DNA of 64,000 bases, taken from Symmachiella dynata. GTDB lineage: Bacteria; Planctomycetota; Planctomycetia; Planctomycetales; Planctomycetaceae. The stretch is taken from assembly GCF_007747995.1 (NCBI RefSeq), contig NZ_CP036276.1, positions 4,083,001 through 4,147,000 on the forward strand. Reading direction: 5' to 3'. The notes beneath the pieces were generated by a model. That model saw only the letters and a list, made by a program, of their open reading frames with translations, searched no databases and was not told where the DNA came from. Made by a program: the position numbers and the translations under genes. Positions 1 to 64,000 of this stretch are shown here, piece after piece (the first letter of the stretch is position 1; every line of letters starts with the position of its first letter).

Positions 1-1935
1 AGTTTTGATCACACAGCGACTGTGTGGGACGGGCGAACGGGTGAGCAGCTTGCCCAATTGTCACATGATGGCCCCGTCTCAGACGTGGTTTTTGACTCGA
101 CAGGTCGTAATTTGTTTACTGCGAGTGGGGATGAGACCGCACGAATTTGGAATTGGCGAAAACCAATTGAGGAGGGAGGAGAAAATCCCAAGGTCCTCCA
201 TCACGATAATGCGATCTCGGTGATGGCGATCACGCACAACGATCAAACGATGATTACGGGGACAAACAGCGGAGACGTTTATCTATGGGACGTCGCAACC
301 GCGGAAGAGGTCGACTCAGAACAAAATGTACACAATGGCTTGATTGCCCACATCACCTGTAGCCCCGACGGTAAACTGTTTGCGACAGCCAGCCATGACA
401 GAACGGCTCGTCTGTGGCGCGTCGCAGACGGATACACTCTACATAGCGAGCCGTTTGTGCACCAATTTCGTACGAACTCGGTGGCGTTTAGCGATGACAG
501 TCGCTTGCTGGCGACAGCAAGCGAGGATGGCACGGTGCGTATTTGGGATACCACAACCGGCAGCCCCGCCACACCACTGATCCCCCACAGCGGAAGCGTC
601 TCGCATGTGGAGTTTTTGCCGGGCCGGGACCAAAAGCTCAAATTGCTGACAAGCTGCACCGACGGAACCGCACGACTCTGGGAATTGGCCACTAAGCCGA
701 GAAGGCTCCCTTTGCCGCATATGTCTCCAGTGAATTGTTTTGCGAGCTGCCCGCAAAGCAATTGGTACGTGATGACGAACAAGGGCAATCAAAACTCGCT
801 GATGACTGTTCAAATCACTGACGAAGGAGAACTAAACACGCAGACAATTCCAGTGAACATTGAAATCGATGGGATCGCACTGCACACATCCTGCGCAACA
901 CTGAGCGCAGATGCAAAATATTTAGCTGCCGGTTTCACCGAAGGTTACGTGACCACTTGGGACCTAGTCAATGCAAACCCCGTCTCGGCACTGCTGGCGC
1001 ATGACGGAGCAGTCCAAACCATTGAATTGAGCGACGACGGGAAACTCCTCCTTGTCCGCTGTCGCAATGGCGCGAAAGAGCAGACTGTCACGTGTTGGGA
1101 TACCCAAAACTCTGACGAGCCCCTCTGGTCACTCGATGGGGCGATTGCACATGCCACGTTCAGTCGCAAGGGGACTCAAGTCGCAGTTGCGAATGGAAAT
1201 GAAACACTGATACTAAACGCCCTTACGGGAATCTCCACTGGCGTGAAGATCACACACAACCACCGAATGCGACACTGTCAGTTTTCCCCTAATGGACAAC
1301 TGTTGCTAACGTGCAGCGATGACAAGACAGCGCGGCTGTGGAATGTTTCCTCCGGAAAACCAGTGGGAAACCCGCTCGTCCATACCGCCTCGGTTATTTA
1401 TGGCATGTTCGACCCCACGGGAACACGAGTCGCCACTCTCGCCTACGATACCACGACGGTCTCCGGAGAAAATTCGGCACGAGTATGGGATGTTGGCACC
1501 ACAACTCCGCTCACGAAGCGTCTTCCGCACTTCGTCCTATCAGCATCGTCAACAGCGACAAGTTCTTTAATGTTTAGTCAGGATGGCAAGCTGCTATTGA
1601 CCGTAGGAAAGAGCCCCGACGCAGCCTATGTGTGGGGTGTGGACACCAGTGAATTAGCTCTGCCACCGTTGTCATCGAACGCCCCGATTTTAGCTGCAGG
1701 TTTTGCCAACAGCGATCAGTCAATCCTGCTCTTGCATGGCAAAGATCCCGCCGAAGATACGCTGCACTCGTTGAGTCTGCATGAACTGCCCAAAGATACC
1801 CGCGATGTCGACACCATCATACAACACACCAAATTGCTCTCAAGCCAGCGGATCGACAAACTGTCCGACGCCATGCCGCTGACGCCGACTGAGCTTCATA
1901 ATTTGTGGAACAAATTCCGCAGCCCTGCCCAATAA
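1..1935 (+). CDS. WD40-repeat protein, C-terminal part (5' end outside window)
   Basis: The reading frame is open from base 1, so the gene starts upstream; the GTG at 22 is only an internal valine codon. About 644 residues are visible. They hold repeated WD40 blades: each unit ends in a W-D or W-N (for example TARIWNW, VYLWDVAT, ARLWRVADG, VRIWDTT, ARLWNVSSG) after an S/D-rich stretch with a G-x-L-L-x-T core. This makes one or two beta-propellers, a scaffold for protein contacts. The last ~60 residues (LHNLWNKF region) lack blades. In planctomycetes such C-terminal propellers commonly follow a Ser/Thr kinase and a membrane helix, as in the kinase at 50034; that is inference because the N-terminus is not in the window. 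The stop is TAA at 1933-1935. Confidence 0.85.
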   Translation, partial: SFDHTATVWDGRTGEQLAQLSHDGPVSDVVFDSTGRNLFTASGDETARIWNWRKPIEEGGENPKVLHHDNAISVMAITHNDQTMITGTNSGDVYLWDVATAEEVDSEQNVHNGLIAHITCSPDGKLFATASHDRTARLWRVADGYTLHSEPFVHQFRTNSVAFSDDSRLLATASEDGTVRIWDTTTGSPATPLIPHSGSVSHVEFLPGRDQKLKLLTSCTDGTARLWELATKPRRLPLPHMSPVNCFASCPQSNWYVMTNKGNQNSLMTVQITDEGELNTQTIPVNIEIDGIALHTSCATLSADAKYLAAGFTEGYVTTWDLVNANPVSALLAHDGAVQTIELSDDGKLLLVRCRNGAKEQTVTCWDTQNSDEPLWSLDGAIAHATFSRKGTQVAVANGNETLILNALTGISTGVKITHNHRMRHCQFSPNGQLLLTCSDDKTARLWNVSSGKPVGNPLVHTASVIYGMFDPTGTRVATLAYDTTTVSGENSARVWDVGTTTPLTKRLPHFVLSASSTATSSLMFSQDGKLLLTVGKSPDAAYVWGVDTSELALPPLSSNAPILAAGFANSDQSILLLHGKDPAEDTLHSLSLHELPKDTRDVDTIIQHTKLLSSQRIDKLSDAMPLTPTELHNLWNKFRSPAQ

Positions 1936-2018
1936 ATTTGACGCGCGATTCATTTCCATGTGACAATGAATCGCGAACCGCGATCCTACCCCTTTTCTTA
2001 CCTGAGATGGAGATTGCA

Positions 2019-2669
2019 ATGGAAGTTACTCGCAGAGAAATGCTCACGGCTGCCTCGGCAGTTGGTGTAACAGCGGCACTGGCTCAGGGACAGGCGGCAG
2101 CCGCATTACAGGAACAGAAGGAAACAGTTGCAAGAGTAATTGTCGGCGCTTGGAAAGAGGACGATGTTGTTGAGGGACATTTCTCTAGAGCGGTGCGTCT
2201 CATTAAACGTTCATCCCCAAAGGTTTTTAAATATTTCACCAAAGGCAACCTCATTCGATTTGTTTTTGACGAGAATGGAACCAGAATCCCAGGCCATCGC
2301 ATCCGTGGTTTTTATAAAGACAGCGAATTCGATCAAAAGAATAAACTGAGCTATGTGTATGCATATTCTTACGAGGAAAATGCACCTAGAACTTGTCACT
2401 TTTTGGCGGTCGGTAGTGTATCGCGTGACGCTAGAAGAAAAGTGCGAGAGACTATCGAAGAGATTATCGCGGATCTCCAGGAGCACAGAGAAGATATTGG
2501 AATTCCCACCCTAACCTTTCCCGACATCCCCACCGCCTTAATGAAAGACAAATCTTTCCTGTCGAAGATGTTACGATATTTGGCAAGCAATCAAGACACT
2601 ATGGATGGAGTCAGCTTTACCAAAAACACCCCTCCGACCAACTGGACGTTGGAACTCACTCGGCCATAA
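2019..2669 (+). CDS. Exported protein of unknown function with Tat-like signal
   Basis: No known family recognised. From the ATG at 2019 the product has 216 residues and begins MEVTRREMLTAASAVG, a twin-arginine-like signal (TRREML followed by a short hydrophobic stretch and AAAA cleavage region), so export is likely. A GGAGA at 2009-2013 lies 5 nt before this ATG and decides the start; an in-frame ATG at 2007 adds only four residues, and the longer frame from 1905 overlaps the WD40 gene. The mature part is charged and mixed alpha/beta (VFKYFTKGNLIRFVF, VRETIEEIIADLQEHRED), with no visible metal or catalytic motif. It is followed within 62 nt by another short unknown gene on the same strand, so the two may be co-transcribed. 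Confidence 0.6.
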   Translation: MEVTRREMLTAASAVGVTAALAQGQAAAALQEQKETVARVIVGAWKEDDVVEGHFSRAVRLIKRSSPKVFKYFTKGNLIRFVFDENGTRIPGHRIRGFYKDSEFDQKNKLSYVYAYSYEENAPRTCHFLAVGSVSRDARRKVRETIEEIIADLQEHREDIGIPTLTFPDIPTALMKDKSFLSKMLRYLASNQDTMDGVSFTKNTPPTNWTLELTRP

Positions 2670-2731
2670 ACGACAAATGTAATTGCCAAATTGAATTCAC
2701 GACTTTCTACACATGAAAGGGAAACTATACA

Positions 2732-3067
2732 ATGGCAGGATATTTCACCGTAACAATTTTATGGCCGCCACCAGAAGCACTTAAAGCGTTAACGGGGGGA
2801 GAGGCTGTCGTGACAACTGAGGTTGTATCCGGGGGAGGGTGCAAAGGGACAGTCACACTCGACTATACATGCGAGGCGACCGGCAGCGGAGACGATCCTG
2901 AATTGAGTAAAACCACGGACTCCGTGTTTATCGATAATGGAACCGACGGATCGAGTAGCGTTAAGATTACGGGAGATCCTGGGCAAATCGTTGAGTTAAC
3001 GGTGGAAGGGACACATCCCACTTGTGGGTATGATACTGACTCGGAAACGATAATCTTGAGTTCTTAG
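2732..3067 (+). CDS. Small hypothetical protein, beta-rich
   Basis: A 111-residue protein with no recognised family. It has no signal peptide. The composition (many T, V, G, S; alternating hydrophobic residues; four Cys at GGCKG, DYTCEA and THPTCGY) suggests an Ig-like or similar beta-sandwich. The ATG at 2732 follows an AAAGGGAAA stretch that can serve as ribosome binding site. It sits between two other small unknown genes. The short length and the absence of overlap with a better frame are the main support, so the call as a real gene is moderate. Confidence 0.5.
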   Translation: MAGYFTVTILWPPPEALKALTGGEAVVTTEVVSGGGCKGTVTLDYTCEATGSGDDPELSKTTDSVFIDNGTDGSSSVKITGDPGQIVELTVEGTHPTCGYDTDSETIILSS

Positions 3068-3101
3068 AAATTGCAGGCGAATCTAGACATCCCTAGAACC
3101 A

Positions 3102-3177
3102 GTTTCAAAACCCGGTTGCGCCTGTTCGAGAATCTAAAATACAAGTGCGAGCGCGACGCATCAGAGGGTTTTGAAAC
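3102..3177. repeat. 12-bp perfect inverted repeat
   Basis: GTTTCAAAACCC at 3102-3113 is repeated in inverse orientation at 3166-3177, with a 52-nt spacer. It lies between the stop of the 111-residue gene and the likely start of the next gene, so it could form a leader or terminator stem-loop. There is no T-run after the right arm, which argues against an intrinsic terminator. Confidence 0.6.
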
Positions 3178-3199
3178 CAGTTATCGGTATGAAAGGCGG

Positions 3200-3832
3200 A
3201 TGTGCACCATGTCTTGGCAAAAACTCGTCTGTGAGGAAGAACACGCGAGATTTGCGGAGATCATGCGGCTTATGGATGAGCGTTATAGCGCGCTCCGCTT
3301 TGATCAATTTCAACACTGGTTGCAGTGCAAACAGGAAGCCGAAAAACACCCGGAGCTATTCGGTTGGTTTGACGGCGACCCCACTGACCTCACCAATATC
3401 CGGCAAGTGATGGCCGTCACATCCGATCAGGATGATGACGGTCATCGCTCCGGTTTAGGAATCTCGATGCTCGGCATTGCGGCGGATGTCATCCCGGAAA
3501 CGGAGTGGAATCTGCAGAATGTCGAAATGTGGCTGTCGCGATTTTTATTGTGTGTTAAGCAACTGATCGGCCTGGACGCTACGATTCGGGCCATCCGCCC
3601 TAAAACAATGACCTGGAAAGCTGCCGAACAGATCCACGATTTGATGAAAACGGGCATCGTGTTCGACTCGGATGTCGCGGCCGAAGGGAGACTGCATGCT
3701 GGGGTCTACCAGGAAAGAGACATCGGCGATTCACTGTATTGGAAGATGCGTATTACCCGCTTGGACCAACGACCGCCAAGTGAATCCGCCGCAACCGGTG
3801 TATTGGGTGAGAGTCTGTCGGTTCAGCGATAG
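3200..3832 (+). CDS. Hypothetical protein, 210 residues
   Basis: No family recognised. The frame is open from 3071 but the region 3071-3199 carries an inverted repeat and reads poorly as protein; ATG codons at 3200 and 3209 (MCTMSWQKLVCEEE) are the plausible starts, both near an AAAGGCGGA. The protein is soluble, helical and rich in W and charged residues (RFDQFQHWLQCKQEAEKH, NVEMWLSRFLLCVKQLIG). A central stretch (VTSDQDDDGHRSGLG) looks like a loop. It is the last of three small unknown genes that follow the WD40 gene. No transmembrane segment or signal peptide is visible. Confidence 0.55.
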   Translation: MCTMSWQKLVCEEEHARFAEIMRLMDERYSALRFDQFQHWLQCKQEAEKHPELFGWFDGDPTDLTNIRQVMAVTSDQDDDGHRSGLGISMLGIAADVIPETEWNLQNVEMWLSRFLLCVKQLIGLDATIRAIRPKTMTWKAAEQIHDLMKTGIVFDSDVAAEGRLHAGVYQERDIGDSLYWKMRITRLDQRPPSESAATGVLGESLSVQR

Positions 3833-3904
3833 ATCATTAGGGGAATCATATCTGCAAGGCGACTGCTAAAAAGGGCCGCCGTATATCCGCGTAACCAATC
3901 AACC

Positions 3905-5335
3905 TCAGGTGGTTGGCGGGGGAGCGTTGTAGAAGCGGCCCCATAGCTGATCGAAGATGCCCACCAGAAGAATGGAAACGCCTGCGACAGGCAGGACCAG
4001 TGCGCAGAGGACCACGATTCCCCAACCCCAATTGGGGAGCGAACGCGCAGGACGTCGTGGGAAACCGGTACGGCCACTCGGCTTCCGCATCCACCACATC
4101 CACAGGCCGGTGATCGACAGCGCCAACATGACGACCGCAGCGATCAGGGCCAGGATCTTGGTGGGTGTTCCAAATATTTGCCCCATATGTATGGAGACAG
4201 CCCACAAACGGACCCGGTAGAGTAATTTCAGGTCGCTGCCATCGACAACGTTCAGCAACTCACCGGTGTATTGATCGACATCGACTGAACGGTAGGAGTT
4301 TTTGTCTTCGTCCTGTATTAGAAACGCGCGATGCGCATGTTCGGGCGATTCTGCAAAACGAATTCTGACAGCATCGTTGGGTCGTGATTGGGCAAGAAAT
4401 GTCGGCACAATTTCATCCAACGTTGCCACCGGCGTGCCCTCAGCAACCGGTTTCGATTGAGGAGGAATGAACCATTCCTTAATCGGCCAATGCCCTGCTT
4501 TTTTCGCCGTGGTATTAAATGCGTTTCCCATCAGCGGTGAGAAAAACAAACCCGTGGCGGTGACGATCAATAGCAGCGGGACCACGTAGATCCCCGTCAC
4601 CGCATGCCAATCGCGCAGGATCGCATAAAGCTTTCCCCGAACCCGGGGCACCCAGACCCCCACATTTTTTTTGCTGCGAGGCCACCATAGAAAGACCCCG
4701 GTCGCTAACAAAATAATACCCCAACACGTTGTCAGTTCTGTGACAAAGCGGCCAGTCGTGCCGAGTAATAGATTGCGATGCAGTTCGAGAACAATATGAA
4801 AAAAATCGTGCTCGGCAATCTGCGTTCCCAGCAGCGCCCCCGAATAGGGATCAATGTGAATGAGCTTGTGCTCCTCGGGACCATGCTCCCCTTCTTCGCC
4901 GTGATGGCCGACAAACTGAATCGAACGCGTGCTGTCCGGATAGACGATGAGTGCTTCCAGGTCGCTGGAACCATGGGCGGTGACGGCCACCTGTTTGAGT
5001 TCTTCGTAACTCATTCGTTGTTCCGCCGGCGTCACGCGCAGCAAATCGTGATCGCGAAACTCGGTCAGCTCCGTGCGAAAGACGTAGAGCGCCCCAGTGA
5101 TGGTAACGATCCACAATATCGGAGCGGTGAGTAAACCGGCATAAAAATGCCAGCGCCAGACATTCGCATACAGATTCCCAGACGCGGCCGGTTTGGGGGA
5201 GGCGGCTGCATCGTTTTGCGAATTGCCTTCCCTCTCGAGCGCGGGGGCCTCCAGTTGCGGAGAATCCTGTGCAGAGCCATCGTGCTGCACATCGTGAGCA
5301 TCCAACGAAGTATCCGTCATGGGAGCAGAACTCAT
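3905..5335 (-). CDS. PepSY-associated TM domain membrane protein
   Basis: A 476-residue inner-membrane protein of the PepSY_TM family (PF03929 type), often found with siderophore uptake and thought to help ferric-siderophore reduction or iron release. The N-terminal ~55 residues are a polar cytoplasmic tail. TM1 (about 62-90, WRWHFYAGLLTAPILW) is followed by a PepSY-like extracytoplasmic region, then TM2 (FVTELTTCWGIILLATG), TM3 (DWHAVTGIYVVPLLL), a second periplasmic domain, TM4 (AVVMLALSITGLWMWW) and TM5 (WGIVVLCALVLPVAG). The family's membrane histidines are present (WHFYAGL, ELHRN, DWHAVTG, SIHMG). It lies 192 bp downstream of a DUF1559 gene on the same strand and may share its promoter. 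The start is taken as the first ATG; an internal ATG five codons later is possible. Confidence 0.85.
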   Translation of the reverse strand: MSSAPMTDTSLDAHDVQHDGSAQDSPQLEAPALEREGNSQNDAAASPKPAASGNLYANVWRWHFYAGLLTAPILWIVTITGALYVFRTELTEFRDHDLLRVTPAEQRMSYEELKQVAVTAHGSSDLEALIVYPDSTRSIQFVGHHGEEGEHGPEEHKLIHIDPYSGALLGTQIAEHDFFHIVLELHRNLLLGTTGRFVTELTTCWGIILLATGVFLWWPRSKKNVGVWVPRVRGKLYAILRDWHAVTGIYVVPLLLIVTATGLFFSPLMGNAFNTTAKKAGHWPIKEWFIPPQSKPVAEGTPVATLDEIVPTFLAQSRPNDAVRIRFAESPEHAHRAFLIQDEDKNSYRSVDVDQYTGELLNVVDGSDLKLLYRVRLWAVSIHMGQIFGTPTKILALIAAVVMLALSITGLWMWWMRKPSGRTGFPRRPARSLPNWGWGIVVLCALVLPVAGVSILLVGIFDQLWGRFYNAPPPTT

Positions 5336-5527
5336 CTAGGAGAAAAGCTTGTCGGTCGTTAGCCGTATAGACACCGGTCTGCGGTGGGAATTTCGCAGAC
5401 CGGTTTAAAACGTCGCATCGTTCACTGGCGGGCAAGCCGCCAGTGGCACCCCATATTGGGATGACCATGTACTTGATGGAGCGCTGTCGTACTAACACAC
5501 CCTGAAATCGATCCGGCAGCGTGCCGT

Positions 5528-6535
5528 TTAGAACTCGCCGATGATTTCGCCACCCGAGCGAGTCCAGAGCGCGCGATAGAGTGTCTCGTCAATCGAATCT
5601 CCCGCTCCACGGACGCTCCCATCCATCAACAGGACATTGGCAATGCCGGAGTGATAGCTGCGGGCAGCGGTCAGCTTCGACGAACTGGAGAAAGCATCGG
5701 GGATCTGGCTATTCGGCGTTAAGTATCCGTTCATCACCGGACCAAAGGGAACAGTCCCCCGCAGCCAAGAGGTTAACCGAAAACCTTCCGTATTCGCATA
5801 GGGAGGTGCAGCGGCAACTTCAGCGTAGCCCCCTTCCATACGATACCTTTTCACATCGTTGTCCGTCCCGGTCGTATCGGAGCCCGGTCCACGCGTCGAC
5901 TCGGCAAAGGCAATGGTATTCGTCGTCCCATCGATACAGTCACGGATCTTGGTGCTGGCTCCCGCCCAAAAAAGGCCGTTCCCCTTACCGAGCGGGTGAA
6001 TCGGAGGATAAGCACTGCCGTTGTCGTAATCTATGCCATCACCCTGGTTGGCTGCATAGTTGCACCCCGCATACTCATATAAATCTTGATAAGGCTCGAT
6101 GGCGTTCGTGACCGCTGGATCACTGGGACACAGGAACATCGAAACGACCGTCTTGGCAACCGGTTGCATTTCAGTGGGAAGTGGTTGAATTGCCGGGTGC
6201 CCCAGCTTCAAATTGAAGTCCATTAGGTTTTGCAGGTTCGCCTGATCGCAATAAGGGAGCAGACGCGACAGGGGAGAAAAGTCGTCCGGATAGCCGGACT
6301 CCAATGGATTCCCCGCACTCGGCAGAGTCGTGGCAAAGACATCCATGTAGTTGTGTAAAGCGAGCCCAATCTGCTTGAGATTATTCCGGCATTGGACGCG
6401 GCGGGCCGCTTCGCGCGCTTGTTGGACGGCTGGAAGCAGGAGGGCAATTAGGATCGCAATGATGGCGATCACGACGAGTAATTCAATGAGCGTAAAGGCA
6501 CGTCGCCGGGCACGCTGAGGTGCAAGGTGCATCAA
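5528..6535 (-). CDS. DUF1559 domain-containing pseudopilin-like protein
   Basis: A 335-residue member of the large planctomycete DUF1559 family. It begins with a type IV prepilin-like signal: basic residues, then [20 protein letters not shown], with Glu at position +5 after the expected prepilin-peptidase cut. The motif [20 protein letters not shown] follows, then an exported globular domain. Near the C-terminus is the family's H-x9-DG signature ([12 protein letters not shown]). Function is not established; the proteins probably form or decorate pilus-like or secretion structures in the cell envelope. The gene precedes the PepSY gene on the same strand, and a Fur-like palindrome lies about 120 bp upstream of its start. 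Confidence 0.92.
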
Positions 6536-7152
6536 AGGTCTCCTAGGTCATCTGTTCAGGCAAAGTCCAGCGCGACGTCAACTTGGCTGGCTAGGATGAC
6601 CTTGGAGAGAAGGCAATTGGCTGGCGGGCGTACGAACGCGAAACTCAAAATAACGAGACTGAGTCTCAGTGTCAACTCACTTCTCGGGTGATTCGCATGC
6701 AAGCAGAAGCGTCAATCCGCTCCGCCACCTACTACTACGACACGCGACCAGAAAGCTGATTCTTTGGACGTCCTTAGCAGACCGGAGCTCCGAAGAACCG
6801 GTACAGCTCAACTCCGTGGGGATTACGATGCCACCCGAAGCCGACGTCAAGTTTCGTTCCCAGACGCGTCGTGCGGCGTCCTGGGCTTTTGCCAACTGAG
6901 ACGCCAACTCAGACATAGTGACTGAAGTTTTTGAATTTCTCGTTGCGACACATGTCTGGTTGAACGATGCCCACTCGCAAGCAACACCCGACAAGTTAGC
7001 TGGGTTGCATGGAGGGCATGGCACAACTCAGTGGGCGAACCTTTCCCGGCTGCCAGAATCACGCTTACGGGTCGCGTTCGCGGATTCCGGTTGACCTTGT
7101 AGAGCCTGCATCTTAGAGTACATGGAGACTTTACAAGAAGCGGAGTTTATTC
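6536..7152. other. Divergent intergenic region, no convincing gene
   Basis: These 617 bp separate the minus-strand DUF1559 gene from the plus-strand export operon. Short frames exist on both strands (up to 115 codons, minus, 6677-7024) but they have no recognisable domain, no clear ribosome binding site, and overlap each other. Besides the Fur-like palindrome at 6654-6668 I see no repeat or RNA gene. Promoters for both directions should lie here. Confidence 0.5.
6654..6668. promoter_or_regulatory. Fur-like 7-1-7 palindrome
   Basis: CGAGACTGAGTCTCA is an inverted repeat of 7-1-7 layout with one mismatch; the core GAGACTGAGTCTC is a perfect odd palindrome centred on 6661. The 7-1-7 geometry and the TGAGAnT-type half-site resemble Fur boxes. 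It is 119 bp upstream of the DUF1559 start, whose downstream neighbour is a PepSY protein with an iron link, which supports an iron-responsive operator. Identification of the regulator is inference. Confidence 0.45.
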
Positions 7153-7536
7153 GTGTTGCATCGCATAACAGCTATTATCGGTATTCTGACGGTGTTGACA
7201 TGCCCCATCGTATGTCGCGCCGCATCGATATGCTGTTCTCCGACACAAGTCGAAGCCAGTGTCGATTGCTGTCATGATTGCCAAACGAATTCTGATCCTT
7301 GCCACGAGAAACAAGAAGCGCCGGAACACGAAGACTGCACAAAATCGTGTTTTTGCAAGGCCGCCATTTGTGGCAGCGCCATTTCTGGGCTCCCTCCGCT
7401 GAGCCCGAGCCTAATCCAATTGCCGGTAGTTCCAGACGGTAAGTCGGCACTGCCGACAGCATTTGACCATCGCGGAGAAGCGAGTTCTCTGTCTAGCAGC
7501 GGCTTGCGAATCGCGCTGCGCTCGCTGTTGTGCTGA
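7153..7536 (+). CDS. Exported Cys-rich small protein, putative metal binder
   Basis: 127 residues. The GTG at 7153 follows GCGGAG with good spacing and starts a typical signal peptide (HRITAIIGILTVLTCPIVCRA). The mature N-terminal half is very rich in Cys and His: SICCSP, DCCHDC, DPCHEK, EDCTKSCFCKAAICG, with 13 cysteines after the signal. The C-terminal half is plain and Ser/Leu-rich. Such a pattern fits metal binding in the periplasm, but no named family is recognised. It is 60-100 nt ahead of a MacB-like permease gene and probably the first gene of the export operon. The pairing with a His-rich lipoprotein three genes on strengthens a metal-handling role. Confidence 0.7.
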   Translation: MLHRITAIIGILTVLTCPIVCRAASICCSPTQVEASVDCCHDCQTNSDPCHEKQEAPEHEDCTKSCFCKAAICGSAISGLPPLSPSLIQLPVVPDGKSALPTAFDHRGEASSLSSSGLRIALRSLLC

Positions 7537-7629
7537 TGAATGCGTTCCGCCCATCTTTGATGGCGGACTGACGTCTCGCACGTTTGATGACGTGCTTTGA
7601 ATCGACGTATTCTTCAATTTAGCACTTGG

Positions 7630-8805
7630 ATGCCCATGGTCTTCTTTCGACCGCTGCCGTGGGAGTACGGCATACGCAATCTATTGCGCCGGCCGTTGCG
7701 CACGGCGCTGACACTCGTTGCCCTGACCATCGTCACCTTACTGGTGATGGTTGTGCTGGGTTTCGTGCGCGGTTTGGACCGCTCACTCACCACCGGAGGC
7801 CAACCTCAAACGGTGATCGTCTTCTCATTGGGTATGGGGGAAAACTTAGAATACTCCTCGGTTCCCATGCGAACAGCCGATCTGCTGGCGGCGTCGATTC
7901 CGGGTATTCGCGAACGCTATGGAAAGAAGTCTTCCTCGCCCGAACTTTATCTCGGTACGAAGGTCAATCGCGCATTAGAAGCCGAGCCGGAAATGGGGCT
8001 GGTGCGAGGAGTCACGCCGACAGCACTGTTGGTGCACGAAAATGTCGAAATCACACAGGGAAATTGGCCGCGGGTGAACGAAATCTTGGTCGGTCGGATG
8101 GCGGCCACCAAATTGGGACTGACCGCCGCAGAGATCCAACCGGGACGGACGCTATTTTTTGAGGGCCGGGAATGGACCATCAGCGGAACCTTTGCCGCAG
8201 CGGGTGCCACCTATGAATCCGAAGTGTGGTGCCGGCTCGGCGATTTGCAACAGGCGATGAAGCGTCAGGATCTGAGCCTTGTTGCTTTGAATTTGGGACC
8301 CGCAGGCACGTTTCAGGACGTTGATCTGTTCTGCAAGGAACGACTCGATTTGGAACTGCAGGCGATTCGTCAGACCGATTACTTCGCTTCCCTGCAAAAG
8401 GACTATCGTCCCGTCCGTTTGTTGTCCTGGCTGGTCGTAGCGCTCGTCTCCAGTGCGGGGGTGTTCATCGGCTTGAATACGATGTACGGAGCGGTCATCG
8501 GCCGGATTCCCGAATTGGCAACACTGCAAACGATCGGCTTTTCACGCAGGGCGGCCATTTTGAGCATCATGCAAGAAGGGACCATCCTCGCCATGACCTC
8601 TGCCTTGCTGGCTTCTGTTGTGGCGTATGGATTGGTTCATAAAGCAGCGGTCCGATTCACGATGGGCGCCTTCGAGTTGCAAATCGACACGACCACATTG
8701 TTGATCGGATATGGAATTGCATTGTTTTTAGGAATCGTCGGCTCACTTCCGCCGGCGATTCGAATTTTCCGCCTCTCCGTCGTGGACGGACTCAGGGCAA
8801 TTTAA
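7630..8805 (+). CDS. ABC transporter permease, FtsX/MacB family (first of two)
   Basis: 391 residues from the ATG at 7630 (MPMVFFRPLPWEYGIRN); an upstream TTG at 7597 would add 11 residues but fits relatives less well. The layout is that of FtsX-like permeases: TM1 (TALTLVALTIVTLLVMVVLGF), a large extracytoplasmic domain (about 60-275), then three TM segments (LLSWLVVALVSSAGVFIGL, ILAMTSALLASVVAYGL, LLIGYGIALFLGIVGSLPPAI). The motif ELATLQTIGFSRRAAILSIMQEG is the usual cytoplasmic coupling loop that contacts the ATPase. It would act in the inner membrane with the ATPase at 11137 and the adaptor at 9509. Its distance from the ATPase and the presence of a second permease suggest a heterodimer. 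Confidence 0.9.
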   Translation: MPMVFFRPLPWEYGIRNLLRRPLRTALTLVALTIVTLLVMVVLGFVRGLDRSLTTGGQPQTVIVFSLGMGENLEYSSVPMRTADLLAASIPGIRERYGKKSSSPELYLGTKVNRALEAEPEMGLVRGVTPTALLVHENVEITQGNWPRVNEILVGRMAATKLGLTAAEIQPGRTLFFEGREWTISGTFAAAGATYESEVWCRLGDLQQAMKRQDLSLVALNLGPAGTFQDVDLFCKERLDLELQAIRQTDYFASLQKDYRPVRLLSWLVVALVSSAGVFIGLNTMYGAVIGRIPELATLQTIGFSRRAAILSIMQEGTILAMTSALLASVVAYGLVHKAAVRFTMGAFELQIDTTTLLIGYGIALFLGIVGSLPPAIRIFRLSVVDGLRAI

Positions 8806-8828
8806 CACTCTACGAAAAGGATTTACGA

Positions 8829-9512
8829 ATGCTACACAACTTCAAGTTGGTCGGAACTTTAATCACAATCGCAGCAGTGACCGGCTGCTCCACTGAAAAT
8901 GCGAGCGATAAAGCGGAAACAGCAAGGCAAGCTTCTACTGAAGGAGCAGCCTATCTGACCACCACAGCACCCGGCTCCCCGTTGGACATCATTCCGATGC
9001 GCGAGAGCGTTGAAGGGGATGAGGACGTGGTGGTTGTCGGGCGCATCGGCGGCAGTCATGAACCTTGGGTCAATGGAATGGCCGCGTTTTCGATCGTTGA
9101 TCGTTCGTTGCCAGCCTGCACGGATATCCCGGGCGACAAATGCCCGACTCCCTGGGACTATTGCTGTGCGACCGACAAATTGCCCGGTTCCACGACCTTG
9201 GTAAAAATCGTGGACGACAAAGACCAGGTCATTTCCACAGATGCCCGCGAACTCCTGGGGCTGACGGAATTGCAGACCGTGATTGTAACCGGCAAAGCCA
9301 GCAAGGACGATGCCGGCAATGTGACGATCCTGGCCCGTAAGGTCTATGTCGACCCTGCCAATCCCGGTCAAGTCAAACGCGGCAATCCCGGAGAGACCCC
9401 AGAGCATGCACATGACCATGATCACGACCATGGACACGATCACGATCATGATAAAGAACATGACCACGACGACGACAAGGACGCGCATTCTGACACCAAA
9501 GGTGAGTCATGA
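8829..9512 (+). CDS. Lipoprotein with His/Asp-rich C-terminal tail
   Basis: 227 residues. It starts with a lipoprotein signal with lipobox VTGC (Cys20), so it is anchored to a membrane facing the periplasm. The central domain (about 60-180) has an OB-fold-like beta pattern (DVVVVGRIGG, LQTVIVTGKASKDDAGNVTILARKVYV) and a Cys cluster (ACTDIPGDKCPTPWDYCCATD). The last ~35 residues are a run of H-D and H-D-H repeats (HAHDHDHDHGHDHDHDKEHD), a likely metal-chelating tail. No formal family name is known to me. It overlaps the adaptor gene by 4 nt (ATGA), so expression is coupled. It could load metal onto the exporter or act as a metal sensor or store. Confidence 0.8.
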   Translation: MLHNFKLVGTLITIAAVTGCSTENASDKAETARQASTEGAAYLTTTAPGSPLDIIPMRESVEGDEDVVVVGRIGGSHEPWVNGMAAFSIVDRSLPACTDIPGDKCPTPWDYCCATDKLPGSTTLVKIVDDKDQVISTDARELLGLTELQTVIVTGKASKDDAGNVTILARKVYVDPANPGQVKRGNPGETPEHAHDHDHDHGHDHDHDKEHDHDDDKDAHSDTKGES

Positions 9513-11119
9513 GCACGACCTCAAAGGTCAATGTGAAAGAACTGGCCATTCAGCGTGACCAGGAGGATCGGCCGCGGATCGCGCCCAAGCGGCGGATCGT
9601 CTCCCGCGTGGTTTTGCCGGCGCTGATGATCGTCAGTTTTCTTTCGGTCTTGGCGTGGGCGGCGCGTGACGTCTACATGCCGCGAACGTCCGTCACAGTC
9701 ATTCCAGTGCGGATGAGTCTGTCGGAACTCCAGGCCCAAGGGACGCCGCTGTATAACGCGGCGGGCTGGGTTGAGCCGCGCCCCACGCCGACGCGCGTGG
9801 CGGCGTTGGCGTCGGGGGTGGTGGAAGAGTTACTTGTCGTGGAGGACCAGTTCGTCACCGCAGGTGAGCCGATTGCGCGCTTAGTCGATGACGATGCGAC
9901 TTTATCACTAGAGCAAGCCCAGGCGACGCTTGAATTGCGGAAAGCGGAGATTCAGGAAGCCGAGGCGGGTGTGGAGGCGGCGCGGGTTAATTTTGACATC
10001 CCCGCTCACCTCGAACTTCCCGTTGCCGAGGCGGAAGCTGCCTTGGCAGCCATTGAGACGGAACTATCCAATCTGCCACACCAAATCAAACAAGCGGAAG
10101 CGCGGCTGCGATTTGCCACCTATGATTTGAAAACCAAGCAAGCTCTCGGCGATGTCGCCACGCAAACAAGCATCGAACAAGCACAGAGCGAACAAGATGC
10201 TGCCGCAGCCGGCGTGGTGGAATTGACCAATCGACGCGCGGTGCTTGTCCAGCATCAGCGGGCACTGCGCCGACAAGTGGCGGCGGCCGCTAAGCGGTTG
10301 GAACTGAAGACCGATGAACAGCACGCATTCAAAGCGGCCAAAGCGCAACTCATGGCAGCCCGTTCTCGCTTAAAGCAAGCAGAGGTCGCTGTTGCCGAAG
10401 CGGAGTTGCGACTCGCACGCATGACAATTCACGCACCGGTCGAGGGGCGGATTCTCAATCTTGTCACACAACCGGGGTCGCATTTGATGGGCAGCGCCGG
10501 TTCGATGCAAGGAGAGGACCGCAGCACGGTCGTCAAAATGTATTCGCCCGACCAACTCCAGGTCCGCGTCGATGTGCGGTTTGAGGACCTGCCTAAGACT
10601 GGGCGGGGACAACCGGTGGAAATTCGTAGCCCCGCCATTGCGGAACCACTGACGGGGACAGTTTTGTTCCTGACAGGCTTTGCCAACATTCAGAAAAACA
10701 CCTTGGAGGTGAAAGTCAGCATCGAGAATCCGCCGGCGGTGTTGAAGCCGGAAATGCTGGTGGATGTCACATTTCTGGCGCCCGATACGGAAGCACCGGC
10801 TGAGGAAAACACCGAGGAGTATCGGCTCTTCATTCCCGGTGCACTCGTTGCGCAGGACGGCGAAGCAAGCTTTGTTTGGGTGGCTGATGTTGCCAATCAG
10901 GTCGCACGACGACAGCCAGTGACGGTCAGCGATCAAGCGTCCGGCACGTTCATCGAAGTCACGGGTGGGCTTACCGCTGCCAGTCGTATCATTGCCTCGG
11001 GCTACGAAGAATTGAATGACGGCGACCGAATCCGGATTACCGACGAGGCAAACATTTTTGACGAAGAGACAACCTCTGCCTCCCACCCCCAACGTTTTCC
11101 GGACAAGGCACACAATTAA
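9509..11119 (+). CDS. HlyD/MacA-type periplasmic adaptor protein
   Basis: 536 residues. The N-terminus carries one TM anchor (about 30-52, [17 protein letters not shown]). A biotinyl-lipoyl-like half ([40 protein letters not shown]) is followed by a long alpha-helical hairpin rich in A, E, Q and L (about 130-300), then the second lipoyl half ([13 protein letters not shown]) and beta-barrel domains. This is the membrane-fusion protein of a tripartite or MacAB-like pump and links the inner-membrane permease to the outside. Its ATG overlaps the stop of the lipoprotein gene (9509-9512). The usual outer-membrane TolC-like partner is not in the window. Confidence 0.9.
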
Positions 11120-11136
11120 CAGCGAGGAACTTTCGC

Positions 11137-11850
11137 ATGTCGCTTATCCATATTAAGCAGGTCAGCAAATTCTTCCACAAGGGAGATGAAAAGATCACGC
11201 CGCTGGACAACGCCGAGTTGCTGATTGAGCGCGGAGAATTCGTTTCGCTCATGGGAGCCAGCGGCACCGGTAAGTCGACCTTGCTGAACCTGATTGCCGG
11301 GATTGATCGGCCCACCTCCGGGCACATCATCGTGGACAACGTCGACATCACCGGGATGTCACGGACCAAGCTGGCGACGTGGCGGGCTCGTAATATTGGT
11401 TATGTGTTCCAGACGCACAACCTGATCCCGGTCCTAACGGCCTACGAAAATATCGAGCTCCCGTTGTTACTTTTGCCGATGAATCGATCCGAACGGCAGC
11501 GCCGCGTTGAACTCGCGTTAACGGCTGTCGATCTGTTGAACCGCGCCAATCATTATCCTCGCCAACTTTCCGGCGGTCAGGAACAGCGGGTGGGAATCGC
11601 CCGGGCGATTGTGACCGATCCCACGGTCGTTGTCGCGGACGAACCAACCGGCGATCTTGATTCTGAGACCTCGTCCCAGATTTTGGATTTATTGCAGCGG
11701 CTCAATGTCGAACTGGGAACCACGTTTCTCATGGCGACGCACGACTCCGAAGCTGCGGCAATGGCTGGACGTCAATTGAAACTCGACCGGGGGCAGCTCA
11801 TTGAAGTGGGTGAGCGCGCTATGGTCTCAGTGCATCCGGAGGCCTCCTGA
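11137..11850 (+). CDS. ABC transporter ATP-binding protein, MacB/LolD type
   Basis: 237 residues with every ABC ATPase motif: Walker [10 protein letters not shown] (40-48), Q-loop ([20 protein letters not shown], 91-110), signature LSGGQ (144-148), Walker B VVVADEP with catalytic Glu169, D-loop (TGDLD) and H-switch (MATHD). The short size and the sequence around the Q-loop place it with the MacB/LolD/FtsE group, which powers FtsX-type permeases rather than solute channels. The gene lies 17 nt after the adaptor and its stop overlaps the ATG of the second permease (TGATG at 11848-11852 region), so the set is one operon. Confidence 0.95.
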
Positions 11851-12989
11851 TGTTTAAGTTTGCACCGTATCTGTTTAAGACTTTGTGGCGGCATCGCGTG
11901 CGGACGCTGTTGACGGTCAGTGGATCGGCGGTCGCTCTGTTTGTGTTTTGTTTTGTCCTATCCGTTCAGCAAGGGCTTGAGCGACTCACACATCAAGACA
12001 ATTCGGTGCTGGTCGTGTTTCAGGCGAATAAATTTTGTCCCGCCACCAGCCATCTTCCGCAAGATTATGATCGTATCATCGAGGAAATGCCCGGCGTGCG
12101 GGATGTGCTGCCGATTCAAGTCTTCACGAACAATTGCCGCGCCAGCCTGGATGTCGTTGTCTTTTATGGAACCGAAGTTGAGAAAATCCGCAGGCTGAGG
12201 AATTTCGAACTTGTGACCGGCAGCTGGACGGATTTTGAAGGCCACCAAGACGCGGCCATCGTGGGACGCGCGTTGGCGACGCGGCGTGGTATTTCGGTGG
12301 GAGAGAAGTTTTCCATAGGCGATGTCACGGTGGCCGTTGCGGGGATCTATACCAGTGATAACCGAGCGGAAGAGGATTACGTCTACTGCCACCTCGATTT
12401 TCTACAACGGACGCACGGACTCGATCTGGTCGGCACCGTCACCCAGCAAGAAGTCTGGCTCGACAATTCCGCCGACCCCGACCAGACCGCCGTTGCCATC
12501 GATGCCCAATTGAAATCCGGGCAGATCGAGACCGACACACGAACCAAAGGCGCCTTCCAGTCGTCCAGCATCGCCGATCTTGTCCACCTGATCGATCTGT
12601 CCCATTACCTGGGTTGGGCCTGCCTCTTATTAATGGCGGTTTTGCTGGGAACGACCACGATCATGACCGTCGAAGATCGCATCGGAGAGCATGCGGTTCT
12701 GCAAACGTTGGGGTTTACGACATTTCGCGTCTTTCGACTGGTGATGTCCGAGGCGGTTCTACTCAGTGTCCTCGGCGGCTGCTTGGGCACCGCGTTGGCA
12801 ACCGTCTTCCTCTTCGAATCAGGACTGTCATTAGGAGCCGAGGCGGTGAGCATTGCGATTGTGCCGACATGGAACATGGCCATCTATGCAGCGATCACGT
12901 CGTGCGTAATCGGCATCATCGCCGGAATCGCCCCCGCCACCCACGCCGCCCGCGCGGACATCGTCACTTCGTTACGCATGGCGAGATAG
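11850..12989 (+). CDS. ABC transporter permease, FtsX/MacB family (second of two)
   Basis: 379 residues, same fold as the permease at 7630 but clearly diverged. TM1 is RTLLTVSGSAVALFVFCFVL; an extracytoplasmic domain covers about 45-265; TM2-4 are near YLGWACLLLMAVLLGTTTI, AVLLSVLGGCLGTALATVFL and MAIYAAITSCVIGIIAGIAP. The coupling loop HAVLQTLGFTTFRVFRLVMSEA is present. The extracytoplasmic part has Cys residues (ANKFCPATSH, TNNCRAS) that the first permease lacks. It ends only 16 nt from the convergent nitrate reductase gene. Confidence 0.9.
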   Translation: MFKFAPYLFKTLWRHRVRTLLTVSGSAVALFVFCFVLSVQQGLERLTHQDNSVLVVFQANKFCPATSHLPQDYDRIIEEMPGVRDVLPIQVFTNNCRASLDVVVFYGTEVEKIRRLRNFELVTGSWTDFEGHQDAAIVGRALATRRGISVGEKFSIGDVTVAVAGIYTSDNRAEEDYVYCHLDFLQRTHGLDLVGTVTQQEVWLDNSADPDQTAVAIDAQLKSGQIETDTRTKGAFQSSSIADLVHLIDLSHYLGWACLLLMAVLLGTTTIMTVEDRIGEHAVLQTLGFTTFRVFRLVMSEAVLLSVLGGCLGTALATVFLFESGLSLGAEAVSIAIVPTWNMAIYAAITSCVIGIIAGIAPATHAARADIVTSLRMAR

Positions 12990-13005
12990 CCGACAGATGC
13001 AATGT

Positions 13006-15228
13006 TCAAAACCCTTCGCGGCTGATGTTGACGGCGCAGGATTTGTAGGAGGGTTGCCGGGAATAGGGATCGAAGACCGGGTCGGTGAGGCGGTTGGTGG
13101 GTTCGTAGTGCATGGGGATGAACAATTGACCGGCCTTGATAGCGTGTGTCACCATCGCCTTGGCCCGCAGGCGCCCGCGTTGGGATTCGACGATGGTCCA
13201 TTCGCCCGGACGGATATTCAGCGCGCGGGCATCGGCGGGATTGATCTCGACGAACGGATTTTCCGGATACAATTTACGGAGCACCGCCGATTGGCGGGTG
13301 CGGGTTTGCGTGTGCCATTGGGCTACCGTTCCGCGCCCGGTCAGTAGAATAAAGGGATAACGGTGAGTCGGCTTTTCGGTGAGCGGTCGTGGATCCTCGA
13401 AGAGGAACTTGGCTTTGCCATCGGCATGAAAAAACTCCCCATCGGCGAACAACCGTCGCTCCCCAGCATTGTCAGCCCTCTTCTCCGGATAAGGCCATTG
13501 AATTCCCCCCGCCTTGTCGATCATTTCATAATCGTCGATTCCCGAAAAATCACACGGCGTTCCTCGCGAGCATTCCTTGAGCAATTGAAACACCGCCTCG
13601 GGGGACTCCCATTGCGCAAACATGTCTCCGCAGCCCCAGTACTCGGCGACGAGTTTGAAGATCGAAAAATCGGCGAGTGCTTGTCCCGGGGCGGGCCGCA
13701 GTTTTTTGACGAGTCCAATCCGCCGTTCGGAATTGATCTGCGTTCCTTCCTTTTCTCCCCAGCCGGCGGCGGGTAACACCAAATCAGCCATCTGGACGGT
13801 TTCGGTATTGCCGTACATATCTTGCACAACCAAAAAGTCGAGGCGATCTAAAATGTCGCGGCACTGGGTTTGGTTGATCCAGGAATGCGCCGGGTTGGTG
13901 CAAATCACCCACAGGCCTTTGATTTTCCCCCGCAATATGCCTTCGATGATTTCGTCGTACGCCCAACTGTTTTGGGTCGGGATCACCTCGCTATTGATGC
14001 CCAGTATGCCGGCAATTTTTTCGCGGTGCTCGGGATTGGCAAAGTCATGTCCGCCCAGCAAATTCGTAGTGTTTGAGAACAACCGCGAGCCCATCGCGTT
14101 GGCTTGTCCGGTAATAGAATTCGCCCCCGTGCCGGGCCGGCCGATGTTGCCGGTCATGAGTGCGAGATTAATAATCGCCTGCGCGGTGCGGACCCCTTGG
14201 TGGCTTTGATTGACTCCCATCGTCCACCAGAACGAGACCCGTTTTCCGTCGTGGATCAATTCGGCGAAACGCTGAATCTGTTGTTCCGACAACCCGCTTT
14301 CACGCGCGACACGCTCCAGCGAGAATTGTGCAACGTACTCTCGAAATTCCTGAAAGTCGTTTGTGTGCTGATCAATATAATCGTGGTCGACCCAATTGTT
14401 CTCGATCAGAATACGAGCAATGCCGTACAACAACGTCTGATCCGATTTGGGAGCCAATGGCAAATGCAGCGACGCATTCATCGCCGTTTCGGTCATGCGA
14501 GGATCGACGACGATGATTTCGGGGTCATGCGGATTGCGCATCACCCGCTCCCACATAATGGGATGCGCGATACAAATATTGCTGCCGATTAATACGATGA
14601 CATCCGATTCCTCAAAATCGGCATACGTATAAGGCGGGGCGTCGAAACCGAATGCCTGTTTGTAGGCGACGACGGCAGTGGCCATGCATTGCCGTGTATT
14701 GCCGTCTCCGTGCACAATCCCCATGCCGAATTTGGTCAGCGCGCCGAGCAGCGCCATTTCTTCTGTGGGAATTTGCCCGGTGCTGAGAAATGCGACCGAC
14801 TCCGCACCGTGCTGTTTTTGTATTCCTTGTAACCGCTCGACGAACGTCTGCATCGCCGTGTCCCAGGTGACCGGCTCTAACTTACCCGAAGCATTGCGCA
14901 ACATCGGAACCGTTGCGCGGTCCGGCGAATCGAGGACCGTCAGCGCTTCCCAACCTTTGGGACACGCCATGCCTAAGTTCACCGGATAGTCGGTGGTCGG
15001 CGTAAGTGCGACTGCGGTTCCTTCCTGCAGATGGACATTGAGCCCACAACCAGTCGAACAATAGCCGCAAACCATATTTGTCGTTGCATCGGGCAGTTGC
15101 CGAGCGGGAACTTTTCCCAGCCCAAACTCGCCCGGCTTCAACAGCAATTCCCGCGTGAGCGGGCCGGTGCGTTGATGTAATAACGATTGCAACTGGTCCA
15201 TCCGTGTCGGATCGGCGGTGGTACTCAT
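13006..15228 (-). CDS. narB: Molybdopterin assimilatory nitrate reductase, catalytic subunit
   Basis: 740 residues of the NarB/NasA/NapA group, reducing nitrate to nitrite at a Mo-bis-MGD centre. A [4Fe-4S] site is formed by Cys54, Cys57, Cys61 (CGYCSTGCG) and Cys89, with the conserved Lys91 (ACPKGW) in the electron path. The likely Mo ligand is Cys181 in [11 protein letters not shown], as in periplasmic and assimilatory enzymes rather than the Asp of membrane Nar. The C-terminal molybdopterin-binding domain ([34 protein letters not shown]) is complete. There is no Tat signal, so the enzyme is cytoplasmic, and no C-terminal BFD-type [2Fe-2S] domain. The start overlaps the stop of the Fe-S/anchor gene by 4 nt (15225-15228), which points to that protein as electron donor. 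Confidence 0.9.
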
Positions 15229-16970
15229 GAGCGCAGCCCTCCCGGCATGCGTGGTGCGGAGACCGCGGCGAAATACTGGTAGCGTTCCAGCAGTTCCCCC
15301 GCCAAACAGGCGACGAATAGCATGACGACAATAATAATCGTGGCGACTTCGGAGGTCCGCTGTTGCGACATTAAAAACACGGGCATCACGACGCCGCCCA
15401 GGACCCCCAAGGCAAACCGCGCAAACGTCTGATTCGAGAGTGGCCCGACGAGCAGTTGCGCAGACCGTTTCAACGGACTCACCCGTCGTGCTGCCAGATG
15501 GCTCAGCATCGACAATTCAAACACGAATTTACAACCACTGGTGACAATCAACGCCTGTAGCAAGGTATCGCCCACGTCGCGCGACAACTGCTGTGCGGCC
15601 GGATTGTTGAAGACTGCGCCCAACAACAAAATCGACAACCACGTGGCGGCGATCCCTAATATTGCAGAGGTCAGATAAAATTTGGTCACGGTCTGTGTAA
15701 AACTCCAGAATTCGCGTTTTGTGAAGACGTAAATCATGACCGAACAGAAGACTGCCACAACACCAATAGCCGCGACTCCCCAACTCAAAGACACAACGAC
15801 AGCATCAGGAATGCCGGGAATCCAAGCCGCAGCGGCGTAAACGCATGCAGCTCCGGCGAAGACCCCGAATGCTACGATTTCACGACTCAGCCAGGAATGC
15901 TTTAAGCCGACGATAGCGCGAAACGCGTATTGTGGCCGCCCCAGGTGAAAGGTGCTGGCGGTCAGCGCCAACAAACCAAAGCCGAGGGCACTCGCCGCGT
16001 GCAATTGCCGAAAGGCAATCATGTCGTTGGCGTCCAAGCGGGTTTCCAGAACGCTCCCAACCACAAATGCCCCAACGGACAATTGTGTGAGGACCAACAT
16101 CACAATTAACGGCCAGTGTGGATGCTGCGGATTGGTGGCGTAATAATCGGCGGGCAACATGTTGCGGGGATAGACGCGCGATGTCTTATAGCGCGTTGTG
16201 GGCAAGGTAATGTGGGGTTCGGGAGCGGCGGGCAGGAAGTTGTCTGCTTCGGAATCTTCGATCACCTGCTGAACGTCGACGACCGTGATGGCGATTGCCT
16301 CGTGCGGACAGGCTTGCACGCACGCGGGAGCTTCTCCATCGGCCAACCGATCGCTACACATGTCACACTTGCGGACGATTCCCTTACCGCTGTGGTATTT
16401 GGGAACGTCATAGGGACAGGCCAACGTGCAGTATTGACAGCCAAAACATTGATCATCGAGATGTTTGACGATCCCCGTTTCTGGGTCTTTCTCGTAGGCA
16501 TCGACCGGGCAGGCGGACATGCAAGCCGGTTCGAGGCAGTGGTGACAGGCGGTGGTCACGTGCTGCATCATCGGGTTGGCAGCCGTCCCCCCCACCAGCA
16601 ATCCGACGTCGCGCCACGCTTCCTCTTCATCCAAACCGTTAAGTGTATGACAGGCGGTGACACAGGCTTTGCAGCCCGAACAGCGATCGAGATCGACTTC
16701 GAAGGCGTACTGTTGTCCCGGACCGGGGGCGGAGGTGGGCACGAGTTTCGAATAATAGCGGGACTGTGCAGGCAGGCCACCCAGATCATGGGCGCGGGAA
16801 AATTGCTCCACAGCGGTCATTTGTTGTTGATCGTTCAATAGACGTTCGATCAACGTGGGACCGTCTGGAGGGACGCCCAGTATGGGGAGCGAGGAGTCTG
16901 TGCCCCCATCGGCAACGCTGGTTGGGTTGCCGTTTTTTTTGTGCAGGGTGTCCATGATTCCGTCCGTCAA
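15225..16970 (-). CDS. Fusion of DmsB-like four-cluster ferredoxin and DmsC-like membrane anchor
   Basis: 581 residues. Residues about 70-220 are a DmsB/NrfC-type domain with four [4Fe-4S] Cys groups: [35 protein letters not shown], and CDMC paired with CVQACP. Residues about 280-570 are a DmsC-like anchor with about eight TM helices ([40 protein letters not shown], and others). Together they form a quinol-oxidising electron-transfer subunit, which in the usual enzyme is two proteins. It sits between the nitrite reductase and nitrate reductase genes and overlaps both by 4 nt, so it probably feeds the nitrate reductase from the quinone pool. An ATG at 16955 is an alternative start. Confidence 0.88.
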
Positions 16971-19801
16971 ACCGTCGCAGGTGCCGGGGTCGCGTGAAAC
17001 TGTTCGGTATGCACCCGGTCCTCAGGCACACCCGCCTCGGTCAGCGCAGCCCGCAACTCATCCATAAACTCGTTTGGCCCACACAAGAAGTAGCGACTTC
17101 CCGCTACGTTCGAAACGAATCGTTGCACACGTTCAAAATCAATACGCCCCACTTCACCGGTCCAAGAATCATCAGGCTGTGTGAGCGAAACGACATATTG
17201 AAACGCCCCGCCATCCGTTACCAGGCTACGACATTCCTCGTGAAAGATGATGTCGGATTGGGTACGTGCCCCGTATAACAGGGTGCACGGATTGGAGCGG
17301 CCGGTGTCCTTCAAAAACCGCGTGATCGCCATCATGGGGGTGATTCCGCTACCGGCGGAGATCAAAACCAACGGCTCCCGGTGACGGTCCGGATCAAAGC
17401 AAAAGCCCCCCAACGCTCCCTTAATGCGAAGCTTGCTACCCGGCTGTATGTTTTCAAATAAGTAGTTGGTGGCAATTCCGTCGGGATTCAACTTAACGGT
17501 CAGATCGATGTGCTGACTGTCTGTCGGTGAAGAGCTAATCGTGAAACTGCGCCACAGTTCCCCCTCTTCGACTGGTATGCAGACCTGTGCGAATTTGCCG
17601 GGGAAATCCTGCGGCAGGACCGTTTGCGAGTTGTCCAAACGAAAGGTACGGACGTTGGGAGTTTCGGCGATGACATCCAACACACGTAGAGAAACTTCAG
17701 CCGCTTTGACCGCTGTCGCCGGCGACAGGTCCGGTATATCAATCCCCCCCGCATTGCTCGCTGTTTTAATAAATACGTCGCCCCCTTCAATCAAAGTCTC
17801 GTACGTTTTGATGGTATGGCCAGCGGGGGTCACACTGCATCCGGTACAGACGTCAAACTCCCATTGATGCCAAGGGCAGGTGACGACCCCGTCGGTGACT
17901 TCGCCCTCGGCTAGTGGTGCCCCTTCGTGAGGACACGCGGCATCGGTGCAGGTGATTTTGCCATCGACTTCAAATAGTGCGTACTCGCGCCCTTGGACTT
18001 CGACCGTAAGGCTTCCGGCAGCTGACAGTTTTTCCAACTTGGCGGCAAAGTTGAATCCATCGGAACGCACCGGTGATGGATCCCGCGCTTCCACTACGGT
18101 TTCGGTTGGCGAAGTCTCATTGTCTAAGCGGGCGAAATGACGCCGCAATCCCGCACAGCTGGGGCAAAAGACCGGCGGGTCTTCACCGATGTGGCGATGA
18201 TCACAGCTTTCGCACAACCAGACCGGCGGTTGATACTCCTCATCACCAACCTTGTCCGCTTTGGCGGCTTGAAGTTTCTCGCGCCAATACGCACTGAATG
18301 TCTGTCCCGGCTTGTGCAACAGGTAATATTCTCCGACAACGTCTTCAATCAGCGTCGGCAACTGGTCGACATCGACGCCCAATCGATAGGGCATGCCCAT
18401 GTGGACCTGTCCGGCAATTCCTCCGCCAAGAAACACGTCGAAGCCTTCGCGGGTGCCGATCAACCGTCGTACGCGGACCCCTTTGAGTCCGATGTCGGCC
18501 GTAAAATGTTGAGCGCAACTCGACGGGCAACCGCTCATGTGAATGCGAATACCGTGCAGTTTGAGAGCGCGTTTTCGCAACTTTTCGACCAGTTGCAACA
18601 TCTGCCCTTTGGTTTCGGTCACAGCAATGTTGCAGAACTGGCTTCCCGTGCAGGCCATGGTGTTTAGGTCAAACGGGTCGGCATGCACGCCGAGCCCCAA
18701 AGCCGCCGCATCGGTTGCCGCCGCATCCTTAAACCCCGAAGGGATGTTGATCACGGCGATCCCCTGCTCGTGCGTCACCCGCAGTTGGCCATCGCCCCAT
18801 TTTTTACTGAGGCGGCCCAGTCCTTCGAGTTGTTGCCACGTCATGCGGCCCAACGGAACCGAGAGTCCCATTGTCCACAATTTTGGATTTGTTTGGCGAA
18901 ACCAGCCCACCAGTTCGTCGTGACTGGACGCGGGAGTCGGTTCGCTGATTCCCGGTTGCAAAGGAAACGGCAGCGTCTCCTCCAACCATTGCAGCACCCC
19001 GCTGACACCAATTTCGTCGACGAGAAACCGAAAGCGCGCCGCATTGCGTTTGACCCGCGAGCCTTTCGCACGAAATAGATCCAATATCGACCGCGTCACA
19101 TCGACAACCTGTTCCGGATAGATCAGCACCGGCAAGTGCGACGCTAAGCGGGGGTTTTGTCCCTGGGTGCCGCCGATGAGCGGCTGAAAGACTACTTCGC
19201 CATCGTCGTTGTGCGTTGCCAGAAAGCTAATGTCCTGCGTCCAAAAATGCGCCGAATGTTGATCGGTACCGTTGAGACAAATATTCATCTTCCGCGGCAG
19301 GTCAGAATATTCACGGCTATCAACAAACAGTGCCGTGACGTCGTGGCACAGTTGCCGCGTGTCGATCAGTTCGTCAGGAATCAATCCGCTAAAAGGATGC
19401 GCGAACACATTGCGGATGTTATCGTGCCCTGTTTGTTTGGAAGTGACACCCACCTTGTCCAGCCGAGCGGCAAATTTGGGAAGATGCTCAATTTCCAGCC
19501 CTTGCACTTGAACATTCGCGCGGGTTGTGACATCGACAATTCCATGCCCATATTCATAGGCCAAGTGCGCGATTTCTCGTGCCTGTTCGGCGTTCATTTC
19601 CCCGGCAGTAATCCGGATCCGGTTCATGTACCGGCCTGAACCGTCCCGTTTCCGGTAGAAGAAGCCGTACCATTTCATGCGTTCCAAATCAGGTTGGGGG
19701 ATCTCCTTCATGGGCGTGCGGGTGGCGGCGTATTTCTCACAGTCCTCCCAGACCTCGAACGAATGTTTTTCCGCTTTCCAATCTTCAACAGGGTTGGCCA
19801 T
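16967..19801 (-). CDS. nirA: Nitrite reductase fused to rubredoxin-like, Rieske and ferredoxin-reductase domains
   Basis: 944 residues from the ATG at 19801 (MANPVEDWKAEKHSFE); a longer frame starts at 19855 but lacks support. Residues 1-510 are a ferredoxin-type nitrite/sulfite reductase with two half-domains and the siroheme-[4Fe-4S] ligands Cys384, Cys390, Cys425 and Cys429 (CTGSQFC, CPSSC). Residues 530-549 carry two CxxC pairs (CESC, CPSC), a rubredoxin-like iron site. Residues ~598-685 are a Rieske domain with CPH (623-625) and CPWH (642-645). Residues ~703-944 are an FAD/NAD(P)H oxidoreductase (RSFTISSSP, GSGITPMM, CGPNEFM). The chain could pass electrons from NAD(P)H to nitrite in one polypeptide and form ammonium. 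It lies 61 nt from the transporter gene in the operon. Confidence 0.92.
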   Translation of the reverse strand: MANPVEDWKAEKHSFEVWEDCEKYAATRTPMKEIPQPDLERMKWYGFFYRKRDGSGRYMNRIRITAGEMNAEQAREIAHLAYEYGHGIVDVTTRANVQVQGLEIEHLPKFAARLDKVGVTSKQTGHDNIRNVFAHPFSGLIPDELIDTRQLCHDVTALFVDSREYSDLPRKMNICLNGTDQHSAHFWTQDISFLATHNDDGEVVFQPLIGGTQGQNPRLASHLPVLIYPEQVVDVTRSILDLFRAKGSRVKRNAARFRFLVDEIGVSGVLQWLEETLPFPLQPGISEPTPASSHDELVGWFRQTNPKLWTMGLSVPLGRMTWQQLEGLGRLSKKWGDGQLRVTHEQGIAVINIPSGFKDAAATDAAALGLGVHADPFDLNTMACTGSQFCNIAVTETKGQMLQLVEKLRKRALKLHGIRIHMSGCPSSCAQHFTADIGLKGVRVRRLIGTREGFDVFLGGGIAGQVHMGMPYRLGVDVDQLPTLIEDVVGEYYLLHKPGQTFSAYWREKLQAAKADKVGDEEYQPPVWLCESCDHRHIGEDPPVFCPSCAGLRRHFARLDNETSPTETVVEARDPSPVRSDGFNFAAKLEKLSAAGSLTVEVQGREYALFEVDGKITCTDAACPHEGAPLAEGEVTDGVVTCPWHQWEFDVCTGCSVTPAGHTIKTYETLIEGGDVFIKTASNAGGIDIPDLSPATAVKAAEVSLRVLDVIAETPNVRTFRLDNSQTVLPQDFPGKFAQVCIPVEEGELWRSFTISSSPTDSQHIDLTVKLNPDGIATNYLFENIQPGSKLRIKGALGGFCFDPDRHREPLVLISAGSGITPMMAITRFLKDTGRSNPCTLLYGARTQSDIIFHEECRSLVTDGGAFQYVVSLTQPDDSWTGEVGRIDFERVQRFVSNVAGSRYFLCGPNEFMDELRAALTEAGVPEDRVHTEQFHATPAPATV

Positions 19802-19861
19802 GTTGTTTTTTCTTCTATCCGTGAGAACTAGTCGAGCGTGAATTCTGTACAGCAAGTTTCT

Positions 19862-21262
19862 TTAAGATGTCGCCGGGGCGGGTTCCAATTCCAACGGCCC
19901 GGAAAGGCCGACACCGACCGCATCGGTGTGGAGCCGAGCTTCGGTTTCGGCGGCCTCGCTGAAGTTCACCGCGAAACAAAAGAACGAGCAGCATGTGACA
20001 ATCGAGCCAAGGACAAATAGTGCCGTCGGCCAGGTGAGCGACTCGGCTTTGAAGAGAAAGCCCGCCGCAACAGCCCCTGCGTTTCCACCGGCCCCTACGA
20101 TGCCCGAGACCGAACCCAAGGCCCGTTTGTTGATGAACGGCACCACGGAAAAGGTCGCGCCTTCGGACATTTGCACAAACAGGCTAAACAAGATCAAAGC
20201 CGGAATCGCCAACAGCAAGACACTCATCTGTGAAAACAGCATCAGGGCCAAACCTTCACAGAACAGCACCACGAATAACCATTTCACGCGGCCCGACAGT
20301 CCCCATTTCGCTCCAAATTTATCGCCGAAGTGCCCACCCAGCGTCCGAGCAAACAGGTTCATCAAGCCAAAGGAACCGGCAATCAATCCGGCGATACTGA
20401 GCGCTTTGACGCTATCCATTTCTTGGAAGTAGTCGAAGTGATTGAGGAAATACAAAGTGGCCACGTTGTTGATCGTCAGCTCAATACCGAAACAGGTCCC
20501 GTAGATAATGAACAATGCCCACACCCGGTAGTCCTTCGCGGCTTCGAGAAACGTCCCTTTGCTTTCCTCTTTTTTAGGGAGCAAACCCTTGGCGCGTAGT
20601 TCACTAAAATTGCCATCCGGCGCATCCTGCGTGAAGAGATAGTAGGCCACGCCGGTCAATGCGCACATCAACCCGGCGACAAACATCGAGGCCCGCCAAC
20701 CGATTGATTCGCTGAAACCCAGTAGCGTGACGAATCCGGCAAATACAAGGGGCATCACCATTTGTGTCACGCCCCCGCCGAGATTACCCCATCCGGCGCT
20801 GGTGGCATTGGCCGTCCCCACACAGTTCGGGGCGAACATCACTGAGGTGTGGTATTGCGTGATCACAAATGAAGCCCCGATGGCTCCGATCGCAATTCGG
20901 AAAATCAGGAACGTCGTAAAGTCGTGCGCAAAGCCGATGCACATCACCGGAATCGAACCGAGCAGGAGTAGCCATGTGTAAGCCAGTCGCGGACCAACGC
21001 GATCACACAACCAACCAATAAACAGACGGGCGAGGACCGTGATGGCCACCGAGCCGATGATGCACCAGCCGATTTGCGATTTAGTGAGGCTCATCTCCTT
21101 TGCCACGATCTTCATCAACGGCGCAATGCCAAACCAAGCGAAGAAGCAAAGGAAAAATGCAAACCAACTCATATGAAACGCCCGCATCTGCGGCGTCCCC
21201 AGAAGTTTGAAATTAAAGATTTCACGCGGACCAAACCGAGTGGCTTTGTTTTTCAGTTCCAT
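19862..21262 (-). CDS. narK: Nitrate/nitrite transporter, MFS (NarK/NasA type)
   Basis: 466 residues, 12 TM helices, major facilitator superfamily NNP family. The nitrate signature between TM5 and TM6 is present (ATSAGWGNLGGGVTQMVMP), as is the MFS loop LFIGWLCDRVGPRLAY and the second glycine-rich signature in TM11 (SGIVGAGGNAGAVAAGFLF). It imports nitrate for the reductases downstream. As first gene of the minus-strand operon it has a 300-nt leader and a sigma-54 type promoter upstream. The ribosome binding site is weak (ACAGG, about 10 nt from the ATG). Confidence 0.93.
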   Translation of the reverse strand: MELKNKATRFGPREIFNFKLLGTPQMRAFHMSWFAFFLCFFAWFGIAPLMKIVAKEMSLTKSQIGWCIIGSVAITVLARLFIGWLCDRVGPRLAYTWLLLLGSIPVMCIGFAHDFTTFLIFRIAIGAIGASFVITQYHTSVMFAPNCVGTANATSAGWGNLGGGVTQMVMPLVFAGFVTLLGFSESIGWRASMFVAGLMCALTGVAYYLFTQDAPDGNFSELRAKGLLPKKEESKGTFLEAAKDYRVWALFIIYGTCFGIELTINNVATLYFLNHFDYFQEMDSVKALSIAGLIAGSFGLMNLFARTLGGHFGDKFGAKWGLSGRVKWLFVVLFCEGLALMLFSQMSVLLLAIPALILFSLFVQMSEGATFSVVPFINKRALGSVSGIVGAGGNAGAVAAGFLFKAESLTWPTALFVLGSIVTCCSFFCFAVNFSEAAETEARLHTDAVGVGLSGPLELEPAPATS

Positions 21263-21336
21263 GAATCAAAAACCTGTAAGAGTGTATTTGTCGATCAGGC
21301 TCGCAATGCCTCCAGCAGCGCGCAATCTCTACGCAG

Positions 21337-21364
21337 AGCGATATCGCTTTCGCGAATCGCTGCT
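21337..21364. promoter_or_regulatory. Nested palindromes in the nitrate operon leader
   Basis: AGCGATATCGCT at 21337-21348 is a perfect 12-bp palindrome. It is followed at once by TTTCGCGAATCGCT, so the segment AGCGAT can pair with either of two ATCGCT copies, and TTCGCGAA is itself a palindrome. It lies about 75 nt before the transporter start codon inside the predicted leader. It could be a DNA operator or a switchable RNA hairpin. Confidence 0.4.
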
Positions 21365-21573
21365 CACCAAAACCATTCGGAAACAGCGTTTGTTGGGGTG
21401 GTCTTTACAGAGGTAAACAAACGGTCTCGGATGGGTCTCCGAGGCAGGAGGTGAAATTCATTGCAGCGGTTCGATCTGTGAAGACAACCTCTGCGAACTT
21501 GTCGAATGACGCTCCCGACGATTGAATGTCTGAGTTTGTTTAATGATCAAACCTCTTCCTCAGACAGACTAGA

Positions 21574-21589
21574 AGCAATTTATGTGCCA
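21574..21589 (-). promoter_or_regulatory. Sigma-54 (RpoN) promoter of the nitrate operon
   Basis: On the minus strand the sequence reads TGGCACATAAATTGCT: a -24 element TGGCAC, five bases, then a -12 element TTGCT, with the invariant GG and GC separated by exactly 10 bp. This matches the sigma-54 consensus. Transcription would start near 21563 and run toward the nitrate transporter at 21262. Nitrogen genes are classic sigma-54 targets with an NtrC-type activator, so the context fits. A possible activator site, CAAACC-13 nt-GGTTTG at 21662-21686, lies about 100 bp further upstream. Confidence 0.65.
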
Positions 21590-21966
21590 CACTCCGATCG
21601 ACGAGCCACAACTGCGAATTCTCACTTTGCGAAAAGAGTTGTTTCCCCACCAGTTTTAAGACAAACCAAGCAATGTCACCGGTTTGAGGCTGAAGCTCTT
21701 TCAATCTCCCCGCCTGCCTACCCAATGGGCAAGTCTGGTTGAATTTCAATGCAGGCTGCTCGAAGATGTTTGCGTTGCAAGAGCGCGAGTTTTCCCCGGT
21801 CATTTCCCACATAGCGAGCATCTGTTTAACTAGGCTACTGCATCTGCAACCTACGCAGTGCCATCAAGCAAATGGTGCGTTCTAACCGTTTCCCGGTAGA
21901 GAACGGTTTGTTAACCTGAATGGACCTGAGGAAATATGGCCGTGAAGTTTGTTCGGATGTCTGTTT

Positions 21967-23625
21967 ATGAATTCACTCTCAAAGCTCAACACGGCCGTTT
22001 TGACTGCCTTGATATTGTTAGCAGCGGCCTGGTGGGGACGCTCGGCGTTGAGTGATATCGATACGCTTGGTGAGGCTGAGATCCACCAAATTCCCGGAAC
22101 GAGAAAAACGGGGAAACCGGCGAAGGCATCTCTCCAGAGCAGTGGGCGCATCCAGTTGTCAGTAACCGAGGCTGGCCGACCGGTCTTCTGTCGCGTGAAT
22201 GTCGTGGGGGCCGATGGAAACTATTACGAACCGGCCGACAATCTCCTGGCCCCCTGGAGCCTGTCGCGTTTAGGGAATCGCCAGGGGAAAGGTCCATTTC
22301 GTTATTACGGATGGTTTTTCTATTGCGACGGCCAGTGCGAAGTGGTCGTGCCGGCCGGTGAGACGCGGATCGAAGTCTGGAAGGGCTTTGAGTATCGTCC
22401 AGTCGTTGTCAAAGCAGAGGTCGCGGTTGGGCAATCGACCGCAGTAGACGTTCCGCTCAAGCGAACGATCGACCTGGCGGCTGAGGGGTGGTATTCGGGC
22501 GATACGCACATTCATCTCGATCGCCGCAGTGAGGAAGAAGATCAACGAGCACTTGATTTGCTGGCCGCTGAGGATATTCGTTTCGGCCACATTCTCTGCA
22601 TGAATGACACACGTTCGTACCGACCGGTGATGGATCAGCAGATCTGGCACCAACTCAACGGCATGGGAAAGAAGTCCGTTCGGCGCCGCGGCGCTTACCA
22701 GATTTCGTCCGGCCAGGAATACCGCTGTGGGACGTTCGGTCATATTTGCTTGATTGGCGGAAGCCGCCTAGTCGATGCGGATGGCTTAAAAACAGATCCC
22801 AACAATTGGCCGCCGTTCGGCATGGTGGCCGACGAACTACACGGGCTGGGTGGATTCGCCTTCCATGCCCATGGCGGATATTCCAAAGAGATCTACATCG
22901 ACTTCGCGCAGCGGGCGACTAACGGCGTAGAGTTACTGCAATTTGCCGAGTACCGCGGCATCTCGTTGGAGGGTTGGTATCACATCCTCAACGCGGGCTA
23001 TCACTTTCCCGGTGTCGGCGCGTCGGACTATCCGTATTGTCGCGCATTAGGAGACTGCCGGACCTACGTCCACCTGACGGCTGCACCAACGTTTGAAAAC
23101 TGGAATGCCGCCGCCGCTGCCGGTCGTAGCTTCTTCACGACCGGACCGTTATTGCGAGTTACCGTCAACGACAAACCCCCGGGGGATACCCTCGCTCTTC
23201 CCGATGGCGAACACGAATTATCAGTACGGGTGCGCATGCAGAGCTTACTCAGCCCTGTCGATGAGATTCAAATAATCGTGGGAGGAGAAATCATTTCCCG
23301 AAAGCGGTTGGAAGGTGCACAGCGCACCGATCCGGTGGACTGGACTGAGGCTGTAACCGTCCAGGATTCCACATGGGTTGCGGTGCGTGCCTTTTCCAAA
23401 AGCGCCAGCGGCCGGGATGACTCCGAAGCCCACACGAATCCCGTCTATGTCAGCCTGGGCGAGCGCCCCGTCCGGAATGAAGCGAGTATTTTGTGGCTAC
23501 TGAATCAGGTGGACGAACGCATCGCCTTTCAACGTAGCCGTGAATTTCCGCAACGCGAACAAGTCTTGAACTACTTCCAAGCCAGCCGCGACGCATTGAC
23601 TAAGCTGCTGAAATCGACAGATTAA
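21967..23625 (+). CDS. CehA/McbA-family metallohydrolase (PHP-like), membrane-anchored or exported
   Basis: 552 residues from the ATG at 21967; an in-frame TTG at 21949 is possible. The N-terminus is a signal or anchor helix (LNTAVLTALILLAAAWWG). Residues ~45-170 form a beta-sandwich of the carboxypeptidase regulatory type (GRIQLSVTEAGRPVFCRVNV). The catalytic part starts at residue ~172 with GWYSGDTHIHLDRRSEEED, the metal-binding D-x-H-x-H of the PHP-like CehA/McbA group, followed by HAHGGYSKEIY and GVGASDYPYCRALGD, which can supply further ligands. Members hydrolyse varied substrates, so the natural substrate is unknown. The gene is alone between the nitrate operon and the XRE regulator. 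Confidence 0.82.
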   Translation: MNSLSKLNTAVLTALILLAAAWWGRSALSDIDTLGEAEIHQIPGTRKTGKPAKASLQSSGRIQLSVTEAGRPVFCRVNVVGADGNYYEPADNLLAPWSLSRLGNRQGKGPFRYYGWFFYCDGQCEVVVPAGETRIEVWKGFEYRPVVVKAEVAVGQSTAVDVPLKRTIDLAAEGWYSGDTHIHLDRRSEEEDQRALDLLAAEDIRFGHILCMNDTRSYRPVMDQQIWHQLNGMGKKSVRRRGAYQISSGQEYRCGTFGHICLIGGSRLVDADGLKTDPNNWPPFGMVADELHGLGGFAFHAHGGYSKEIYIDFAQRATNGVELLQFAEYRGISLEGWYHILNAGYHFPGVGASDYPYCRALGDCRTYVHLTAAPTFENWNAAAAAGRSFFTTGPLLRVTVNDKPPGDTLALPDGEHELSVRVRMQSLLSPVDEIQIIVGGEIISRKRLEGAQRTDPVDWTEAVTVQDSTWVAVRAFSKSASGRDDSEAHTNPVYVSLGERPVRNEASILWLLNQVDERIAFQRSREFPQREQVLNYFQASRDALTKLLKSTD

Positions 23626-23678
23626 ACCCGAGCGGCCGCCGGGTGGCCGACTCTACATCGAGCTGAGGAGCAGACTCA

Positions 23679-24740
23679 TCAGCACGCGCTCAATTCGCCT
23701 GTCGTGCTCGCTTCGTATCCCGGCAATGAGTCCAATAACCGGCGATAATTTTTCGAACGGACGACCTTGAGCAAAGCTTGGATGCGCGGGTCGTTGATGA
23801 ATGCATTGGGTATGCATAGGTCATAGGCTTCGAGTTGCACAGGCAGGAAAACCAGTCCCGCCTCGGAGCTGGTCAGTTCCACACAAACTCCGGCATCCGC
23901 CCAACCGGAATGTACGGCATCTGCCACACCGCGATGATTGTGAGCGACACGGCGGGGGCCGCTGCGATTGCCCAGCAAACGATCCAGACATTGCCGGGCC
24001 CCAGATCCCGGTTCGCGGCCGACCCATCTCAGTTTTGAGCGTAATGCCCCGCGCACGGACTTGATGCGGGAACTGGAGGCCACAGCGATCCCCTCTTGCC
24101 AGCGAGCAATGCGCAACAATTGATAATCGCTCCCCAGGACCTCGCGCACCACTTGAGCATTACCTTCCGACTCGTCCGCTGTGGAAAGGTGTAACCCGGC
24201 GAGATGCACTTTGCCTTCTTGCAACAATTTAAGAGCTTCGCGACTCGAGTGAGACAAAATCAACATCCGCTGGCCGGTGGCTTGTGCAAATTCGCTCGCC
24301 AACAATCCGGCAGCGGGATCACAGCAGGCAATCACCAGGGTTTTGCTGAGAAGCCGTTGCGAGCCAGCTGTCGTCGACACTTCGGAAGCCCCGCTCCCAT
24401 CAGGCAGCAGCGTATACATCGGGGCTGTCTCGGCCGGATACAACCAATGTCGTCCCCCAACTTCGGCTTGCCAGTAAGACTGCTTTGTCGTCTGCGGCTC
24501 CCAGGCCCACGTGGGAGATTGTTCTGAGGCGTCCTTCGGCCCAAACAACACTTCCACAGTCGTTTCCAGCGCCAACGCCAATGCCAATGCTGCTGAGACA
24601 GAGGGAACAAGCCGCTCGCCCTCAATAGCGGTCACTGCCGTGCGGGATATCGCCGCCAGCTGTCCCAGCTCCGCCTGCGTCAATCCAGCGGCAGTGCGAA
24701 GTTGGCGAACACGGTTACGGTTTGATGGCTTGGCTGTCAT
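23679..24740 (-). CDS. XRE-type HTH regulator with molybdate-type ligand-binding domain
   Basis: 353 residues. Residues ~10-65 are a Cro/C1 helix-turn-helix (VRQLRTAAGLTQAELGQLAA, ISRTAVTAIEGERLVPSVSA). Residues ~110-340 match the PBP-like domain found in molybdate-sensing regulators (TLVIACCDPAAGLLASEFAQ, GKVHLAGLHL, VGREPGSGARQCLDRLLG, HNRGVADAVHSGWADAGVCV). It probably senses molybdate or a related oxyanion and controls transport or molybdenum-cofactor enzymes. Its location near a Mo-dependent nitrate reductase is suggestive. AGGA just before the ATG gives a ribosome binding site that is also part of a direct repeat (24743-24773). Confidence 0.85.
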   Translation of the reverse strand: MTAKPSNRNRVRQLRTAAGLTQAELGQLAAISRTAVTAIEGERLVPSVSAALALALALETTVEVLFGPKDASEQSPTWAWEPQTTKQSYWQAEVGGRHWLYPAETAPMYTLLPDGSGASEVSTTAGSQRLLSKTLVIACCDPAAGLLASEFAQATGQRMLILSHSSREALKLLQEGKVHLAGLHLSTADESEGNAQVVREVLGSDYQLLRIARWQEGIAVASSSRIKSVRGALRSKLRWVGREPGSGARQCLDRLLGNRSGPRRVAHNHRGVADAVHSGWADAGVCVELTSSEAGLVFLPVQLEAYDLCIPNAFINDPRIQALLKVVRSKNYRRLLDSLPGYEASTTGELSAC

Positions 24741-24742
24741 GG

Positions 24743-24773
24743 TCCTGCCATTCTACGCTCTGATCCTGCCATT
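24743..24773. repeat. Direct repeat at the XRE regulator start
   Basis: TCCTGCCATT occurs at 24743-24752 and again at 24764-24773, exactly 21 bp apart, two helical turns. On the minus strand the units read AATGGCAGGA, and the inner one abuts the start codon of the regulator. Same-face direct repeats over a promoter or start are typical of an autoregulatory operator; binding is not shown. Confidence 0.4.
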
Positions 24774-24991
24774 GTCACTCCGGTCGCCGGTCTAACTGCG
24801 TTTCAGCATCCCGGGAGGGTGAAGCTCCCGCTGAGCCACAACAAGGCGTTTCGTGAGTGAAAATGGAAGATTTCCATGGCCAAGACAAGCCGAAGGGTTC
24901 ATCACAGCGCGGCAGAAGCCGCCCCCTCCCCTTGCGGAGAGTTACACCTCAGAGAGCGCCACATTTCAGAGAATGCGTCAGCGCCGCTCCG

Positions 24992-26716
24992 CTACTGTGG
25001 ACCCTGCTCGTCATCATTATAGGCAACGGTAGGGGCTTGCGGTGCTGGGTTTTGAGTGCTGAATGCCACCCAATGCCCTGTCTCGGTCACCGGATAAAGC
25101 CCGCGGCGAACCTCCGGATTCAACGACCGCCAATGTTTTCGTTTGAACACCAAGATTTCCTGCGGCGATTGCTCGACTCTCTCCAATACGCAAGAGGCAC
25201 CGCGATCCGTATGCCGAACGATCTGCCCGTTATGGCAGGCCTCGACGTAGAAGTTTGCCGAATTCTCGTCTCCCATAGGCAGCACAATCGGCCATCCGCG
25301 CGCCTCGGTCAGGCCGGCAACTTTCGCAACGATCGTTTTTGTGGAATAAGTATCGTTAATCAACGTGCTCCCGGACGACAAAACCATTGTCATAAACAGC
25401 GGAATTCCCATGCCCACGGCTGACGAGAGAAACATCCCATCACCACGCTGGTGGCCAAACCAAGCGGCTGCAAAGCACAAACTGGCCGCTGCCAGAAAGC
25501 CGACGAATTCCACAGGCGTAACGGGATAAATCAGTTCGCCGGTAAATGCGACCAGTAACAGAAATGTACTGCAGACGGTACTCACGCGCAGTAACCTCAG
25601 CAATTCTGCTTTTTCCGTCGACTGCAGCCAACGCACAAGGACAACCGCCGCTGCCAATGCCAGTCCCGCAAATCCAGGCACCACGTAGGTAACCAGAATT
25701 TGTCGGCACAGCGTGAAAAAGATGGCCGGTGTCACTCCCCACACAATCGCGTACGTCAACCACAGATCGCGCGGCTCCGCCGCGGCACTACGGCGACCGC
25801 GCCACGATTCAATGGCAAAGCGAATCAACAGCGGTGTCCATGGCAGAAACGCGACCACCAGCATCACCCAACTCGCGCCATAAGGCTGAGTATGTCCGCC
25901 GCCGTATCGATCGCCGTAGTCGTGTTTCAGGTATCGTAAAATGTGTTCGTTGATCAGAAAGTAGCGAAGAAACCCCGGATTCGCCCGCTCCGCCAGCACG
26001 TACCACGGAGCGGCTACGGCAATGGCAATCGCTGTCCCGGAAATCCACGGCAGACGCTTCAGCACCTTCCACTGATGTGTTATGGCCAACCAGCCCAGGA
26101 GCGCAATCCCCACGAGCACAACTGACACTGGCCCTTTGGCCAAACATCCCAGTCCCAAGGCAAGGAAAAAGGCCCGCCCCCACCAAATCGAATTTGTGTC
26201 GCCGGCTACAAAGAACGCAAAAGACAGCATGGCCAAACAGACCGTAGCGGCGAGCGCCATATCAAGAATGCACGCTCCACTGAGCACAAAGAATAAGCCG
26301 GATGAAGCCAGCACCAATCCCGCCAGCAATCCCACCTGCGCGCTCCAAAACCGGCGGCCGAACAGGACCGTCATCAAGACGATCGCTCCGCCGAGCAGCC
26401 AACTAGAAAAACGCGCCGCCCACTCCGAGACTCCAAAAATCTGATACGCAGCAGCAGTCATCCAGAATGAAAGCGGAGGTTTGCCAGAGAAGGGTTTGAG
26501 TTGCCCCCGGAGATAAAACGTGGGTGTCACCCAATTGCCCGTGCGATACATATGCCAACCAATTTCGGCATGACGCGCTTCAGTATTATCGGTAACGGCA
26601 AGCGTGCCCAGCGTCGCCAGACGGACGGCGAAAATCGTAAGAATGGCGACCAGAATCATGGAATTCGACGAGCGAATCCAAGAGCTGCTTGGGCGATCAG
26701 CACTGCCGATAATCAT
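24992..26716 (-). CDS. GT39/ArnT-like membrane glycosyltransferase
   Basis: About 574 residues from the ATG at 26716 (MIIGSADRPSSSW); GAGGGAG lies 2 nt before it, rather close, and longer starts exist at 26779 and 26818. It has ~11 TM helices and the family's first periplasmic loop with acidic catalytic residues (DNTEARHAEIGWHMYRTGNW) and the PFSGKPPLSFWM motif. Family members move sugars from polyprenyl-phosphate carriers onto lipid A, proteins or other acceptors on the periplasmic side. The acceptor here is unknown. The C-terminal 100 residues form a soluble domain (VAKVAGLTEARGWPIVLPM). Confidence 0.88.
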   Translation of the reverse strand: MIIGSADRPSSSWIRSSNSMILVAILTIFAVRLATLGTLAVTDNTEARHAEIGWHMYRTGNWVTPTFYLRGQLKPFSGKPPLSFWMTAAAYQIFGVSEWAARFSSWLLGGAIVLMTVLFGRRFWSAQVGLLAGLVLASSGLFFVLSGACILDMALAATVCLAMLSFAFFVAGDTNSIWWGRAFFLALGLGCLAKGPVSVVLVGIALLGWLAITHQWKVLKRLPWISGTAIAIAVAAPWYVLAERANPGFLRYFLINEHILRYLKHDYGDRYGGGHTQPYGASWVMLVVAFLPWTPLLIRFAIESWRGRRSAAAEPRDLWLTYAIVWGVTPAIFFTLCRQILVTYVVPGFAGLALAAAVVLVRWLQSTEKAELLRLLRVSTVCSTFLLLVAFTGELIYPVTPVEFVGFLAAASLCFAAAWFGHQRGDGMFLSSAVGMGIPLFMTMVLSSGSTLINDTYSTKTIVAKVAGLTEARGWPIVLPMGDENSANFYVEACHNGQIVRHTDRGASCVLERVEQSPQEILVFKRKHWRSLNPEVRRGLYPVTETGHWVAFSTQNPAPQAPTVAYNDDEQGPQ

Positions 26717-27077
26717 TGCTCCCTCGAAAAAACAAACCTGCGACCGCGTACGGGCCTTCAATCCAATCCCAGCATTCATCTGGTCTTTTGCGGGCTCTAG
26801 GTCTGCAATTTGGCACAATACGAAGCGATATTTCGCCCGTTACACAGCAGAAACACTCATTTTCCTGGCCCCAAAGTGGCGTAGCGAGGTTCTTTATCTC
26901 ATTCGGCCAAATGCGTCAACGCGAAATTGTGTTGGGGCCATAGGAGTTCAGGTCACGAATTGGGGAGCAGCAAAATCTGTTCGGTGACGAGGCAAGCGGA
27001 ACAATGGTAAAATATCGATCACGTTAAAAGAGATCCGATTCCACAGAGACACTCTCTGTCAGCAAGGAGCGTTCACC
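26717..27077. other. Divergent intergenic region with a 9-bp inverted repeat
   Basis: 361 bp between the glycosyltransferase gene (minus) and the LRR gene (plus). TGGCCCCAA at 26866-26874 is inverted at 26932-26940. AGGAG at 27065-27069 is the ribosome binding site of the LRR gene. No gene is visible. Confidence 0.45.
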
Positions 27078-27788
27078 ATGTCCGAAACGGAAAATCATAA
27101 ATCTCTTTGGCCCCGGCCGGGAATGCTGTTGCTCATTGCGGCGGTTCTACTTATCGGCGGTGGCGTGATCTTGGTATGGCTACCGTATCAGAAAGAGCAG
27201 CAAGTAGTAGCTGAGGTTGAACGACTCGGTGGGAGAACAGTATCAGTGATTCAGCGTCCTTTCTGGATTCCAGATGCAGTGGACGATGAATACTTGAAAG
27301 TGTTCGAGAGAGTTAACGAAGTCAATTTAGCCAACACCCCTGCCAACAATGCAACACTTGAGTCTCTCAGCGGATTGCCCCATCTTGCACGCCTAGATCT
27401 CATGAACACACAAATAAGCGATGCGGGACTGGAACGGCTTTGCAAATTGACGAAGCTTGAATATTTGTCCCTCTTCGGTACTAAGATAACCAATATTGGG
27501 CTGGAGTATATCCAGCAAATTTCGAGTCTCTCGTATTTATCCCTCGCGTCTACCAAAATTGACGACGAAGGTATGAAGCAGATGAAAACATTGACTCAAC
27601 TTGAGCAACTATCGCTCACTGAAACTCAAGTAAGCGATGCCGGAATAAAGCATCTTTACGGAATGACTAATCTGAAGGGAATTATCCTGGCGGACACACA
27701 AGTCACAAAATCAGGAATGCACGGACTCCATAAATCTCTGCCCAGGCTCATCATCGTCGGCCGTTTAGTTTCTCCTGCCTCACCGTAG
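27078..27788 (+). CDS. Membrane-anchored leucine-rich-repeat protein
   Basis: 236 residues. An N-terminal TM helix (MLLLIAAVLLIGGGVILVWL, about 16-36) is followed by about five or six leucine-rich repeats of the cysteine-containing/planctomycete type with the units LARLDLMNTQISDAGLERL, LEYLSLFGTKITNIGLEYI, LSYLSLASTKIDDEGMKQM, LEQLSLTETQVSDAGIKHL and LKGIILADTQVTKSGM. It starts with a good AGGAG. Such proteins are thought to act in protein-protein contacts; the same repeat type closes the giant kinase at 50034. No enzyme domain is seen. Confidence 0.88.
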   Translation: MSETENHKSLWPRPGMLLLIAAVLLIGGGVILVWLPYQKEQQVVAEVERLGGRTVSVIQRPFWIPDAVDDEYLKVFERVNEVNLANTPANNATLESLSGLPHLARLDLMNTQISDAGLERLCKLTKLEYLSLFGTKITNIGLEYIQQISSLSYLSLASTKIDDEGMKQMKTLTQLEQLSLTETQVSDAGIKHLYGMTNLKGIILADTQVTKSGMHGLHKSLPRLIIVGRLVSPASP

Positions 27789-28063
27789 CGGTCGGTTTAA
27801 CTGGCAGCGTGGCACGTTGGTGAAAGTCCTGAAGGTGCTCTGACCTTTTTTGCCAGGCACCTCCTTTTTTCTCTTCACAGCTCGAAAGTGATCGCTGTCT
27901 CCATTCAGTTCGACAATTTTGCTCATCACGCTTTGACCGCCGAGGAACTTGCACATTCTCACCACGCACGAGAGAATGTAGGGTCGAATTTGCTCCCTCT
28001 ACGCGACACGGGAGTGAACCTTCTGAATCACCAGCCTCCTTACAGATACGGATCAAATCATAG

Positions 28064-28819
28064 ATGTCAGCTGAACCCTTGATTGCAGTGTTTGTCGATT
28101 TTGAAAACTTGGCAATCGGCGTGCGTGATATGAAGGCGGGCAATTTCGAGATGCGGTTGATCCTCAAGCGGTTGCTGGAGAAAGGGCGCATTGTCTTCAA
28201 GCGCGCCTACTGCGATTGGCGAAATTATGCCGATGATGTGCGAAAGTTCCACGCACAAGGCATCGAGCTGATCGATATTCCGCAGACCAAAATGAGCGGC
28301 AAAAACAGTGCGGACATTCATATGGTGGTCGATGCGCTCGATCTGTGTTACTCAAAGCAGCACATCGATGCCTTTGCCTTGATTTCAGGCGACAGCGATT
28401 TCTCACCGTTGGTTTCCAAGTTGAAGGAAAACAACAAGCGCGTGATCGGCTGCGGGGTGAAAAGCTCCACCTCTGATCTGTTGATCGCCAATTGCGACGA
28501 GTTCATCTACTATGACGACTTGATCCGCGCAGCTACGAAAAGTCGCGCGCCTAAAAAGGACAAGGCCAAGCCCGACAAAAAGCAGGAAGTCGCCGACCAA
28601 CTCCTGGAAGTCTTACATTCCGTGGAACAGGACTATGACATCGTCTGGGGTTCCGCACTCAAACAAGCGCTGCGACGCGTGTATCCGGGATTTAACGAAG
28701 GTTATTACGGCTACTCAAGTTTCTCCCAGTTACTGCAGGGCATCGCCGCCAAGGGGCTGATTGAACTCGATTACGACGAAAGTCGCGGCAACTACGAAGT
28801 CCGCTCCATAGAAGAGTAA
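28064..28819 (+). CDS. NYN-domain putative RNase with C-terminal LOTUS/OST-HTH domain
   Basis: 251 residues. Residues 1-160 are a NYN (PIN-like) nuclease of the LabA/DUF88 group: VFVDFENLAIGV with Asp12, KNSADIHMVVDALDL, and ISGDSDFSPLVSKLKENNK give the conserved acidic residues for a metal-dependent RNase. A basic linker (KSRAPKKDKAKPDKKQ) leads to a LOTUS/OST-HTH domain (about 175-250, LLEVLHSVEQDYDIVWGSAL, YSSFSQLLQGIAAKGLIEL), an RNA-binding winged helix. The architecture fits RNA processing or decay. It is monocistronic, with no obvious toxin partner. Confidence 0.9.
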   Translation: MSAEPLIAVFVDFENLAIGVRDMKAGNFEMRLILKRLLEKGRIVFKRAYCDWRNYADDVRKFHAQGIELIDIPQTKMSGKNSADIHMVVDALDLCYSKQHIDAFALISGDSDFSPLVSKLKENNKRVIGCGVKSSTSDLLIANCDEFIYYDDLIRAATKSRAPKKDKAKPDKKQEVADQLLEVLHSVEQDYDIVWGSALKQALRRVYPGFNEGYYGYSSFSQLLQGIAAKGLIELDYDESRGNYEVRSIEE

Positions 28820-29325
28820 GCTTCGCCCAATCGACAGATGATCCGTCAAAGGGGGCCCGGCGTTCAACTCCCAAGCTTAGGAAAAAAGCCTCACGCAAAG
28901 CCGCAAAGGCCGCCAAGGAATCATTGGGATCGCCACCTTCTGGAATCACCGCTACGGCGCGGGGATCTTGTTTTTGAAAGCAAATATAGCCCTGGCAAGT
29001 TGAATTCGATCTAGGTAGACCGCGACACAACAAATTGACTTTGCATTTTCTTTGCGAGCTTCGCGGCTTTGCGTGAGGCTTTTTTAGAAACCAACCAGTG
29101 ACCGCAATCACTAGCTGGTGGCAACGCGTTACCGACTCCACGACGAACGATAATCTCCCCCCGACCTCTGACCACGGCAATTCCGCGCCCGCGATTCGTA
29201 GACTGGCCCCAACCGGCGCTCTGGTAGGTAACTAGCCATTGGTCTAAAATTAAGTGGCAGCAAGGTTCCGTTACGATGGAACGAATTCAGAACCGGGAAA
29301 ATGACTCCTCAAGGGCGTATCGACA
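28820..29325. other. Intergenic region holding an inverted-repeat element
   Basis: About 500 bp without genes. Most of it is the 204-bp element at 28882-29085. The remaining right part (29086-29325) contains no recognisable feature; the promoter of the cytochrome gene should be in it. Confidence 0.5.
28882..29085. repeat. Inverted-repeat (MITE/REP-like) element
   Basis: A perfect 23-bp arm at 28882-28904 (six A, GCCTCACGCAAAGCCGC) is repeated in inverse orientation at 29063-29085, so the element spans 204 bp and has no coding capacity. Similarity between arms continues inward in degenerate form (AAAGGCCGCCAAGGAA against GAAGCTCGCAAAG). Motifs of the type GCAAAGCCGCAAAGGC are, to my knowledge, scattered in many bacterial genomes as repeats. 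No clear target-site duplication is seen, so mobility is only a possibility. Confidence 0.7.
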
Positions 29326-32300
29326 ATGCACAATCCTGTCCGTATTGCGAAACAGAACTTCGCGAAATCCATCTCTGCTTCCAGCGCGTCGTTTTGGGCC
29401 TTGCTCATCATGATCGTAGCGACGCCCGGTACGTGGGCTCGGGCGGATGAATTCAAACTCAACGGGCATACGTTTACGTTGCCGGCAGGGTTTACGATCG
29501 AACAGGTCGCCGGGCCTCCTGTTGTTGATCGCCCGATCAGCGGAGATTTTGACGAACAGGGCCGGTTCTATGTCTCGGATTCGAGTGGATCCAACGAAAA
29601 GATCCAAGTGCAACTGGAGAAGCGCCCGCATCGTCTGCTTCGTCTGGATGATATCGATGGCGATGGCCATTTCGACAAGAGCACTGTTTTCGCCGACAAG
29701 ATGATGTTTCCCGAAGGGGTGCTGTGGCACGAGGGATCGGTTTATGTGGCGGCTCCGCCTGAAATCTGGAAACTGACCGACAGGAACGATGATGGGTTCG
29801 CCGATGAGCGCGAGGTTTGGTTCGATGCGAAGACGCTGACCGGTTGCGCCAATGACCTGCATGGTCCTTACCTCGGACAGGACGGTTGGATCTACTGGTG
29901 CAAAGGAGCTTTCGCCGAACAGACCCACCCGCAACCAGGGCGGCCCGATTTGGTCACCAAGGCTTCGCATATCTTTCGTCGACACCCCGACGGCGGGCCG
30001 GTGGAATCGGTGATGACCGGCGGGATGGACAATCCTGTGGAAGTCGTCTTCACGCCCGGCGGCGAGCGAATTTTCTCCACGACGTTTTTTCAACATCCAG
30101 CAGGAGGGCTGCGCGATGGTTTGATTCATGCCATTTACGGCGGCGTCTATGGAAAAGAGCACAGCGTCCTCGACAACCATCCGCGAACCGGCGGGCTCAT
30201 GCCGGTGCTCACCCATCTCGGCGCCGCTGCCCCCTGCGGATTAGTGCGTTTGAAATCCGACGAGTTGGGCGAAGGGTATCGGGACAGCATCATGACCTGC
30301 TTGTTCAACATGCACAAAGTCACCCGCCATGTGCTCGTTCCCCACGGGGCCTCATTTAAAACGCAAGACGAAGATTTTTTGGTCAGCGACAACTTGGACT
30401 TTCACCCCACGGATATCATCGAAGATGCCGACGGCAGCCTGTTGGTGATCGACACGGGCGGATGGTACAAGCTCTGCTGTCCGACATCGCAGTTACACAA
30501 ACCCGACATTTTAGGAGCCGTCTATCGCATTCGCCGCACCGGAGCTCACGAAATCAGCGACCCGCGAGGACTGGAGATCAACTGGAAAGAGATCACCAAC
30601 CCGCAGTTGGCGGCCCTTTTGGGCGATCCGCGACCAGCGGTTGCGCAGCGGGCGATCGAGCAGTTGGGAAAGCAAGGCGACGCAGCAGTCGCGCTGTTAA
30701 GCGACCTGTTAAAAACGTCGCAAAATCCTCAACAGCGGCTCAACAGTGTTTGGACACTCACGCGCATTGATGCGCCTACGGCACGCGCCGCTGTCCGTGC
30801 TGCTCTGTCGGATAGCGATGAAACCGTGCGTCAAGCGGCGCTACATTCAATCAGCTTGTGGCGCGATGCCGAGGCAGAACAATCGCTGATTGCGATGCTC
30901 GGCAATTCTTCACCCAGCAATCGCCGCGCCGCCGCCGAAGCATTGGGGCGAATCGGCTCGGCCGAAACGGTCGACAAGCTACTCGCCGCGGTAGATGAAA
31001 CAACGTTACAAGACCGCGCGCTGGAGCATTCACTGATTTATGCGGCGATTGAAATTGGCGATCCGGCGCAGACGCGACGGGCATTGGCGCATGCCAACCC
31101 CTTAGTGCACCGAGCGGCTTTGATCGCGCTCGACCAGATGCCAGGCGGCGGACTGCAGGCGGCCGATGTGGTCGGTTTGTTGGAGTCGCCAGAGACGCCG
31201 CTACGAGAAACAGCGTGGTGGATTGCGGAAAGTCATCCGGAGTGGGCGGGCGAAATGGCGTCAGTGTTTGAAAAGGCGGTGCGCCGCCCACAAACAGACC
31301 CCGAACAACTCACGGCCTTATCCGGGCGTTTGGAACGTTTCGTCAAAGATCCCGGGGTACAAGCGGTGATGGCGACCGCATTGACGGATCCATCCATCAA
31401 GCCCGAAGTCCAGGCAGCGGTGTTGAATGCGATGATTTTCAGCGGCCTCAAAACAATGCCGGCTACTTGGTCCGCGCCGCTACAGAAACACCTCTCCGCA
31501 ACCAATCCCGCCTTGCTAGAAAAAACCGTCAAAGCGGTCAGCACGCTATCCAATGGCAAACCATCCGCCGCAACGGCGACTCAATTGCGAAACATCGTCA
31601 ACGATGCCACGCTCCCGGCGCAAATTCGCCTACAGGCGCTGGTCGCACTGCCGGCAAAGGACCGGAAATTGGACCGCGATTTGTTGGCATTCCTCTGCGA
31701 GAATTTGGATATTGAAAACGGAATCTCGCTACGGTCGCTCGCCACGGATATTCTGCTCAGCACGCCGCTTAATAGCGAACAGTTGCAAGTCGTCGCCGAC
31801 GCAACAGAGACGACCGGCCCTATGGAACTCAAACGTCTCATGGAACTGTTCACAAAATCCGGCGCCCCGCAGGTCGGGACGCGGTTGGTCAATGCCCTCG
31901 CGAACTCCGCGTCGGTCTCTTCGTTGTCTCCCGATGAACTCCGCAAGCAGTTTGCGGTGTTTGGCGGGGAGGTCCTCACCCGTTCGCTCCCCTTACTGGC
32001 ACGGATTGAACGTGAGAACCAACAAAAATATCAAAAACTGGAGTCAATCCTGGGCAAGCTCGACCAAGGCGACATCCGTCGCGGTCAAAAGGTGTTCCAC
32101 AGTTCCAAAGTCTCTTGCATCGCCTGTCATGCAATGGGGTATCTCGGCGGCCGTGTGGGGCCTGACCTGACACGGATCGGCGGCATCCGTAGCGAGCGGG
32201 ATTTGCTGGAGTCGGTCCTGTTCCCCAGCGCCAGCTTCGTGCGCAGCTTCGAGCCAACTGCGATTGCCACGGTCGACGGCAAAGTTCACAGCGGGATTAT

Positions 32301-32484
32301 TATCAACGAATCCTCAACTGAGTTGGTGTTGCAAGTCGATGCGGAGAAAGCTCTTCACATTCCCATTGATGATGTCGACGAACGCGTCGAGGGGACAGTC
32401 TCCATCATGCCCGACGGCCTCGACAAACAACTCACGCCACAACAACTGGTCGACCTGATTACATTCTTGAAAGCTTCGAAGTGA
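29326..32484 (+). CDS. PVC-type heme-binding CxxCH protein (propeller, HEAT repeats, cytochrome c)
   Basis: 1,052 residues, exported by an N-terminal signal (ASFWALLIMIVATPGTWARA). Residues ~45-400 form a PQQ/NHL-like beta-propeller of the membrane-bound dehydrogenase group (FTLPAGFTIEQVAGPPVV, GDFDEQGRFYVSDSSGSN, DDIDGDGHFDKSTVFADK). HEAT-like helical repeats fill ~420-900. The C-terminal domain is a cytochrome c (CIACHAMG, near residue 930) with a distal GPDLTRIGG and the terminal LTPQQLVDLITFLKA. Probably an electron-transfer enzyme of the periplasm; the substrate is unknown, though relatives are often linked to sugar or polysaccharide use. The gene stands alone. Confidence 0.9.
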   Translation: MHNPVRIAKQNFAKSISASSASFWALLIMIVATPGTWARADEFKLNGHTFTLPAGFTIEQVAGPPVVDRPISGDFDEQGRFYVSDSSGSNEKIQVQLEKRPHRLLRLDDIDGDGHFDKSTVFADKMMFPEGVLWHEGSVYVAAPPEIWKLTDRNDDGFADEREVWFDAKTLTGCANDLHGPYLGQDGWIYWCKGAFAEQTHPQPGRPDLVTKASHIFRRHPDGGPVESVMTGGMDNPVEVVFTPGGERIFSTTFFQHPAGGLRDGLIHAIYGGVYGKEHSVLDNHPRTGGLMPVLTHLGAAAPCGLVRLKSDELGEGYRDSIMTCLFNMHKVTRHVLVPHGASFKTQDEDFLVSDNLDFHPTDIIEDADGSLLVIDTGGWYKLCCPTSQLHKPDILGAVYRIRRTGAHEISDPRGLEINWKEITNPQLAALLGDPRPAVAQRAIEQLGKQGDAAVALLSDLLKTSQNPQQRLNSVWTLTRIDAPTARAAVRAALSDSDETVRQAALHSISLWRDAEAEQSLIAMLGNSSPSNRRAAAEALGRIGSAETVDKLLAAVDETTLQDRALEHSLIYAAIEIGDPAQTRRALAHANPLVHRAALIALDQMPGGGLQAADVVGLLESPETPLRETAWWIAESHPEWAGEMASVFEKAVRRPQTDPEQLTALSGRLERFVKDPGVQAVMATALTDPSIKPEVQAAVLNAMIFSGLKTMPATWSAPLQKHLSATNPALLEKTVKAVSTLSNGKPSAATATQLRNIVNDATLPAQIRLQALVALPAKDRKLDRDLLAFLCENLDIENGISLRSLATDILLSTPLNSEQLQVVADATETTGPMELKRLMELFTKSGAPQVGTRLVNALANSASVSSLSPDELRKQFAVFGGEVLTRSLPLLARIERENQQKYQKLESILGKLDQGDIRRGQKVFHSSKVSCIACHAMGYLGGRVGPDLTRIGGIRSERDLLESVLFPSASFVRSFEPTAIATVDGKVHSGIIINESSTELVLQVDAEKALHIPIDDVDERVEGTVSIMPDGLDKQLTPQQLVDLITFLKASK

Positions 32485-32545
32485 ATCACCGGTTCAGTTG
32501 TTAGCCGCACTCTGAAATTGCTTAGACCACAACTCGCCCAGAGCC

Positions 32546-34072
32546 TCAAACCTCCACATGCCTTGATTGCCGCGAAGGGAGCGCCGAGGATCGACCGCGT
32601 TTTTTGCCGACGGACGGCAGGTCAAATCGTCGCAGAAATGCCGGACGATCGCTCCGGCCGCCGCGCGTGTAGTCCGCCCAGATGTTCTGAGCGACGACAT
32701 CCTCCGGGCGTCCCAGCTCTTCGGTCAAAAACTGGAACAACAACTCGGCCAATCTCTGCAAGGAAATGCCGTGAGCGCGATTTTCCGTGGCAAACAACCA
32801 TTCTGACAATTGGCGAAATACTTGATAAGGAGATTGCCCGTCACTCCATAGCAGCTTGCGCGTTTGCACAAAGTTGCCGCTGTTGGAGACCAAATCCCAG
32901 TACCGCGAAAAACGCCGTAATTGATGGATTTCTTCAAAATCGATGAGGCCGGTCGACAGAATTTCGTACGGCGCGTGCGGGCTATACACCATGTCGTAAG
33001 GCTCGTCGTGCCGCACGATCGGAGTTCCGCGTAGTCGCTTGAGTAATCCGACTTGAATTTCCTGCGGATCAAGCGCGACCAACCGGTCGAATCCGGCGGC
33101 GAAACTTTCTACGCTCTCGCCCGGAAGCCCAACGATCAGATCCGCGTGGACATGGACTCCCGTCTCCTCGCGCAGAAAACGAAAGTTCTTCGCCAATTTG
33201 TCGTTGTCCTGCCGCCGGCTGATCAACTCGCCCACATCGTCATTGAATGTTTGAACTCCGATCTCGAACTGCAAAGCCCCGGGTGGAAACTGTTGAATCA
33301 ATTCCCGCAAGGAGTCCGGCAACCGGTCCGGAATCATTTCGAAATGCAGAAACAGCGCCGGATCATATCGATCGAGGAAAAACTGTAAAATTGCCTGGCT
33401 GAATCGCAAATTCAAATTGAATGTGCGATCCACAAATTTAAACTGCCGGACGCCGCGATCCAGCAATTGCTGCATTGCGGCGAGAAAATCTTCCACCGCG
33501 AACGTCCGCACCGGGATTTCGAGGGCGGACAGACAAAATTCACAGGTGAATGGGCAACCGCGCGATGCCTCAACATAGATCACACGCTGAGTGATATCTT
33601 CGTCGGTATACAGATCGTAGGGCAGCTTGATTTGGTCCAGCGGCGGCACCGCTGCTGCAATGAACTTCTCCGGCTGGCTTGTGCCGCTCAGCAGTTCAGT
33701 ACACAACCTGGGGAAAGCTAAGTCCGCTTCGCCGCTGATGACATGATCCGCCAATTCGACGATCGCCTGCCCCTGGGCTTCATAGCTGACTTCCGGCCCG
33801 CCTAGCACGACGATTGTCTCGGGTCGCACGCGTTTGAGTTCAGCCACCAGTCGGGTCAACGGCTCGACATTCCAGATATAAACGCCCAGCCCCACAATCC
33901 GCGGGTTGTCGGCCAGAATCCGGGAGAGCATCTCAATGCTGTCATCATTGATGCCGAACTCCAGGATTTCTGTTTTGTCTTGGAGCGGCCCCATGTTGGC
34001 CAACAGATAACGCAGTCCAAAGGCGGCATGCCAATAGCGTGCATTGAGTGTCGCCAGGATAATTTCAGGCAT
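32546..34072 (-). CDS. B12-binding domain radical SAM protein (DUF4080 type)
   Basis: About 508 residues from the ATG at 34072 ([20 protein letters not shown]); the frame is open to 34192, but the family starts here. Residues ~1-140 are a cobalamin-binding Rossmann domain ([14 protein letters not shown]). The radical SAM core holds CPFTCEFC (Cys173, Cys177, Cys180) and [13 protein letters not shown]. The C-terminal ~90 residues are a DUF4080-like helical part. It probably performs a B12-dependent methylation or a related rearrangement; the substrate is unknown. It is downstream of the EF-hand gene on the same strand, 258 bp away. Confidence 0.87.
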
Positions 34073-34330
34073 CGATACAATTTCGAGGGAATAAGTCGAG
34101 GTCAGACCCGAGGAGTCTTGGTGCGCAGTCAGCCACGCGGACAATGCGCCCGCGTACTTCGGCTCTGCACTGAGTAGAGTAACAGCCGACACGCATGTTT
34201 TCCATCATACGTTCTGCGCGGTCCTCGACTACTGGCTCGGCTTGGTGAAGAGCCCCTCCCCGATTCACGCCCTCTGCGGGGGCAACTCAAAGCTCAATTA
34301 GAGACAGAAATGGCCTGACATTGTGGGTAT

Positions 34331-36067
34331 CTATTTGTCGGCTTCTGTTGTATCGAGCCAACCATTCCCGTCAGTATCCAATTTCTTAAAGACATCCAGC
34401 GGACCGAGAAATTCCCGCTTGGTAAGCCTTCGATCGCGATTGCGGTCCATTTTGTGAAACCAACGATCGCCTGTGACGACCCGACCCCTGGATACCCCTC
34501 CCCAGGTAGCTTGCGTCGGGGAGACTCTGTTTCGCATTTGCTGAAGATTAGCATCCCCGCGTGCCAGAATCATCTCCAACCCGCCGGACAGTTCATCCCG
34601 GTCTATGTTGCCATCTCCGTTGCGATCCAACGCTAGAATTTTCGATTTGAGTTCTGCTAATTCTTTAGCGTCCAATTGGTTGTCAGCGGTCGTATCGACA
34701 ACACTAAACAGCGACGCACTCTTGCTGGCTAGATTGAGGTTCAATACGTGCTTCTGAAGTTCCAACTGCTGTGTTACGAACGAGGTATATTCCTCTTGGA
34801 CGATCATGCCGTCCCCATCAGTATCGACGAGTTGGAATTGATTCCTGTCGAACCGTCGGATCGCTGAGCCAAACTCATTTTCATCGAGGTATTCGTTCTT
34901 GTCATTGTCAGACCGAACGAAGGTTCGATACTGCTTAGCGCGGACTTCCGGCCGTTTCGGAGAAGCAACCAGCTTAAATTCGACGTTGTTCAGCCGCACG
35001 AATACGTCGCCGTTCTCATGTGTGACAAATTGCAGCGGCGCCGTTGGTGGCGATTCCGCATTGACCACGGTTTTAATTACAGGCGTAGTGGATTCGTCGC
35101 CGAACTGTATTTGAATTTCGATGATCGGCTGCGGATTGGCCAGAAAATCGCGGAGTTCCTGTTGATCGAGGAGCTTATCCTGGTTGTGATCAAAGGGAGA
35201 CACGATTTCAGCAGCCAGTCCCAATTCCTTGGCACTGAGTCGCCCATCCTTGACGAAGCGGCGCGCGGTCGGCCCGCGACTGAGTTTGTCATATAGTTGT
35301 ATCAGCCGACGGATGAGTGCGTCGTCGACATGGTTGCGATGGATCGGTTTCAATAACGACAGGGAGGCGGCCGCCTGTCCCTCGGGGGTATCGGCACTCT
35401 GCTGCGCGACACCGAATACAGTTGGCAGGGGAATCTCTCCGGCCGTAATTTGTTCGTCCAGGTTGAAATCCATCAATCGCAACCGGCGGGCGGCTTGTGT
35501 CAATTCGTCGTCGCTGAGTCGATTGTCATGATCGCGATCCAAGCGATCAAACAAATTGACTGATTGGCCGGGCGATAAGGATTGGACTTCACTGTTTATC
35601 TGAAACGGCGAGCCGGTAGCAGCCAGGAGGTAAGCATTGAACTCTTCGCGTGTGACTTGCCCGTCAGCATCCGAATCCGCCGAACCAGAATTGCCCGCTC
35701 CTGCGGTGTTTTGACCACCAACAGGCACCAGATGACCGACGGGGGGAATCTTCTCCAGTTCTTCCTCTTTTAGGACGCCGTCACCGGATGCGTCGAGTTC
35801 GTCGAAGAGTTTGGCCGAATAGGCTTCACGCTGTGTGAAGAAGCCCTGGCCTTCGCTGCGGACACGGAATCGCACAAAGATCGGAGCGCGGGGCGCCAAA
35901 TAAATGAGATCTAACGTTTCATGGTCAGGCCCACTGGCCGCCGTCTCTTCAGCAAAAACGTGAGTCGCGGGAAAAATCATGACCGCTGCAAAACAGAGCA
36001 GCGCGCTGAACAGTCTACCGATAGTCTTGTAGAATTGATCCACTTGTAAGCAATGTGGTCCCGTCAT
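34331..36067 (-). CDS. Exported multi-EF-hand protein
   Basis: 578 residues with a signal peptide (LFSALLCFAAVMIFPATHVFA). It has about ten EF-hand loops spread over the chain, for example DASGDGVLKEEE, DSDADGQVTREE, DRDHDNRLSDDE, DHNQDKLLDQQE, DTDGDGMIVQEE, DRNGDGNIDRDE, DRNRDRRLTKRE and DTDGNGWLDTTE. These bind Ca2+ in the D-x-D-x-D/N-G pattern. A non-EF section lies in the middle (IEIQIQFGDESTTPVIKTVV). Its ATG overlaps the DUF1501 stop by 4 nt (36064-36067), so it is the last gene of a coupled operon. It may be a Ca-dependent exported partner of the DUF1501 and DUF1549 proteins. Confidence 0.88.
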   Translation of the reverse strand: MTGPHCLQVDQFYKTIGRLFSALLCFAAVMIFPATHVFAEETAASGPDHETLDLIYLAPRAPIFVRFRVRSEGQGFFTQREAYSAKLFDELDASGDGVLKEEELEKIPPVGHLVPVGGQNTAGAGNSGSADSDADGQVTREEFNAYLLAATGSPFQINSEVQSLSPGQSVNLFDRLDRDHDNRLSDDELTQAARRLRLMDFNLDEQITAGEIPLPTVFGVAQQSADTPEGQAAASLSLLKPIHRNHVDDALIRRLIQLYDKLSRGPTARRFVKDGRLSAKELGLAAEIVSPFDHNQDKLLDQQELRDFLANPQPIIEIQIQFGDESTTPVIKTVVNAESPPTAPLQFVTHENGDVFVRLNNVEFKLVASPKRPEVRAKQYRTFVRSDNDKNEYLDENEFGSAIRRFDRNQFQLVDTDGDGMIVQEEYTSFVTQQLELQKHVLNLNLASKSASLFSVVDTTADNQLDAKELAELKSKILALDRNGDGNIDRDELSGGLEMILARGDANLQQMRNRVSPTQATWGGVSRGRVVTGDRWFHKMDRNRDRRLTKREFLGPLDVFKKLDTDGNGWLDTTEADK

Positions 36068-37437
36068 GCGATCACCTCCTGAATTGGCTTGGCTTCCGGA
36101 TCGACGACTGAGATGGGGCGACCCACGTTAGAGATATTTTCGGCCTGCGAGTCGATTCCCAAGCAACCGCAAATAGTCCCCAGAAAATCTTGTGCGTTCA
36201 CCGGTCGGTCGACAACCTTCATTCCATCGGGACTGGTTTGTCCCACAATACGCCCCCCTTTGACACCACCGCCGGCGAGGACCGACGACCAGGCTGCGGG
36301 AAAATGGTCCCGGCCCGCGTTGCTATTAATTCGAGGAGTCCGGCCGAATTCTCCCATCCAGATGATGGTCGTCGAATCGAGCAGTCCCCGCTCATCGAGA
36401 TCCTCCATCAAGGTCGCCCAGGCGGGGTCGAGGACCTGGCACAACGAAGCGACGCGGTCCAGGTTTTCTTGATGCGTGTCCCAGCCGAAACTACCGCCGT
36501 TTCCGGCAGCATTGTTGAGCGACACCTCAATAAAGGGAACGCCCCGTTCGACCAGCCGTCGGGCCAACAGGCATCCCATGCCGAATTCTGTCAGCCCATA
36601 TTTTTGTTTCAACGCATCCGGTTCACCGTCCAACTCGAATGCGGCGATCGATTCGGAGCGCATCATGCGAATCGCATTTTTGTAAGCCGTCCGATGTCCG
36701 TCGACAGCGTTTCCCGGACGACTGCCGGAAAAATCATCTTCCAAACCTGAGAGAATCGAGAGGCGATCGTCATGTCGCGCCACATCGACGGTGCCCGGCA
36801 AACTGAGGTTCTCCACCTTCAAGGAACTGGACGGTTTACCGTTGACGCGGACCGTACCGCCGTTGCCGACAACGAGTGGCGCGTACCGCGGTCCCAAAAA
36901 ACCTGGGCCATAGGCGGACGCATTAAATCCACGGAAGGGAGAAATGCTGACGTAGCCGGGTAAGTCGGCGTGTTCGTTGGCCAACTCCTTGGAATACAAC
37001 GCGCCAATCGCGGGATACTGAATGGGCCCCTGCGGACGATAGCCAGTCCGCATCACATACGTGCCCCGCGAGTGGTCCCCCTCTTTGGTACTCATCGAGC
37101 GGACAATCGCCATTCTCTTCATCCATTTGGCGACTTGTGGTAGGTTTTCGCTAATCCGGATGCCCGGCACTGAAGTCTCGATCGATAATCGTCCGCCACC
37201 GTTTTTATGTTCCGGCTTGGGGTCAAACGTATCAATCTGACTGGGCCCGCCCGACATCCATAGCAGGATGCACGCCCCGGGGCGACGCGGTTTGTCAGCG
37301 GTTTCGGCAGCGAATGCTGGGAACCAATTCGATGAGATTGCACTCGCCGCGCAGCCGAGCGTTGCCTGCAACAGCGTTCGACGCGAAACATGCCTGGTAG
37401 CGGACTGCGGTGGCTGTGATTTTTGCCGTCTGGTCAT
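36064..37437 (-). CDS. DUF1501 protein with Tat signal
   Basis: 457 residues from the ATG at 37437 (MTRRQKSQPPQSATRHVSRR); a start at 37479 is possible. The signal has the twin-arginine pattern SRRTLLQATLGCAAS, so it is exported folded. It has the DUF1501 opening GACILLWMSGGPSQIDTFDP, then a phosphatase/sulfatase-like fold with AIVRSMSTKEGDHSRGTYVM, ARRLVERGVPFIEVSLNNA, TIIWMGEFGRTPRINSNAGR and HFPAAWSSVLAGGGVKGGRIV. The family is sulfatase-related, but activity has not been shown. In planctomycetes it nearly always pairs with DUF1549/DUF1553 proteins, as here. Confidence 0.9.
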   Translation of the reverse strand: MTRRQKSQPPQSATRHVSRRTLLQATLGCAASAISSNWFPAFAAETADKPRRPGACILLWMSGGPSQIDTFDPKPEHKNGGGRLSIETSVPGIRISENLPQVAKWMKRMAIVRSMSTKEGDHSRGTYVMRTGYRPQGPIQYPAIGALYSKELANEHADLPGYVSISPFRGFNASAYGPGFLGPRYAPLVVGNGGTVRVNGKPSSSLKVENLSLPGTVDVARHDDRLSILSGLEDDFSGSRPGNAVDGHRTAYKNAIRMMRSESIAAFELDGEPDALKQKYGLTEFGMGCLLARRLVERGVPFIEVSLNNAAGNGGSFGWDTHQENLDRVASLCQVLDPAWATLMEDLDERGLLDSTTIIWMGEFGRTPRINSNAGRDHFPAAWSSVLAGGGVKGGRIVGQTSPDGMKVVDRPVNAQDFLGTICGCLGIDSQAENISNVGRPISVVDPEAKPIQEVIA

Positions 37438-37492
37438 CGCGCTTACTCCAGAGAAATGGCTATTGTGAGAAATCGTCATCCACACACGTGGA

Positions 37493-39121
37493 TTAGTGAT
37501 TGAAGATAAACTCACTGCTATTGAGCAGAGCCCAGAATATATCCGCCAACGCCTTCTCCTCATTGGCGTTATTTTTTTCTGCGACAGGCTGAATGAGAGA
37601 ACGCGCGGCTTCAAGAAAAGAGAGTCGTGGGGCGGGTTCCTCTGACTTGGTCTCGACATAGGTCCGCAATCGGCTCAGTTCGGCTTCGCGTGGTTGGCGA
37701 TTCAAGGTCGTCAGATACATCGTTTCGATCTTGCCGTCCGTATCGAGGAACGGACTCTGCAAGATGGCGGAAAGTGTGTTGCTGGAAGCCGACTCGGTTT
37801 GCTGCGTGATAAATTGGCAATTCATTAGCGCCAGTGCTTGCAAAATGGTCGATTGTGGGTCGACGTTGGAATCACGTTGGTTCTCAAACAACGCCTGTAT
37901 CTGTGTGTCGACTTGCCGTCCCCCCAAAAACTGATTGCGAGGATTGGAAGTCTCAAATCCCCCGGTCGCCTGAATCAAACAGTCGGCAAGTTGTCGCGGA
38001 CTCATCCCTTTGACCGGCATGCGTCCGATCCAACGCTGCTCATCCTGACTGTCGTCCGTGCGATGGCTGGAGAGTTGATAGGTTTTGCTAGCGGTGATGG
38101 CGCGGATTAAAAACTTGAAGTCGAAATCGTGCGCCGCGAATGAGCGAGCCAGGTCGTTGAGTAATTCCGGATGCGTGGGTGGATTGGCTTCATCAAAGCC
38201 ATCGGGCGGGTCGACGATCCCCACACCAAAAAAGTGTGCCCAAATGCGATTGGCGCCCGTTCGGGCGAAATAAGGATTCTCCTTGCTGGTGATCCAATCA
38301 GCCAACACGTCTCGCGTTCGTGCCTCACCCGACCAGTCAGGGGACGTTTCATCAATAAATCGCGCTTGGACCAGCGTCTGACTGCCGTCGAGACCGATTT
38401 CGCGACGCGAGGCATCGTCACTCAAGCTACCAAACCGGTCACCGTCTATCCCCGCAAAAAAAGCGGTGAACCCCCAAAATTCTTCCTGCTGCCATTTGGC
38501 AAAGGGATGATTGTGGCATTGGGCACAATCCAATTGCACCCCCAAAAATAACCGGCTGATGCTGGAGGCCACGCTTTCCGGTTTGACCTCTTTGGCCCGA
38601 TAAAAGGCGACCGCTCCTTCACGCTCGTTGCCCGAGATCCGGCACGCAATCAACTCGCGGGCCATCTCGTCGTACGCCACATTGTCGATGAATTTGTCGC
38701 GCAGCCACCCTTCAAAACTCGGCGCCAAGACCCGCGCTTGCTGGTCCACATCGGCTTCAGGAATCATCAACATTCGCCATGTATGCGCGAAGTGGTTGAC
38801 ATAGCCCGGGTGATCGAGCAGTCGATCCACCAATTGGCGGCGCTTGTTGGGATCGGTATCTGCCAAGAATTCTCGCACCTCGGAAACCGGTGGAATCCGT
38901 CCGGCAATATTTAAATAAGTACGGCGCATAAATTCGGCATCATCGGCCTGGGGAGCTGGAACAACCCCTTGCGTCTCCCACGCAGCGGCAATGTGACGAT
39001 CGATCGTGGCTGCCAATTGAGCGACGTCGTCTGACGCGACATCGTCAGCCCAAAGCGGGGTCGCAGCGAGAGACGTGGAGATGACTGTGACGATGATCCA
39101 TAGCAAATGTCGAATGCTCAT
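37493..39121 (-). CDS. DUF1549/DUF1553 (PSD1-type) exported protein
   Basis: 542 residues from the ATG at 39121, preceded by GGAGAG at good spacing and starting a clean signal peptide (MSIRHLLWIIVTVISTSLAA). A second ATG at 39172 overlaps the preceding stop by 4 nt and would add 17 residues. DUF1549 covers ~45-250 (DAEFMRRTYLNIAGRIPPVS, LLDHPGYVNHFAHTWR) and includes CAQCHNHPFAKW, a CxxCH-like motif conserved in this family. DUF1553 follows (NRIWAHFFGVGIVDPPDGFD, FKFLIRAITASKTYQLSS). The N-terminal cytochrome domain seen in longer relatives is missing. It works with the DUF1501 protein downstream. Confidence 0.9.
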   Translation of the reverse strand: MSIRHLLWIIVTVISTSLAATPLWADDVASDDVAQLAATIDRHIAAAWETQGVVPAPQADDAEFMRRTYLNIAGRIPPVSEVREFLADTDPNKRRQLVDRLLDHPGYVNHFAHTWRMLMIPEADVDQQARVLAPSFEGWLRDKFIDNVAYDEMARELIACRISGNEREGAVAFYRAKEVKPESVASSISRLFLGVQLDCAQCHNHPFAKWQQEEFWGFTAFFAGIDGDRFGSLSDDASRREIGLDGSQTLVQARFIDETSPDWSGEARTRDVLADWITSKENPYFARTGANRIWAHFFGVGIVDPPDGFDEANPPTHPELLNDLARSFAAHDFDFKFLIRAITASKTYQLSSHRTDDSQDEQRWIGRMPVKGMSPRQLADCLIQATGGFETSNPRNQFLGGRQVDTQIQALFENQRDSNVDPQSTILQALALMNCQFITQQTESASSNTLSAILQSPFLDTDGKIETMYLTTLNRQPREAELSRLRTYVETKSEEPAPRLSFLEAARSLIQPVAEKNNANEEKALADIFWALLNSSEFIFNH

Positions 39122-39168
39122 TTTGCTCTCCGTAAAAAAGCGCTTTCCACGGTGGTAACCGCTGGAGG

Positions 39169-42100
39169 TCATTTAGTGAACTCGAGGATGGCGCCGTCAG
39201 CCTTTGACTGAAATTCCGATGGTTTCAACACATCGAATGACCCATTGGGTTGTTCGACAAGGTACACGACTCGTTCTTCCAGGACTTCTGGATCGCCGGA
39301 GGTGACTTGCCCCGCCCGATTGAAGGCAATGCCGACATGATGCGGTATTGATGAATCTTCGGCAGGGGGTTCGAGACCGGCGACATAGATCGCCATTGCT
39401 AAGATTTCGCCTGTCTCGACATCCACAATCCGGGCCATCCCATCCCAACCGCACGTTGCTAACTTTGTACCATCGGGGCTATACGCGACGCCCGTACAGG
39501 GAGCCGCATGATTGGGGAACTCTCTCAGAAATGTGCCATCGGATTTCCAAAGGAGTACCGATGTATCCCAACAGCCCGTAGCAACCGTCTTGCTGTCCGG
39601 ACTCCAATTCACGCCCATGATCGAGGCTTCAAATCCCGGCACGACCGGCCCCGGCGTTCCATCCGGTCGCCAAAACCGCAGACTGGTGTTGTGCCCCGAA
39701 ACAATCCACTCGCCATCCGGACTCCAATCGATGCTATCCACGTCTCCGTCGTAAGCCTGCATTACTTTCAACTCTTTGGGGGGAGCCGTTGGATCTTCAA
39801 CCTGTGAGACCCGCACGTTTGCATCCAGGCCACTCGTCGCCAACTGTTTTCCATCGGGACTGAACACGGCTCCTGTTGCTCCCTGGGCATGCATGTTGGA
39901 CGACTTGACATCTCCTTCCATATCGAAAATGTCCAGCGATCCGCCGCGCCGCGTGACGACCAAACGCTTGCCATCGGGCGACCAAGCCATCCCACGGGGG
40001 ATCCCGCGACCTCCGCTCAGTTCATTGAGCAATTCGCCTTCGGCGCTGTAGAGGCCCACCCGCTGGAAAGCTTCATTCGCCGCGAATTTCTCCCCATCAG
40101 GGCTCCATTTGACGCTGCCGACAAAGTTTTGGAATTCGTCAATGGTCAGTTCCTTCTCGAAGTTCCCTGACCAAAGATGCACTGCAGAATCTTCGGCGGC
40201 AATTGCAATTTGATCGCGCGAAGGATGCCAATCCAAGTTCATCAGTTTTGCACCACTGGGGCGAATTAACTTTCGGGAACCAGCAGGACCGTCGGTTGTA
40301 AAAAATCGCACGGAAAAGCGGCCACCGGCAAGAATGCGGTTTGTCTTCGGGTTCCAATCTAGTGTAAAGACATCGCCGTAATTGAAATTCGTTCGTTCCA
40401 GCCGACGGATCAAATGCCCCTCGACCGACCACAGTAAGATTTGGCGGTCTTCGGCTGCCGTGATCAACTGGGTACTGTCCGGACTCCAGGCGAGTCCGCG
40501 AATCGATCGACTGTGGCCGCGTAGCGTCGGGCCGGGTGTTCCGTCAGCTTTCCAAAGTCGTACGGTGGCAATGGCTTGTTGTCCCGGTTCGGTCGGGATC
40601 AATCCCATACTACTGGAAGCCAACCACTTGCCGTCGGGGCTCCAGCGTACGCGGGTCATGCCGCCGTGATGGCCTTCCAAAACCGCTCCTGGCTGGCCAT
40701 CTGCTTTCCAGAGACGGACCACGCGGTTGTCATCTCCAGCGGCCAGCACCGTCCCTTCTGGATTCCAGGCAATCGTATTGACCGGTGCTTCGTGTCCTTC
40801 GATGACAATTCCGGGCGTCCCGTCAATTCCCCAGGTACGAATCGTGCCATCCATCGCAGCTGTCGCAAAGGATTGACTGTTCGGATGCCAAGCGATACTT
40901 CGAACTGGAGCGAGATGATCTTTTAATACGGGACCGGGCACGCCCTCCGCACTCCAAATCCGCACCGTAGCATCATCGGCGCCTGTCGTAATCCACTTTC
41001 CATCCGGAGACCAACCGATAGCACGTATGTTGCTGCTGTGCCCAACCAGTACCCGCTGTAGATCTAACGTTTCGGCGTCATGGATCCGAACATAGGTCCC
41101 CTCGCCGAATGCGATTGATTTTCCGTCGGGACTGTGCACGGCTGCTTCGACATAACCACCGACCGGCACCATCATCGCCTGCCAGCGACCTAATCCAGGA
41201 ATTTCGGCCGGCGCGGGAATCAGGCCCGGCAAGGTCGTCCCGGCAGTTCCAGGCTGCCAGCGTCCAGATTTCTCCGCGACCGCCTCTGTATTTTTAGTAG
41301 GACTCGCCGAGTCGGGCGTCGCTTTCGATGGTTCATTGACAGATTCCTTGGCAGCAGTTTTCGGGGCATCGCCAGCGCCGTCAGCTAATGTAATTGTGCC
41401 GCAGACAGCGACGATCGCCATCACGATTGACATCATCACGACCAACGTTGTTCCGCGTGCCGTCAGTCTAATCATGTGGCTTCGCCGTTCGTCAAGCAAT
41501 CCGGCCACGCGGCGTTCCAGCTTCCAACGCGATGTGAACAACCCGACCGTCCCCGGAAGCGGACGCGAAGCGTGTATCAGTTCTGCAAGCGTCAACAGTG
41601 TGCGGCCATAGGAGTGCGGATCGGTGTTGGCCAGCACATAGTTATCGCAAACTTCTTCACGAGCGCGGGCCAGTTGTTGATTGACCGCAATTGCAAATGG
41701 ATGCAGCCAGAAAATGCAGGATGCGACTTGCTGAAACAGCACCACCACTTGATCACGACGCACAATGTGGGCCAACTCATGGATCAAAATATCATTTAAT
41801 TGCGTAGGCGTAACTCGTTCGACCATTCCTTCGGGAATCACCACCCGCGGCCGCAAAAAACCAGTGGCAACCGGCCCAACAATCACGCGCGAACGCACAA
41901 CTTCCGGCGTCTGTTCTAACTTGAGTTTTTGCACAACCTGCTGAAACGCTGTCGCTAATTTTGCATCCGTGTTCGGTACAGCCAAACGGAGAATCGAAAT
42001 CAGCCGAGCCCAACCCCAGGCCAGCCGTACCAAGAAAAATAACGTACCAGCAGCCCATACAACAAACACGCCCTGCATTGACACGCGCAGCAAACGGCCA

Positions 42101-42669
42101 TACCAAGTCATCGTCTCCTGAGCTACGGGAACCACAGGGACGGTTTGTGCCTGGGCCGAGCCGGAATCCGTGGGCAGCGGTGAAACAACGGTCGCTTCAT
42201 TCGGCTCTCCCTCTGGCAACACAGCGACTATCTCAGCACTTTGGGACTCTGCCACCGCAACCGGCTCTGATTCCGGAAGGTTTTCCGCTGCATCGGCATT
42301 ACGCGGCGGGACGATCACAAATTGTTTCGGCAACCGCGGCGTTGTTGGAGTCACTTCTGGAGTAGTCGGCATCACCGTTGGAGCGTGCGGCGTGGGAGCA
42401 ACCGGCGCCGCAACCGGTTCAGCGACGAGTGACACAGAGATCAAGCTCCTGCCTGAAGACTGCATCACCCAGGCAATAACCGGGCTCATTAACATGAACA
42501 TCAAGGAGGCACAGAGCACCCAATAACGCACCGCTGGACGGCGACGCACGAAGGCAATCACGACCAAGGCAACCGCGGTGACTAGCGTGACCTGCAGTAG
42601 GACATTTACGGCCCACACCAGAAGTTGGTCACTCGGATCTGTGAAAATCGATGCGATCATTGGTTTCAC
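39169..42669 (-). CDS. BlaR1-type M56 metalloprotease with WD40 sensor domain
   Basis: 1,166 residues. The N-terminal ~430 residues are a BlaR1/MecR1-like module with about four TM helices (LLQVTLVTAVALVVIAFV, YWVLCASLMFMLMSPVIAWV, VFVVWAAGTLFFLVRLAWG, LVVMMSIVMAIVAVC) and the zinc-protease motif HELAH (297-301), followed by the EEVCDNYVL that supplies a further ligand. Instead of a penicillin-binding sensor, residues ~480-1130 form at least 13 WD40 blades ending in W-type motifs (VRIWSAEG, IRTWGIDG, VRLWKADG, ILLWSVEG, LRFWRPDG, VLLWKSDG). The protease probably cleaves the BlaI-type repressor encoded 17 nt upstream when the propeller detects a signal. The signal is unknown; beta-lactam sensing is unlikely. 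Confidence 0.9.
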   Translation of the reverse strand: MKPMIASIFTDPSDQLLVWAVNVLLQVTLVTAVALVVIAFVRRRPAVRYWVLCASLMFMLMSPVIAWVMQSSGRSLISVSLVAEPVAAPVAPTPHAPTVMPTTPEVTPTTPRLPKQFVIVPPRNADAAENLPESEPVAVAESQSAEIVAVLPEGEPNEATVVSPLPTDSGSAQAQTVPVVPVAQETMTWYGRLLRVSMQGVFVVWAAGTLFFLVRLAWGWARLISILRLAVPNTDAKLATAFQQVVQKLKLEQTPEVVRSRVIVGPVATGFLRPRVVIPEGMVERVTPTQLNDILIHELAHIVRRDQVVVLFQQVASCIFWLHPFAIAVNQQLARAREEVCDNYVLANTDPHSYGRTLLTLAELIHASRPLPGTVGLFTSRWKLERRVAGLLDERRSHMIRLTARGTTLVVMMSIVMAIVAVCGTITLADGAGDAPKTAAKESVNEPSKATPDSASPTKNTEAVAEKSGRWQPGTAGTTLPGLIPAPAEIPGLGRWQAMMVPVGGYVEAAVHSPDGKSIAFGEGTYVRIHDAETLDLQRVLVGHSSNIRAIGWSPDGKWITTGADDATVRIWSAEGVPGPVLKDHLAPVRSIAWHPNSQSFATAAMDGTIRTWGIDGTPGIVIEGHEAPVNTIAWNPEGTVLAAGDDNRVVRLWKADGQPGAVLEGHHGGMTRVRWSPDGKWLASSSMGLIPTEPGQQAIATVRLWKADGTPGPTLRGHSRSIRGLAWSPDSTQLITAAEDRQILLWSVEGHLIRRLERTNFNYGDVFTLDWNPKTNRILAGGRFSVRFFTTDGPAGSRKLIRPSGAKLMNLDWHPSRDQIAIAAEDSAVHLWSGNFEKELTIDEFQNFVGSVKWSPDGEKFAANEAFQRVGLYSAEGELLNELSGGRGIPRGMAWSPDGKRLVVTRRGGSLDIFDMEGDVKSSNMHAQGATGAVFSPDGKQLATSGLDANVRVSQVEDPTAPPKELKVMQAYDGDVDSIDWSPDGEWIVSGHNTSLRFWRPDGTPGPVVPGFEASIMGVNWSPDSKTVATGCWDTSVLLWKSDGTFLREFPNHAAPCTGVAYSPDGTKLATCGWDGMARIVDVETGEILAMAIYVAGLEPPAEDSSIPHHVGIAFNRAGQVTSGDPEVLEERVVYLVEQPNGSFDVLKPSEFQSKADGAILEFTK

Positions 42670-42686
42670 TCCCGCAGTTTGGATCG

Positions 42687-43076
42687 TTATCGTTTGCTGG
42701 ATTCTGCCTCGTCAATCATGTCGCGAATGCGTTCTGCTTCGTCCGCAGTCAAACCGCGGTATTCGATCAGCGCGGTGACCATTTCTTCCGGGGAACCTGC
42801 AAAGAATCGGTCGACCATTTGAGCGACCTTTGCCCCCAGTGACACCGTGCGCGGTCGATTCGCAGAATACACGAAAGTTCGCCCTTGTTCGCGATGTTTC
42901 AGCCAGCCTTTATCCTCCAGGCGGACAATCATCGTCTGCACCGTGTTCCGCGCCAGCTGTCGCCGCGCGGAGAGCGCATCGCGGACTTCGCTGACAGTCA
43001 CCTCATGGCGCTCCCACACGATTTCCATGATTTCGCGCTGTGCATCGGTCAGCGGAGAAGAATTTGATTTTGCCAT
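42687..43076 (-). CDS. blaI: BlaI/MecI/CopY-type transcriptional repressor
   Basis: 129 residues, the usual length. The winged helix covers residues ~8-75 (LTDAQREIMEIVWERHEVTV, SEVRDALSARRQLARNTVQT, MIVRLEDKGWLKHREQGRTF) and the C-terminal dimerisation helices follow (VAQMVDRFFAGSPEEMVTAL). It would bind a palindrome upstream of its own gene as a dimer and repress the operon. The M56 protease downstream is the expected inactivating partner. A candidate operator lies at 43125-43139. Confidence 0.93.
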   Translation of the reverse strand: MAKSNSSPLTDAQREIMEIVWERHEVTVSEVRDALSARRQLARNTVQTMIVRLEDKGWLKHREQGRTFVYSANRPRTVSLGAKVAQMVDRFFAGSPEEMVTALIEYRGLTADEAERIRDMIDEAESSKR

Positions 43077-43124
43077 CCGCGGCCCCTCGAAACGGTGAAC
43101 CCGTATTCAACTGACCGCATATTA

Positions 43125-43139
43125 CCTACAAACAGTAGG
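43125..43139. promoter_or_regulatory. Putative BlaI operator
   Basis: CCTACAAACAGTAGG is a 5-5-5 palindrome (CCTAC and GTAGG arms) 49 bp upstream of the repressor ATG. Operators of BlaI/MecI proteins are short dyads with TAC and GTA half-sites, which this resembles. It is the only strong palindrome noticed in the 180-bp region upstream of the repressor. Confidence 0.5.
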
Positions 43140-43256
43140 CAACGCAAGATCGGATCGGAAAAATCGTCTCAGCGGGGGCAATTCCCAATACCGCGCGGCG
43201 CTATTCATATCCGCGCAGCTCGAACCACAGGCTTGGGGCAGAATCAGCTCATCGAG

Positions 43257-44300
43257 CTATAAGAAGATTACCGCGTTCACCAACAGGTATGCACCGAGCA
43301 ACACTAAGCCGAACCCGCGTTTCATGTGACTGCCCGAGAACAAAATCCCCACCCGAAACACAATCAGCACGGTGAGCATTGCTGGAAAAAGCACATGGAA
43401 GAATTGGGGCCCCGCCTCTAATCCTTGCGGCGTAACAGCTGCTGCCGCGCCGGTCACGAACAGCACGTTGAGGATATCTGCTCCGATGACATTTCCGACC
43501 GCGAGATCGCCGTGCCCATGCCGGGCAGCGGTCACGCAGGTGACCAATTCCGGCAGGGATGTACCAAACGCGACAAGCGTTGCCGCAATCAAGGCCTCGG
43601 GAATACTCATACGAATCGCCGCTTCCTCAACGCACGGAATGAGTATATGTGAAGCTCCGACAACCAAAATGACAGCAAATGCTAACTTGGTGAGAATCCA
43701 AGCCGTTGAGGCTTTGGCATCGCCTTCGAAGTCTTCCAACGAGGTGCCATTCTTCTCTTCACGCGCCCAGCGAACCGATTGCCAAATATACCACGCCAAG
43801 ATTGCCAGGAACGCAAAGCCTGTGATTTGTGCGATATGGCCTCCGTCGGTAAAAGCCGTTCCGGGCGCGTTCCATGGCCAACTGACTGCGACTAATAAAA
43901 TTCCGGACCCCAACTGCACCCAGCCTTGGCGATTGACGATCTTTTTGTGCAGCGGTAGGGGAGCGATCAGACAAGCAATCCCCAGAATCAAGCCGGTATC
44001 GCAAATCACCGACCCGACTGCATTTCCTAGGGCGAGACCGGGTACCCCGTTGACAGCTGCAAAAACAGAGACTGCCACTTCAGGCATCGTTGTCCCCAAA
44101 CTCACCACAGTGGCGCCGATGACAACCTTAGAAAGCCCGGACCGTTCAGAAAGCACGACCGCTTCTTCAACCAGCCAATCGGCTCCTTTGGCGAGGACCG
44201 CCAGATTCACCGCAATCATGCCCAGCAATACGGTCCACGCCAGTGCAGGCGTGGTATCCCACGGCAGATCGTTAATGAAGCCTTTGATTATCTCTTCCAT
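43257..44300 (-). CDS. yrbG: CaCA-family sodium/calcium antiporter (YrbG type)
   Basis: 347 residues, about ten TM helices, with the two inverted alpha-repeats of the family: GATVVSLGTTMPEVAVSVF in the first half and AATLVAFGTSLPELVTCVT in the second. The acidic residues in TMPE and SLPE carry the ion-binding site. A polar loop (WAREEKNGTSLEDFEGD) divides the halves. It probably exports Ca2+ in exchange for Na+ or H+. The neighbouring operon encodes an EF-hand protein, but there is a 180-bp gap and the link is only suggestive. Confidence 0.93.
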   Translation of the reverse strand: MEEIIKGFINDLPWDTTPALAWTVLLGMIAVNLAVLAKGADWLVEEAVVLSERSGLSKVVIGATVVSLGTTMPEVAVSVFAAVNGVPGLALGNAVGSVICDTGLILGIACLIAPLPLHKKIVNRQGWVQLGSGILLVAVSWPWNAPGTAFTDGGHIAQITGFAFLAILAWYIWQSVRWAREEKNGTSLEDFEGDAKASTAWILTKLAFAVILVVGASHILIPCVEEAAIRMSIPEALIAATLVAFGTSLPELVTCVTAARHGHGDLAVGNVIGADILNVLFVTGAAAAVTPQGLEAGPQFFHVLFPAMLTVLIVFRVGILFSGSHMKRGFGLVLLGAYLLVNAVIFL

Positions 44301-44642
44301 GTCTCGTCCACAGTTGTTTGAATTCAGCGACTACGACGACTGCCAAATGCCCCGCCTTGAGACATTCGCTGGTTTCGCCCCCCTCTTACACCCTTACCAC
44401 GGCGAGTCAGGGAACGGTGATATCGGGATGGCCCCACTCTCCACTGGGTCAACCGAGCCAGGGTAACCGTTGCGATATTACCGACCGACAGTCGGAATCA
44501 CAACTCGCGGAATCACCGGCACGGCGTGATCTCAGTTTCCAAACGTCCAGCGGGTGAAATTGGATCACGAATTGCCCCAGATCCACTTTAAGGGGCGCGT
44601 TTGGAAGACTTGGGGCAACAACAGACCCGGCATAGCCGCCGT
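44301..44642. other. Intergenic region with interleaved inverted repeats
   Basis: 342 bp without a gene between the FHA gene and the antiporter gene (both minus). Two inverted repeats are interleaved: TTCCAAACG at 44537-44545 with CGTTTGGAA at 44598-44606, and TTGCCCCA at 44572-44579 with TGGGGCAA at 44611-44618. This A-B-A'-B' order can form a pseudoknot-like RNA fold just downstream of the FHA stop. No T-run follows. Confidence 0.5.
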
Positions 44643-46109
44643 TTATAAGTCGTTCAACTGCCCAATGCCAACCGCGTCGTGCGTGACCTTTGATTGATCC
44701 GTTCCAGTCGTACCTGGTGGGAGTGGTGTACGGCGTACGTATACGCCGATCACTTTTCCATCCTTGGCCAATACCGGACTGCCGAACCACTCGAATCCAG
44801 AAAAATCACCTTCACACTTGAGCACCAGTCGCTCGACAGGTGCCGAAGCAGCTTGGGGCAACAGCACAAGAATACGGCCTGCACTTTGACTCGGAACCGG
44901 TGGTTCCTCTGGGTCCCACATAAAATCTGCTGTTTTCACAGGACACCCTTGTAGCACAATCTTCGAACTGGTGCTGGGGCGATCGCCAGTCTCAACCAGG
45001 CTCAGATAACTCTCCAAGTCGTCGGTGACTTCGATCGCGCCAATGTCAAAATAAAAGCCTTCTTCCGAGATCTGAAATGCCTTTTCCTCCAAAGGCTTCA
45101 TTTGTTCATCAATGGTGTTGCGCTCCGATGCGTCAGCCGCTTGTTCCTTTTTCTCGTCCAACGCCTCAAGTTGGGGGATGAGTTGCCCCAACTGCGTCAT
45201 AGCGTTTGCGAATTCGGGATGCACCTTCGTCTTGTCAAAGTCGATCAAGATCTCACGTTTGGTCATCGGTGAAATCAGAAGTGCCGTCATCTCAGATTCG
45301 GGCGTGCAGAGTTTCCGTGCCGCTTCAATCGCGCTGGCCGTGGTGGCAAGCCGATGCGGAGAAATTGCAAACGCAGTCCCCAGTTGATTCATCTGTCCCC
45401 CAGGCGACTTAATCACAATCGCATACAACGCCTGGGTTGCTGGCGGTGGTGCTGGAGTTTTCGGAAGAGGAGAAGGCGAATTTTCTGGCCCGGGCTTGTC
45501 AATTGGCTCGCGGTCTGGTTCAGCAACCACCGGCGGCAGCGGTTCCTCAGCCGTCTTGTCAGGTGTTTCTGAAATCATAACACGTTCATCACCGCCACCG
45601 GAATTCCCACTGAGCAGAGTGAACGCAACGACGAGCACTACTGCCAATCCTCCCACGCCCCAAACGGCGAGTTGCTTCGGCGAAAATGCGCGGTTCTCAT
45701 CGGCAGCCTGCGAAGCTCCCGTAGTCTCGGGGGAAATGGGAGTGTCTGCCGTTACGGCATTGTCATGCGCAGCATCAGTCGCAGCGACTGGAACGGCAGA
45801 AGCCAACGGGGGGGCTGCGGGTTGCGCAGGTTCAAAAACGAGTTTGGGACCCGTTTCGGTGAGGCCAATCGACTCGCCCGGTTGCAACCAGTGCACCCTG
45901 GCCGGCGCCGCATTTCCGGCGGTGAGCAAATGATCCCCTTGGCTTTCAATCATCCAGCGTCCCGCAACACGTTTGATTGTAGCGTGCTGACCGCACAGTC
46001 GTTCGTCGTCGGGAAAAGCGATTGCACAAAAGCGGTCGCGACCGATCACAGCCGACGTGCCTTCGATTTCGATGATTGCCCCCGCCTCGGTCGCTACTCG
46101 AAATGCCAT
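44643..46109 (-). CDS. FHA-domain membrane protein with degenerate trypsin-like domain
   Basis: 488 residues. Residues 1-95 are an FHA domain (SAVIGRDRFCAIAFPDDERL, CGQHATIKRV), which binds phospho-threonine. A linker and one TM helix (147-167, LAVWGVGGLAVVLVVAFTLL) follow, then a Pro-rich stretch and a trypsin-fold domain (~228-480). The fold is recognisable from GTAFAIS (244-250), DIGAIEV (355-361) and GSPVLAKDGKVIGVYV (443-458), but the catalytic His position is Ser259 (LATTAS) and the catalytic Ser is Phe442 (EWFGSPV), so proteolysis should be lost. A helical insert (~300-345) sits inside. It is the third gene after the Hsp70-like gene and may relay kinase signals across the membrane. Confidence 0.8.
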   Translation of the reverse strand: MAFRVATEAGAIIEIEGTSAVIGRDRFCAIAFPDDERLCGQHATIKRVAGRWMIESQGDHLLTAGNAAPARVHWLQPGESIGLTETGPKLVFEPAQPAAPPLASAVPVAATDAAHDNAVTADTPISPETTGASQAADENRAFSPKQLAVWGVGGLAVVLVVAFTLLSGNSGGGDERVMISETPDKTAEEPLPPVVAEPDREPIDKPGPENSPSPLPKTPAPPPATQALYAIVIKSPGGQMNQLGTAFAISPHRLATTASAIEAARKLCTPESEMTALLISPMTKREILIDFDKTKVHPEFANAMTQLGQLIPQLEALDEKKEQAADASERNTIDEQMKPLEEKAFQISEEGFYFDIGAIEVTDDLESYLSLVETGDRPSTSSKIVLQGCPVKTADFMWDPEEPPVPSQSAGRILVLLPQAASAPVERLVLKCEGDFSGFEWFGSPVLAKDGKVIGVYVRRTPLPPGTTGTDQSKVTHDAVGIGQLNDL

Positions 46110-46195
46110 AGGTTTCCAACTCGATTGAAGCGTTTGGTTGGCGGCACCAGCCGCTGGGTGTAGATTCTTCGATTCTCAGTGCGGAGAGAAACCGA

Positions 46196-47326
46196 TTATT
46201 GAGTGACGGAATCGTCGTCCTCGACAGTTCGATAAAGGTCACGCATGATGAAAAATGTTTCGCGATAGGCGGATTCATCACCGTTGAGCGCCGGTGCAAA
46301 TTCTAATCCGTGCCGCGACATGTGCGTGACCAACGCAAGCAGGTTATCGCCCTGGAATTGCGCGGAGTCTTCGAGGACCACCGTACTACCTAACTCTTGC
46401 AAGCGCGCCATTTCGCCAGCCAGGCTTTCCAAGAAACGTCGAGAGGCCAAAAACCGGAAAAAATTCCGGCCGCCTGATTCCGTGCGCCGCTCCTGGGTGT
46501 AATATTCGATGAACGTAGTAAACAGCCGATCGTGGGCTTCCATGAGCACCTTCATCCGGTCGTTGACAGCTTTTTTGTCGCTCGGCGAGGTTTGAGCCAG
46601 TTCAGCCCGGGCTTTCTCAAAGTCATTGCGCTGCGATTCGAAACGATCATCCTGTAAGGCAAGCGGCCACTTTTCGATGTTGAGCGATTCTTTGGAGTTC
46701 ACACGAAACACACGTTGTTTGCCACCAGAGAGATCTTCACGCACGCGGAGTTTGGATAGCGTTTCCGGCGAGAGCTGCAGTTGCGCACTTAGCCCTGGGT
46801 CCGCATTGGTTAACCCGTACTGCGTCGCTAAAATTGGCCCCGACAAACGATGCAATAAAAAGTTCAGCGCGACACCGTTATTGATCTCATTGTCGTTCAG
46901 TTCCGGAAAGTCCTTCAAGCGGCGCCACGTTTTAGCATTCCGCTGTTCAGCGGCATCTAAAGGTGCCGTGTACAGCCGCAATTTTTGGGCGCGATAAATC
47001 TCTTTCTTCTCCCAGTAGGCCTTCGCGTATTCGACGGAGTTAGCGATTTCCTTGCTATAGGCTTCAGCGCGCCGATTCCGCGCATCGGCCTGCAAGACAG
47101 CATTATCACCGATGCTGCGAACCAAGTCCGCCTGAGCGCGAATCCGATTTGAAATGGCGTCGGCCGGACCGTAATAGTGTCGCCATCCCCAAGCGGAACG
47201 AAAACCAGGATACCGGCGTCCGGCTGGTTCGATTTGGGAATAAGCCGGGGCAGCGGCACTCAATACCGCAACACTTGCCAATAGCAGGCAGCGAAGACCG
47301 CGGCTGAACTGTTTGCATCGTTTCAT
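46196..47326 (-). CDS. Exported hypothetical protein
   Basis: 376 residues with a clear signal peptide (CLLLASVAVLSAAAPAYS). No known family recognised. The mature chain is largely helical and charged: an N-terminal tyrosine/tryptophan-rich segment (YPGFRSAWGWRHYYGPADA), helices rich in R, E and A (ARNRRAEAYSKEIANSVEYA), and a coiled-coil-like middle (LQDDRFESQRNDFEKARAEL). Its ATG overlaps the Hsp70-like stop by 4 nt (47323-47326) and the FHA gene follows after 86 nt, so the three probably act together, possibly with this one as the periplasmic member. Confidence 0.8.
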   Translation of the reverse strand: MKRCKQFSRGLRCLLLASVAVLSAAAPAYSQIEPAGRRYPGFRSAWGWRHYYGPADAISNRIRAQADLVRSIGDNAVLQADARNRRAEAYSKEIANSVEYAKAYWEKKEIYRAQKLRLYTAPLDAAEQRNAKTWRRLKDFPELNDNEINNGVALNFLLHRLSGPILATQYGLTNADPGLSAQLQLSPETLSKLRVREDLSGGKQRVFRVNSKESLNIEKWPLALQDDRFESQRNDFEKARAELAQTSPSDKKAVNDRMKVLMEAHDRLFTTFIEYYTQERRTESGGRNFFRFLASRRFLESLAGEMARLQELGSTVVLEDSAQFQGDNLLALVTHMSRHGLEFAPALNGDESAYRETFFIMRDLYRTVEDDDSVTQ

Positions 47327-48912
47327 GACGTTTCCCCGTTTGGTCCACGATTAGTTTGGTTTTGAAATCCGAGCGGCCCAGCTGTGTTGGAAAGTCTTTC
47401 GTGCCACTGGCGAAACGTGGCTTCGGTCAAGCCGGAATCGCGTTTGATGGTCATCGCGACTTCGCGATCGATCAACGGCACACGTGCCCGCACCTTTAGG
47501 CGACCGTTGGCAGCGTACTGAAAGATCACCTCGACCGTTGTCCCCGCGGGTAGATCGTCGGGTAAATTGTCAATCAGGCATTGTCCGATAGGCGTTGCGT
47601 TGTTACCACTCGAATCGCCCCCTTCAATCACCTTGACGGCAATATTCTTTTGTGCCGATTTGGAGGTACGAAAACGCTTTCCCTTGGTGACGGGCAGCAC
47701 TGTGTTTTGTGTGATAATCACCGAGTTGCGGGGCCGACGGGTTTCGGGGTCTTGGGCCAACACTCCCAGGCTGTGTGAATTGACGTTCTTAATTTGCATC
47801 GAAGGTGGTTCGCCGTCACGGACAGCCAACAATAAACCCGCATAGATTGCCGCCCCTTGAGCAACCGCCTCGTCTTCCGATGCTGAATGCACTGAGTTGA
47901 GACCGGACGCTTGCTCCACCGCGCGGCGAATCATCGGCATGCGGCTCGAGCCTCCCACGAGCAATAGCCGCGTGACATCGCCCCACCCGACGCCGGCATC
48001 TTTGAGAACCTTTCGCATGGTGAACAGCGTGCGTTCGACTAAATCGGCCGTTAAGCTTTCAAATTCCTCACGCGTAATCGTAACGCGAATCCCTTCACCA
48101 GCATGCTCGAAACTAATCGTCGCTTGGTCACGCGCCGTTAATGTTCGTTTCGCATCTTCGGCTTCGCGGAGCAGCTTCTGCATACCGGAAGGATTTTGTC
48201 GTGGGTCGAGGCCACGATATTTTTCTTGGTACTTCTCGGCAATGAAGTCCACAAGACGCCGGTCCCAATCCAGTCCGCCCAGATACACGTCCCCTGCCGT
48301 TGCTACCGTGTTGTAGTTCTTGCCATCGATCTCCATCAGCGTGACGTCGAACGTGCCTCCTCCCAGATCGTAGACCAACACACGTTCCATTTTCCGCGCA
48401 GCCCCGGCATCATCCAGAAATCCCTGTTGATAGCCATAGGCAATGGCTGCGGCGGTTGGCTCGTTGATTACGTCCAGCACATTCAGCCCCGCCAATCGTC
48501 CGGCATCTTGCGTGGCTTTGCGGCGCGGCTCATTGAAAAAGGCAGGGACGGTGACCACCACGTCTTTGATCGGCCCCAGTGTCTTTTCCGTATCATTCTT
48601 AAGCTTTTCAAGAATGAGCGATTGAATCACTTCGGGCGGAACCTGCTCTCCCAAGATCGGGCGCGAGAAGTGCGGGCTGCCGATGTCGCGTTTGACGTAG
48701 TCGGCGATCCGGTCCGGTTCCATGGCAGCCGCTTTGACTGCTTCTTTGCCGACAATCACCGAGGACTCGTCAAATAACACCACGCTGGGAGTAACCCGAT
48801 CCCCTTCGCTATTGACGATCATGCAGGGGCGGCGCGACGCGTCAAGATACGCCACCGCTGAAAAGGTGGTGCCGAGATCAATCCCGACGGCGATTTGGTT
48901 GGTATTCGACAT
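47323..48912 (-). CDS. Hsp70/DnaK-like ATPase, short form
   Basis: 529 residues from the ATG at 48912 (MSNTNQIAVGIDLGTTFSAV); a longer frame to 49044 is not in the family pattern. The nucleotide-binding domain is complete: GIDLGTTFSAVAYL, VPAFFNEPRRKATQDAGRLAG, NEPTAAAIAYGY, VYDLGGGTFDVTLMEIDG and LLVGGSSRMPMIRRAVEQAS. The substrate-binding beta domain is present (NSHSLGVLAQDPETRRPRN, FQYAANGRLKVRARV), but the C-terminal helical lid is mostly missing, compared with ~620-640 residues for housekeeping DnaK. No DnaJ or GrpE gene is nearby, so it is more likely a specialised Hsp70 than the general chaperone. It leads a three-gene overlapping operon. Confidence 0.9.
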   Translation of the reverse strand: MSNTNQIAVGIDLGTTFSAVAYLDASRRPCMIVNSEGDRVTPSVVLFDESSVIVGKEAVKAAAMEPDRIADYVKRDIGSPHFSRPILGEQVPPEVIQSLILEKLKNDTEKTLGPIKDVVVTVPAFFNEPRRKATQDAGRLAGLNVLDVINEPTAAAIAYGYQQGFLDDAGAARKMERVLVYDLGGGTFDVTLMEIDGKNYNTVATAGDVYLGGLDWDRRLVDFIAEKYQEKYRGLDPRQNPSGMQKLLREAEDAKRTLTARDQATISFEHAGEGIRVTITREEFESLTADLVERTLFTMRKVLKDAGVGWGDVTRLLLVGGSSRMPMIRRAVEQASGLNSVHSASEDEAVAQGAAIYAGLLLAVRDGEPPSMQIKNVNSHSLGVLAQDPETRRPRNSVIITQNTVLPVTKGKRFRTSKSAQKNIAVKVIEGGDSSGNNATPIGQCLIDNLPDDLPAGTTVEVIFQYAANGRLKVRARVPLIDREVAMTIKRDSGLTEATFRQWHERLSNTAGPLGFQNQTNRGPNGETS

Positions 48913-49236
48913 CCAGGCGGCTTTGTTGGCGTTTTTTATCAATGGTTCGCAAACGAGCATTATGCCACGTTTTCCTTGAAATAGCATAAAACGAACGGAT
49001 GTGGATGGCAATTCGATTTGTATGGAACGGTCCAAGAATGCCAAAGTCCTAAGACAATCACTCCGACCACCTAGTACGATATCCGAAACCAGAACCGTAA
49101 CCCGACAAGAAATCCATGCTTTTTTGTTGGATGTTCTCGCGCAGACGCATTATCGTAGCTTTTGTGTAGACGTTGGGTGTTTGGGCGGCAGGCCCCCACT
49201 CTTTCCTGGCAAGCGGCCCCTCGTTGAAATGAATTC
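48913..49236. other. Divergent promoter region of the Hsp70-like operon and the sigma factor
   Basis: 324 bp with no gene. A short ATCCA/TGGAT inverted repeat with an 11-nt T-rich loop lies near 49109-49129. No sigma-54 motif or heat-shock CIRCE-type repeat was found. Co-regulation of the two sides is possible. Confidence 0.4.
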
Positions 49237-49842
49237 ATGGAAGACCCCGTTGACGGCTCTATCACACACGTTTTCGGCCAGATGCGCCGCGGCAACCCAA
49301 ATGCGGCTGGCAAACTGTTGAATCAGTTTTTTCCACGTCTCGTAGGGCTGGCACGCAAAACTTTGGACGGCAATCCGCGTCAAGTGGCTGATGAGCAGGA
49401 TGCTGCGCAAAGTGCCTTTGCCAGTTTTTGGCAGCGGGCCGAACGGGGGGATTTTGGCGGCGATCTGGACCGCAATGAAATCTGGAAACTGCTCTCAACC
49501 ATCACCGTTCGGAAGGCGCTGAAGCAAATCGAACGGGAAAAGGCCCAAAAACGGGGCGGCGGCCGCGTACACGCCGAATCCTCCTTGGCAGCCATGGCCC
49601 ACGCCCAAGGGGGGACTTTTGGTCTGGACCAACAGTTCGGAGCGGTGCCGTCTGAGGAGTTCGACCTCATTTGTGAAGAACTGTTGATGCAACTGGACGA
49701 TGAGCCGCGTGCCTTCGCGCTCATGCGTCTGATGGGCTACAAAAACCGCGAAATCGCCAAAATCCACGATTGCACCGAGCGAAAAGTCGAACGGAAATTG
49801 CAACTCATACGATTAATTTGGCAAAATGAGACAGCGGACTGA
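49237..49842 (+). CDS. ECF-family RNA polymerase sigma factor (planctomycete type)
   Basis: 201 residues of the ECF group typical of planctomycetes (PF07638 type). Region 2 is DEQDAAQSAFASFWQRAER (about 49-67), and region 4 carries the helix-turn-helix ALMRLMGYKNREIAKIHDCT followed by ERKVERKLQLIRLIW. A basic spacer (QKRGGGRVHAESSLAAMAHA) joins them. No dedicated anti-sigma gene is next to it; the next gene, 191 bp on, is a giant Ser/Thr kinase, a common arrangement in planctomycetes where the kinase may take that role. Confidence 0.92.
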   Translation: MEDPVDGSITHVFGQMRRGNPNAAGKLLNQFFPRLVGLARKTLDGNPRQVADEQDAAQSAFASFWQRAERGDFGGDLDRNEIWKLLSTITVRKALKQIEREKAQKRGGGRVHAESSLAAMAHAQGGTFGLDQQFGAVPSEEFDLICEELLMQLDDEPRAFALMRLMGYKNREIAKIHDCTERKVERKLQLIRLIWQNETAD

Positions 49843-50033
49843 ATGGCAATACAGTCTTAATGCTGTCTCGAAATTCGAAGACCGACGAGTTTTTTTAAGA
49901 ATCCTGTTTTTTTGTGTCGGATTTCAGATGGCGTTGGGAATGTACTAATGGGGAACGCAGGCAACGCCTCGACATCGAAATCGTGTTGCGACGCACTCCT
50001 TGGAAGATATCTGTTTGGAAATGAGGCCGGACG

Positions 50034-53000
50034 ATGACAGGCGATGCCATCCCACTTTCGGTAGTGCAGCAGATCGACACTGCTTGTGACAAATTTGAAA
50101 GTGAGTGGAAATCCGGAAAACACCCACGGATCGAAGATTATCTGGACCATGCCGAAGCACCACACGCGCGGGAATTTCTGAAGTCATTGCTGCAAGTCGA
50201 ATTGGAACTATTGCGGCGGGACGGACAACCCATTTCCGCCGAATCATTCGTCGCTCGCTTTTCTGAATATGCGGACCTCATCTCCGATGTCATGGATTCG
50301 GTTCAGGCCTCTTCTCCCAAAGATTTTGGAGAAAACGTCACCCGGAAAGCTCCCACAGTGAGTCTGCGGGATGCTTCGATTGACACATCGCGAGTGGGAA
50401 AAACCACTGTCGCCAGAAATCGAAAATCGACACCGGAGTCCATCGGCCGTTTTGAAATCATGGAAGTGCTCGGCGAAGGAGCATTCGGTACGGTCTATCG
50501 CGCGACTGATCCGCAACTGCATCGTGAAGTTGCCTTAAAAGTCCCTCGCGCCGGCGTCCTGGAGACGCAAGAGGACGTCGACCGGTTCCTACAAGAGGCC
50601 CGCGCAGCTGCGACGTTGCGACAACCGCACATCTGTCCCATCTATGATTTCGGGAAAATCGGCGATCACTATTTCATCGTTATGGCCTATATCAAAGGCC
50701 AACCGCTCTCAGAAGTACTGGCAAAATCGAAGAAGATCTCGCCTCGAAAAATCGCCGCCGCCGTCCGTAAAATTGCGCTCGCTTTAGGCGAAGCCCACAA
50801 AAATCACGTCGTGCATCGCGATTTAAAACCCTCGAACATCATGATCGACAAACGGGGCGAGCCGGTTGTGATGGATTTCGGGTTGGCACGAAAGGTCTCC
50901 GGCGACGAAGCGCAATTGACGCACAGTGGGGCCATCCTGGGAACGCCCGCTTATATGCCGCCCGAACAAGCCCGCGGTCAGTCCAAAGAAGTGGGACCAA
51001 CGTCCGACGTTTATAGTCTGGGGGTGATTCTCTATGAGCTGTTGTGCGGCCAGCGCCCCTTTCGCGGCGCCGTGGCAGAAGTGTTGGCAGCAATTCTTTA
51101 CAAAGAGCCGCCACCTCCCTCGTCGCACAAACCGGATGTCGATCCCCAACTCGAAGCGATCTGCCTGAAGGCGATGGCCAAGAAACCGGAGGAACGGTAT
51201 TCCTCGATGGAGGGTTTGGCCGAGTCGCTGACTGAATATTTGCGGGCAAAACGCGACAGCAGTTCGGGAGCACCAAGCGATTCGCAGGAAATGGGTGCCT
51301 TTGCGTCCATGGCCGATAGCGGACCGGTTCCGGTGCCGAAGAAATCCCGACCAAAGCGAAAAGCCAAACGCACCAAGCGCGCTGCCGGTGAATTTGATCC
51401 TTATCACAAATGGCTGGGCATTTCTCCCGAGGAACAACCCGCCAATCATTATCGCTTACTGGGCCTCAAACCGTTTGAAGATGACGCCGACGTCATCGAT
51501 GCAGCCGCCGAACGGCAAATGAGCTACCTACACCAAATCGCCGCCGGCCCGCACTTGGCGGACTCGCAACGGTTACTGAACGAGTTGGCTACTGCGCGGT
51601 TGTGTCTACTGAACGAGGAAAAGAAGACCGCCTATGATGCGCAGTTGAGGGACGAACTTGTCACTGCCGAAAGTTCCGTGGAACAGATTGCCGTGGCCGT
51701 CGAGGTCGACGATGACTTTGACGAGTTCGCGACACTCCCCCAGCGGTCCCAATCATCGAGTGATGAACCGCCATGGTGGAAAACGCTGGACCGCAGGATT
51801 GTGGCTGCGGGCGGAGTCGTGTTTTTCGTTTTGCTGGGGATTGTGATTTTTTGGCGTTCGGGAGGCGTAACGTATCGCGTCGAATTGAGTGACGAGCTTT
51901 TGGCGGATGGAGCGGTCACCCTCAAGACCGATGGAGAAGAATATGAAATCGGCCTCGATGGGCTCGGCATCACCTTGAAACCGGGTACGTACAACTATGA
52001 AGTGCGGCGCGGCGAAGAAATCATCCGGGGCAACGGCGAATTTACCGTGGTGCGAGGTGGTGAGAATCTGTTGACAATCACGCGGGAGAAGCAAGGACCT
52101 GAAACGCCCCTCGAACCCCTCACCTCCGGGGAACGGGAATGGTCTGAGCCGGTAGAAATCCACCGCCTCAAAGTAATCGGCCAAAACACAGACACCTACG
52201 CCCTGACCTTCACCCCGGACGGCAAGAAACTCATCACGGGCAACCAAGACCAGCAACTTCGCATTTGGGACGTTGAGAGTGGACAACTCATCTCATCAAT
52301 TAAGACGCCCAGGGCTGGTCGCGCCTTGGCCGTCTCACCGGATAGCCGTTATGTCGCCTATTGTGGCGTGGCGGCGAAAGCCTGGATTTGGGACCTCAAC
52401 AATGGTTCAAAGGTCCTTCAACTCAAGAGCAATTTTGGAAATCCCGGTATGCTGATGGGAATCGATTACTCCCCCGATGGAAAGTGGATTGCCGCGAGTT
52501 GTTTGGACGGATTCGGGAGGATTTGGGAAACCACAACCGGCCAAGAACTACACAAGTTTCCCATCAAAGCGCCCAAGAACGGTGGTTGCTCCATCTACTT
52601 CACGCCAGATGGGAACAGACTTTTGGTCAAGGGCAGCCATTCTCGCGTGCAGGTTTTTGACGCACACTCCGGGACATTGAAAACTGAGTACGATCTTGGT
52701 CCGGACTCAGCAGGCGGCCCCGACATGGCGATCTCCCCCGACGGCCGACAATTCGTCACTTGCACCTTTCATGCTCAAGCCTATGTCTACGATCTGGATA
52801 CCGGTCAGAAATTGGGCGAATGCGAAAAAGGTCATTCGGACGTGTCGCAGGTAGCGTATTCTGCCGATGGGCGTTGGATTGCTGCAGGGCACCACCATGG
52901 AAGCATTCAATTGCTCGACGCAGCAACTCGAACACAAAAATTCGTGCTCCATCACGAGCGAGCGCACGTAGCCGGGTTGGCGTCTTCGCCCGACGGACGC

Positions 53001-56000
53001 CATCTCGCTGCGGCCACCATGCGCTTTGACAAAGATCACTTCACCGGAGGCGACATCCGCATTTGGCGAATGCCCGATGCCGCGCCGTTGGCGCAGGCGG
53101 ACGATGGCCCCGAAGGCAAGAAGGCAGAGGGCCGTCTCACGCATATTACAAGTCCCCCAAAGAACAACAGCCTATCGACAAAGTCGGGCCATTATATTGC
53201 CGCACGGGGCGGCCTACCACAGGATGCCGGCTGGACTTTCCAACAGGACAATCTGGGAGGAACTGCGCAAGTGCAATCCAACAGGTTGGTCCATGACGCC
53301 ACGGGTAAAGGTAGCAGTTTCTGGACAGCAGCGCGGCCGGTATCGGAGAGTGCAACACCTGGCGTCTATATGGAAACGTCCGCTAAGATTATCGAAGAAA
53401 GCCACACATCGACCTCCGCCGGCGTCACGCTACTGGATATTTCTCGACCAGTGACCGGCGGAATCTTGGCCGCCTCGTTGTTGGCCCAGGATAATATGTT
53501 GTTGCTTCGGGACAGTCATCATAACATTTTGAAGACAGTCTCCATGAAGACGACGGACCGCGTCCACACCTATCGCCTCGAACTTGCCGACGACACATTC
53601 TGGCTGTTCATCGACGGGGAGCTGAAAGAGTTCGCATCAGCTCCGCAATTGGTGCGCCCCATTCAAGGGATGAACGGGATTTCGCAAATCACAGCAAGAT
53701 TCGGAGACACCTTCGCAGCAACTTCGAGTTCTCGGGTGGAATATCAACAAGTCTCCTTTGGCGAACTGGCAGACGAGGGCGGACCGACTGTGCTTCGGGA
53801 GATCAATAAATTTGAGAACCCGCGCTATCCGGCAAACATGAATCCGCTAGTCACCGTCTATGACGCCGGTCAAAACGAATTACCGAAGTCAGCGGGTTGG
53901 AATTACAGCAGCGAAGCGGGCGCAGCTGAAGCGGAGATTCGTGACGGAATTCTAATCCATGATTCGTCCAAAACCACACGGAGCTTCTGGACCACATCGC
54001 TGCCCGCCGGGAGCGCTCCGACGGGCGCTGGGGTATTCATGGAACGAACCCTCAAGGTCAATGATGAACAACATACCAATCCCCGCCGTGGCATCAACGT
54101 GGTGGAAATCAATGAAGTCACTCCCCAATCTGTTGGAGGGGCGACGGTCTATGCTTGGCAGGACCGCGTATTTGTGATGGATCATGACGATCGAACTGTC
54201 ATCAGTGACATCAAATTCGACACGACGGACGGATTTCACACCTATCGTCTAGAAGTACTCCGCGATCGGTTTTGGTTGTACATCGACGAACAATTGAAAA
54301 TTGAGGGGACCGGACTGCTCACCCCGACGCCGAAAAACGGGGAAAGCCCGATCCCCACTGAGGACCTGGCTGTGCCGAGGTTGGTCGGAAAGTTCGGAAA
54401 CGGCAGCTCAAGTTCGCAATCTGTGACCGAAACCAAATCGATCGTATTCGGTTCGCTGGCCGCATTGGGCGGCCCCACCGCAATGCGCAAACCGACCGAC
54501 TACGACGATTTATTGACCGGCTATTGGCAACAGATTCCGTTCCCTACGACCGGTGGCGAGTTAACGAAGCCCGACGGCGTTCCTACGTTTCGCCCCCAAG
54601 GTAATGTGCTCCTCGGCAGTCGGCCCTATCGTGATGTGATCATCCGTGCTGAGATCAAGAAAATTGGTGGATGGCATCCTACGATGTCTTTGCGGTCGAA
54701 CCTAAAAGGGGTCTACACCGCGTATTTAGACAAATTCAAACGCTTTGGCCTGGGTAAAAACGTTTCAGGAGAGCGTTGGAAAGATCTGAAAGTCCAATTC
54801 ACTAAACAAGACCATCGCGACTATTTTCAATGGACACTCGCAGCCATTGGTGACCGCTTATTGGTCTATGTCGATGGTGAAAATATCATCGATCACCGCG
54901 ATTCTATTCATGCGGTTGGATTTCCTCAAATCGGGGAAACGAAGTCTATGGCCGGCTTTCGTAACCTGCAGATCATGGATCTGACAAACGGGCCTTCCCG
55001 CCCACATGGAGCCATCAAGCAAACCGTCACAGCGCATGTGACAACGCCAATCGGTCAACCGACTGACGCGGACGAGTCGCAATTTCAACCGCTGTTCAAT
55101 GGCAAAAACCTAGATGGATGGGTGGGAGATGAGTCGGCCTTCGCGGTGCAAAATGGGAATCTGGTCAGTCTCCCCAATAAGAAAGGCAACTTGTACACAG
55201 CGAGCGAATACACCGACTTTACTTTGAGGTTTGAATTTCAACTCACAGCGGGAGCCAACAATGGCATTGGCTTACGAACGCCCTTGACCGGAAATCCAGC
55301 CTATGATGGTTTTGAAGTCCAGATTCTCGACAATTCGGCAAAACGCTTCCAACAGATTACAGCCGAAAGTCGCCACGGCTCCCTGTATGGCGTTGCAGCG
55401 GCCAAATCGGGGCATTTAAAGCCTGTGGGTGAATGGAATACACAGGAAATCGTCTGCATCGGCAATCAGCTAAGAGTCAAACTGAATGGGGTCACGATCC
55501 TCGATACAAAACTCGACCAAACGGGAACCGTGATCACGCCCGACGGCAAGGCTCATCCGGGCCTTCAGCGACGAAGCGGGCACATCGCACTGATGGGTCA
55601 GAAATCGCGAGTCTTATTTCGCAATCTGCGGATTCACACAGGCCGGCAATTCGATTCAACCTCGACAAAAGAACACACCGCCCCCACATCCGAGTGGGAC
55701 GATTTATTCAACGGCAAAAACCTCGACGGCTGGACGCCCAGCAATACCAAACAGTGGAAGGTTCTAGCCGGGGCAATCCAAGGCGATGCGCCGGCGGGCG
55801 GGAAAAGTTGGTCCGCTCTCACGTCCGATCACGACTACGATGATTACGAATTCTCCTTCCAATACCGTTTGGCCAAGGGAAGCCGGGCACGGGTCCTCTT
55901 ACGTTCCAATCGTGGTCTGCCCGGCGATCCCCACGATGAAGGTGCTCAAATTCAATTGATTGACGACGACGCCCAGTTCTATTTCGGAAACAGAACGCGA

Positions 56001-57140
56001 CGGGTGCCCCCCCAACGAAAAAACGGGGCCCTCTTGACCATGACTCCGCCGGTACTTTCACCGGGGATGGCGATCTGGGATCGAAACGGCCTTCCGGCCG
56101 GGAAATGGAACGAGATGACCATCGCAGTCGAAGGGCTGCATGTGATCGTCACGCTCAACGGTAAACGAATCGTCAATAGGCAGATCGACCAGACGTCCAA
56201 GTACAAAAAATTCCAGAACAAACCGAAGTCCAGCCAATTTGATCGCCTGAATAAAACGTCCGGCGCGATCAGATTTTGTGTACTCGACAACACGATCGAA
56301 ATTCGCAAACTGCAAATCCGGGAACTCGGCCAAAAGACAGCAACCAATTCGAAACCAGCACAACCACAAACACAACCACTGCCAAGAGCCCTGTCCGCAC
56401 GAACCGCTGCACAGTGGGTTCTCGACAACGGTGGCGAGCTGCACGTTCGTGGCGAAGGGGGTTGGAACCAGAACCTCGATCACCCCACCAAACTTCCACA
56501 GCGTCCGTTTCGTGTCACAAACGTAAACTTGTCGAGCAATGGAATGTTTCAGCCCAACGACTTATTTCGCCTGGAGAAATTATCGGAGATTGTGCAATTG
56601 AATCTCAACGACGTTCAGCTGTCAGATAAAAGCATGCAAGTTTTGGCAAAGCTGCCTGATATACAACGTTTGTACCTGAGCCGGACAGGTCTTGGGGACG
56701 GTTGCTTCGAGGGCATTGCCACCCTTGCGAACTTGCATCAACTGCACCTCCCGACCACTAACATTACCGATGCTGGATTGGCGAAACTGACGCACCTCAA
56801 AAAGCTGCACCTTCTCTGGATTTGGGAGACGAAAACGACTGATGAAGGGCTAGGTCACATCAGCCGACTCACGGCGCTAGATGACCTGAATCTCGATGGC
56901 ACCAATATCAGCGACAACGGATTGGTGCACCTGACGAAATCAACCAAATTGAAGCACCTAAATATTGGCAGGACACGCGTCACCGACGACGGCTTGAAAC
57001 ACCTCTACTCTTTAAAAACGCTCCGCACGTTGAACTTGAAGGATACCGCTGTCACGGCCAACGGCATCGCCGCACTGCAAGCCGCACTCCCCGCCTGCAC
57101 GATCAAAGGGGTGTTTGTCGGTGGCAACCAAGCGAATTAA
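50034..57140 (+). CDS. Giant Ser/Thr kinase with WD40, LamG-like, DUF1080 and LRR domains
   Basis: 2,368 residues. Residues ~139-405 are an active-looking kinase: GEGAFG (147-152), Lys169, HRDLKPSN (261-268), DFG (281-283), PPEQAR (309-314). Residues ~452-536 hold a planctomycete domain that resembles a degenerate J domain without HPD (PANHYRLLGLKPFEDDADVI). One TM helix follows (~586-609). Outside are a PEGA-like segment, a WD40 propeller (~715-1010), three concanavalin-like segments (~1060, ~1282 and ~1499; the first two are clear duplicates), two DUF1080 domains (from ~1683 and ~1887, FNGKNLDGW in each) and about seven leucine-rich repeats (~2155-2355). It probably senses extracellular glycan or protein and signals inward. 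It follows the ECF sigma gene. Confidence 0.92.
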   Translation: MTGDAIPLSVVQQIDTACDKFESEWKSGKHPRIEDYLDHAEAPHAREFLKSLLQVELELLRRDGQPISAESFVARFSEYADLISDVMDSVQASSPKDFGENVTRKAPTVSLRDASIDTSRVGKTTVARNRKSTPESIGRFEIMEVLGEGAFGTVYRATDPQLHREVALKVPRAGVLETQEDVDRFLQEARAAATLRQPHICPIYDFGKIGDHYFIVMAYIKGQPLSEVLAKSKKISPRKIAAAVRKIALALGEAHKNHVVHRDLKPSNIMIDKRGEPVVMDFGLARKVSGDEAQLTHSGAILGTPAYMPPEQARGQSKEVGPTSDVYSLGVILYELLCGQRPFRGAVAEVLAAILYKEPPPPSSHKPDVDPQLEAICLKAMAKKPEERYSSMEGLAESLTEYLRAKRDSSSGAPSDSQEMGAFASMADSGPVPVPKKSRPKRKAKRTKRAAGEFDPYHKWLGISPEEQPANHYRLLGLKPFEDDADVIDAAAERQMSYLHQIAAGPHLADSQRLLNELATARLCLLNEEKKTAYDAQLRDELVTAESSVEQIAVAVEVDDDFDEFATLPQRSQSSSDEPPWWKTLDRRIVAAGGVVFFVLLGIVIFWRSGGVTYRVELSDELLADGAVTLKTDGEEYEIGLDGLGITLKPGTYNYEVRRGEEIIRGNGEFTVVRGGENLLTITREKQGPETPLEPLTSGEREWSEPVEIHRLKVIGQNTDTYALTFTPDGKKLITGNQDQQLRIWDVESGQLISSIKTPRAGRALAVSPDSRYVAYCGVAAKAWIWDLNNGSKVLQLKSNFGNPGMLMGIDYSPDGKWIAASCLDGFGRIWETTTGQELHKFPIKAPKNGGCSIYFTPDGNRLLVKGSHSRVQVFDAHSGTLKTEYDLGPDSAGGPDMAISPDGRQFVTCTFHAQAYVYDLDTGQKLGECEKGHSDVSQVAYSADGRWIAAGHHHGSIQLLDAATRTQKFVLHHERAHVAGLASSPDGRHLAAATMRFDKDHFTGGDIRIWRMPDAAPLAQADDGPEGKKAEGRLTHITSPPKNNSLSTKSGHYIAARGGLPQDAGWTFQQDNLGGTAQVQSNRLVHDATGKGSSFWTAARPVSESATPGVYMETSAKIIEESHTSTSAGVTLLDISRPVTGGILAASLLAQDNMLLLRDSHHNILKTVSMKTTDRVHTYRLELADDTFWLFIDGELKEFASAPQLVRPIQGMNGISQITARFGDTFAATSSSRVEYQQVSFGELADEGGPTVLREINKFENPRYPANMNPLVTVYDAGQNELPKSAGWNYSSEAGAAEAEIRDGILIHDSSKTTRSFWTTSLPAGSAPTGAGVFMERTLKVNDEQHTNPRRGINVVEINEVTPQSVGGATVYAWQDRVFVMDHDDRTVISDIKFDTTDGFHTYRLEVLRDRFWLYIDEQLKIEGTGLLTPTPKNGESPIPTEDLAVPRLVGKFGNGSSSSQSVTETKSIVFGSLAALGGPTAMRKPTDYDDLLTGYWQQIPFPTTGGELTKPDGVPTFRPQGNVLLGSRPYRDVIIRAEIKKIGGWHPTMSLRSNLKGVYTAYLDKFKRFGLGKNVSGERWKDLKVQFTKQDHRDYFQWTLAAIGDRLLVYVDGENIIDHRDSIHAVGFPQIGETKSMAGFRNLQIMDLTNGPSRPHGAIKQTVTAHVTTPIGQPTDADESQFQPLFNGKNLDGWVGDESAFAVQNGNLVSLPNKKGNLYTASEYTDFTLRFEFQLTAGANNGIGLRTPLTGNPAYDGFEVQILDNSAKRFQQITAESRHGSLYGVAAAKSGHLKPVGEWNTQEIVCIGNQLRVKLNGVTILDTKLDQTGTVITPDGKAHPGLQRRSGHIALMGQKSRVLFRNLRIHTGRQFDSTSTKEHTAPTSEWDDLFNGKNLDGWTPSNTKQWKVLAGAIQGDAPAGGKSWSALTSDHDYDDYEFSFQYRLAKGSRARVLLRSNRGLPGDPHDEGAQIQLIDDDAQFYFGNRTRRVPPQRKNGALLTMTPPVLSPGMAIWDRNGLPAGKWNEMTIAVEGLHVIVTLNGKRIVNRQIDQTSKYKKFQNKPKSSQFDRLNKTSGAIRFCVLDNTIEIRKLQIRELGQKTATNSKPAQPQTQPLPRALSARTAAQWVLDNGGELHVRGEGGWNQNLDHPTKLPQRPFRVTNVNLSSNGMFQPNDLFRLEKLSEIVQLNLNDVQLSDKSMQVLAKLPDIQRLYLSRTGLGDGCFEGIATLANLHQLHLPTTNITDAGLAKLTHLKKLHLLWIWETKTTDEGLGHISRLTALDDLNLDGTNISDNGLVHLTKSTKLKHLNIGRTRVTDDGLKHLYSLKTLRTLNLKDTAVTANGIAALQAALPACTIKGVFVGGNQAN

Positions 57141-57185
57141 GGGACAGACTTCCCTGCCCTTCATCTGCCACGAGGATTGTGAAGA

Positions 57186-57344
57186 ATGTTAAAAATCTGT
57201 TGTCCTAGCTGCGGAGTGAAATTAAAAATCCGCCCGCGGATGCTCAATCGCAAAGGCAAATGCCCGCGATGCGAGCAACGACTGCGCATCGAGCCACAAA
57301 ATTATGTCGTGCACGCCGTGCTACGTGCGAACCCCAAATCCTAA
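57186..57344 (+). CDS. Small zinc-ribbon protein, 52 residues
   Basis: An ATG at 57186, 45 nt after the kinase stop and preceded by a GAGGATTGTGAAG stretch, opens a frame to TAA at 57342-57344. The product starts MLKICCPSCGVKLKI and contains CPSC and CPRCEQRLRI, two CxxC pairs forming a zinc ribbon of the zinc-finger/rubredoxin knuckle type common at the start of planctomycete kinases and sensors. The chain ends after a short tail (VVHAVLRANPKS). Its position right behind the kinase suggests co-expression. Confidence 0.7.
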   Translation: MLKICCPSCGVKLKIRPRMLNRKGKCPRCEQRLRIEPQNYVVHAVLRANPKS

Positions 57345-57551
57345 TCGATACTGACCGATTTCAGCTAGAACTCGCCTCCTCAGCGCTTTGGTGTTTCCCG
57401 AACGCTCGAAATTTCTCCAGACCATTCTCCTCGTATTAAAAACCCGATGTTGTCTATTCCGTTTACCGTTGTTTGCCGGTGAGATCCTTGTCATACTTCC
57501 CGCAAGTTTGCGTTTGGATCTACCGTTTGAACAACAAAGGATAGGCGGGCC

Positions 57552-58550
57552 ATGACTGTTTTGGTGACGGGCGGCGCAGGGTATATCGGATCACATGCGG
57601 TCCGGAAGTTGATTCACAATGACCATCGCGTCGTCGTCGTCGACAATCTATTCCGCGGCCACCGTGCCGCTGTCCATCCCGACGCAACATTTGTGGAACT
57701 CGATCTCGCGGCAACCGACGAGTTATCCCGGATCATGCGCAAGAATGAAGTGACGGCGGTTTTGCACTTCGCGGCCTTGGCCTATGTCGGCGAATCGGTT
57801 ACCTCTCCGCTGCAATACTATCGCAACAACACCGCCGGGACGTTGAGTCTGTTAGAAGCCATGCAGGCGGCCGACGTGCACCGTTTGATCTTCAGTTCGA
57901 CCTGCGCGACGTACGGCGTGCCGGAACAGTTACCACTGAACGAGTCGACACGGCAGGTCCCCATCAATCCCTACGGTTGGTCAAAACTGTTTGTTGAGCA
58001 GATTCTCAAAGACAAGGCAGCCGCTGACCCCAAATTTGCGTGCATCGGTTTGCGGTACTTCAATGTCGCCGGTTGCGCCGATGATGGGAGTCTCGGCGAA
58101 GACCACACTCCGGAAACGCACCTGATTCCGCTCTTGCTGCAGACAGCATTGGGGCAGCGTGAATCAATCACGGTCTTTGGGAACGATTACCCCACGCCGG
58201 ACGGAACCTGCATTCGCGACTATGTGCATGTCGATGACCTCGCCGACGCGCATCTGCTGGCACTGGAGCACCTGCAACCAGGATGTGCCGAATTTCTCAA
58301 TGTGGGAATTGGCCGCGGCCATTCGGTGCGCGAGACAATTGACGCTGTGATCCGTGTCACCGGCCGCGAGGTACCGCTTGAGTACGGTGCCCGTCGTCCG
58401 GGTGATCCGCCGGAACTGTGGGCCAACGGTGATCGCATTCGTCAAGAATTCGGCTGGGAACCGAAATTTGCCAATCTGGAGGACAACGTGGCAACGGCGT
58501 GGGAATGGTTTCGAAGCCACCCTCACGGTTACGAAAAAACGGCAACTTGA
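57552..58550 (+). CDS. galE: UDP-glucose 4-epimerase
   Basis: 332 residues, extended SDR family. The NAD-binding motif GGAGYIGSH is at the N-terminus, the catalytic S and Y-x3-K are in SSTCATYGVP and NPYGWSKLF, and HFAALAYVGES is the usual GalE loop. The C-terminal half carries the substrate-binding DYPTPDGTCIRDYVHVDDLA. It interconverts UDP-glucose and UDP-galactose for exopolysaccharide or glycoprotein synthesis. A good AGGCGGG precedes the ATG. It converges on the large surface-protein gene. Confidence 0.95.
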   Translation: MTVLVTGGAGYIGSHAVRKLIHNDHRVVVVDNLFRGHRAAVHPDATFVELDLAATDELSRIMRKNEVTAVLHFAALAYVGESVTSPLQYYRNNTAGTLSLLEAMQAADVHRLIFSSTCATYGVPEQLPLNESTRQVPINPYGWSKLFVEQILKDKAAADPKFACIGLRYFNVAGCADDGSLGEDHTPETHLIPLLLQTALGQRESITVFGNDYPTPDGTCIRDYVHVDDLADAHLLALEHLQPGCAEFLNVGIGRGHSVRETIDAVIRVTGREVPLEYGARRPGDPPELWANGDRIRQEFGWEPKFANLEDNVATAWEWFRSHPHGYEKTAT

Positions 58551-58586
58551 TTCGCCGGCCAGCCAGTCTCTTGGTCGCCCCTTTGA

Positions 58587-61500
58587 TTAGCGGGAGCGGG
58601 CCAAGAGAGTGAACAGATCGTCGTCGTCATCCAACAGACGGAACTGGCCGAAAACAAAGTCGTCTCCCAAACCGGAGTCGATAAAGCTGCTGCCGAAAGC
58701 CACGATGAAATCGTTCCCGGCGAAGGTGTAGATGGTATTGAACCCGCCGTCGTCGCGAATACTATCGTCGTGCGCACCGCCGAGGATTGTGTCGTTGCCG
58801 ATACCGGTGCGGACCACGTTGCTGCCGTCTCCAACATCAATATGGTTGTGGCCCCCTAGGTCGTTGACGTGATCCTGGCCCGAGCCGGTGATGATCACAT
58901 CGTTCCCCTTGCGGACATTGATGTCGTTGTTTCCATCGCCGGCATCGATCATGTTGTTGCCGCCAAAGTCAGTGATCTTGTCATCGCCGTTACCCGACTT
59001 GACGTAATCGTCGCCGATATTGGTTTTGATTACGTTGTTGCCGTCGCCCACCGAGACGTAATTGTCCCCGCCGTAGTCGTAAACGCGATCTCGGCCGTCA
59101 CGCCCCAGGATCGTATCGTTGCCGTAGTAGGTATAGGAAACATTATTGCCGCGCCCCCCATCGAAGTAGACATCATAGTCTCCATGGTCACCGCGGAACC
59201 AATCGTCGCCCCCCATGCCCATGGCATAGATCGTACCAGGCACGGTATGCACGCCCAACGAAATCCGGTTATGGAATATTTCCACGCGATCGGTGCCGGC
59301 AAGTGTCACCACGCGGAATTCGTCGCGGGCGTTTGTGCCGGAAATGGCAAAGTCATCCCCTTGCCGTTGCGACGTCCCGATGCGAATGCGGCGTGAATAA
59401 GATGTATTCAAGCCGGTCTCGTTGCTCACCGCCGTGGCACTGATGGTGTAGGTCCCAGGTTTGTTGTAGATTTTGCTGATCGACAACCCAGAGATGCCTG
59501 TAACAACCCGCGGCTTGCTGCCATCGCCCCAATCGACGGTATAAGTGTATTGGCTGTCCGTCACGGTTCTGCCGTAAAGTTTGAGCGAAACGACTCGTCG
59601 CTGCCCGACCACCCCATCGTAATCGCCGCGAATCCGCAGCACCGCAGTGTCCTCGCCAAACACGCGTACAAGGTTGGATCGCTTGGCGCCTTCATCATCG
59701 ACCACCGTCAATCGCACGACGATATTGCTTTTTCCGTTTAAGTCGGCAGCAGTGATGTAGGGTCGTACCCCCTCGGCATCGAAGGTCCCATCGTTGCCGT
59801 AATCCCACAGATAGGTCAGCGTATTCGCAGGTTGATCGACATCGTAGCTGCCGCTGCCATCCAGCCGGATCCGATCACGATTGCCCAACACATAAGGCCC
59901 CCCGGCATCGGCAACAGGGCGGGTGTTGACGAAGGGAATGACGATAATCACCAAGCTGACAGTGGCATCAGGAGTCGTACCGACAGTCACATCGTCTACG
60001 GTGACCGTCACGTTCAAAACCGGATTCGAGTCGCTATCGAGAACCGCGCCGGCTTTCAGAAATAATTCGGCGCCAATGATCTCAAATAGATTCGCGTCCG
60101 CTCCGGTGAGCGCGAGTTCGTTGTCACCCAACGTATCATCGGTGACCACAATGTCCGCCACTTTAATGCGGAACGTCGTGTCGATTTTCTCCGGTAGACT
60201 GTCGACCGTGTTATCTAACGTGACCAGCGGCGGATCGTTCACGTCGACGATAAAAATGGAAAGCGGCACACTGTCGTCGGGCGTGCTCCCTACCGACGCG
60301 TCATCAACGTTGACGACAACGTTTAAAATGGGATTGCTGTCGTGATTTAAGATCGTGCCGGCCTTGAGGAACAGTTCATCACCAATGATCTCGAAGAGAT
60401 TCGCGTCCGCTCCTGTCAGATAAAGAACATTCACGCCCAGCCCGTCGTCGCTGACGGCGATGTCAGCGACTTTGAGGCGGAACGTCGTATCGGTATTTTC
60501 CAGGAGAGTCGTGACCGCATTGCCCAATCCGACAATCGGCGGGTTATTGACTTCAGCCAGTTGAATGGCCAAAGCTGCGGTATCGTCCGGCGTGGCTCCG
60601 ACAGTGTCATCATCGACATTAACAACGACATCCAAAACAGGATTCGAGCCGATATCAAGAACCGTGCCAGCTTTCAGGAATAGCTCATCGCCGTCGATCT
60701 CAAACAGGTCCGCGTCCGCTCCAGTCAGCGAAAGCACGTTCGTTCCCAACGGGTCATCGGTCACGACAATATCGGCCACTTTAACGCGAGACGTTGTATC
60801 GGTGTTCTCTGGCAGGATCGTGACCGTGTTTTCCAAGGCGACCATCGGCGGGTCGTTGACATCGTCGTTGACGGTAATCACCATCGCCGCACTGTCATCG
60901 GGCGTGCTGCCTACCGTGCCATCGTCGACATTGACCGCGACGTTCAGAACCGGGTTGGTGCCGCTATCAAGAACCGTGCCGGCCTTCAGGAACAATTCAT
61001 CGCCGATGATCTCGAAAAGATCTGCATCCGCTCCGGTGAGCGTCAACTCGTTGGTTCCCTCTGCATCGTCGGTAATTACGATGTCGGCCACTTTCACGCG
61101 GGAGGTGGTATCGGTCCCGTCGAACAAATCAGTGACCCTGTTCTCCAACTCGACCATCGGCGGCGCGTTGTAGAACATCGAATACCCGACAATCGGATCG
61201 GCCGTATCAGACGCCCACTCTCCGTTAGGATTCTGCGGAGTCCCATTGGCCAACTCGCCGCTCGCTTCCAAAGAAAACGAGAGATTAAGAATGCTGTCCG
61301 CGCTAATAATCGGATTGCCATCTGGATCGACCAAAAAGCCCTTGAGCGGGACCTTCATCTCCAATTCATGCCCATCCGCCGAACGCATTTGGGTGATGAT
61401 GCTTTCATAAACCGGCCCTTTGTCTTGAACGAGGATGATCTGATCTTTGACGCCTCCTCCTTCCAGCGGGACTTCTTGATAAACCCATTGCGTATAATGC

Positions 61501-62219
61501 TCGTAAACGCCTGGCCGTACATCCACGAATCCAGGCGTATAGGGACCAACGACATCTTCAGGGAGTTCACCAGTAACGTCGTCGATGTCTCCAGTGAATT
61601 CACCCGATGTCTGGTCCAGAAAAGCCTGATACAGCTCTTCCTCGTCAAGTGCGCCGTGACTCAGATAATGCCCCGTATTGAACTCGCCATCATAAAATTC
61701 GATCTCGGCGTTCATGTCGTAGCCGGAGGTTGTGGGATAATATCCACCTTGATGCAAAGGGTATCCCGTATTTACATCGTTGTCGACATCGATGGTCACG
61801 ATCACATAATACCGCCCCGCCTGCCCGCCGCCCGAAGAATCCTGCGTCCGTCCGATTACTCCCTCAGAGCGGAAGTAGAAGTACAGGTTCTCCGCATCAT
61901 GAGTGACGCGAAACTCTCGTAGATCGACGTCCGGGTGATAGACATAATCAGGCTCATCATTTTCCCCTTTGGGATCGGTGTCATGCTGGTCGTCTTGCCC
62001 GTCGGTTCCCCCGACATAGACAAGGTCGTCTTCTTCCCAGTCAGTGAAGTCCCCATCAATGATAATCGGCGGCGCCGCGGAAAGGACCAGTCGATCTTCG
62101 AGATTTTCGATCAACAGCGTTCGATTGAAGGGATTTCCTCGCCCGCTAGCTGAAAGTGCGGATGAACGATTCGTTTTAAAGAAATGTCGTGCAGCTTTAC
62201 TGTTGGCCCGTTTGGTCAT
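58587..62219 (-). CDS. Large surface protein, LEPR-XLL-like, cadherin-like/PKD/RTX-like repeats
   Basis: 1,210 residues. The N-terminus has a basic tail and LIENLEDRLVLSA, close to the planctomycete LEPR-XLL export/anchor sequence. Residues ~55-330 form a CBM9-like beta-sandwich (DGDFTDWEEDDLVYVGG, DAENLYFYFRSEG). Four cadherin-like repeats of ~103 residues follow (~350-760, each with LTGADADLFEI and ELFLKAGTVLD). Two PKD-like domains come next (PVADAGGPYVLGNRD, YTVDWGDGSKPR). The end is a Ca-binding nonapeptide-like stretch (GGDDWFRGDHGDYDVYFDGG, GDDYVKSGNGDDKITDFGG). It probably is an exported, Ca-stabilised adhesin or surface structure. No sortase or autotransporter domain is seen. Confidence 0.88.
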   Translation of the reverse strand: MTKRANSKAARHFFKTNRSSALSASGRGNPFNRTLLIENLEDRLVLSAAPPIIIDGDFTDWEEDDLVYVGGTDGQDDQHDTDPKGENDEPDYVYHPDVDLREFRVTHDAENLYFYFRSEGVIGRTQDSSGGGQAGRYYVIVTIDVDNDVNTGYPLHQGGYYPTTSGYDMNAEIEFYDGEFNTGHYLSHGALDEEELYQAFLDQTSGEFTGDIDDVTGELPEDVVGPYTPGFVDVRPGVYEHYTQWVYQEVPLEGGGVKDQIILVQDKGPVYESIITQMRSADGHELEMKVPLKGFLVDPDGNPIISADSILNLSFSLEASGELANGTPQNPNGEWASDTADPIVGYSMFYNAPPMVELENRVTDLFDGTDTTSRVKVADIVITDDAEGTNELTLTGADADLFEIIGDELFLKAGTVLDSGTNPVLNVAVNVDDGTVGSTPDDSAAMVITVNDDVNDPPMVALENTVTILPENTDTTSRVKVADIVVTDDPLGTNVLSLTGADADLFEIDGDELFLKAGTVLDIGSNPVLDVVVNVDDDTVGATPDDTAALAIQLAEVNNPPIVGLGNAVTTLLENTDTTFRLKVADIAVSDDGLGVNVLYLTGADANLFEIIGDELFLKAGTILNHDSNPILNVVVNVDDASVGSTPDDSVPLSIFIVDVNDPPLVTLDNTVDSLPEKIDTTFRIKVADIVVTDDTLGDNELALTGADANLFEIIGAELFLKAGAVLDSDSNPVLNVTVTVDDVTVGTTPDATVSLVIIVIPFVNTRPVADAGGPYVLGNRDRIRLDGSGSYDVDQPANTLTYLWDYGNDGTFDAEGVRPYITAADLNGKSNIVVRLTVVDDEGAKRSNLVRVFGEDTAVLRIRGDYDGVVGQRRVVSLKLYGRTVTDSQYTYTVDWGDGSKPRVVTGISGLSISKIYNKPGTYTISATAVSNETGLNTSYSRRIRIGTSQRQGDDFAISGTNARDEFRVVTLAGTDRVEIFHNRISLGVHTVPGTIYAMGMGGDDWFRGDHGDYDVYFDGGRGNNVSYTYYGNDTILGRDGRDRVYDYGGDNYVSVGDGNNVIKTNIGDDYVKSGNGDDKITDFGGNNMIDAGDGNNDINVRKGNDVIITGSGQDHVNDLGGHNHIDVGDGSNVVRTGIGNDTILGGAHDDSIRDDGGFNTIYTFAGNDFIVAFGSSFIDSGLGDDFVFGQFRLLDDDDDLFTLLARSR
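59930..61170 (-). repeat. Four tandem ~310-bp coding repeats
   Basis: The cadherin-like units of the surface protein repeat at the DNA level with starts near 61168, 60856, 60546 and 60236 (read on the minus strand). Each unit codes for the VKVADIV or LKVADIA, LTGADA, FLKAG and NVDD blocks. Identity is high enough that repeat-number change by recombination is plausible. Confidence 0.75.
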
Positions 62220-62287
62220 TTCCCAATCCCTCTTGGAGACGCCTTAGCGTGTTGCAGATTCCGGTGCTTGGTTTACGTTTCTCAAAT

Positions 62288-62299
62288 GTTTGCGCAAAC
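62288..62299. promoter_or_regulatory. 12-bp palindrome, possible operator
   Basis: GTTTGCGCAAAC is fully self-complementary. Its location 69 bp before the start of the large surface-protein gene is right for a repressor or activator site. The regulator is not identified. Confidence 0.35.
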
Positions 62300-62513
62300 T
62301 GCGCACAACAATCAGCAAATCAAATGACGTGGGAACGATTAATAGTCGCCCACGGAAAGCCAGCGCATCTTACCAATGCTACCGGACCGTTACCCCCGAT
62401 TCAATCGATTTGTTTGCGATTGAAGCCTTTTCTGACCGCCTGACGCGCTGCAGACACCTGACGCGAGACGCCTCGGACCGGCTCATTCATCCGCATCGGG
62501 GCCGCAAACCGAT

Positions 62514-62549
62514 CTAAAGCGTAGCCAACAGCGCGCAATCCCGCTTTAG
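62514..62549 (-). terminator. Stem-loop after the flavoprotein gene
   Basis: An 8-bp stem (CTAAAGCG with CGCTTTAG) and 20-nt loop begin 37 nt downstream of the flavoprotein stop, in the right place for a terminator. The U-tract of a classic intrinsic terminator is missing. Confidence 0.35.
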
Positions 62550-62585
62550 GAAGAATGCGCTGCCAACGCTGTGCCCTGTCCCCGA

Positions 62586-64000
62586 TTAGTTCCCAGCGGA
62601 ATCTTTTTCCGGATTAAACAGCCGGAAGGTTTTGTAGCCGCCGCTGACATTCACAACATCATATCCGGCTTGCAACAGCACCCGCGTCGCCAAGTACCCC
62701 CGCTGCCCCACTTGGCAATAGGTGGCAATCCGTCGATCAGTTGGCAATTCATCCAGCCGCGATCGCAACTCGTCAATCGAAATGTTCACCGCGTCTGGGA
62801 AATGCCCAGCTGCATACTCCTCCGCTGTGCGGACATCCAACAGCAGCGGACGTTCCTCGGGCGACTGCTCCATGAGCGTTGCGACATCAATCTGCGGATG
62901 ATCGCCGCGCAACAGTCCCGCAGCCACAAAACCCGCCATGTTCACCGGGTCCTTAGCGGAACCGTATTGTGGTGCGTAGGCGAGTTCCACTTCTTCGAGA
63001 TCAAAAACTGTCATCCCTGCCTGAATCGCGATCGCCAGTACGTCGATGCGTTTATCCACACCCGCGCCGCCGATGCCCTGCGCGCCCAGTATCCGTCCCG
63101 ATTCGGGATCGAACAGCAACTTGAGCGTCATCTGTTCGGCGCCAGGGTAGTATCCGGCGTGGTTCGCAGGATGAACATAGATCTTCCGAAATGCGATTCC
63201 GCTTCGTTGCAGCGACTTTTCCGACGCACCGGTCATGGCTGCCGTCTGATCAAACAATCCCAAGATGGCCGTTCCCTGCGTCCCGCGGTAATGCACCTCC
63301 CTGCCAAAGACATTATCAGCGGCAATGCGCCCTTGCCGATTCGCCGGACCGGCCAGTGGGATTTGAGTTGGTTCGCCGGAAACGAAGTCCTGGACCTCAA
63401 TGGCGTCGCCGACGGCATAGATGTCGGGATCGCTGGTTTGCAGAGAATCGTTCACCTGAATCCCGCCACGCGGACCGACCTCCAAACCAGCGTCGACAGC
63501 TAGCTTGTTCTCCGGTCGCACTCCAATCCCCAATGCAACCAGCTGCGCCGGTAGCGCGCGGCCGGATTTGGTATGGACGACAACTCCCGTCTCCGTCGTT
63601 TCAAATCGGTCGGCCGATTCTCCCAGCAGCAGTTTGACACCCCGGCGCGTGAGCAGTTCTGCAAGCGGCGTCGACATCTCCTTATCAAACGGCGGCAGCA
63701 CCTGATCCTGCAATTCGACAATTGTCGTGTCGATGCCAAGTTGCAACAGATTCTCAACCAACTCCAGACCGATAAACCCCGCTCCCACCACGACTGCCTG
63801 CTGGATGTTGGTATCAAGCATGGCTTTGATACGGTCGGTGTCCTGAAGATTGCGCAGCGTGAACACACCGGGCGAGTCGATCCCCGGAATCGATGGTCGC
63901 AACGGCGCAGCCCCCGGCGCCAGGATCAATTTGTCATAGGCCTCGTCGTAAATCCGCCCCGATTCCAGATCATGAATCCTTACGGTCTTTGCCTGACGGT
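62586..64000 (-). CDS. Flavoprotein disulfide reductase with C-terminal rhodanese (5' end outside window)
   Basis: At least 471 residues; the frame runs open to the window edge, so the true start and the FAD-binding GxGxxG lie outside. The visible part begins in the FAD domain (YDKLILAPGAAPLRPSIPG), then the NAD domain (AVVVGAGFIGLELVENLLQL), the second FAD strand (DIYAVGDAIEVQD) and the dimerisation domain (KSLQRSGIAFRKIYVHPANH). Residues at the C-terminus form a rhodanese domain (LLLDVRTAEEYAAGHFPDAV) with the catalytic Cys in ATYCQVGQRGY. This is the CoADR-RHD type, which acts on CoA persulfide or polysulfide using NAD(P)H. The internal TTG at 63929 is not the start. Confidence 0.88.
   Translation of the reverse strand, partial: RQAKTVRIHDLESGRIYDEAYDKLILAPGAAPLRPSIPGIDSPGVFTLRNLQDTDRIKAMLDTNIQQAVVVGAGFIGLELVENLLQLGIDTTIVELQDQVLPPFDKEMSTPLAELLTRRGVKLLLGESADRFETTETGVVVHTKSGRALPAQLVALGIGVRPENKLAVDAGLEVGPRGGIQVNDSLQTSDPDIYAVGDAIEVQDFVSGEPTQIPLAGPANRQGRIAADNVFGREVHYRGTQGTAILGLFDQTAAMTGASEKSLQRSGIAFRKIYVHPANHAGYYPGAEQMTLKLLFDPESGRILGAQGIGGAGVDKRIDVLAIAIQAGMTVFDLEEVELAYAPQYGSAKDPVNMAGFVAAGLLRGDHPQIDVATLMEQSPEERPLLLDVRTAEEYAAGHFPDAVNISIDELRSRLDELPTDRRIATYCQVGQRGYLATRVLLQAGYDVVNVSGGYKTFRLFNPEKDSAGN

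Follow-up and report, generated by a model that had tools for sequence, protein, structure and literature searches.

The kinase locus and its neighbouring genes

The 64,000-nucleotide stretch of DNA analysed here (the window) is part of a planctomycete genome of 7.77 Mb assembled as a single contig, and encodes a receptor-type Ser/Thr kinase of 2,368 aa. The kinase gene is preceded on the same strand by a gene for an ECF sigma factor, with the genes for an Hsp70, a 376-aa protein and an FHA-like protein on the opposite strand (positions are those of the window):

44643..46109, minus strand: FHA-like membrane-spanning protein (PF00498, E 0.0022, 18.8 bits against a cut-off of 20.7; span recognised by eye)
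46196..47326, minus strand: 376-aa protein of no assigned family, adjoining the Hsp70 gene in three same-genus genomes (signal peptide recognised by eye)
47323..49044, minus strand: Hsp70, divergent (PF00012, 6.7e-116)
49237..49842, plus strand: ECF sigma factor, 191 bp upstream of the kinase gene (PF07638, 1.2e-26), conserved in the same-genus genomes G001 and G002
50034..57140, plus strand: receptor-type Ser/Thr kinase, whole coding sequence, a single unbroken frame from ATG
50451..51221, plus strand: Hanks-type kinase domain, residues 140-396 (PF00069, 2.1e-49)
51390..51656, plus strand: J-like domain without HPD, residues 453-541, on the cytoplasmic side adjoining the membrane (family profile, model and Foldseek)
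51798..51854, plus strand: single transmembrane helix, residues 589-607 (hydropathy scan alone)
52109..53209, plus strand: exchange cassette with WD40 repeats, 1,101 bp or 367 codons (junctions from blastn; a 705-bp LamG block takes its place in G001)
53190..53804, plus strand: concanavalin-like unit 1, about residues 1053-1257, limits approximate (choice_anch_Y, E 0.02; model and Foldseek)
53850..54482, plus strand: concanavalin-like unit 2, about residues 1273-1483, limits approximate (choice_anch_Y, E 7e-4; model and Foldseek)
54498..54998, plus strand: third, weak DUF1080-like unit, about residues 1489-1655 (PF06439, E 0.027, 14.9 bits against a cut-off of 26.8)
55083..55634, plus strand: DUF1080/3-keto-disaccharide hydrolase-family domain 1, residues 1684-1867 (PF06439, 4.6e-43)
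55692..56321, plus strand: DUF1080/3-keto-disaccharide hydrolase-family domain 2 (PF06439, 4.9e-27)
56571..57104, plus strand: leucine-rich repeats, about residues 2180-2357 (PF13516 and PF13855 above cut-off, other LRR families below)

The kinase domain carries the GEGAFG glycine loop, VALK, HRD and DFG motifs of Hanks-type Ser/Thr kinases; since catalytic residues are kept here and in the neighbouring Hsp70, both proteins are probably active. From the N to the C terminus the chain consists of kinase domain, J-like domain, transmembrane helix, WD40 repeats, two concanavalin-like units, the weak DUF1080-like unit, two DUF1080 domains and leucine-rich repeats. Given the one hydrophobic helix at residues 589-607, the kinase and J-like domains are placed in the cytoplasm and everything past residue ~608 in the periplasm, in agreement with the rule published for planctomycete kinases (PMC11032199). 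That the protein is a receptor-type kinase spanning the membrane once, with a modular ectodomain, is well supported. The sequence-only reading had listed WD40, duplicated concanavalin-like, two DUF1080 and LRR modules, and this composition mostly holds (by Pfam, and by model and Foldseek in case of the concanavalin-like units). Its modular binding part likewise stands, but not the extracellular location, as WD40 and DUF1080 of planctomycete kinases are placed in the periplasm (PMC11032199). A splitting of the frame by assembly or sequencing error, named there as a possible refutation, is unlikely because intact orthologues of 2,229 aa (G001) and 2,556 aa (G002) exist in two other, same-genus assemblies. 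The high modular complexity attributed to this bacterial kinase turned out to be ordinary in Planctomycetota, for which, together with outgroups, 307 kinase architectures are described and DUF1080 is reported as the most abundant exclusively periplasmic domain among single-spanning kinases (PMC11032199). Modular kinases being common in the phylum, the window kinase belongs to a known class. Identity as a defence system was rejected, since the PADLOC matches shown cover the kinase domain only. Shorter kinase paralogues are present in the window genome and in G002.

The gene order FHA-like protein/376-aa protein/Hsp70 divergent from ECF/kinase is kept in all three same-genus genomes, even though the identity of the cytoplasmic part of the kinase falls to 66 % among them. 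The longest open reading frame of the Hsp70 gene begins with TTG, and the conserved Hsp70 sequence (~529 aa) begins at Met45 (window position 48912), which is probably the true start. A match of the 376-aa protein to UBA_E1_SCCH (8.8e-5) was taken as spurious. With a spacing of 191 bp and an order kept in G001 and G002, sigma factor and kinase form an ECF-kinase pair, a neighbourhood that is an established pattern in several planctomycete groups (PMC8999054). The ECF43 factor that has been studied carries uncharged residues in place of DAED, and phosphorylation restores the charge (PMC8999054, PMC8103513). The window factor keeps an acidic DEQD in region 2.2 (DELD in G001; motif position judged by eye), so that, unlike in ECF43, the known phospho-activation switch is not indicated and an ECF43-type phosphorylation-activated factor was ruled out as class.

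Two further large proteins are encoded on the minus strand of the window. The 1,166-aa protein at 39169-42669 combines a BlaR1/MecR1-type sensor region (NF000326, 4e-25, below cut-off) with a stretch that matches propellers of the TolB type and looks WD40-like by eye, i.e., another membrane sensor with a propeller. The 1,210-aa protein at 58587-62219 consists of repeated units, cadherin-like and calcium-binding-like by eye, the internal repeats being visible as secondary blastn matches.

The J-like family and the Hsp70 genes beside it

Within J proteins, HPD is described as the best-conserved sequence and its interaction with Hsp70 as essential; whether J proteins without HPD are accidents or selected was called enigmatic in a 2026 review (PMC13254874). 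The sequence-only reading had pointed to a J-domain-like segment without HPD beside the kinase domain, which proved to be its most informative remark. As a single sequence this segment matches PF00226 only at an E value of 0.2. The profile of its family, searched against PDB sequences, finds J domains as best matches (CbpA and DnaJ, 6.9e-7), the model of the domain has a pLDDT of 94.9, and the top Foldseek matches of this model are J domains (TM by target up to 0.84, probability near 1.00, E values above 0.001). The segment is therefore real and shares both fold and sequence relation with J domains. At positions 33-35, where the canonical HPD sits, it carries HQI. A clear J fold with non-conservative replacement of HPD agrees with the definition of type IV (HPD-less) J proteins (PMC13254874).

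Across 176 distinct J modules of the family, the position of D35 is never occupied by D or E and is hydrophobic or aromatic in 151; together with HQI in the window this excludes membership among the canonical J-domain proteins of classes A-C. In helix II, 92 of the 176 carry E or D instead of R22, and Y, L and YD positions are near-invariant. The string HPD occurs in seven modules, six of them in genome G200. That this genome keeps HPD was rejected for its paired module L074, in which the residues in register are K-R-W with HPD downstream; the other five were judged from the alignment only. An eight-copy profile of the family matched 38 of 149 phylum genomes (the weakest rows, covering positions 18-84 only, are probably ordinary DnaJ) and a broader one, at E<=1e-6, had matches in 135 of the 198 genomes of the class (ordinary DnaJ may be among its rows near 1e-7). 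The titles of the 80 best named loci, out of 218 loci, point to planctomycetes with two exceptions, labelled 'Candidatus Peribacteraceae bacterium' and 'bacterium'. Besides the window, seven of 83 loci contain fusions of kinase and J module; four of these belong to the genus and three (L087, L089 and L091) to another family. A 708-aa J-like protein at L024 (3750-5876) bears a C-terminal NPCBM/NEW2 domain.

Linkage to Hsp70 genes was assessed in 40 loci, taken as every third not-yet-examined row (rows 1-118) of the class-wide J-profile table. An Hsp70 gene lies within 6 kb of the J module in 18 of them, and within 400 bp in 17 of these, and none lies within 6 kb in the other 22. The chance per locus, estimated from 1-7 Hsp70 genes per genome, is ~0.7 % and at most 3.2 %, corresponding to about 0.3 to 1.3 linked loci expected in 40. 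Binomial tails for 18 of 40 are 2e-28 and 7e-17 with the loci treated as independent, figures that overstate this independence given the relatedness of the J loci. The phylum set comprises 36 examined loci, of which 17 have Hsp70 near the J module, one of them fused (L097). Of the 80 named loci 21 are Hsp70-linked, with some overlap with the other sets and many short contigs. Kinase genes near J modules were left out as evidence because kinases are abundant in these genomes.

Several arrangements within these sets differ from the window. A single open frame of 959 aa at L097 (3-2879) joins a J-like module to a divergent Hsp70 match. At L071 (5487-8009), from a distant planctomycete, an 840-aa ORF matching Hsp70 and the kinase query is possibly an Hsp70-kinase fusion and is followed by a J-like protein. 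The 344-aa protein at L025 (5438-8290), with J-like and MshEN domains, directly adjoins an R167-less Hsp70, and similar J proteins of 340-400 aa recur beside Hsp70 across the family.

In DnaK, R167 and Q378 bind D35 of HPD (PMC8215388). In the alignment both residues are kept in E. coli DnaK, HscA and HscC, whereas the window Hsp70 has D at 167, Y at 378 and the linker MQIKNVNSHSLG, and has thus lost the hydrophobic linker. All 58 distinct J-linked Hsp70s aligned to E. coli DnaK lack R167 as well as Q378, and 57 of them keep the catalytic residues E171 and T199; two of 82 distinct Hsp70 sequences with a gap at scored positions were left out of the count, and the mutual relatedness of the J-linked proteins means that these counts are not independent. 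The conserved hydrophobic linker is altered in the lineage too. Both residues are kept in 22 of 22 unlinked Hsp70s of a first set, which is biased towards best-scoring, mostly DnaK-like proteins. An exact marking of J-linked Hsp70s by R167 loss (22/22 against 0/58) was undone by a second set of 20 further loci, in which 16 Hsp70s without a J module in the flanks examined (on some short contigs) have also lost R167 and Q378, and two more (L265, L269) have R167 but lack Q378. Therefore, the loss marks a clade and is by itself no proof of J partnership. Ten genomes of the family each contain a further R167-less Hsp70 without a J-like module in the flanks examined (L255-L264).

In the final FastTree phylogeny of Hsp70 nucleotide-binding domains (105 tips), R167 is present in none of 62 J-linked proteins (L178 gapped) as compared to 27 of 43 unlinked ones, the latter including the three E. 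coli proteins. The R167-less Hsp70s form one clade with a support of 0.925 in the absence and 0.53 in the presence of E. coli HscC and HscA; this clade is sister to, and not nested within, HscC and three planctomycete HscC-like proteins (joint support 1.0), which keep R167 and Q378. As judged from alignment and tree, a distinct Hsp70 lineage exists. HPD-less J modules adjoin only the R167-less lineage in this sample, never a canonical Hsp70.

Among 54 distinct linked pairs, residue 35 of the J module is hydrophobic or aromatic in 52, residue 378 of the Hsp70 is Y, F, W or H in all 54 and residue 167 is acidic in 44. Position 33 of the J module is basic in 30 of the 44 pairs with acidic 167 and in one of the ten others (one of the ten gapped). 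On the D167/H378 branch of Hsp70 the J side is mostly R-K-Y, possibly representing a charge swap. Since the pairwise pattern follows clades, it suggests, without proving, co-adaptation of J modules and Hsp70s. The J relatives beside altered Hsp70s suggest a so far unrecognised Hsp70 partnership tied to signalling.

Alternatively, the locus could represent an ordinary planctomycete receptor kinase with its ECF factor, the J-like domain being a structural leftover or adaptor and the Hsp70 an incidental neighbour. The absence of HPD, the frequency of modular kinases in the phylum (PMC11032199) and the genome itself, where three of five J modules, all in proteins other than the window kinase, have no Hsp70 in the flanks examined, would agree with this. 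Against these points stand the Hsp70 neighbours at 18 of the 40 loci in the systematic sample, mostly at <=400 bp, the order conserved in three genomes and the strongly conserved J fold with its near-invariant Y, L and YD. The alternative as a whole appears less likely than not.

HscC is a specialised Hsp70 of E. coli with the dedicated J proteins DjlB and DjlC. A membrane-tethered J protein with a dedicated Hsp70 of this kind, its ATPase being stimulated via other residues, is an unlikely explanation for the window pair. It would fit the sister position of HscC and the HscC-like proteins to the R167-less clade, the departure of DjlB and DjlC from HPD (HPE) and the stimulation of Hsc70 by a designed, HPD-free J analogue (cited in PMC13254874), but these HscC-type proteins have retained R167 and Q378, neither of which is present in the window Hsp70, where the hydrophobic linker is lost as well. 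HscC-type identity of the window Hsp70 was rejected on account of D167, Y378 and the missing hydrophobic-acidic linker.

Modules of the periplasmic part and their exchange

The periplasmic part begins with WD40 repeats at about residues 717-994 (Pfam). The following concanavalin-like duplicate gave no Pfam match above cut-off, the two matches to choice-of-anchor Y (listed above) lying far below it. An AlphaFold2 model of residues 1053-1680, calculated from three input sequences, has a low to moderate pLDDT of 66.8; Foldseek matches of the concanavalin pair are sialidase lectin domains, laminin LG domains and galectins, the best single-domain match being 2w68 (TM by target 0.65). Across proteins, the two units are 24-35 % identical to each other as opposed to 46-88 % for corresponding stretches, and on these identities the duplication predates the split of the genus. 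The weak third DUF1080-like unit, sub-threshold in Pfam, was absent from the sequence-only reading. The two further copies belong to PF06439 with 149.5 and 97 bits (cut-off 26.8; total E value 1.3e-71).

A putative receptor for complex glycans is a possible function of this ectodomain, and sensing of glycans or envelope components is a plausible proposal. DUF1080 is an enzyme family too. The periplasmic part might thus mainly be an enzyme scaffold, in which the DUF1080 domains would act as membrane-held 3-keto-glycoside hydrolases whose work the kinase controls or reports. Both copies score well above the cut-off, solved relatives of domain 1 (e.g., 4jqt) are named glycosyl hydrolase or 3-keto-disaccharide hydrolase, and the G002 orthologue contains an FGE-sulfatase-family domain (2.8e-39). 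The surrounding modules are, however, typical binding folds, rendering a predominantly enzymatic role improbable.

A 647-residue stretch of the ectodomain had no match in a contig-collection search, from which the own genus was possibly left out; it was matched in nine of 59 related genomes (own included), strongly in the own and two same-genus genomes only. Window and G001 are 88.2 % identical in DNA over 43286-52108 and 89.3 % over 53210-62692 (blastn). Between these flanks the 1,101-bp WD40 cassette of the window is replaced in G001 by the 705-bp block, which is LamG-like (PF13385, 4.3e-7). At the same point G002 has neither WD40 nor LamG, by reading of the sequence; further on its orthologue bears the sulfatase-family domain and near the end an extra copy resembling the third DUF1080-like unit, with no LRR match. 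No donor of the WD40 cassette was found, the best relatives, from three genomes, being ~25-35 % identical. Since the same-genus orthologue has a LamG block at this position, the receptor does not stably include the WD40 block, which is unlikely to have been a fixed part of its ancestor. Taken together with the differences in G002, the swap indicates that the ectodomain is, at sequence level, a set of exchangeable modules. An assembly artefact behind the difference between the window genome and G001 could be invoked because the G001 assembly is in six contigs and not closed, but is very improbable given that both blocks consist of whole codons and keep the frame, the flanks align over ~9 kb on either side and the base composition of the WD40 block is the same as that of its flanks. 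In-frame swapping of periplasmic sensor cassettes between sister species, with a signalling half 90 % identical, represents a natural experiment in receptor evolution.

Proposed mechanism and comparison with known systems

The preferred reading, with a probability of about 0.5, is that of a receptor kinase with the ECF sigma factor as output, in which the juxtamembrane J-like domain serves as docking site for the Hsp70 encoded nearby; docking, sensing and sigma activation are all deduced. Accordingly phrased as a model, the periplasmic residues ~608-2368 would form a chain of exchangeable ligand- or substrate-binding cassettes, and ligand binding or the state of the envelope outside would change kinase activity. 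The J-like domain between kinase and membrane would dock a dedicated, non-canonical Hsp70, encoded divergently beside the ECF gene, and this docking would gate or assemble the complex. Transcriptional output may then be provided by the co-encoded ECF factor, either directly or via a further protein such as the FHA-like one. In the window Hsp70 normal linker allostery is probably lost, hence its role may be that of a nucleotide-dependent clamp or scaffold rather than that of a chaperone for refolding. From gene linkage and residue changes we infer that the Hsp70 and the J-like domain bind each other physically, as a rewired pair held at a receptor kinase.

A wider reading is put forward tentatively and with more doubt than confidence: the J-Hsp70 contact may have been rebuilt in a whole Planctomycetota branch of Hsp70 (D35 to hydrophobic or aromatic; Q378 to Y, H, W or F; R167 mostly to D), with the window pair built into a receptor kinase in which Hsp70 would be a fixed subunit or gate and the sigma factor the output. 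The HPD-less J domain of Pam16 gives no Hsp70 stimulation (PMC12953747), which counts against the preferred reading. A large bacterial family with both sides of the HPD contact changed, phylum-wide and often side by side, would allow a direct test of the question of accident versus selection.

Planctomycete kinases with WD40, TPR, FGE-sulfatase or DUF1080 ectodomains (Odelgard et al. 2024, PMC11032199) share with the window kinase the cytoplasmic kinase domain, the one span and periplasmic repeats and DUF1080; the window kinase differs from those described there by several module types per chain and by its HPD-less J domain, and the words DnaJ, LRR, laminin and concanavalin are absent from the main text of that study. 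ECF-kinase pairs (ECF43 EcfP/PknT; planctomycete ECF59, 61, 62 and 217; PMC8999054, PMC8103513) have the adjoining ECF and kinase genes in common with the window, where in contrast to ECF43 the acidic DEQD of region 2.2 does not indicate the EcfP switch and the locus includes an Hsp70 gene. The E. coli system of HscC with DjlB/DjlC likewise comprises a specialised Hsp70, sister group in the tree, and J partners off HPD, but HscC keeps R167 and Q378, HPE is not a full loss and no kinase is involved. Pam16/Tim16 and other type IV J proteins also have a J fold without working HPD, Pam16 being located at the membrane beside an Hsp70 machine (PMC12953747); both the J protein and the Hsp70 with which Pam16 pairs are normal, whereas the Hsp70 neighbouring the window kinase is altered at the HPD contact. 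In the literature searched, which did not cover the 2020 survey of bacterial J proteins, there is no earlier description of an HPD-less J domain paired with an altered Hsp70. Thus, the window kinase belongs to a known class, and what is less ordinary about it is the exchange of WD40 and LamG cassettes and the HPD-less J domain beside an altered Hsp70.
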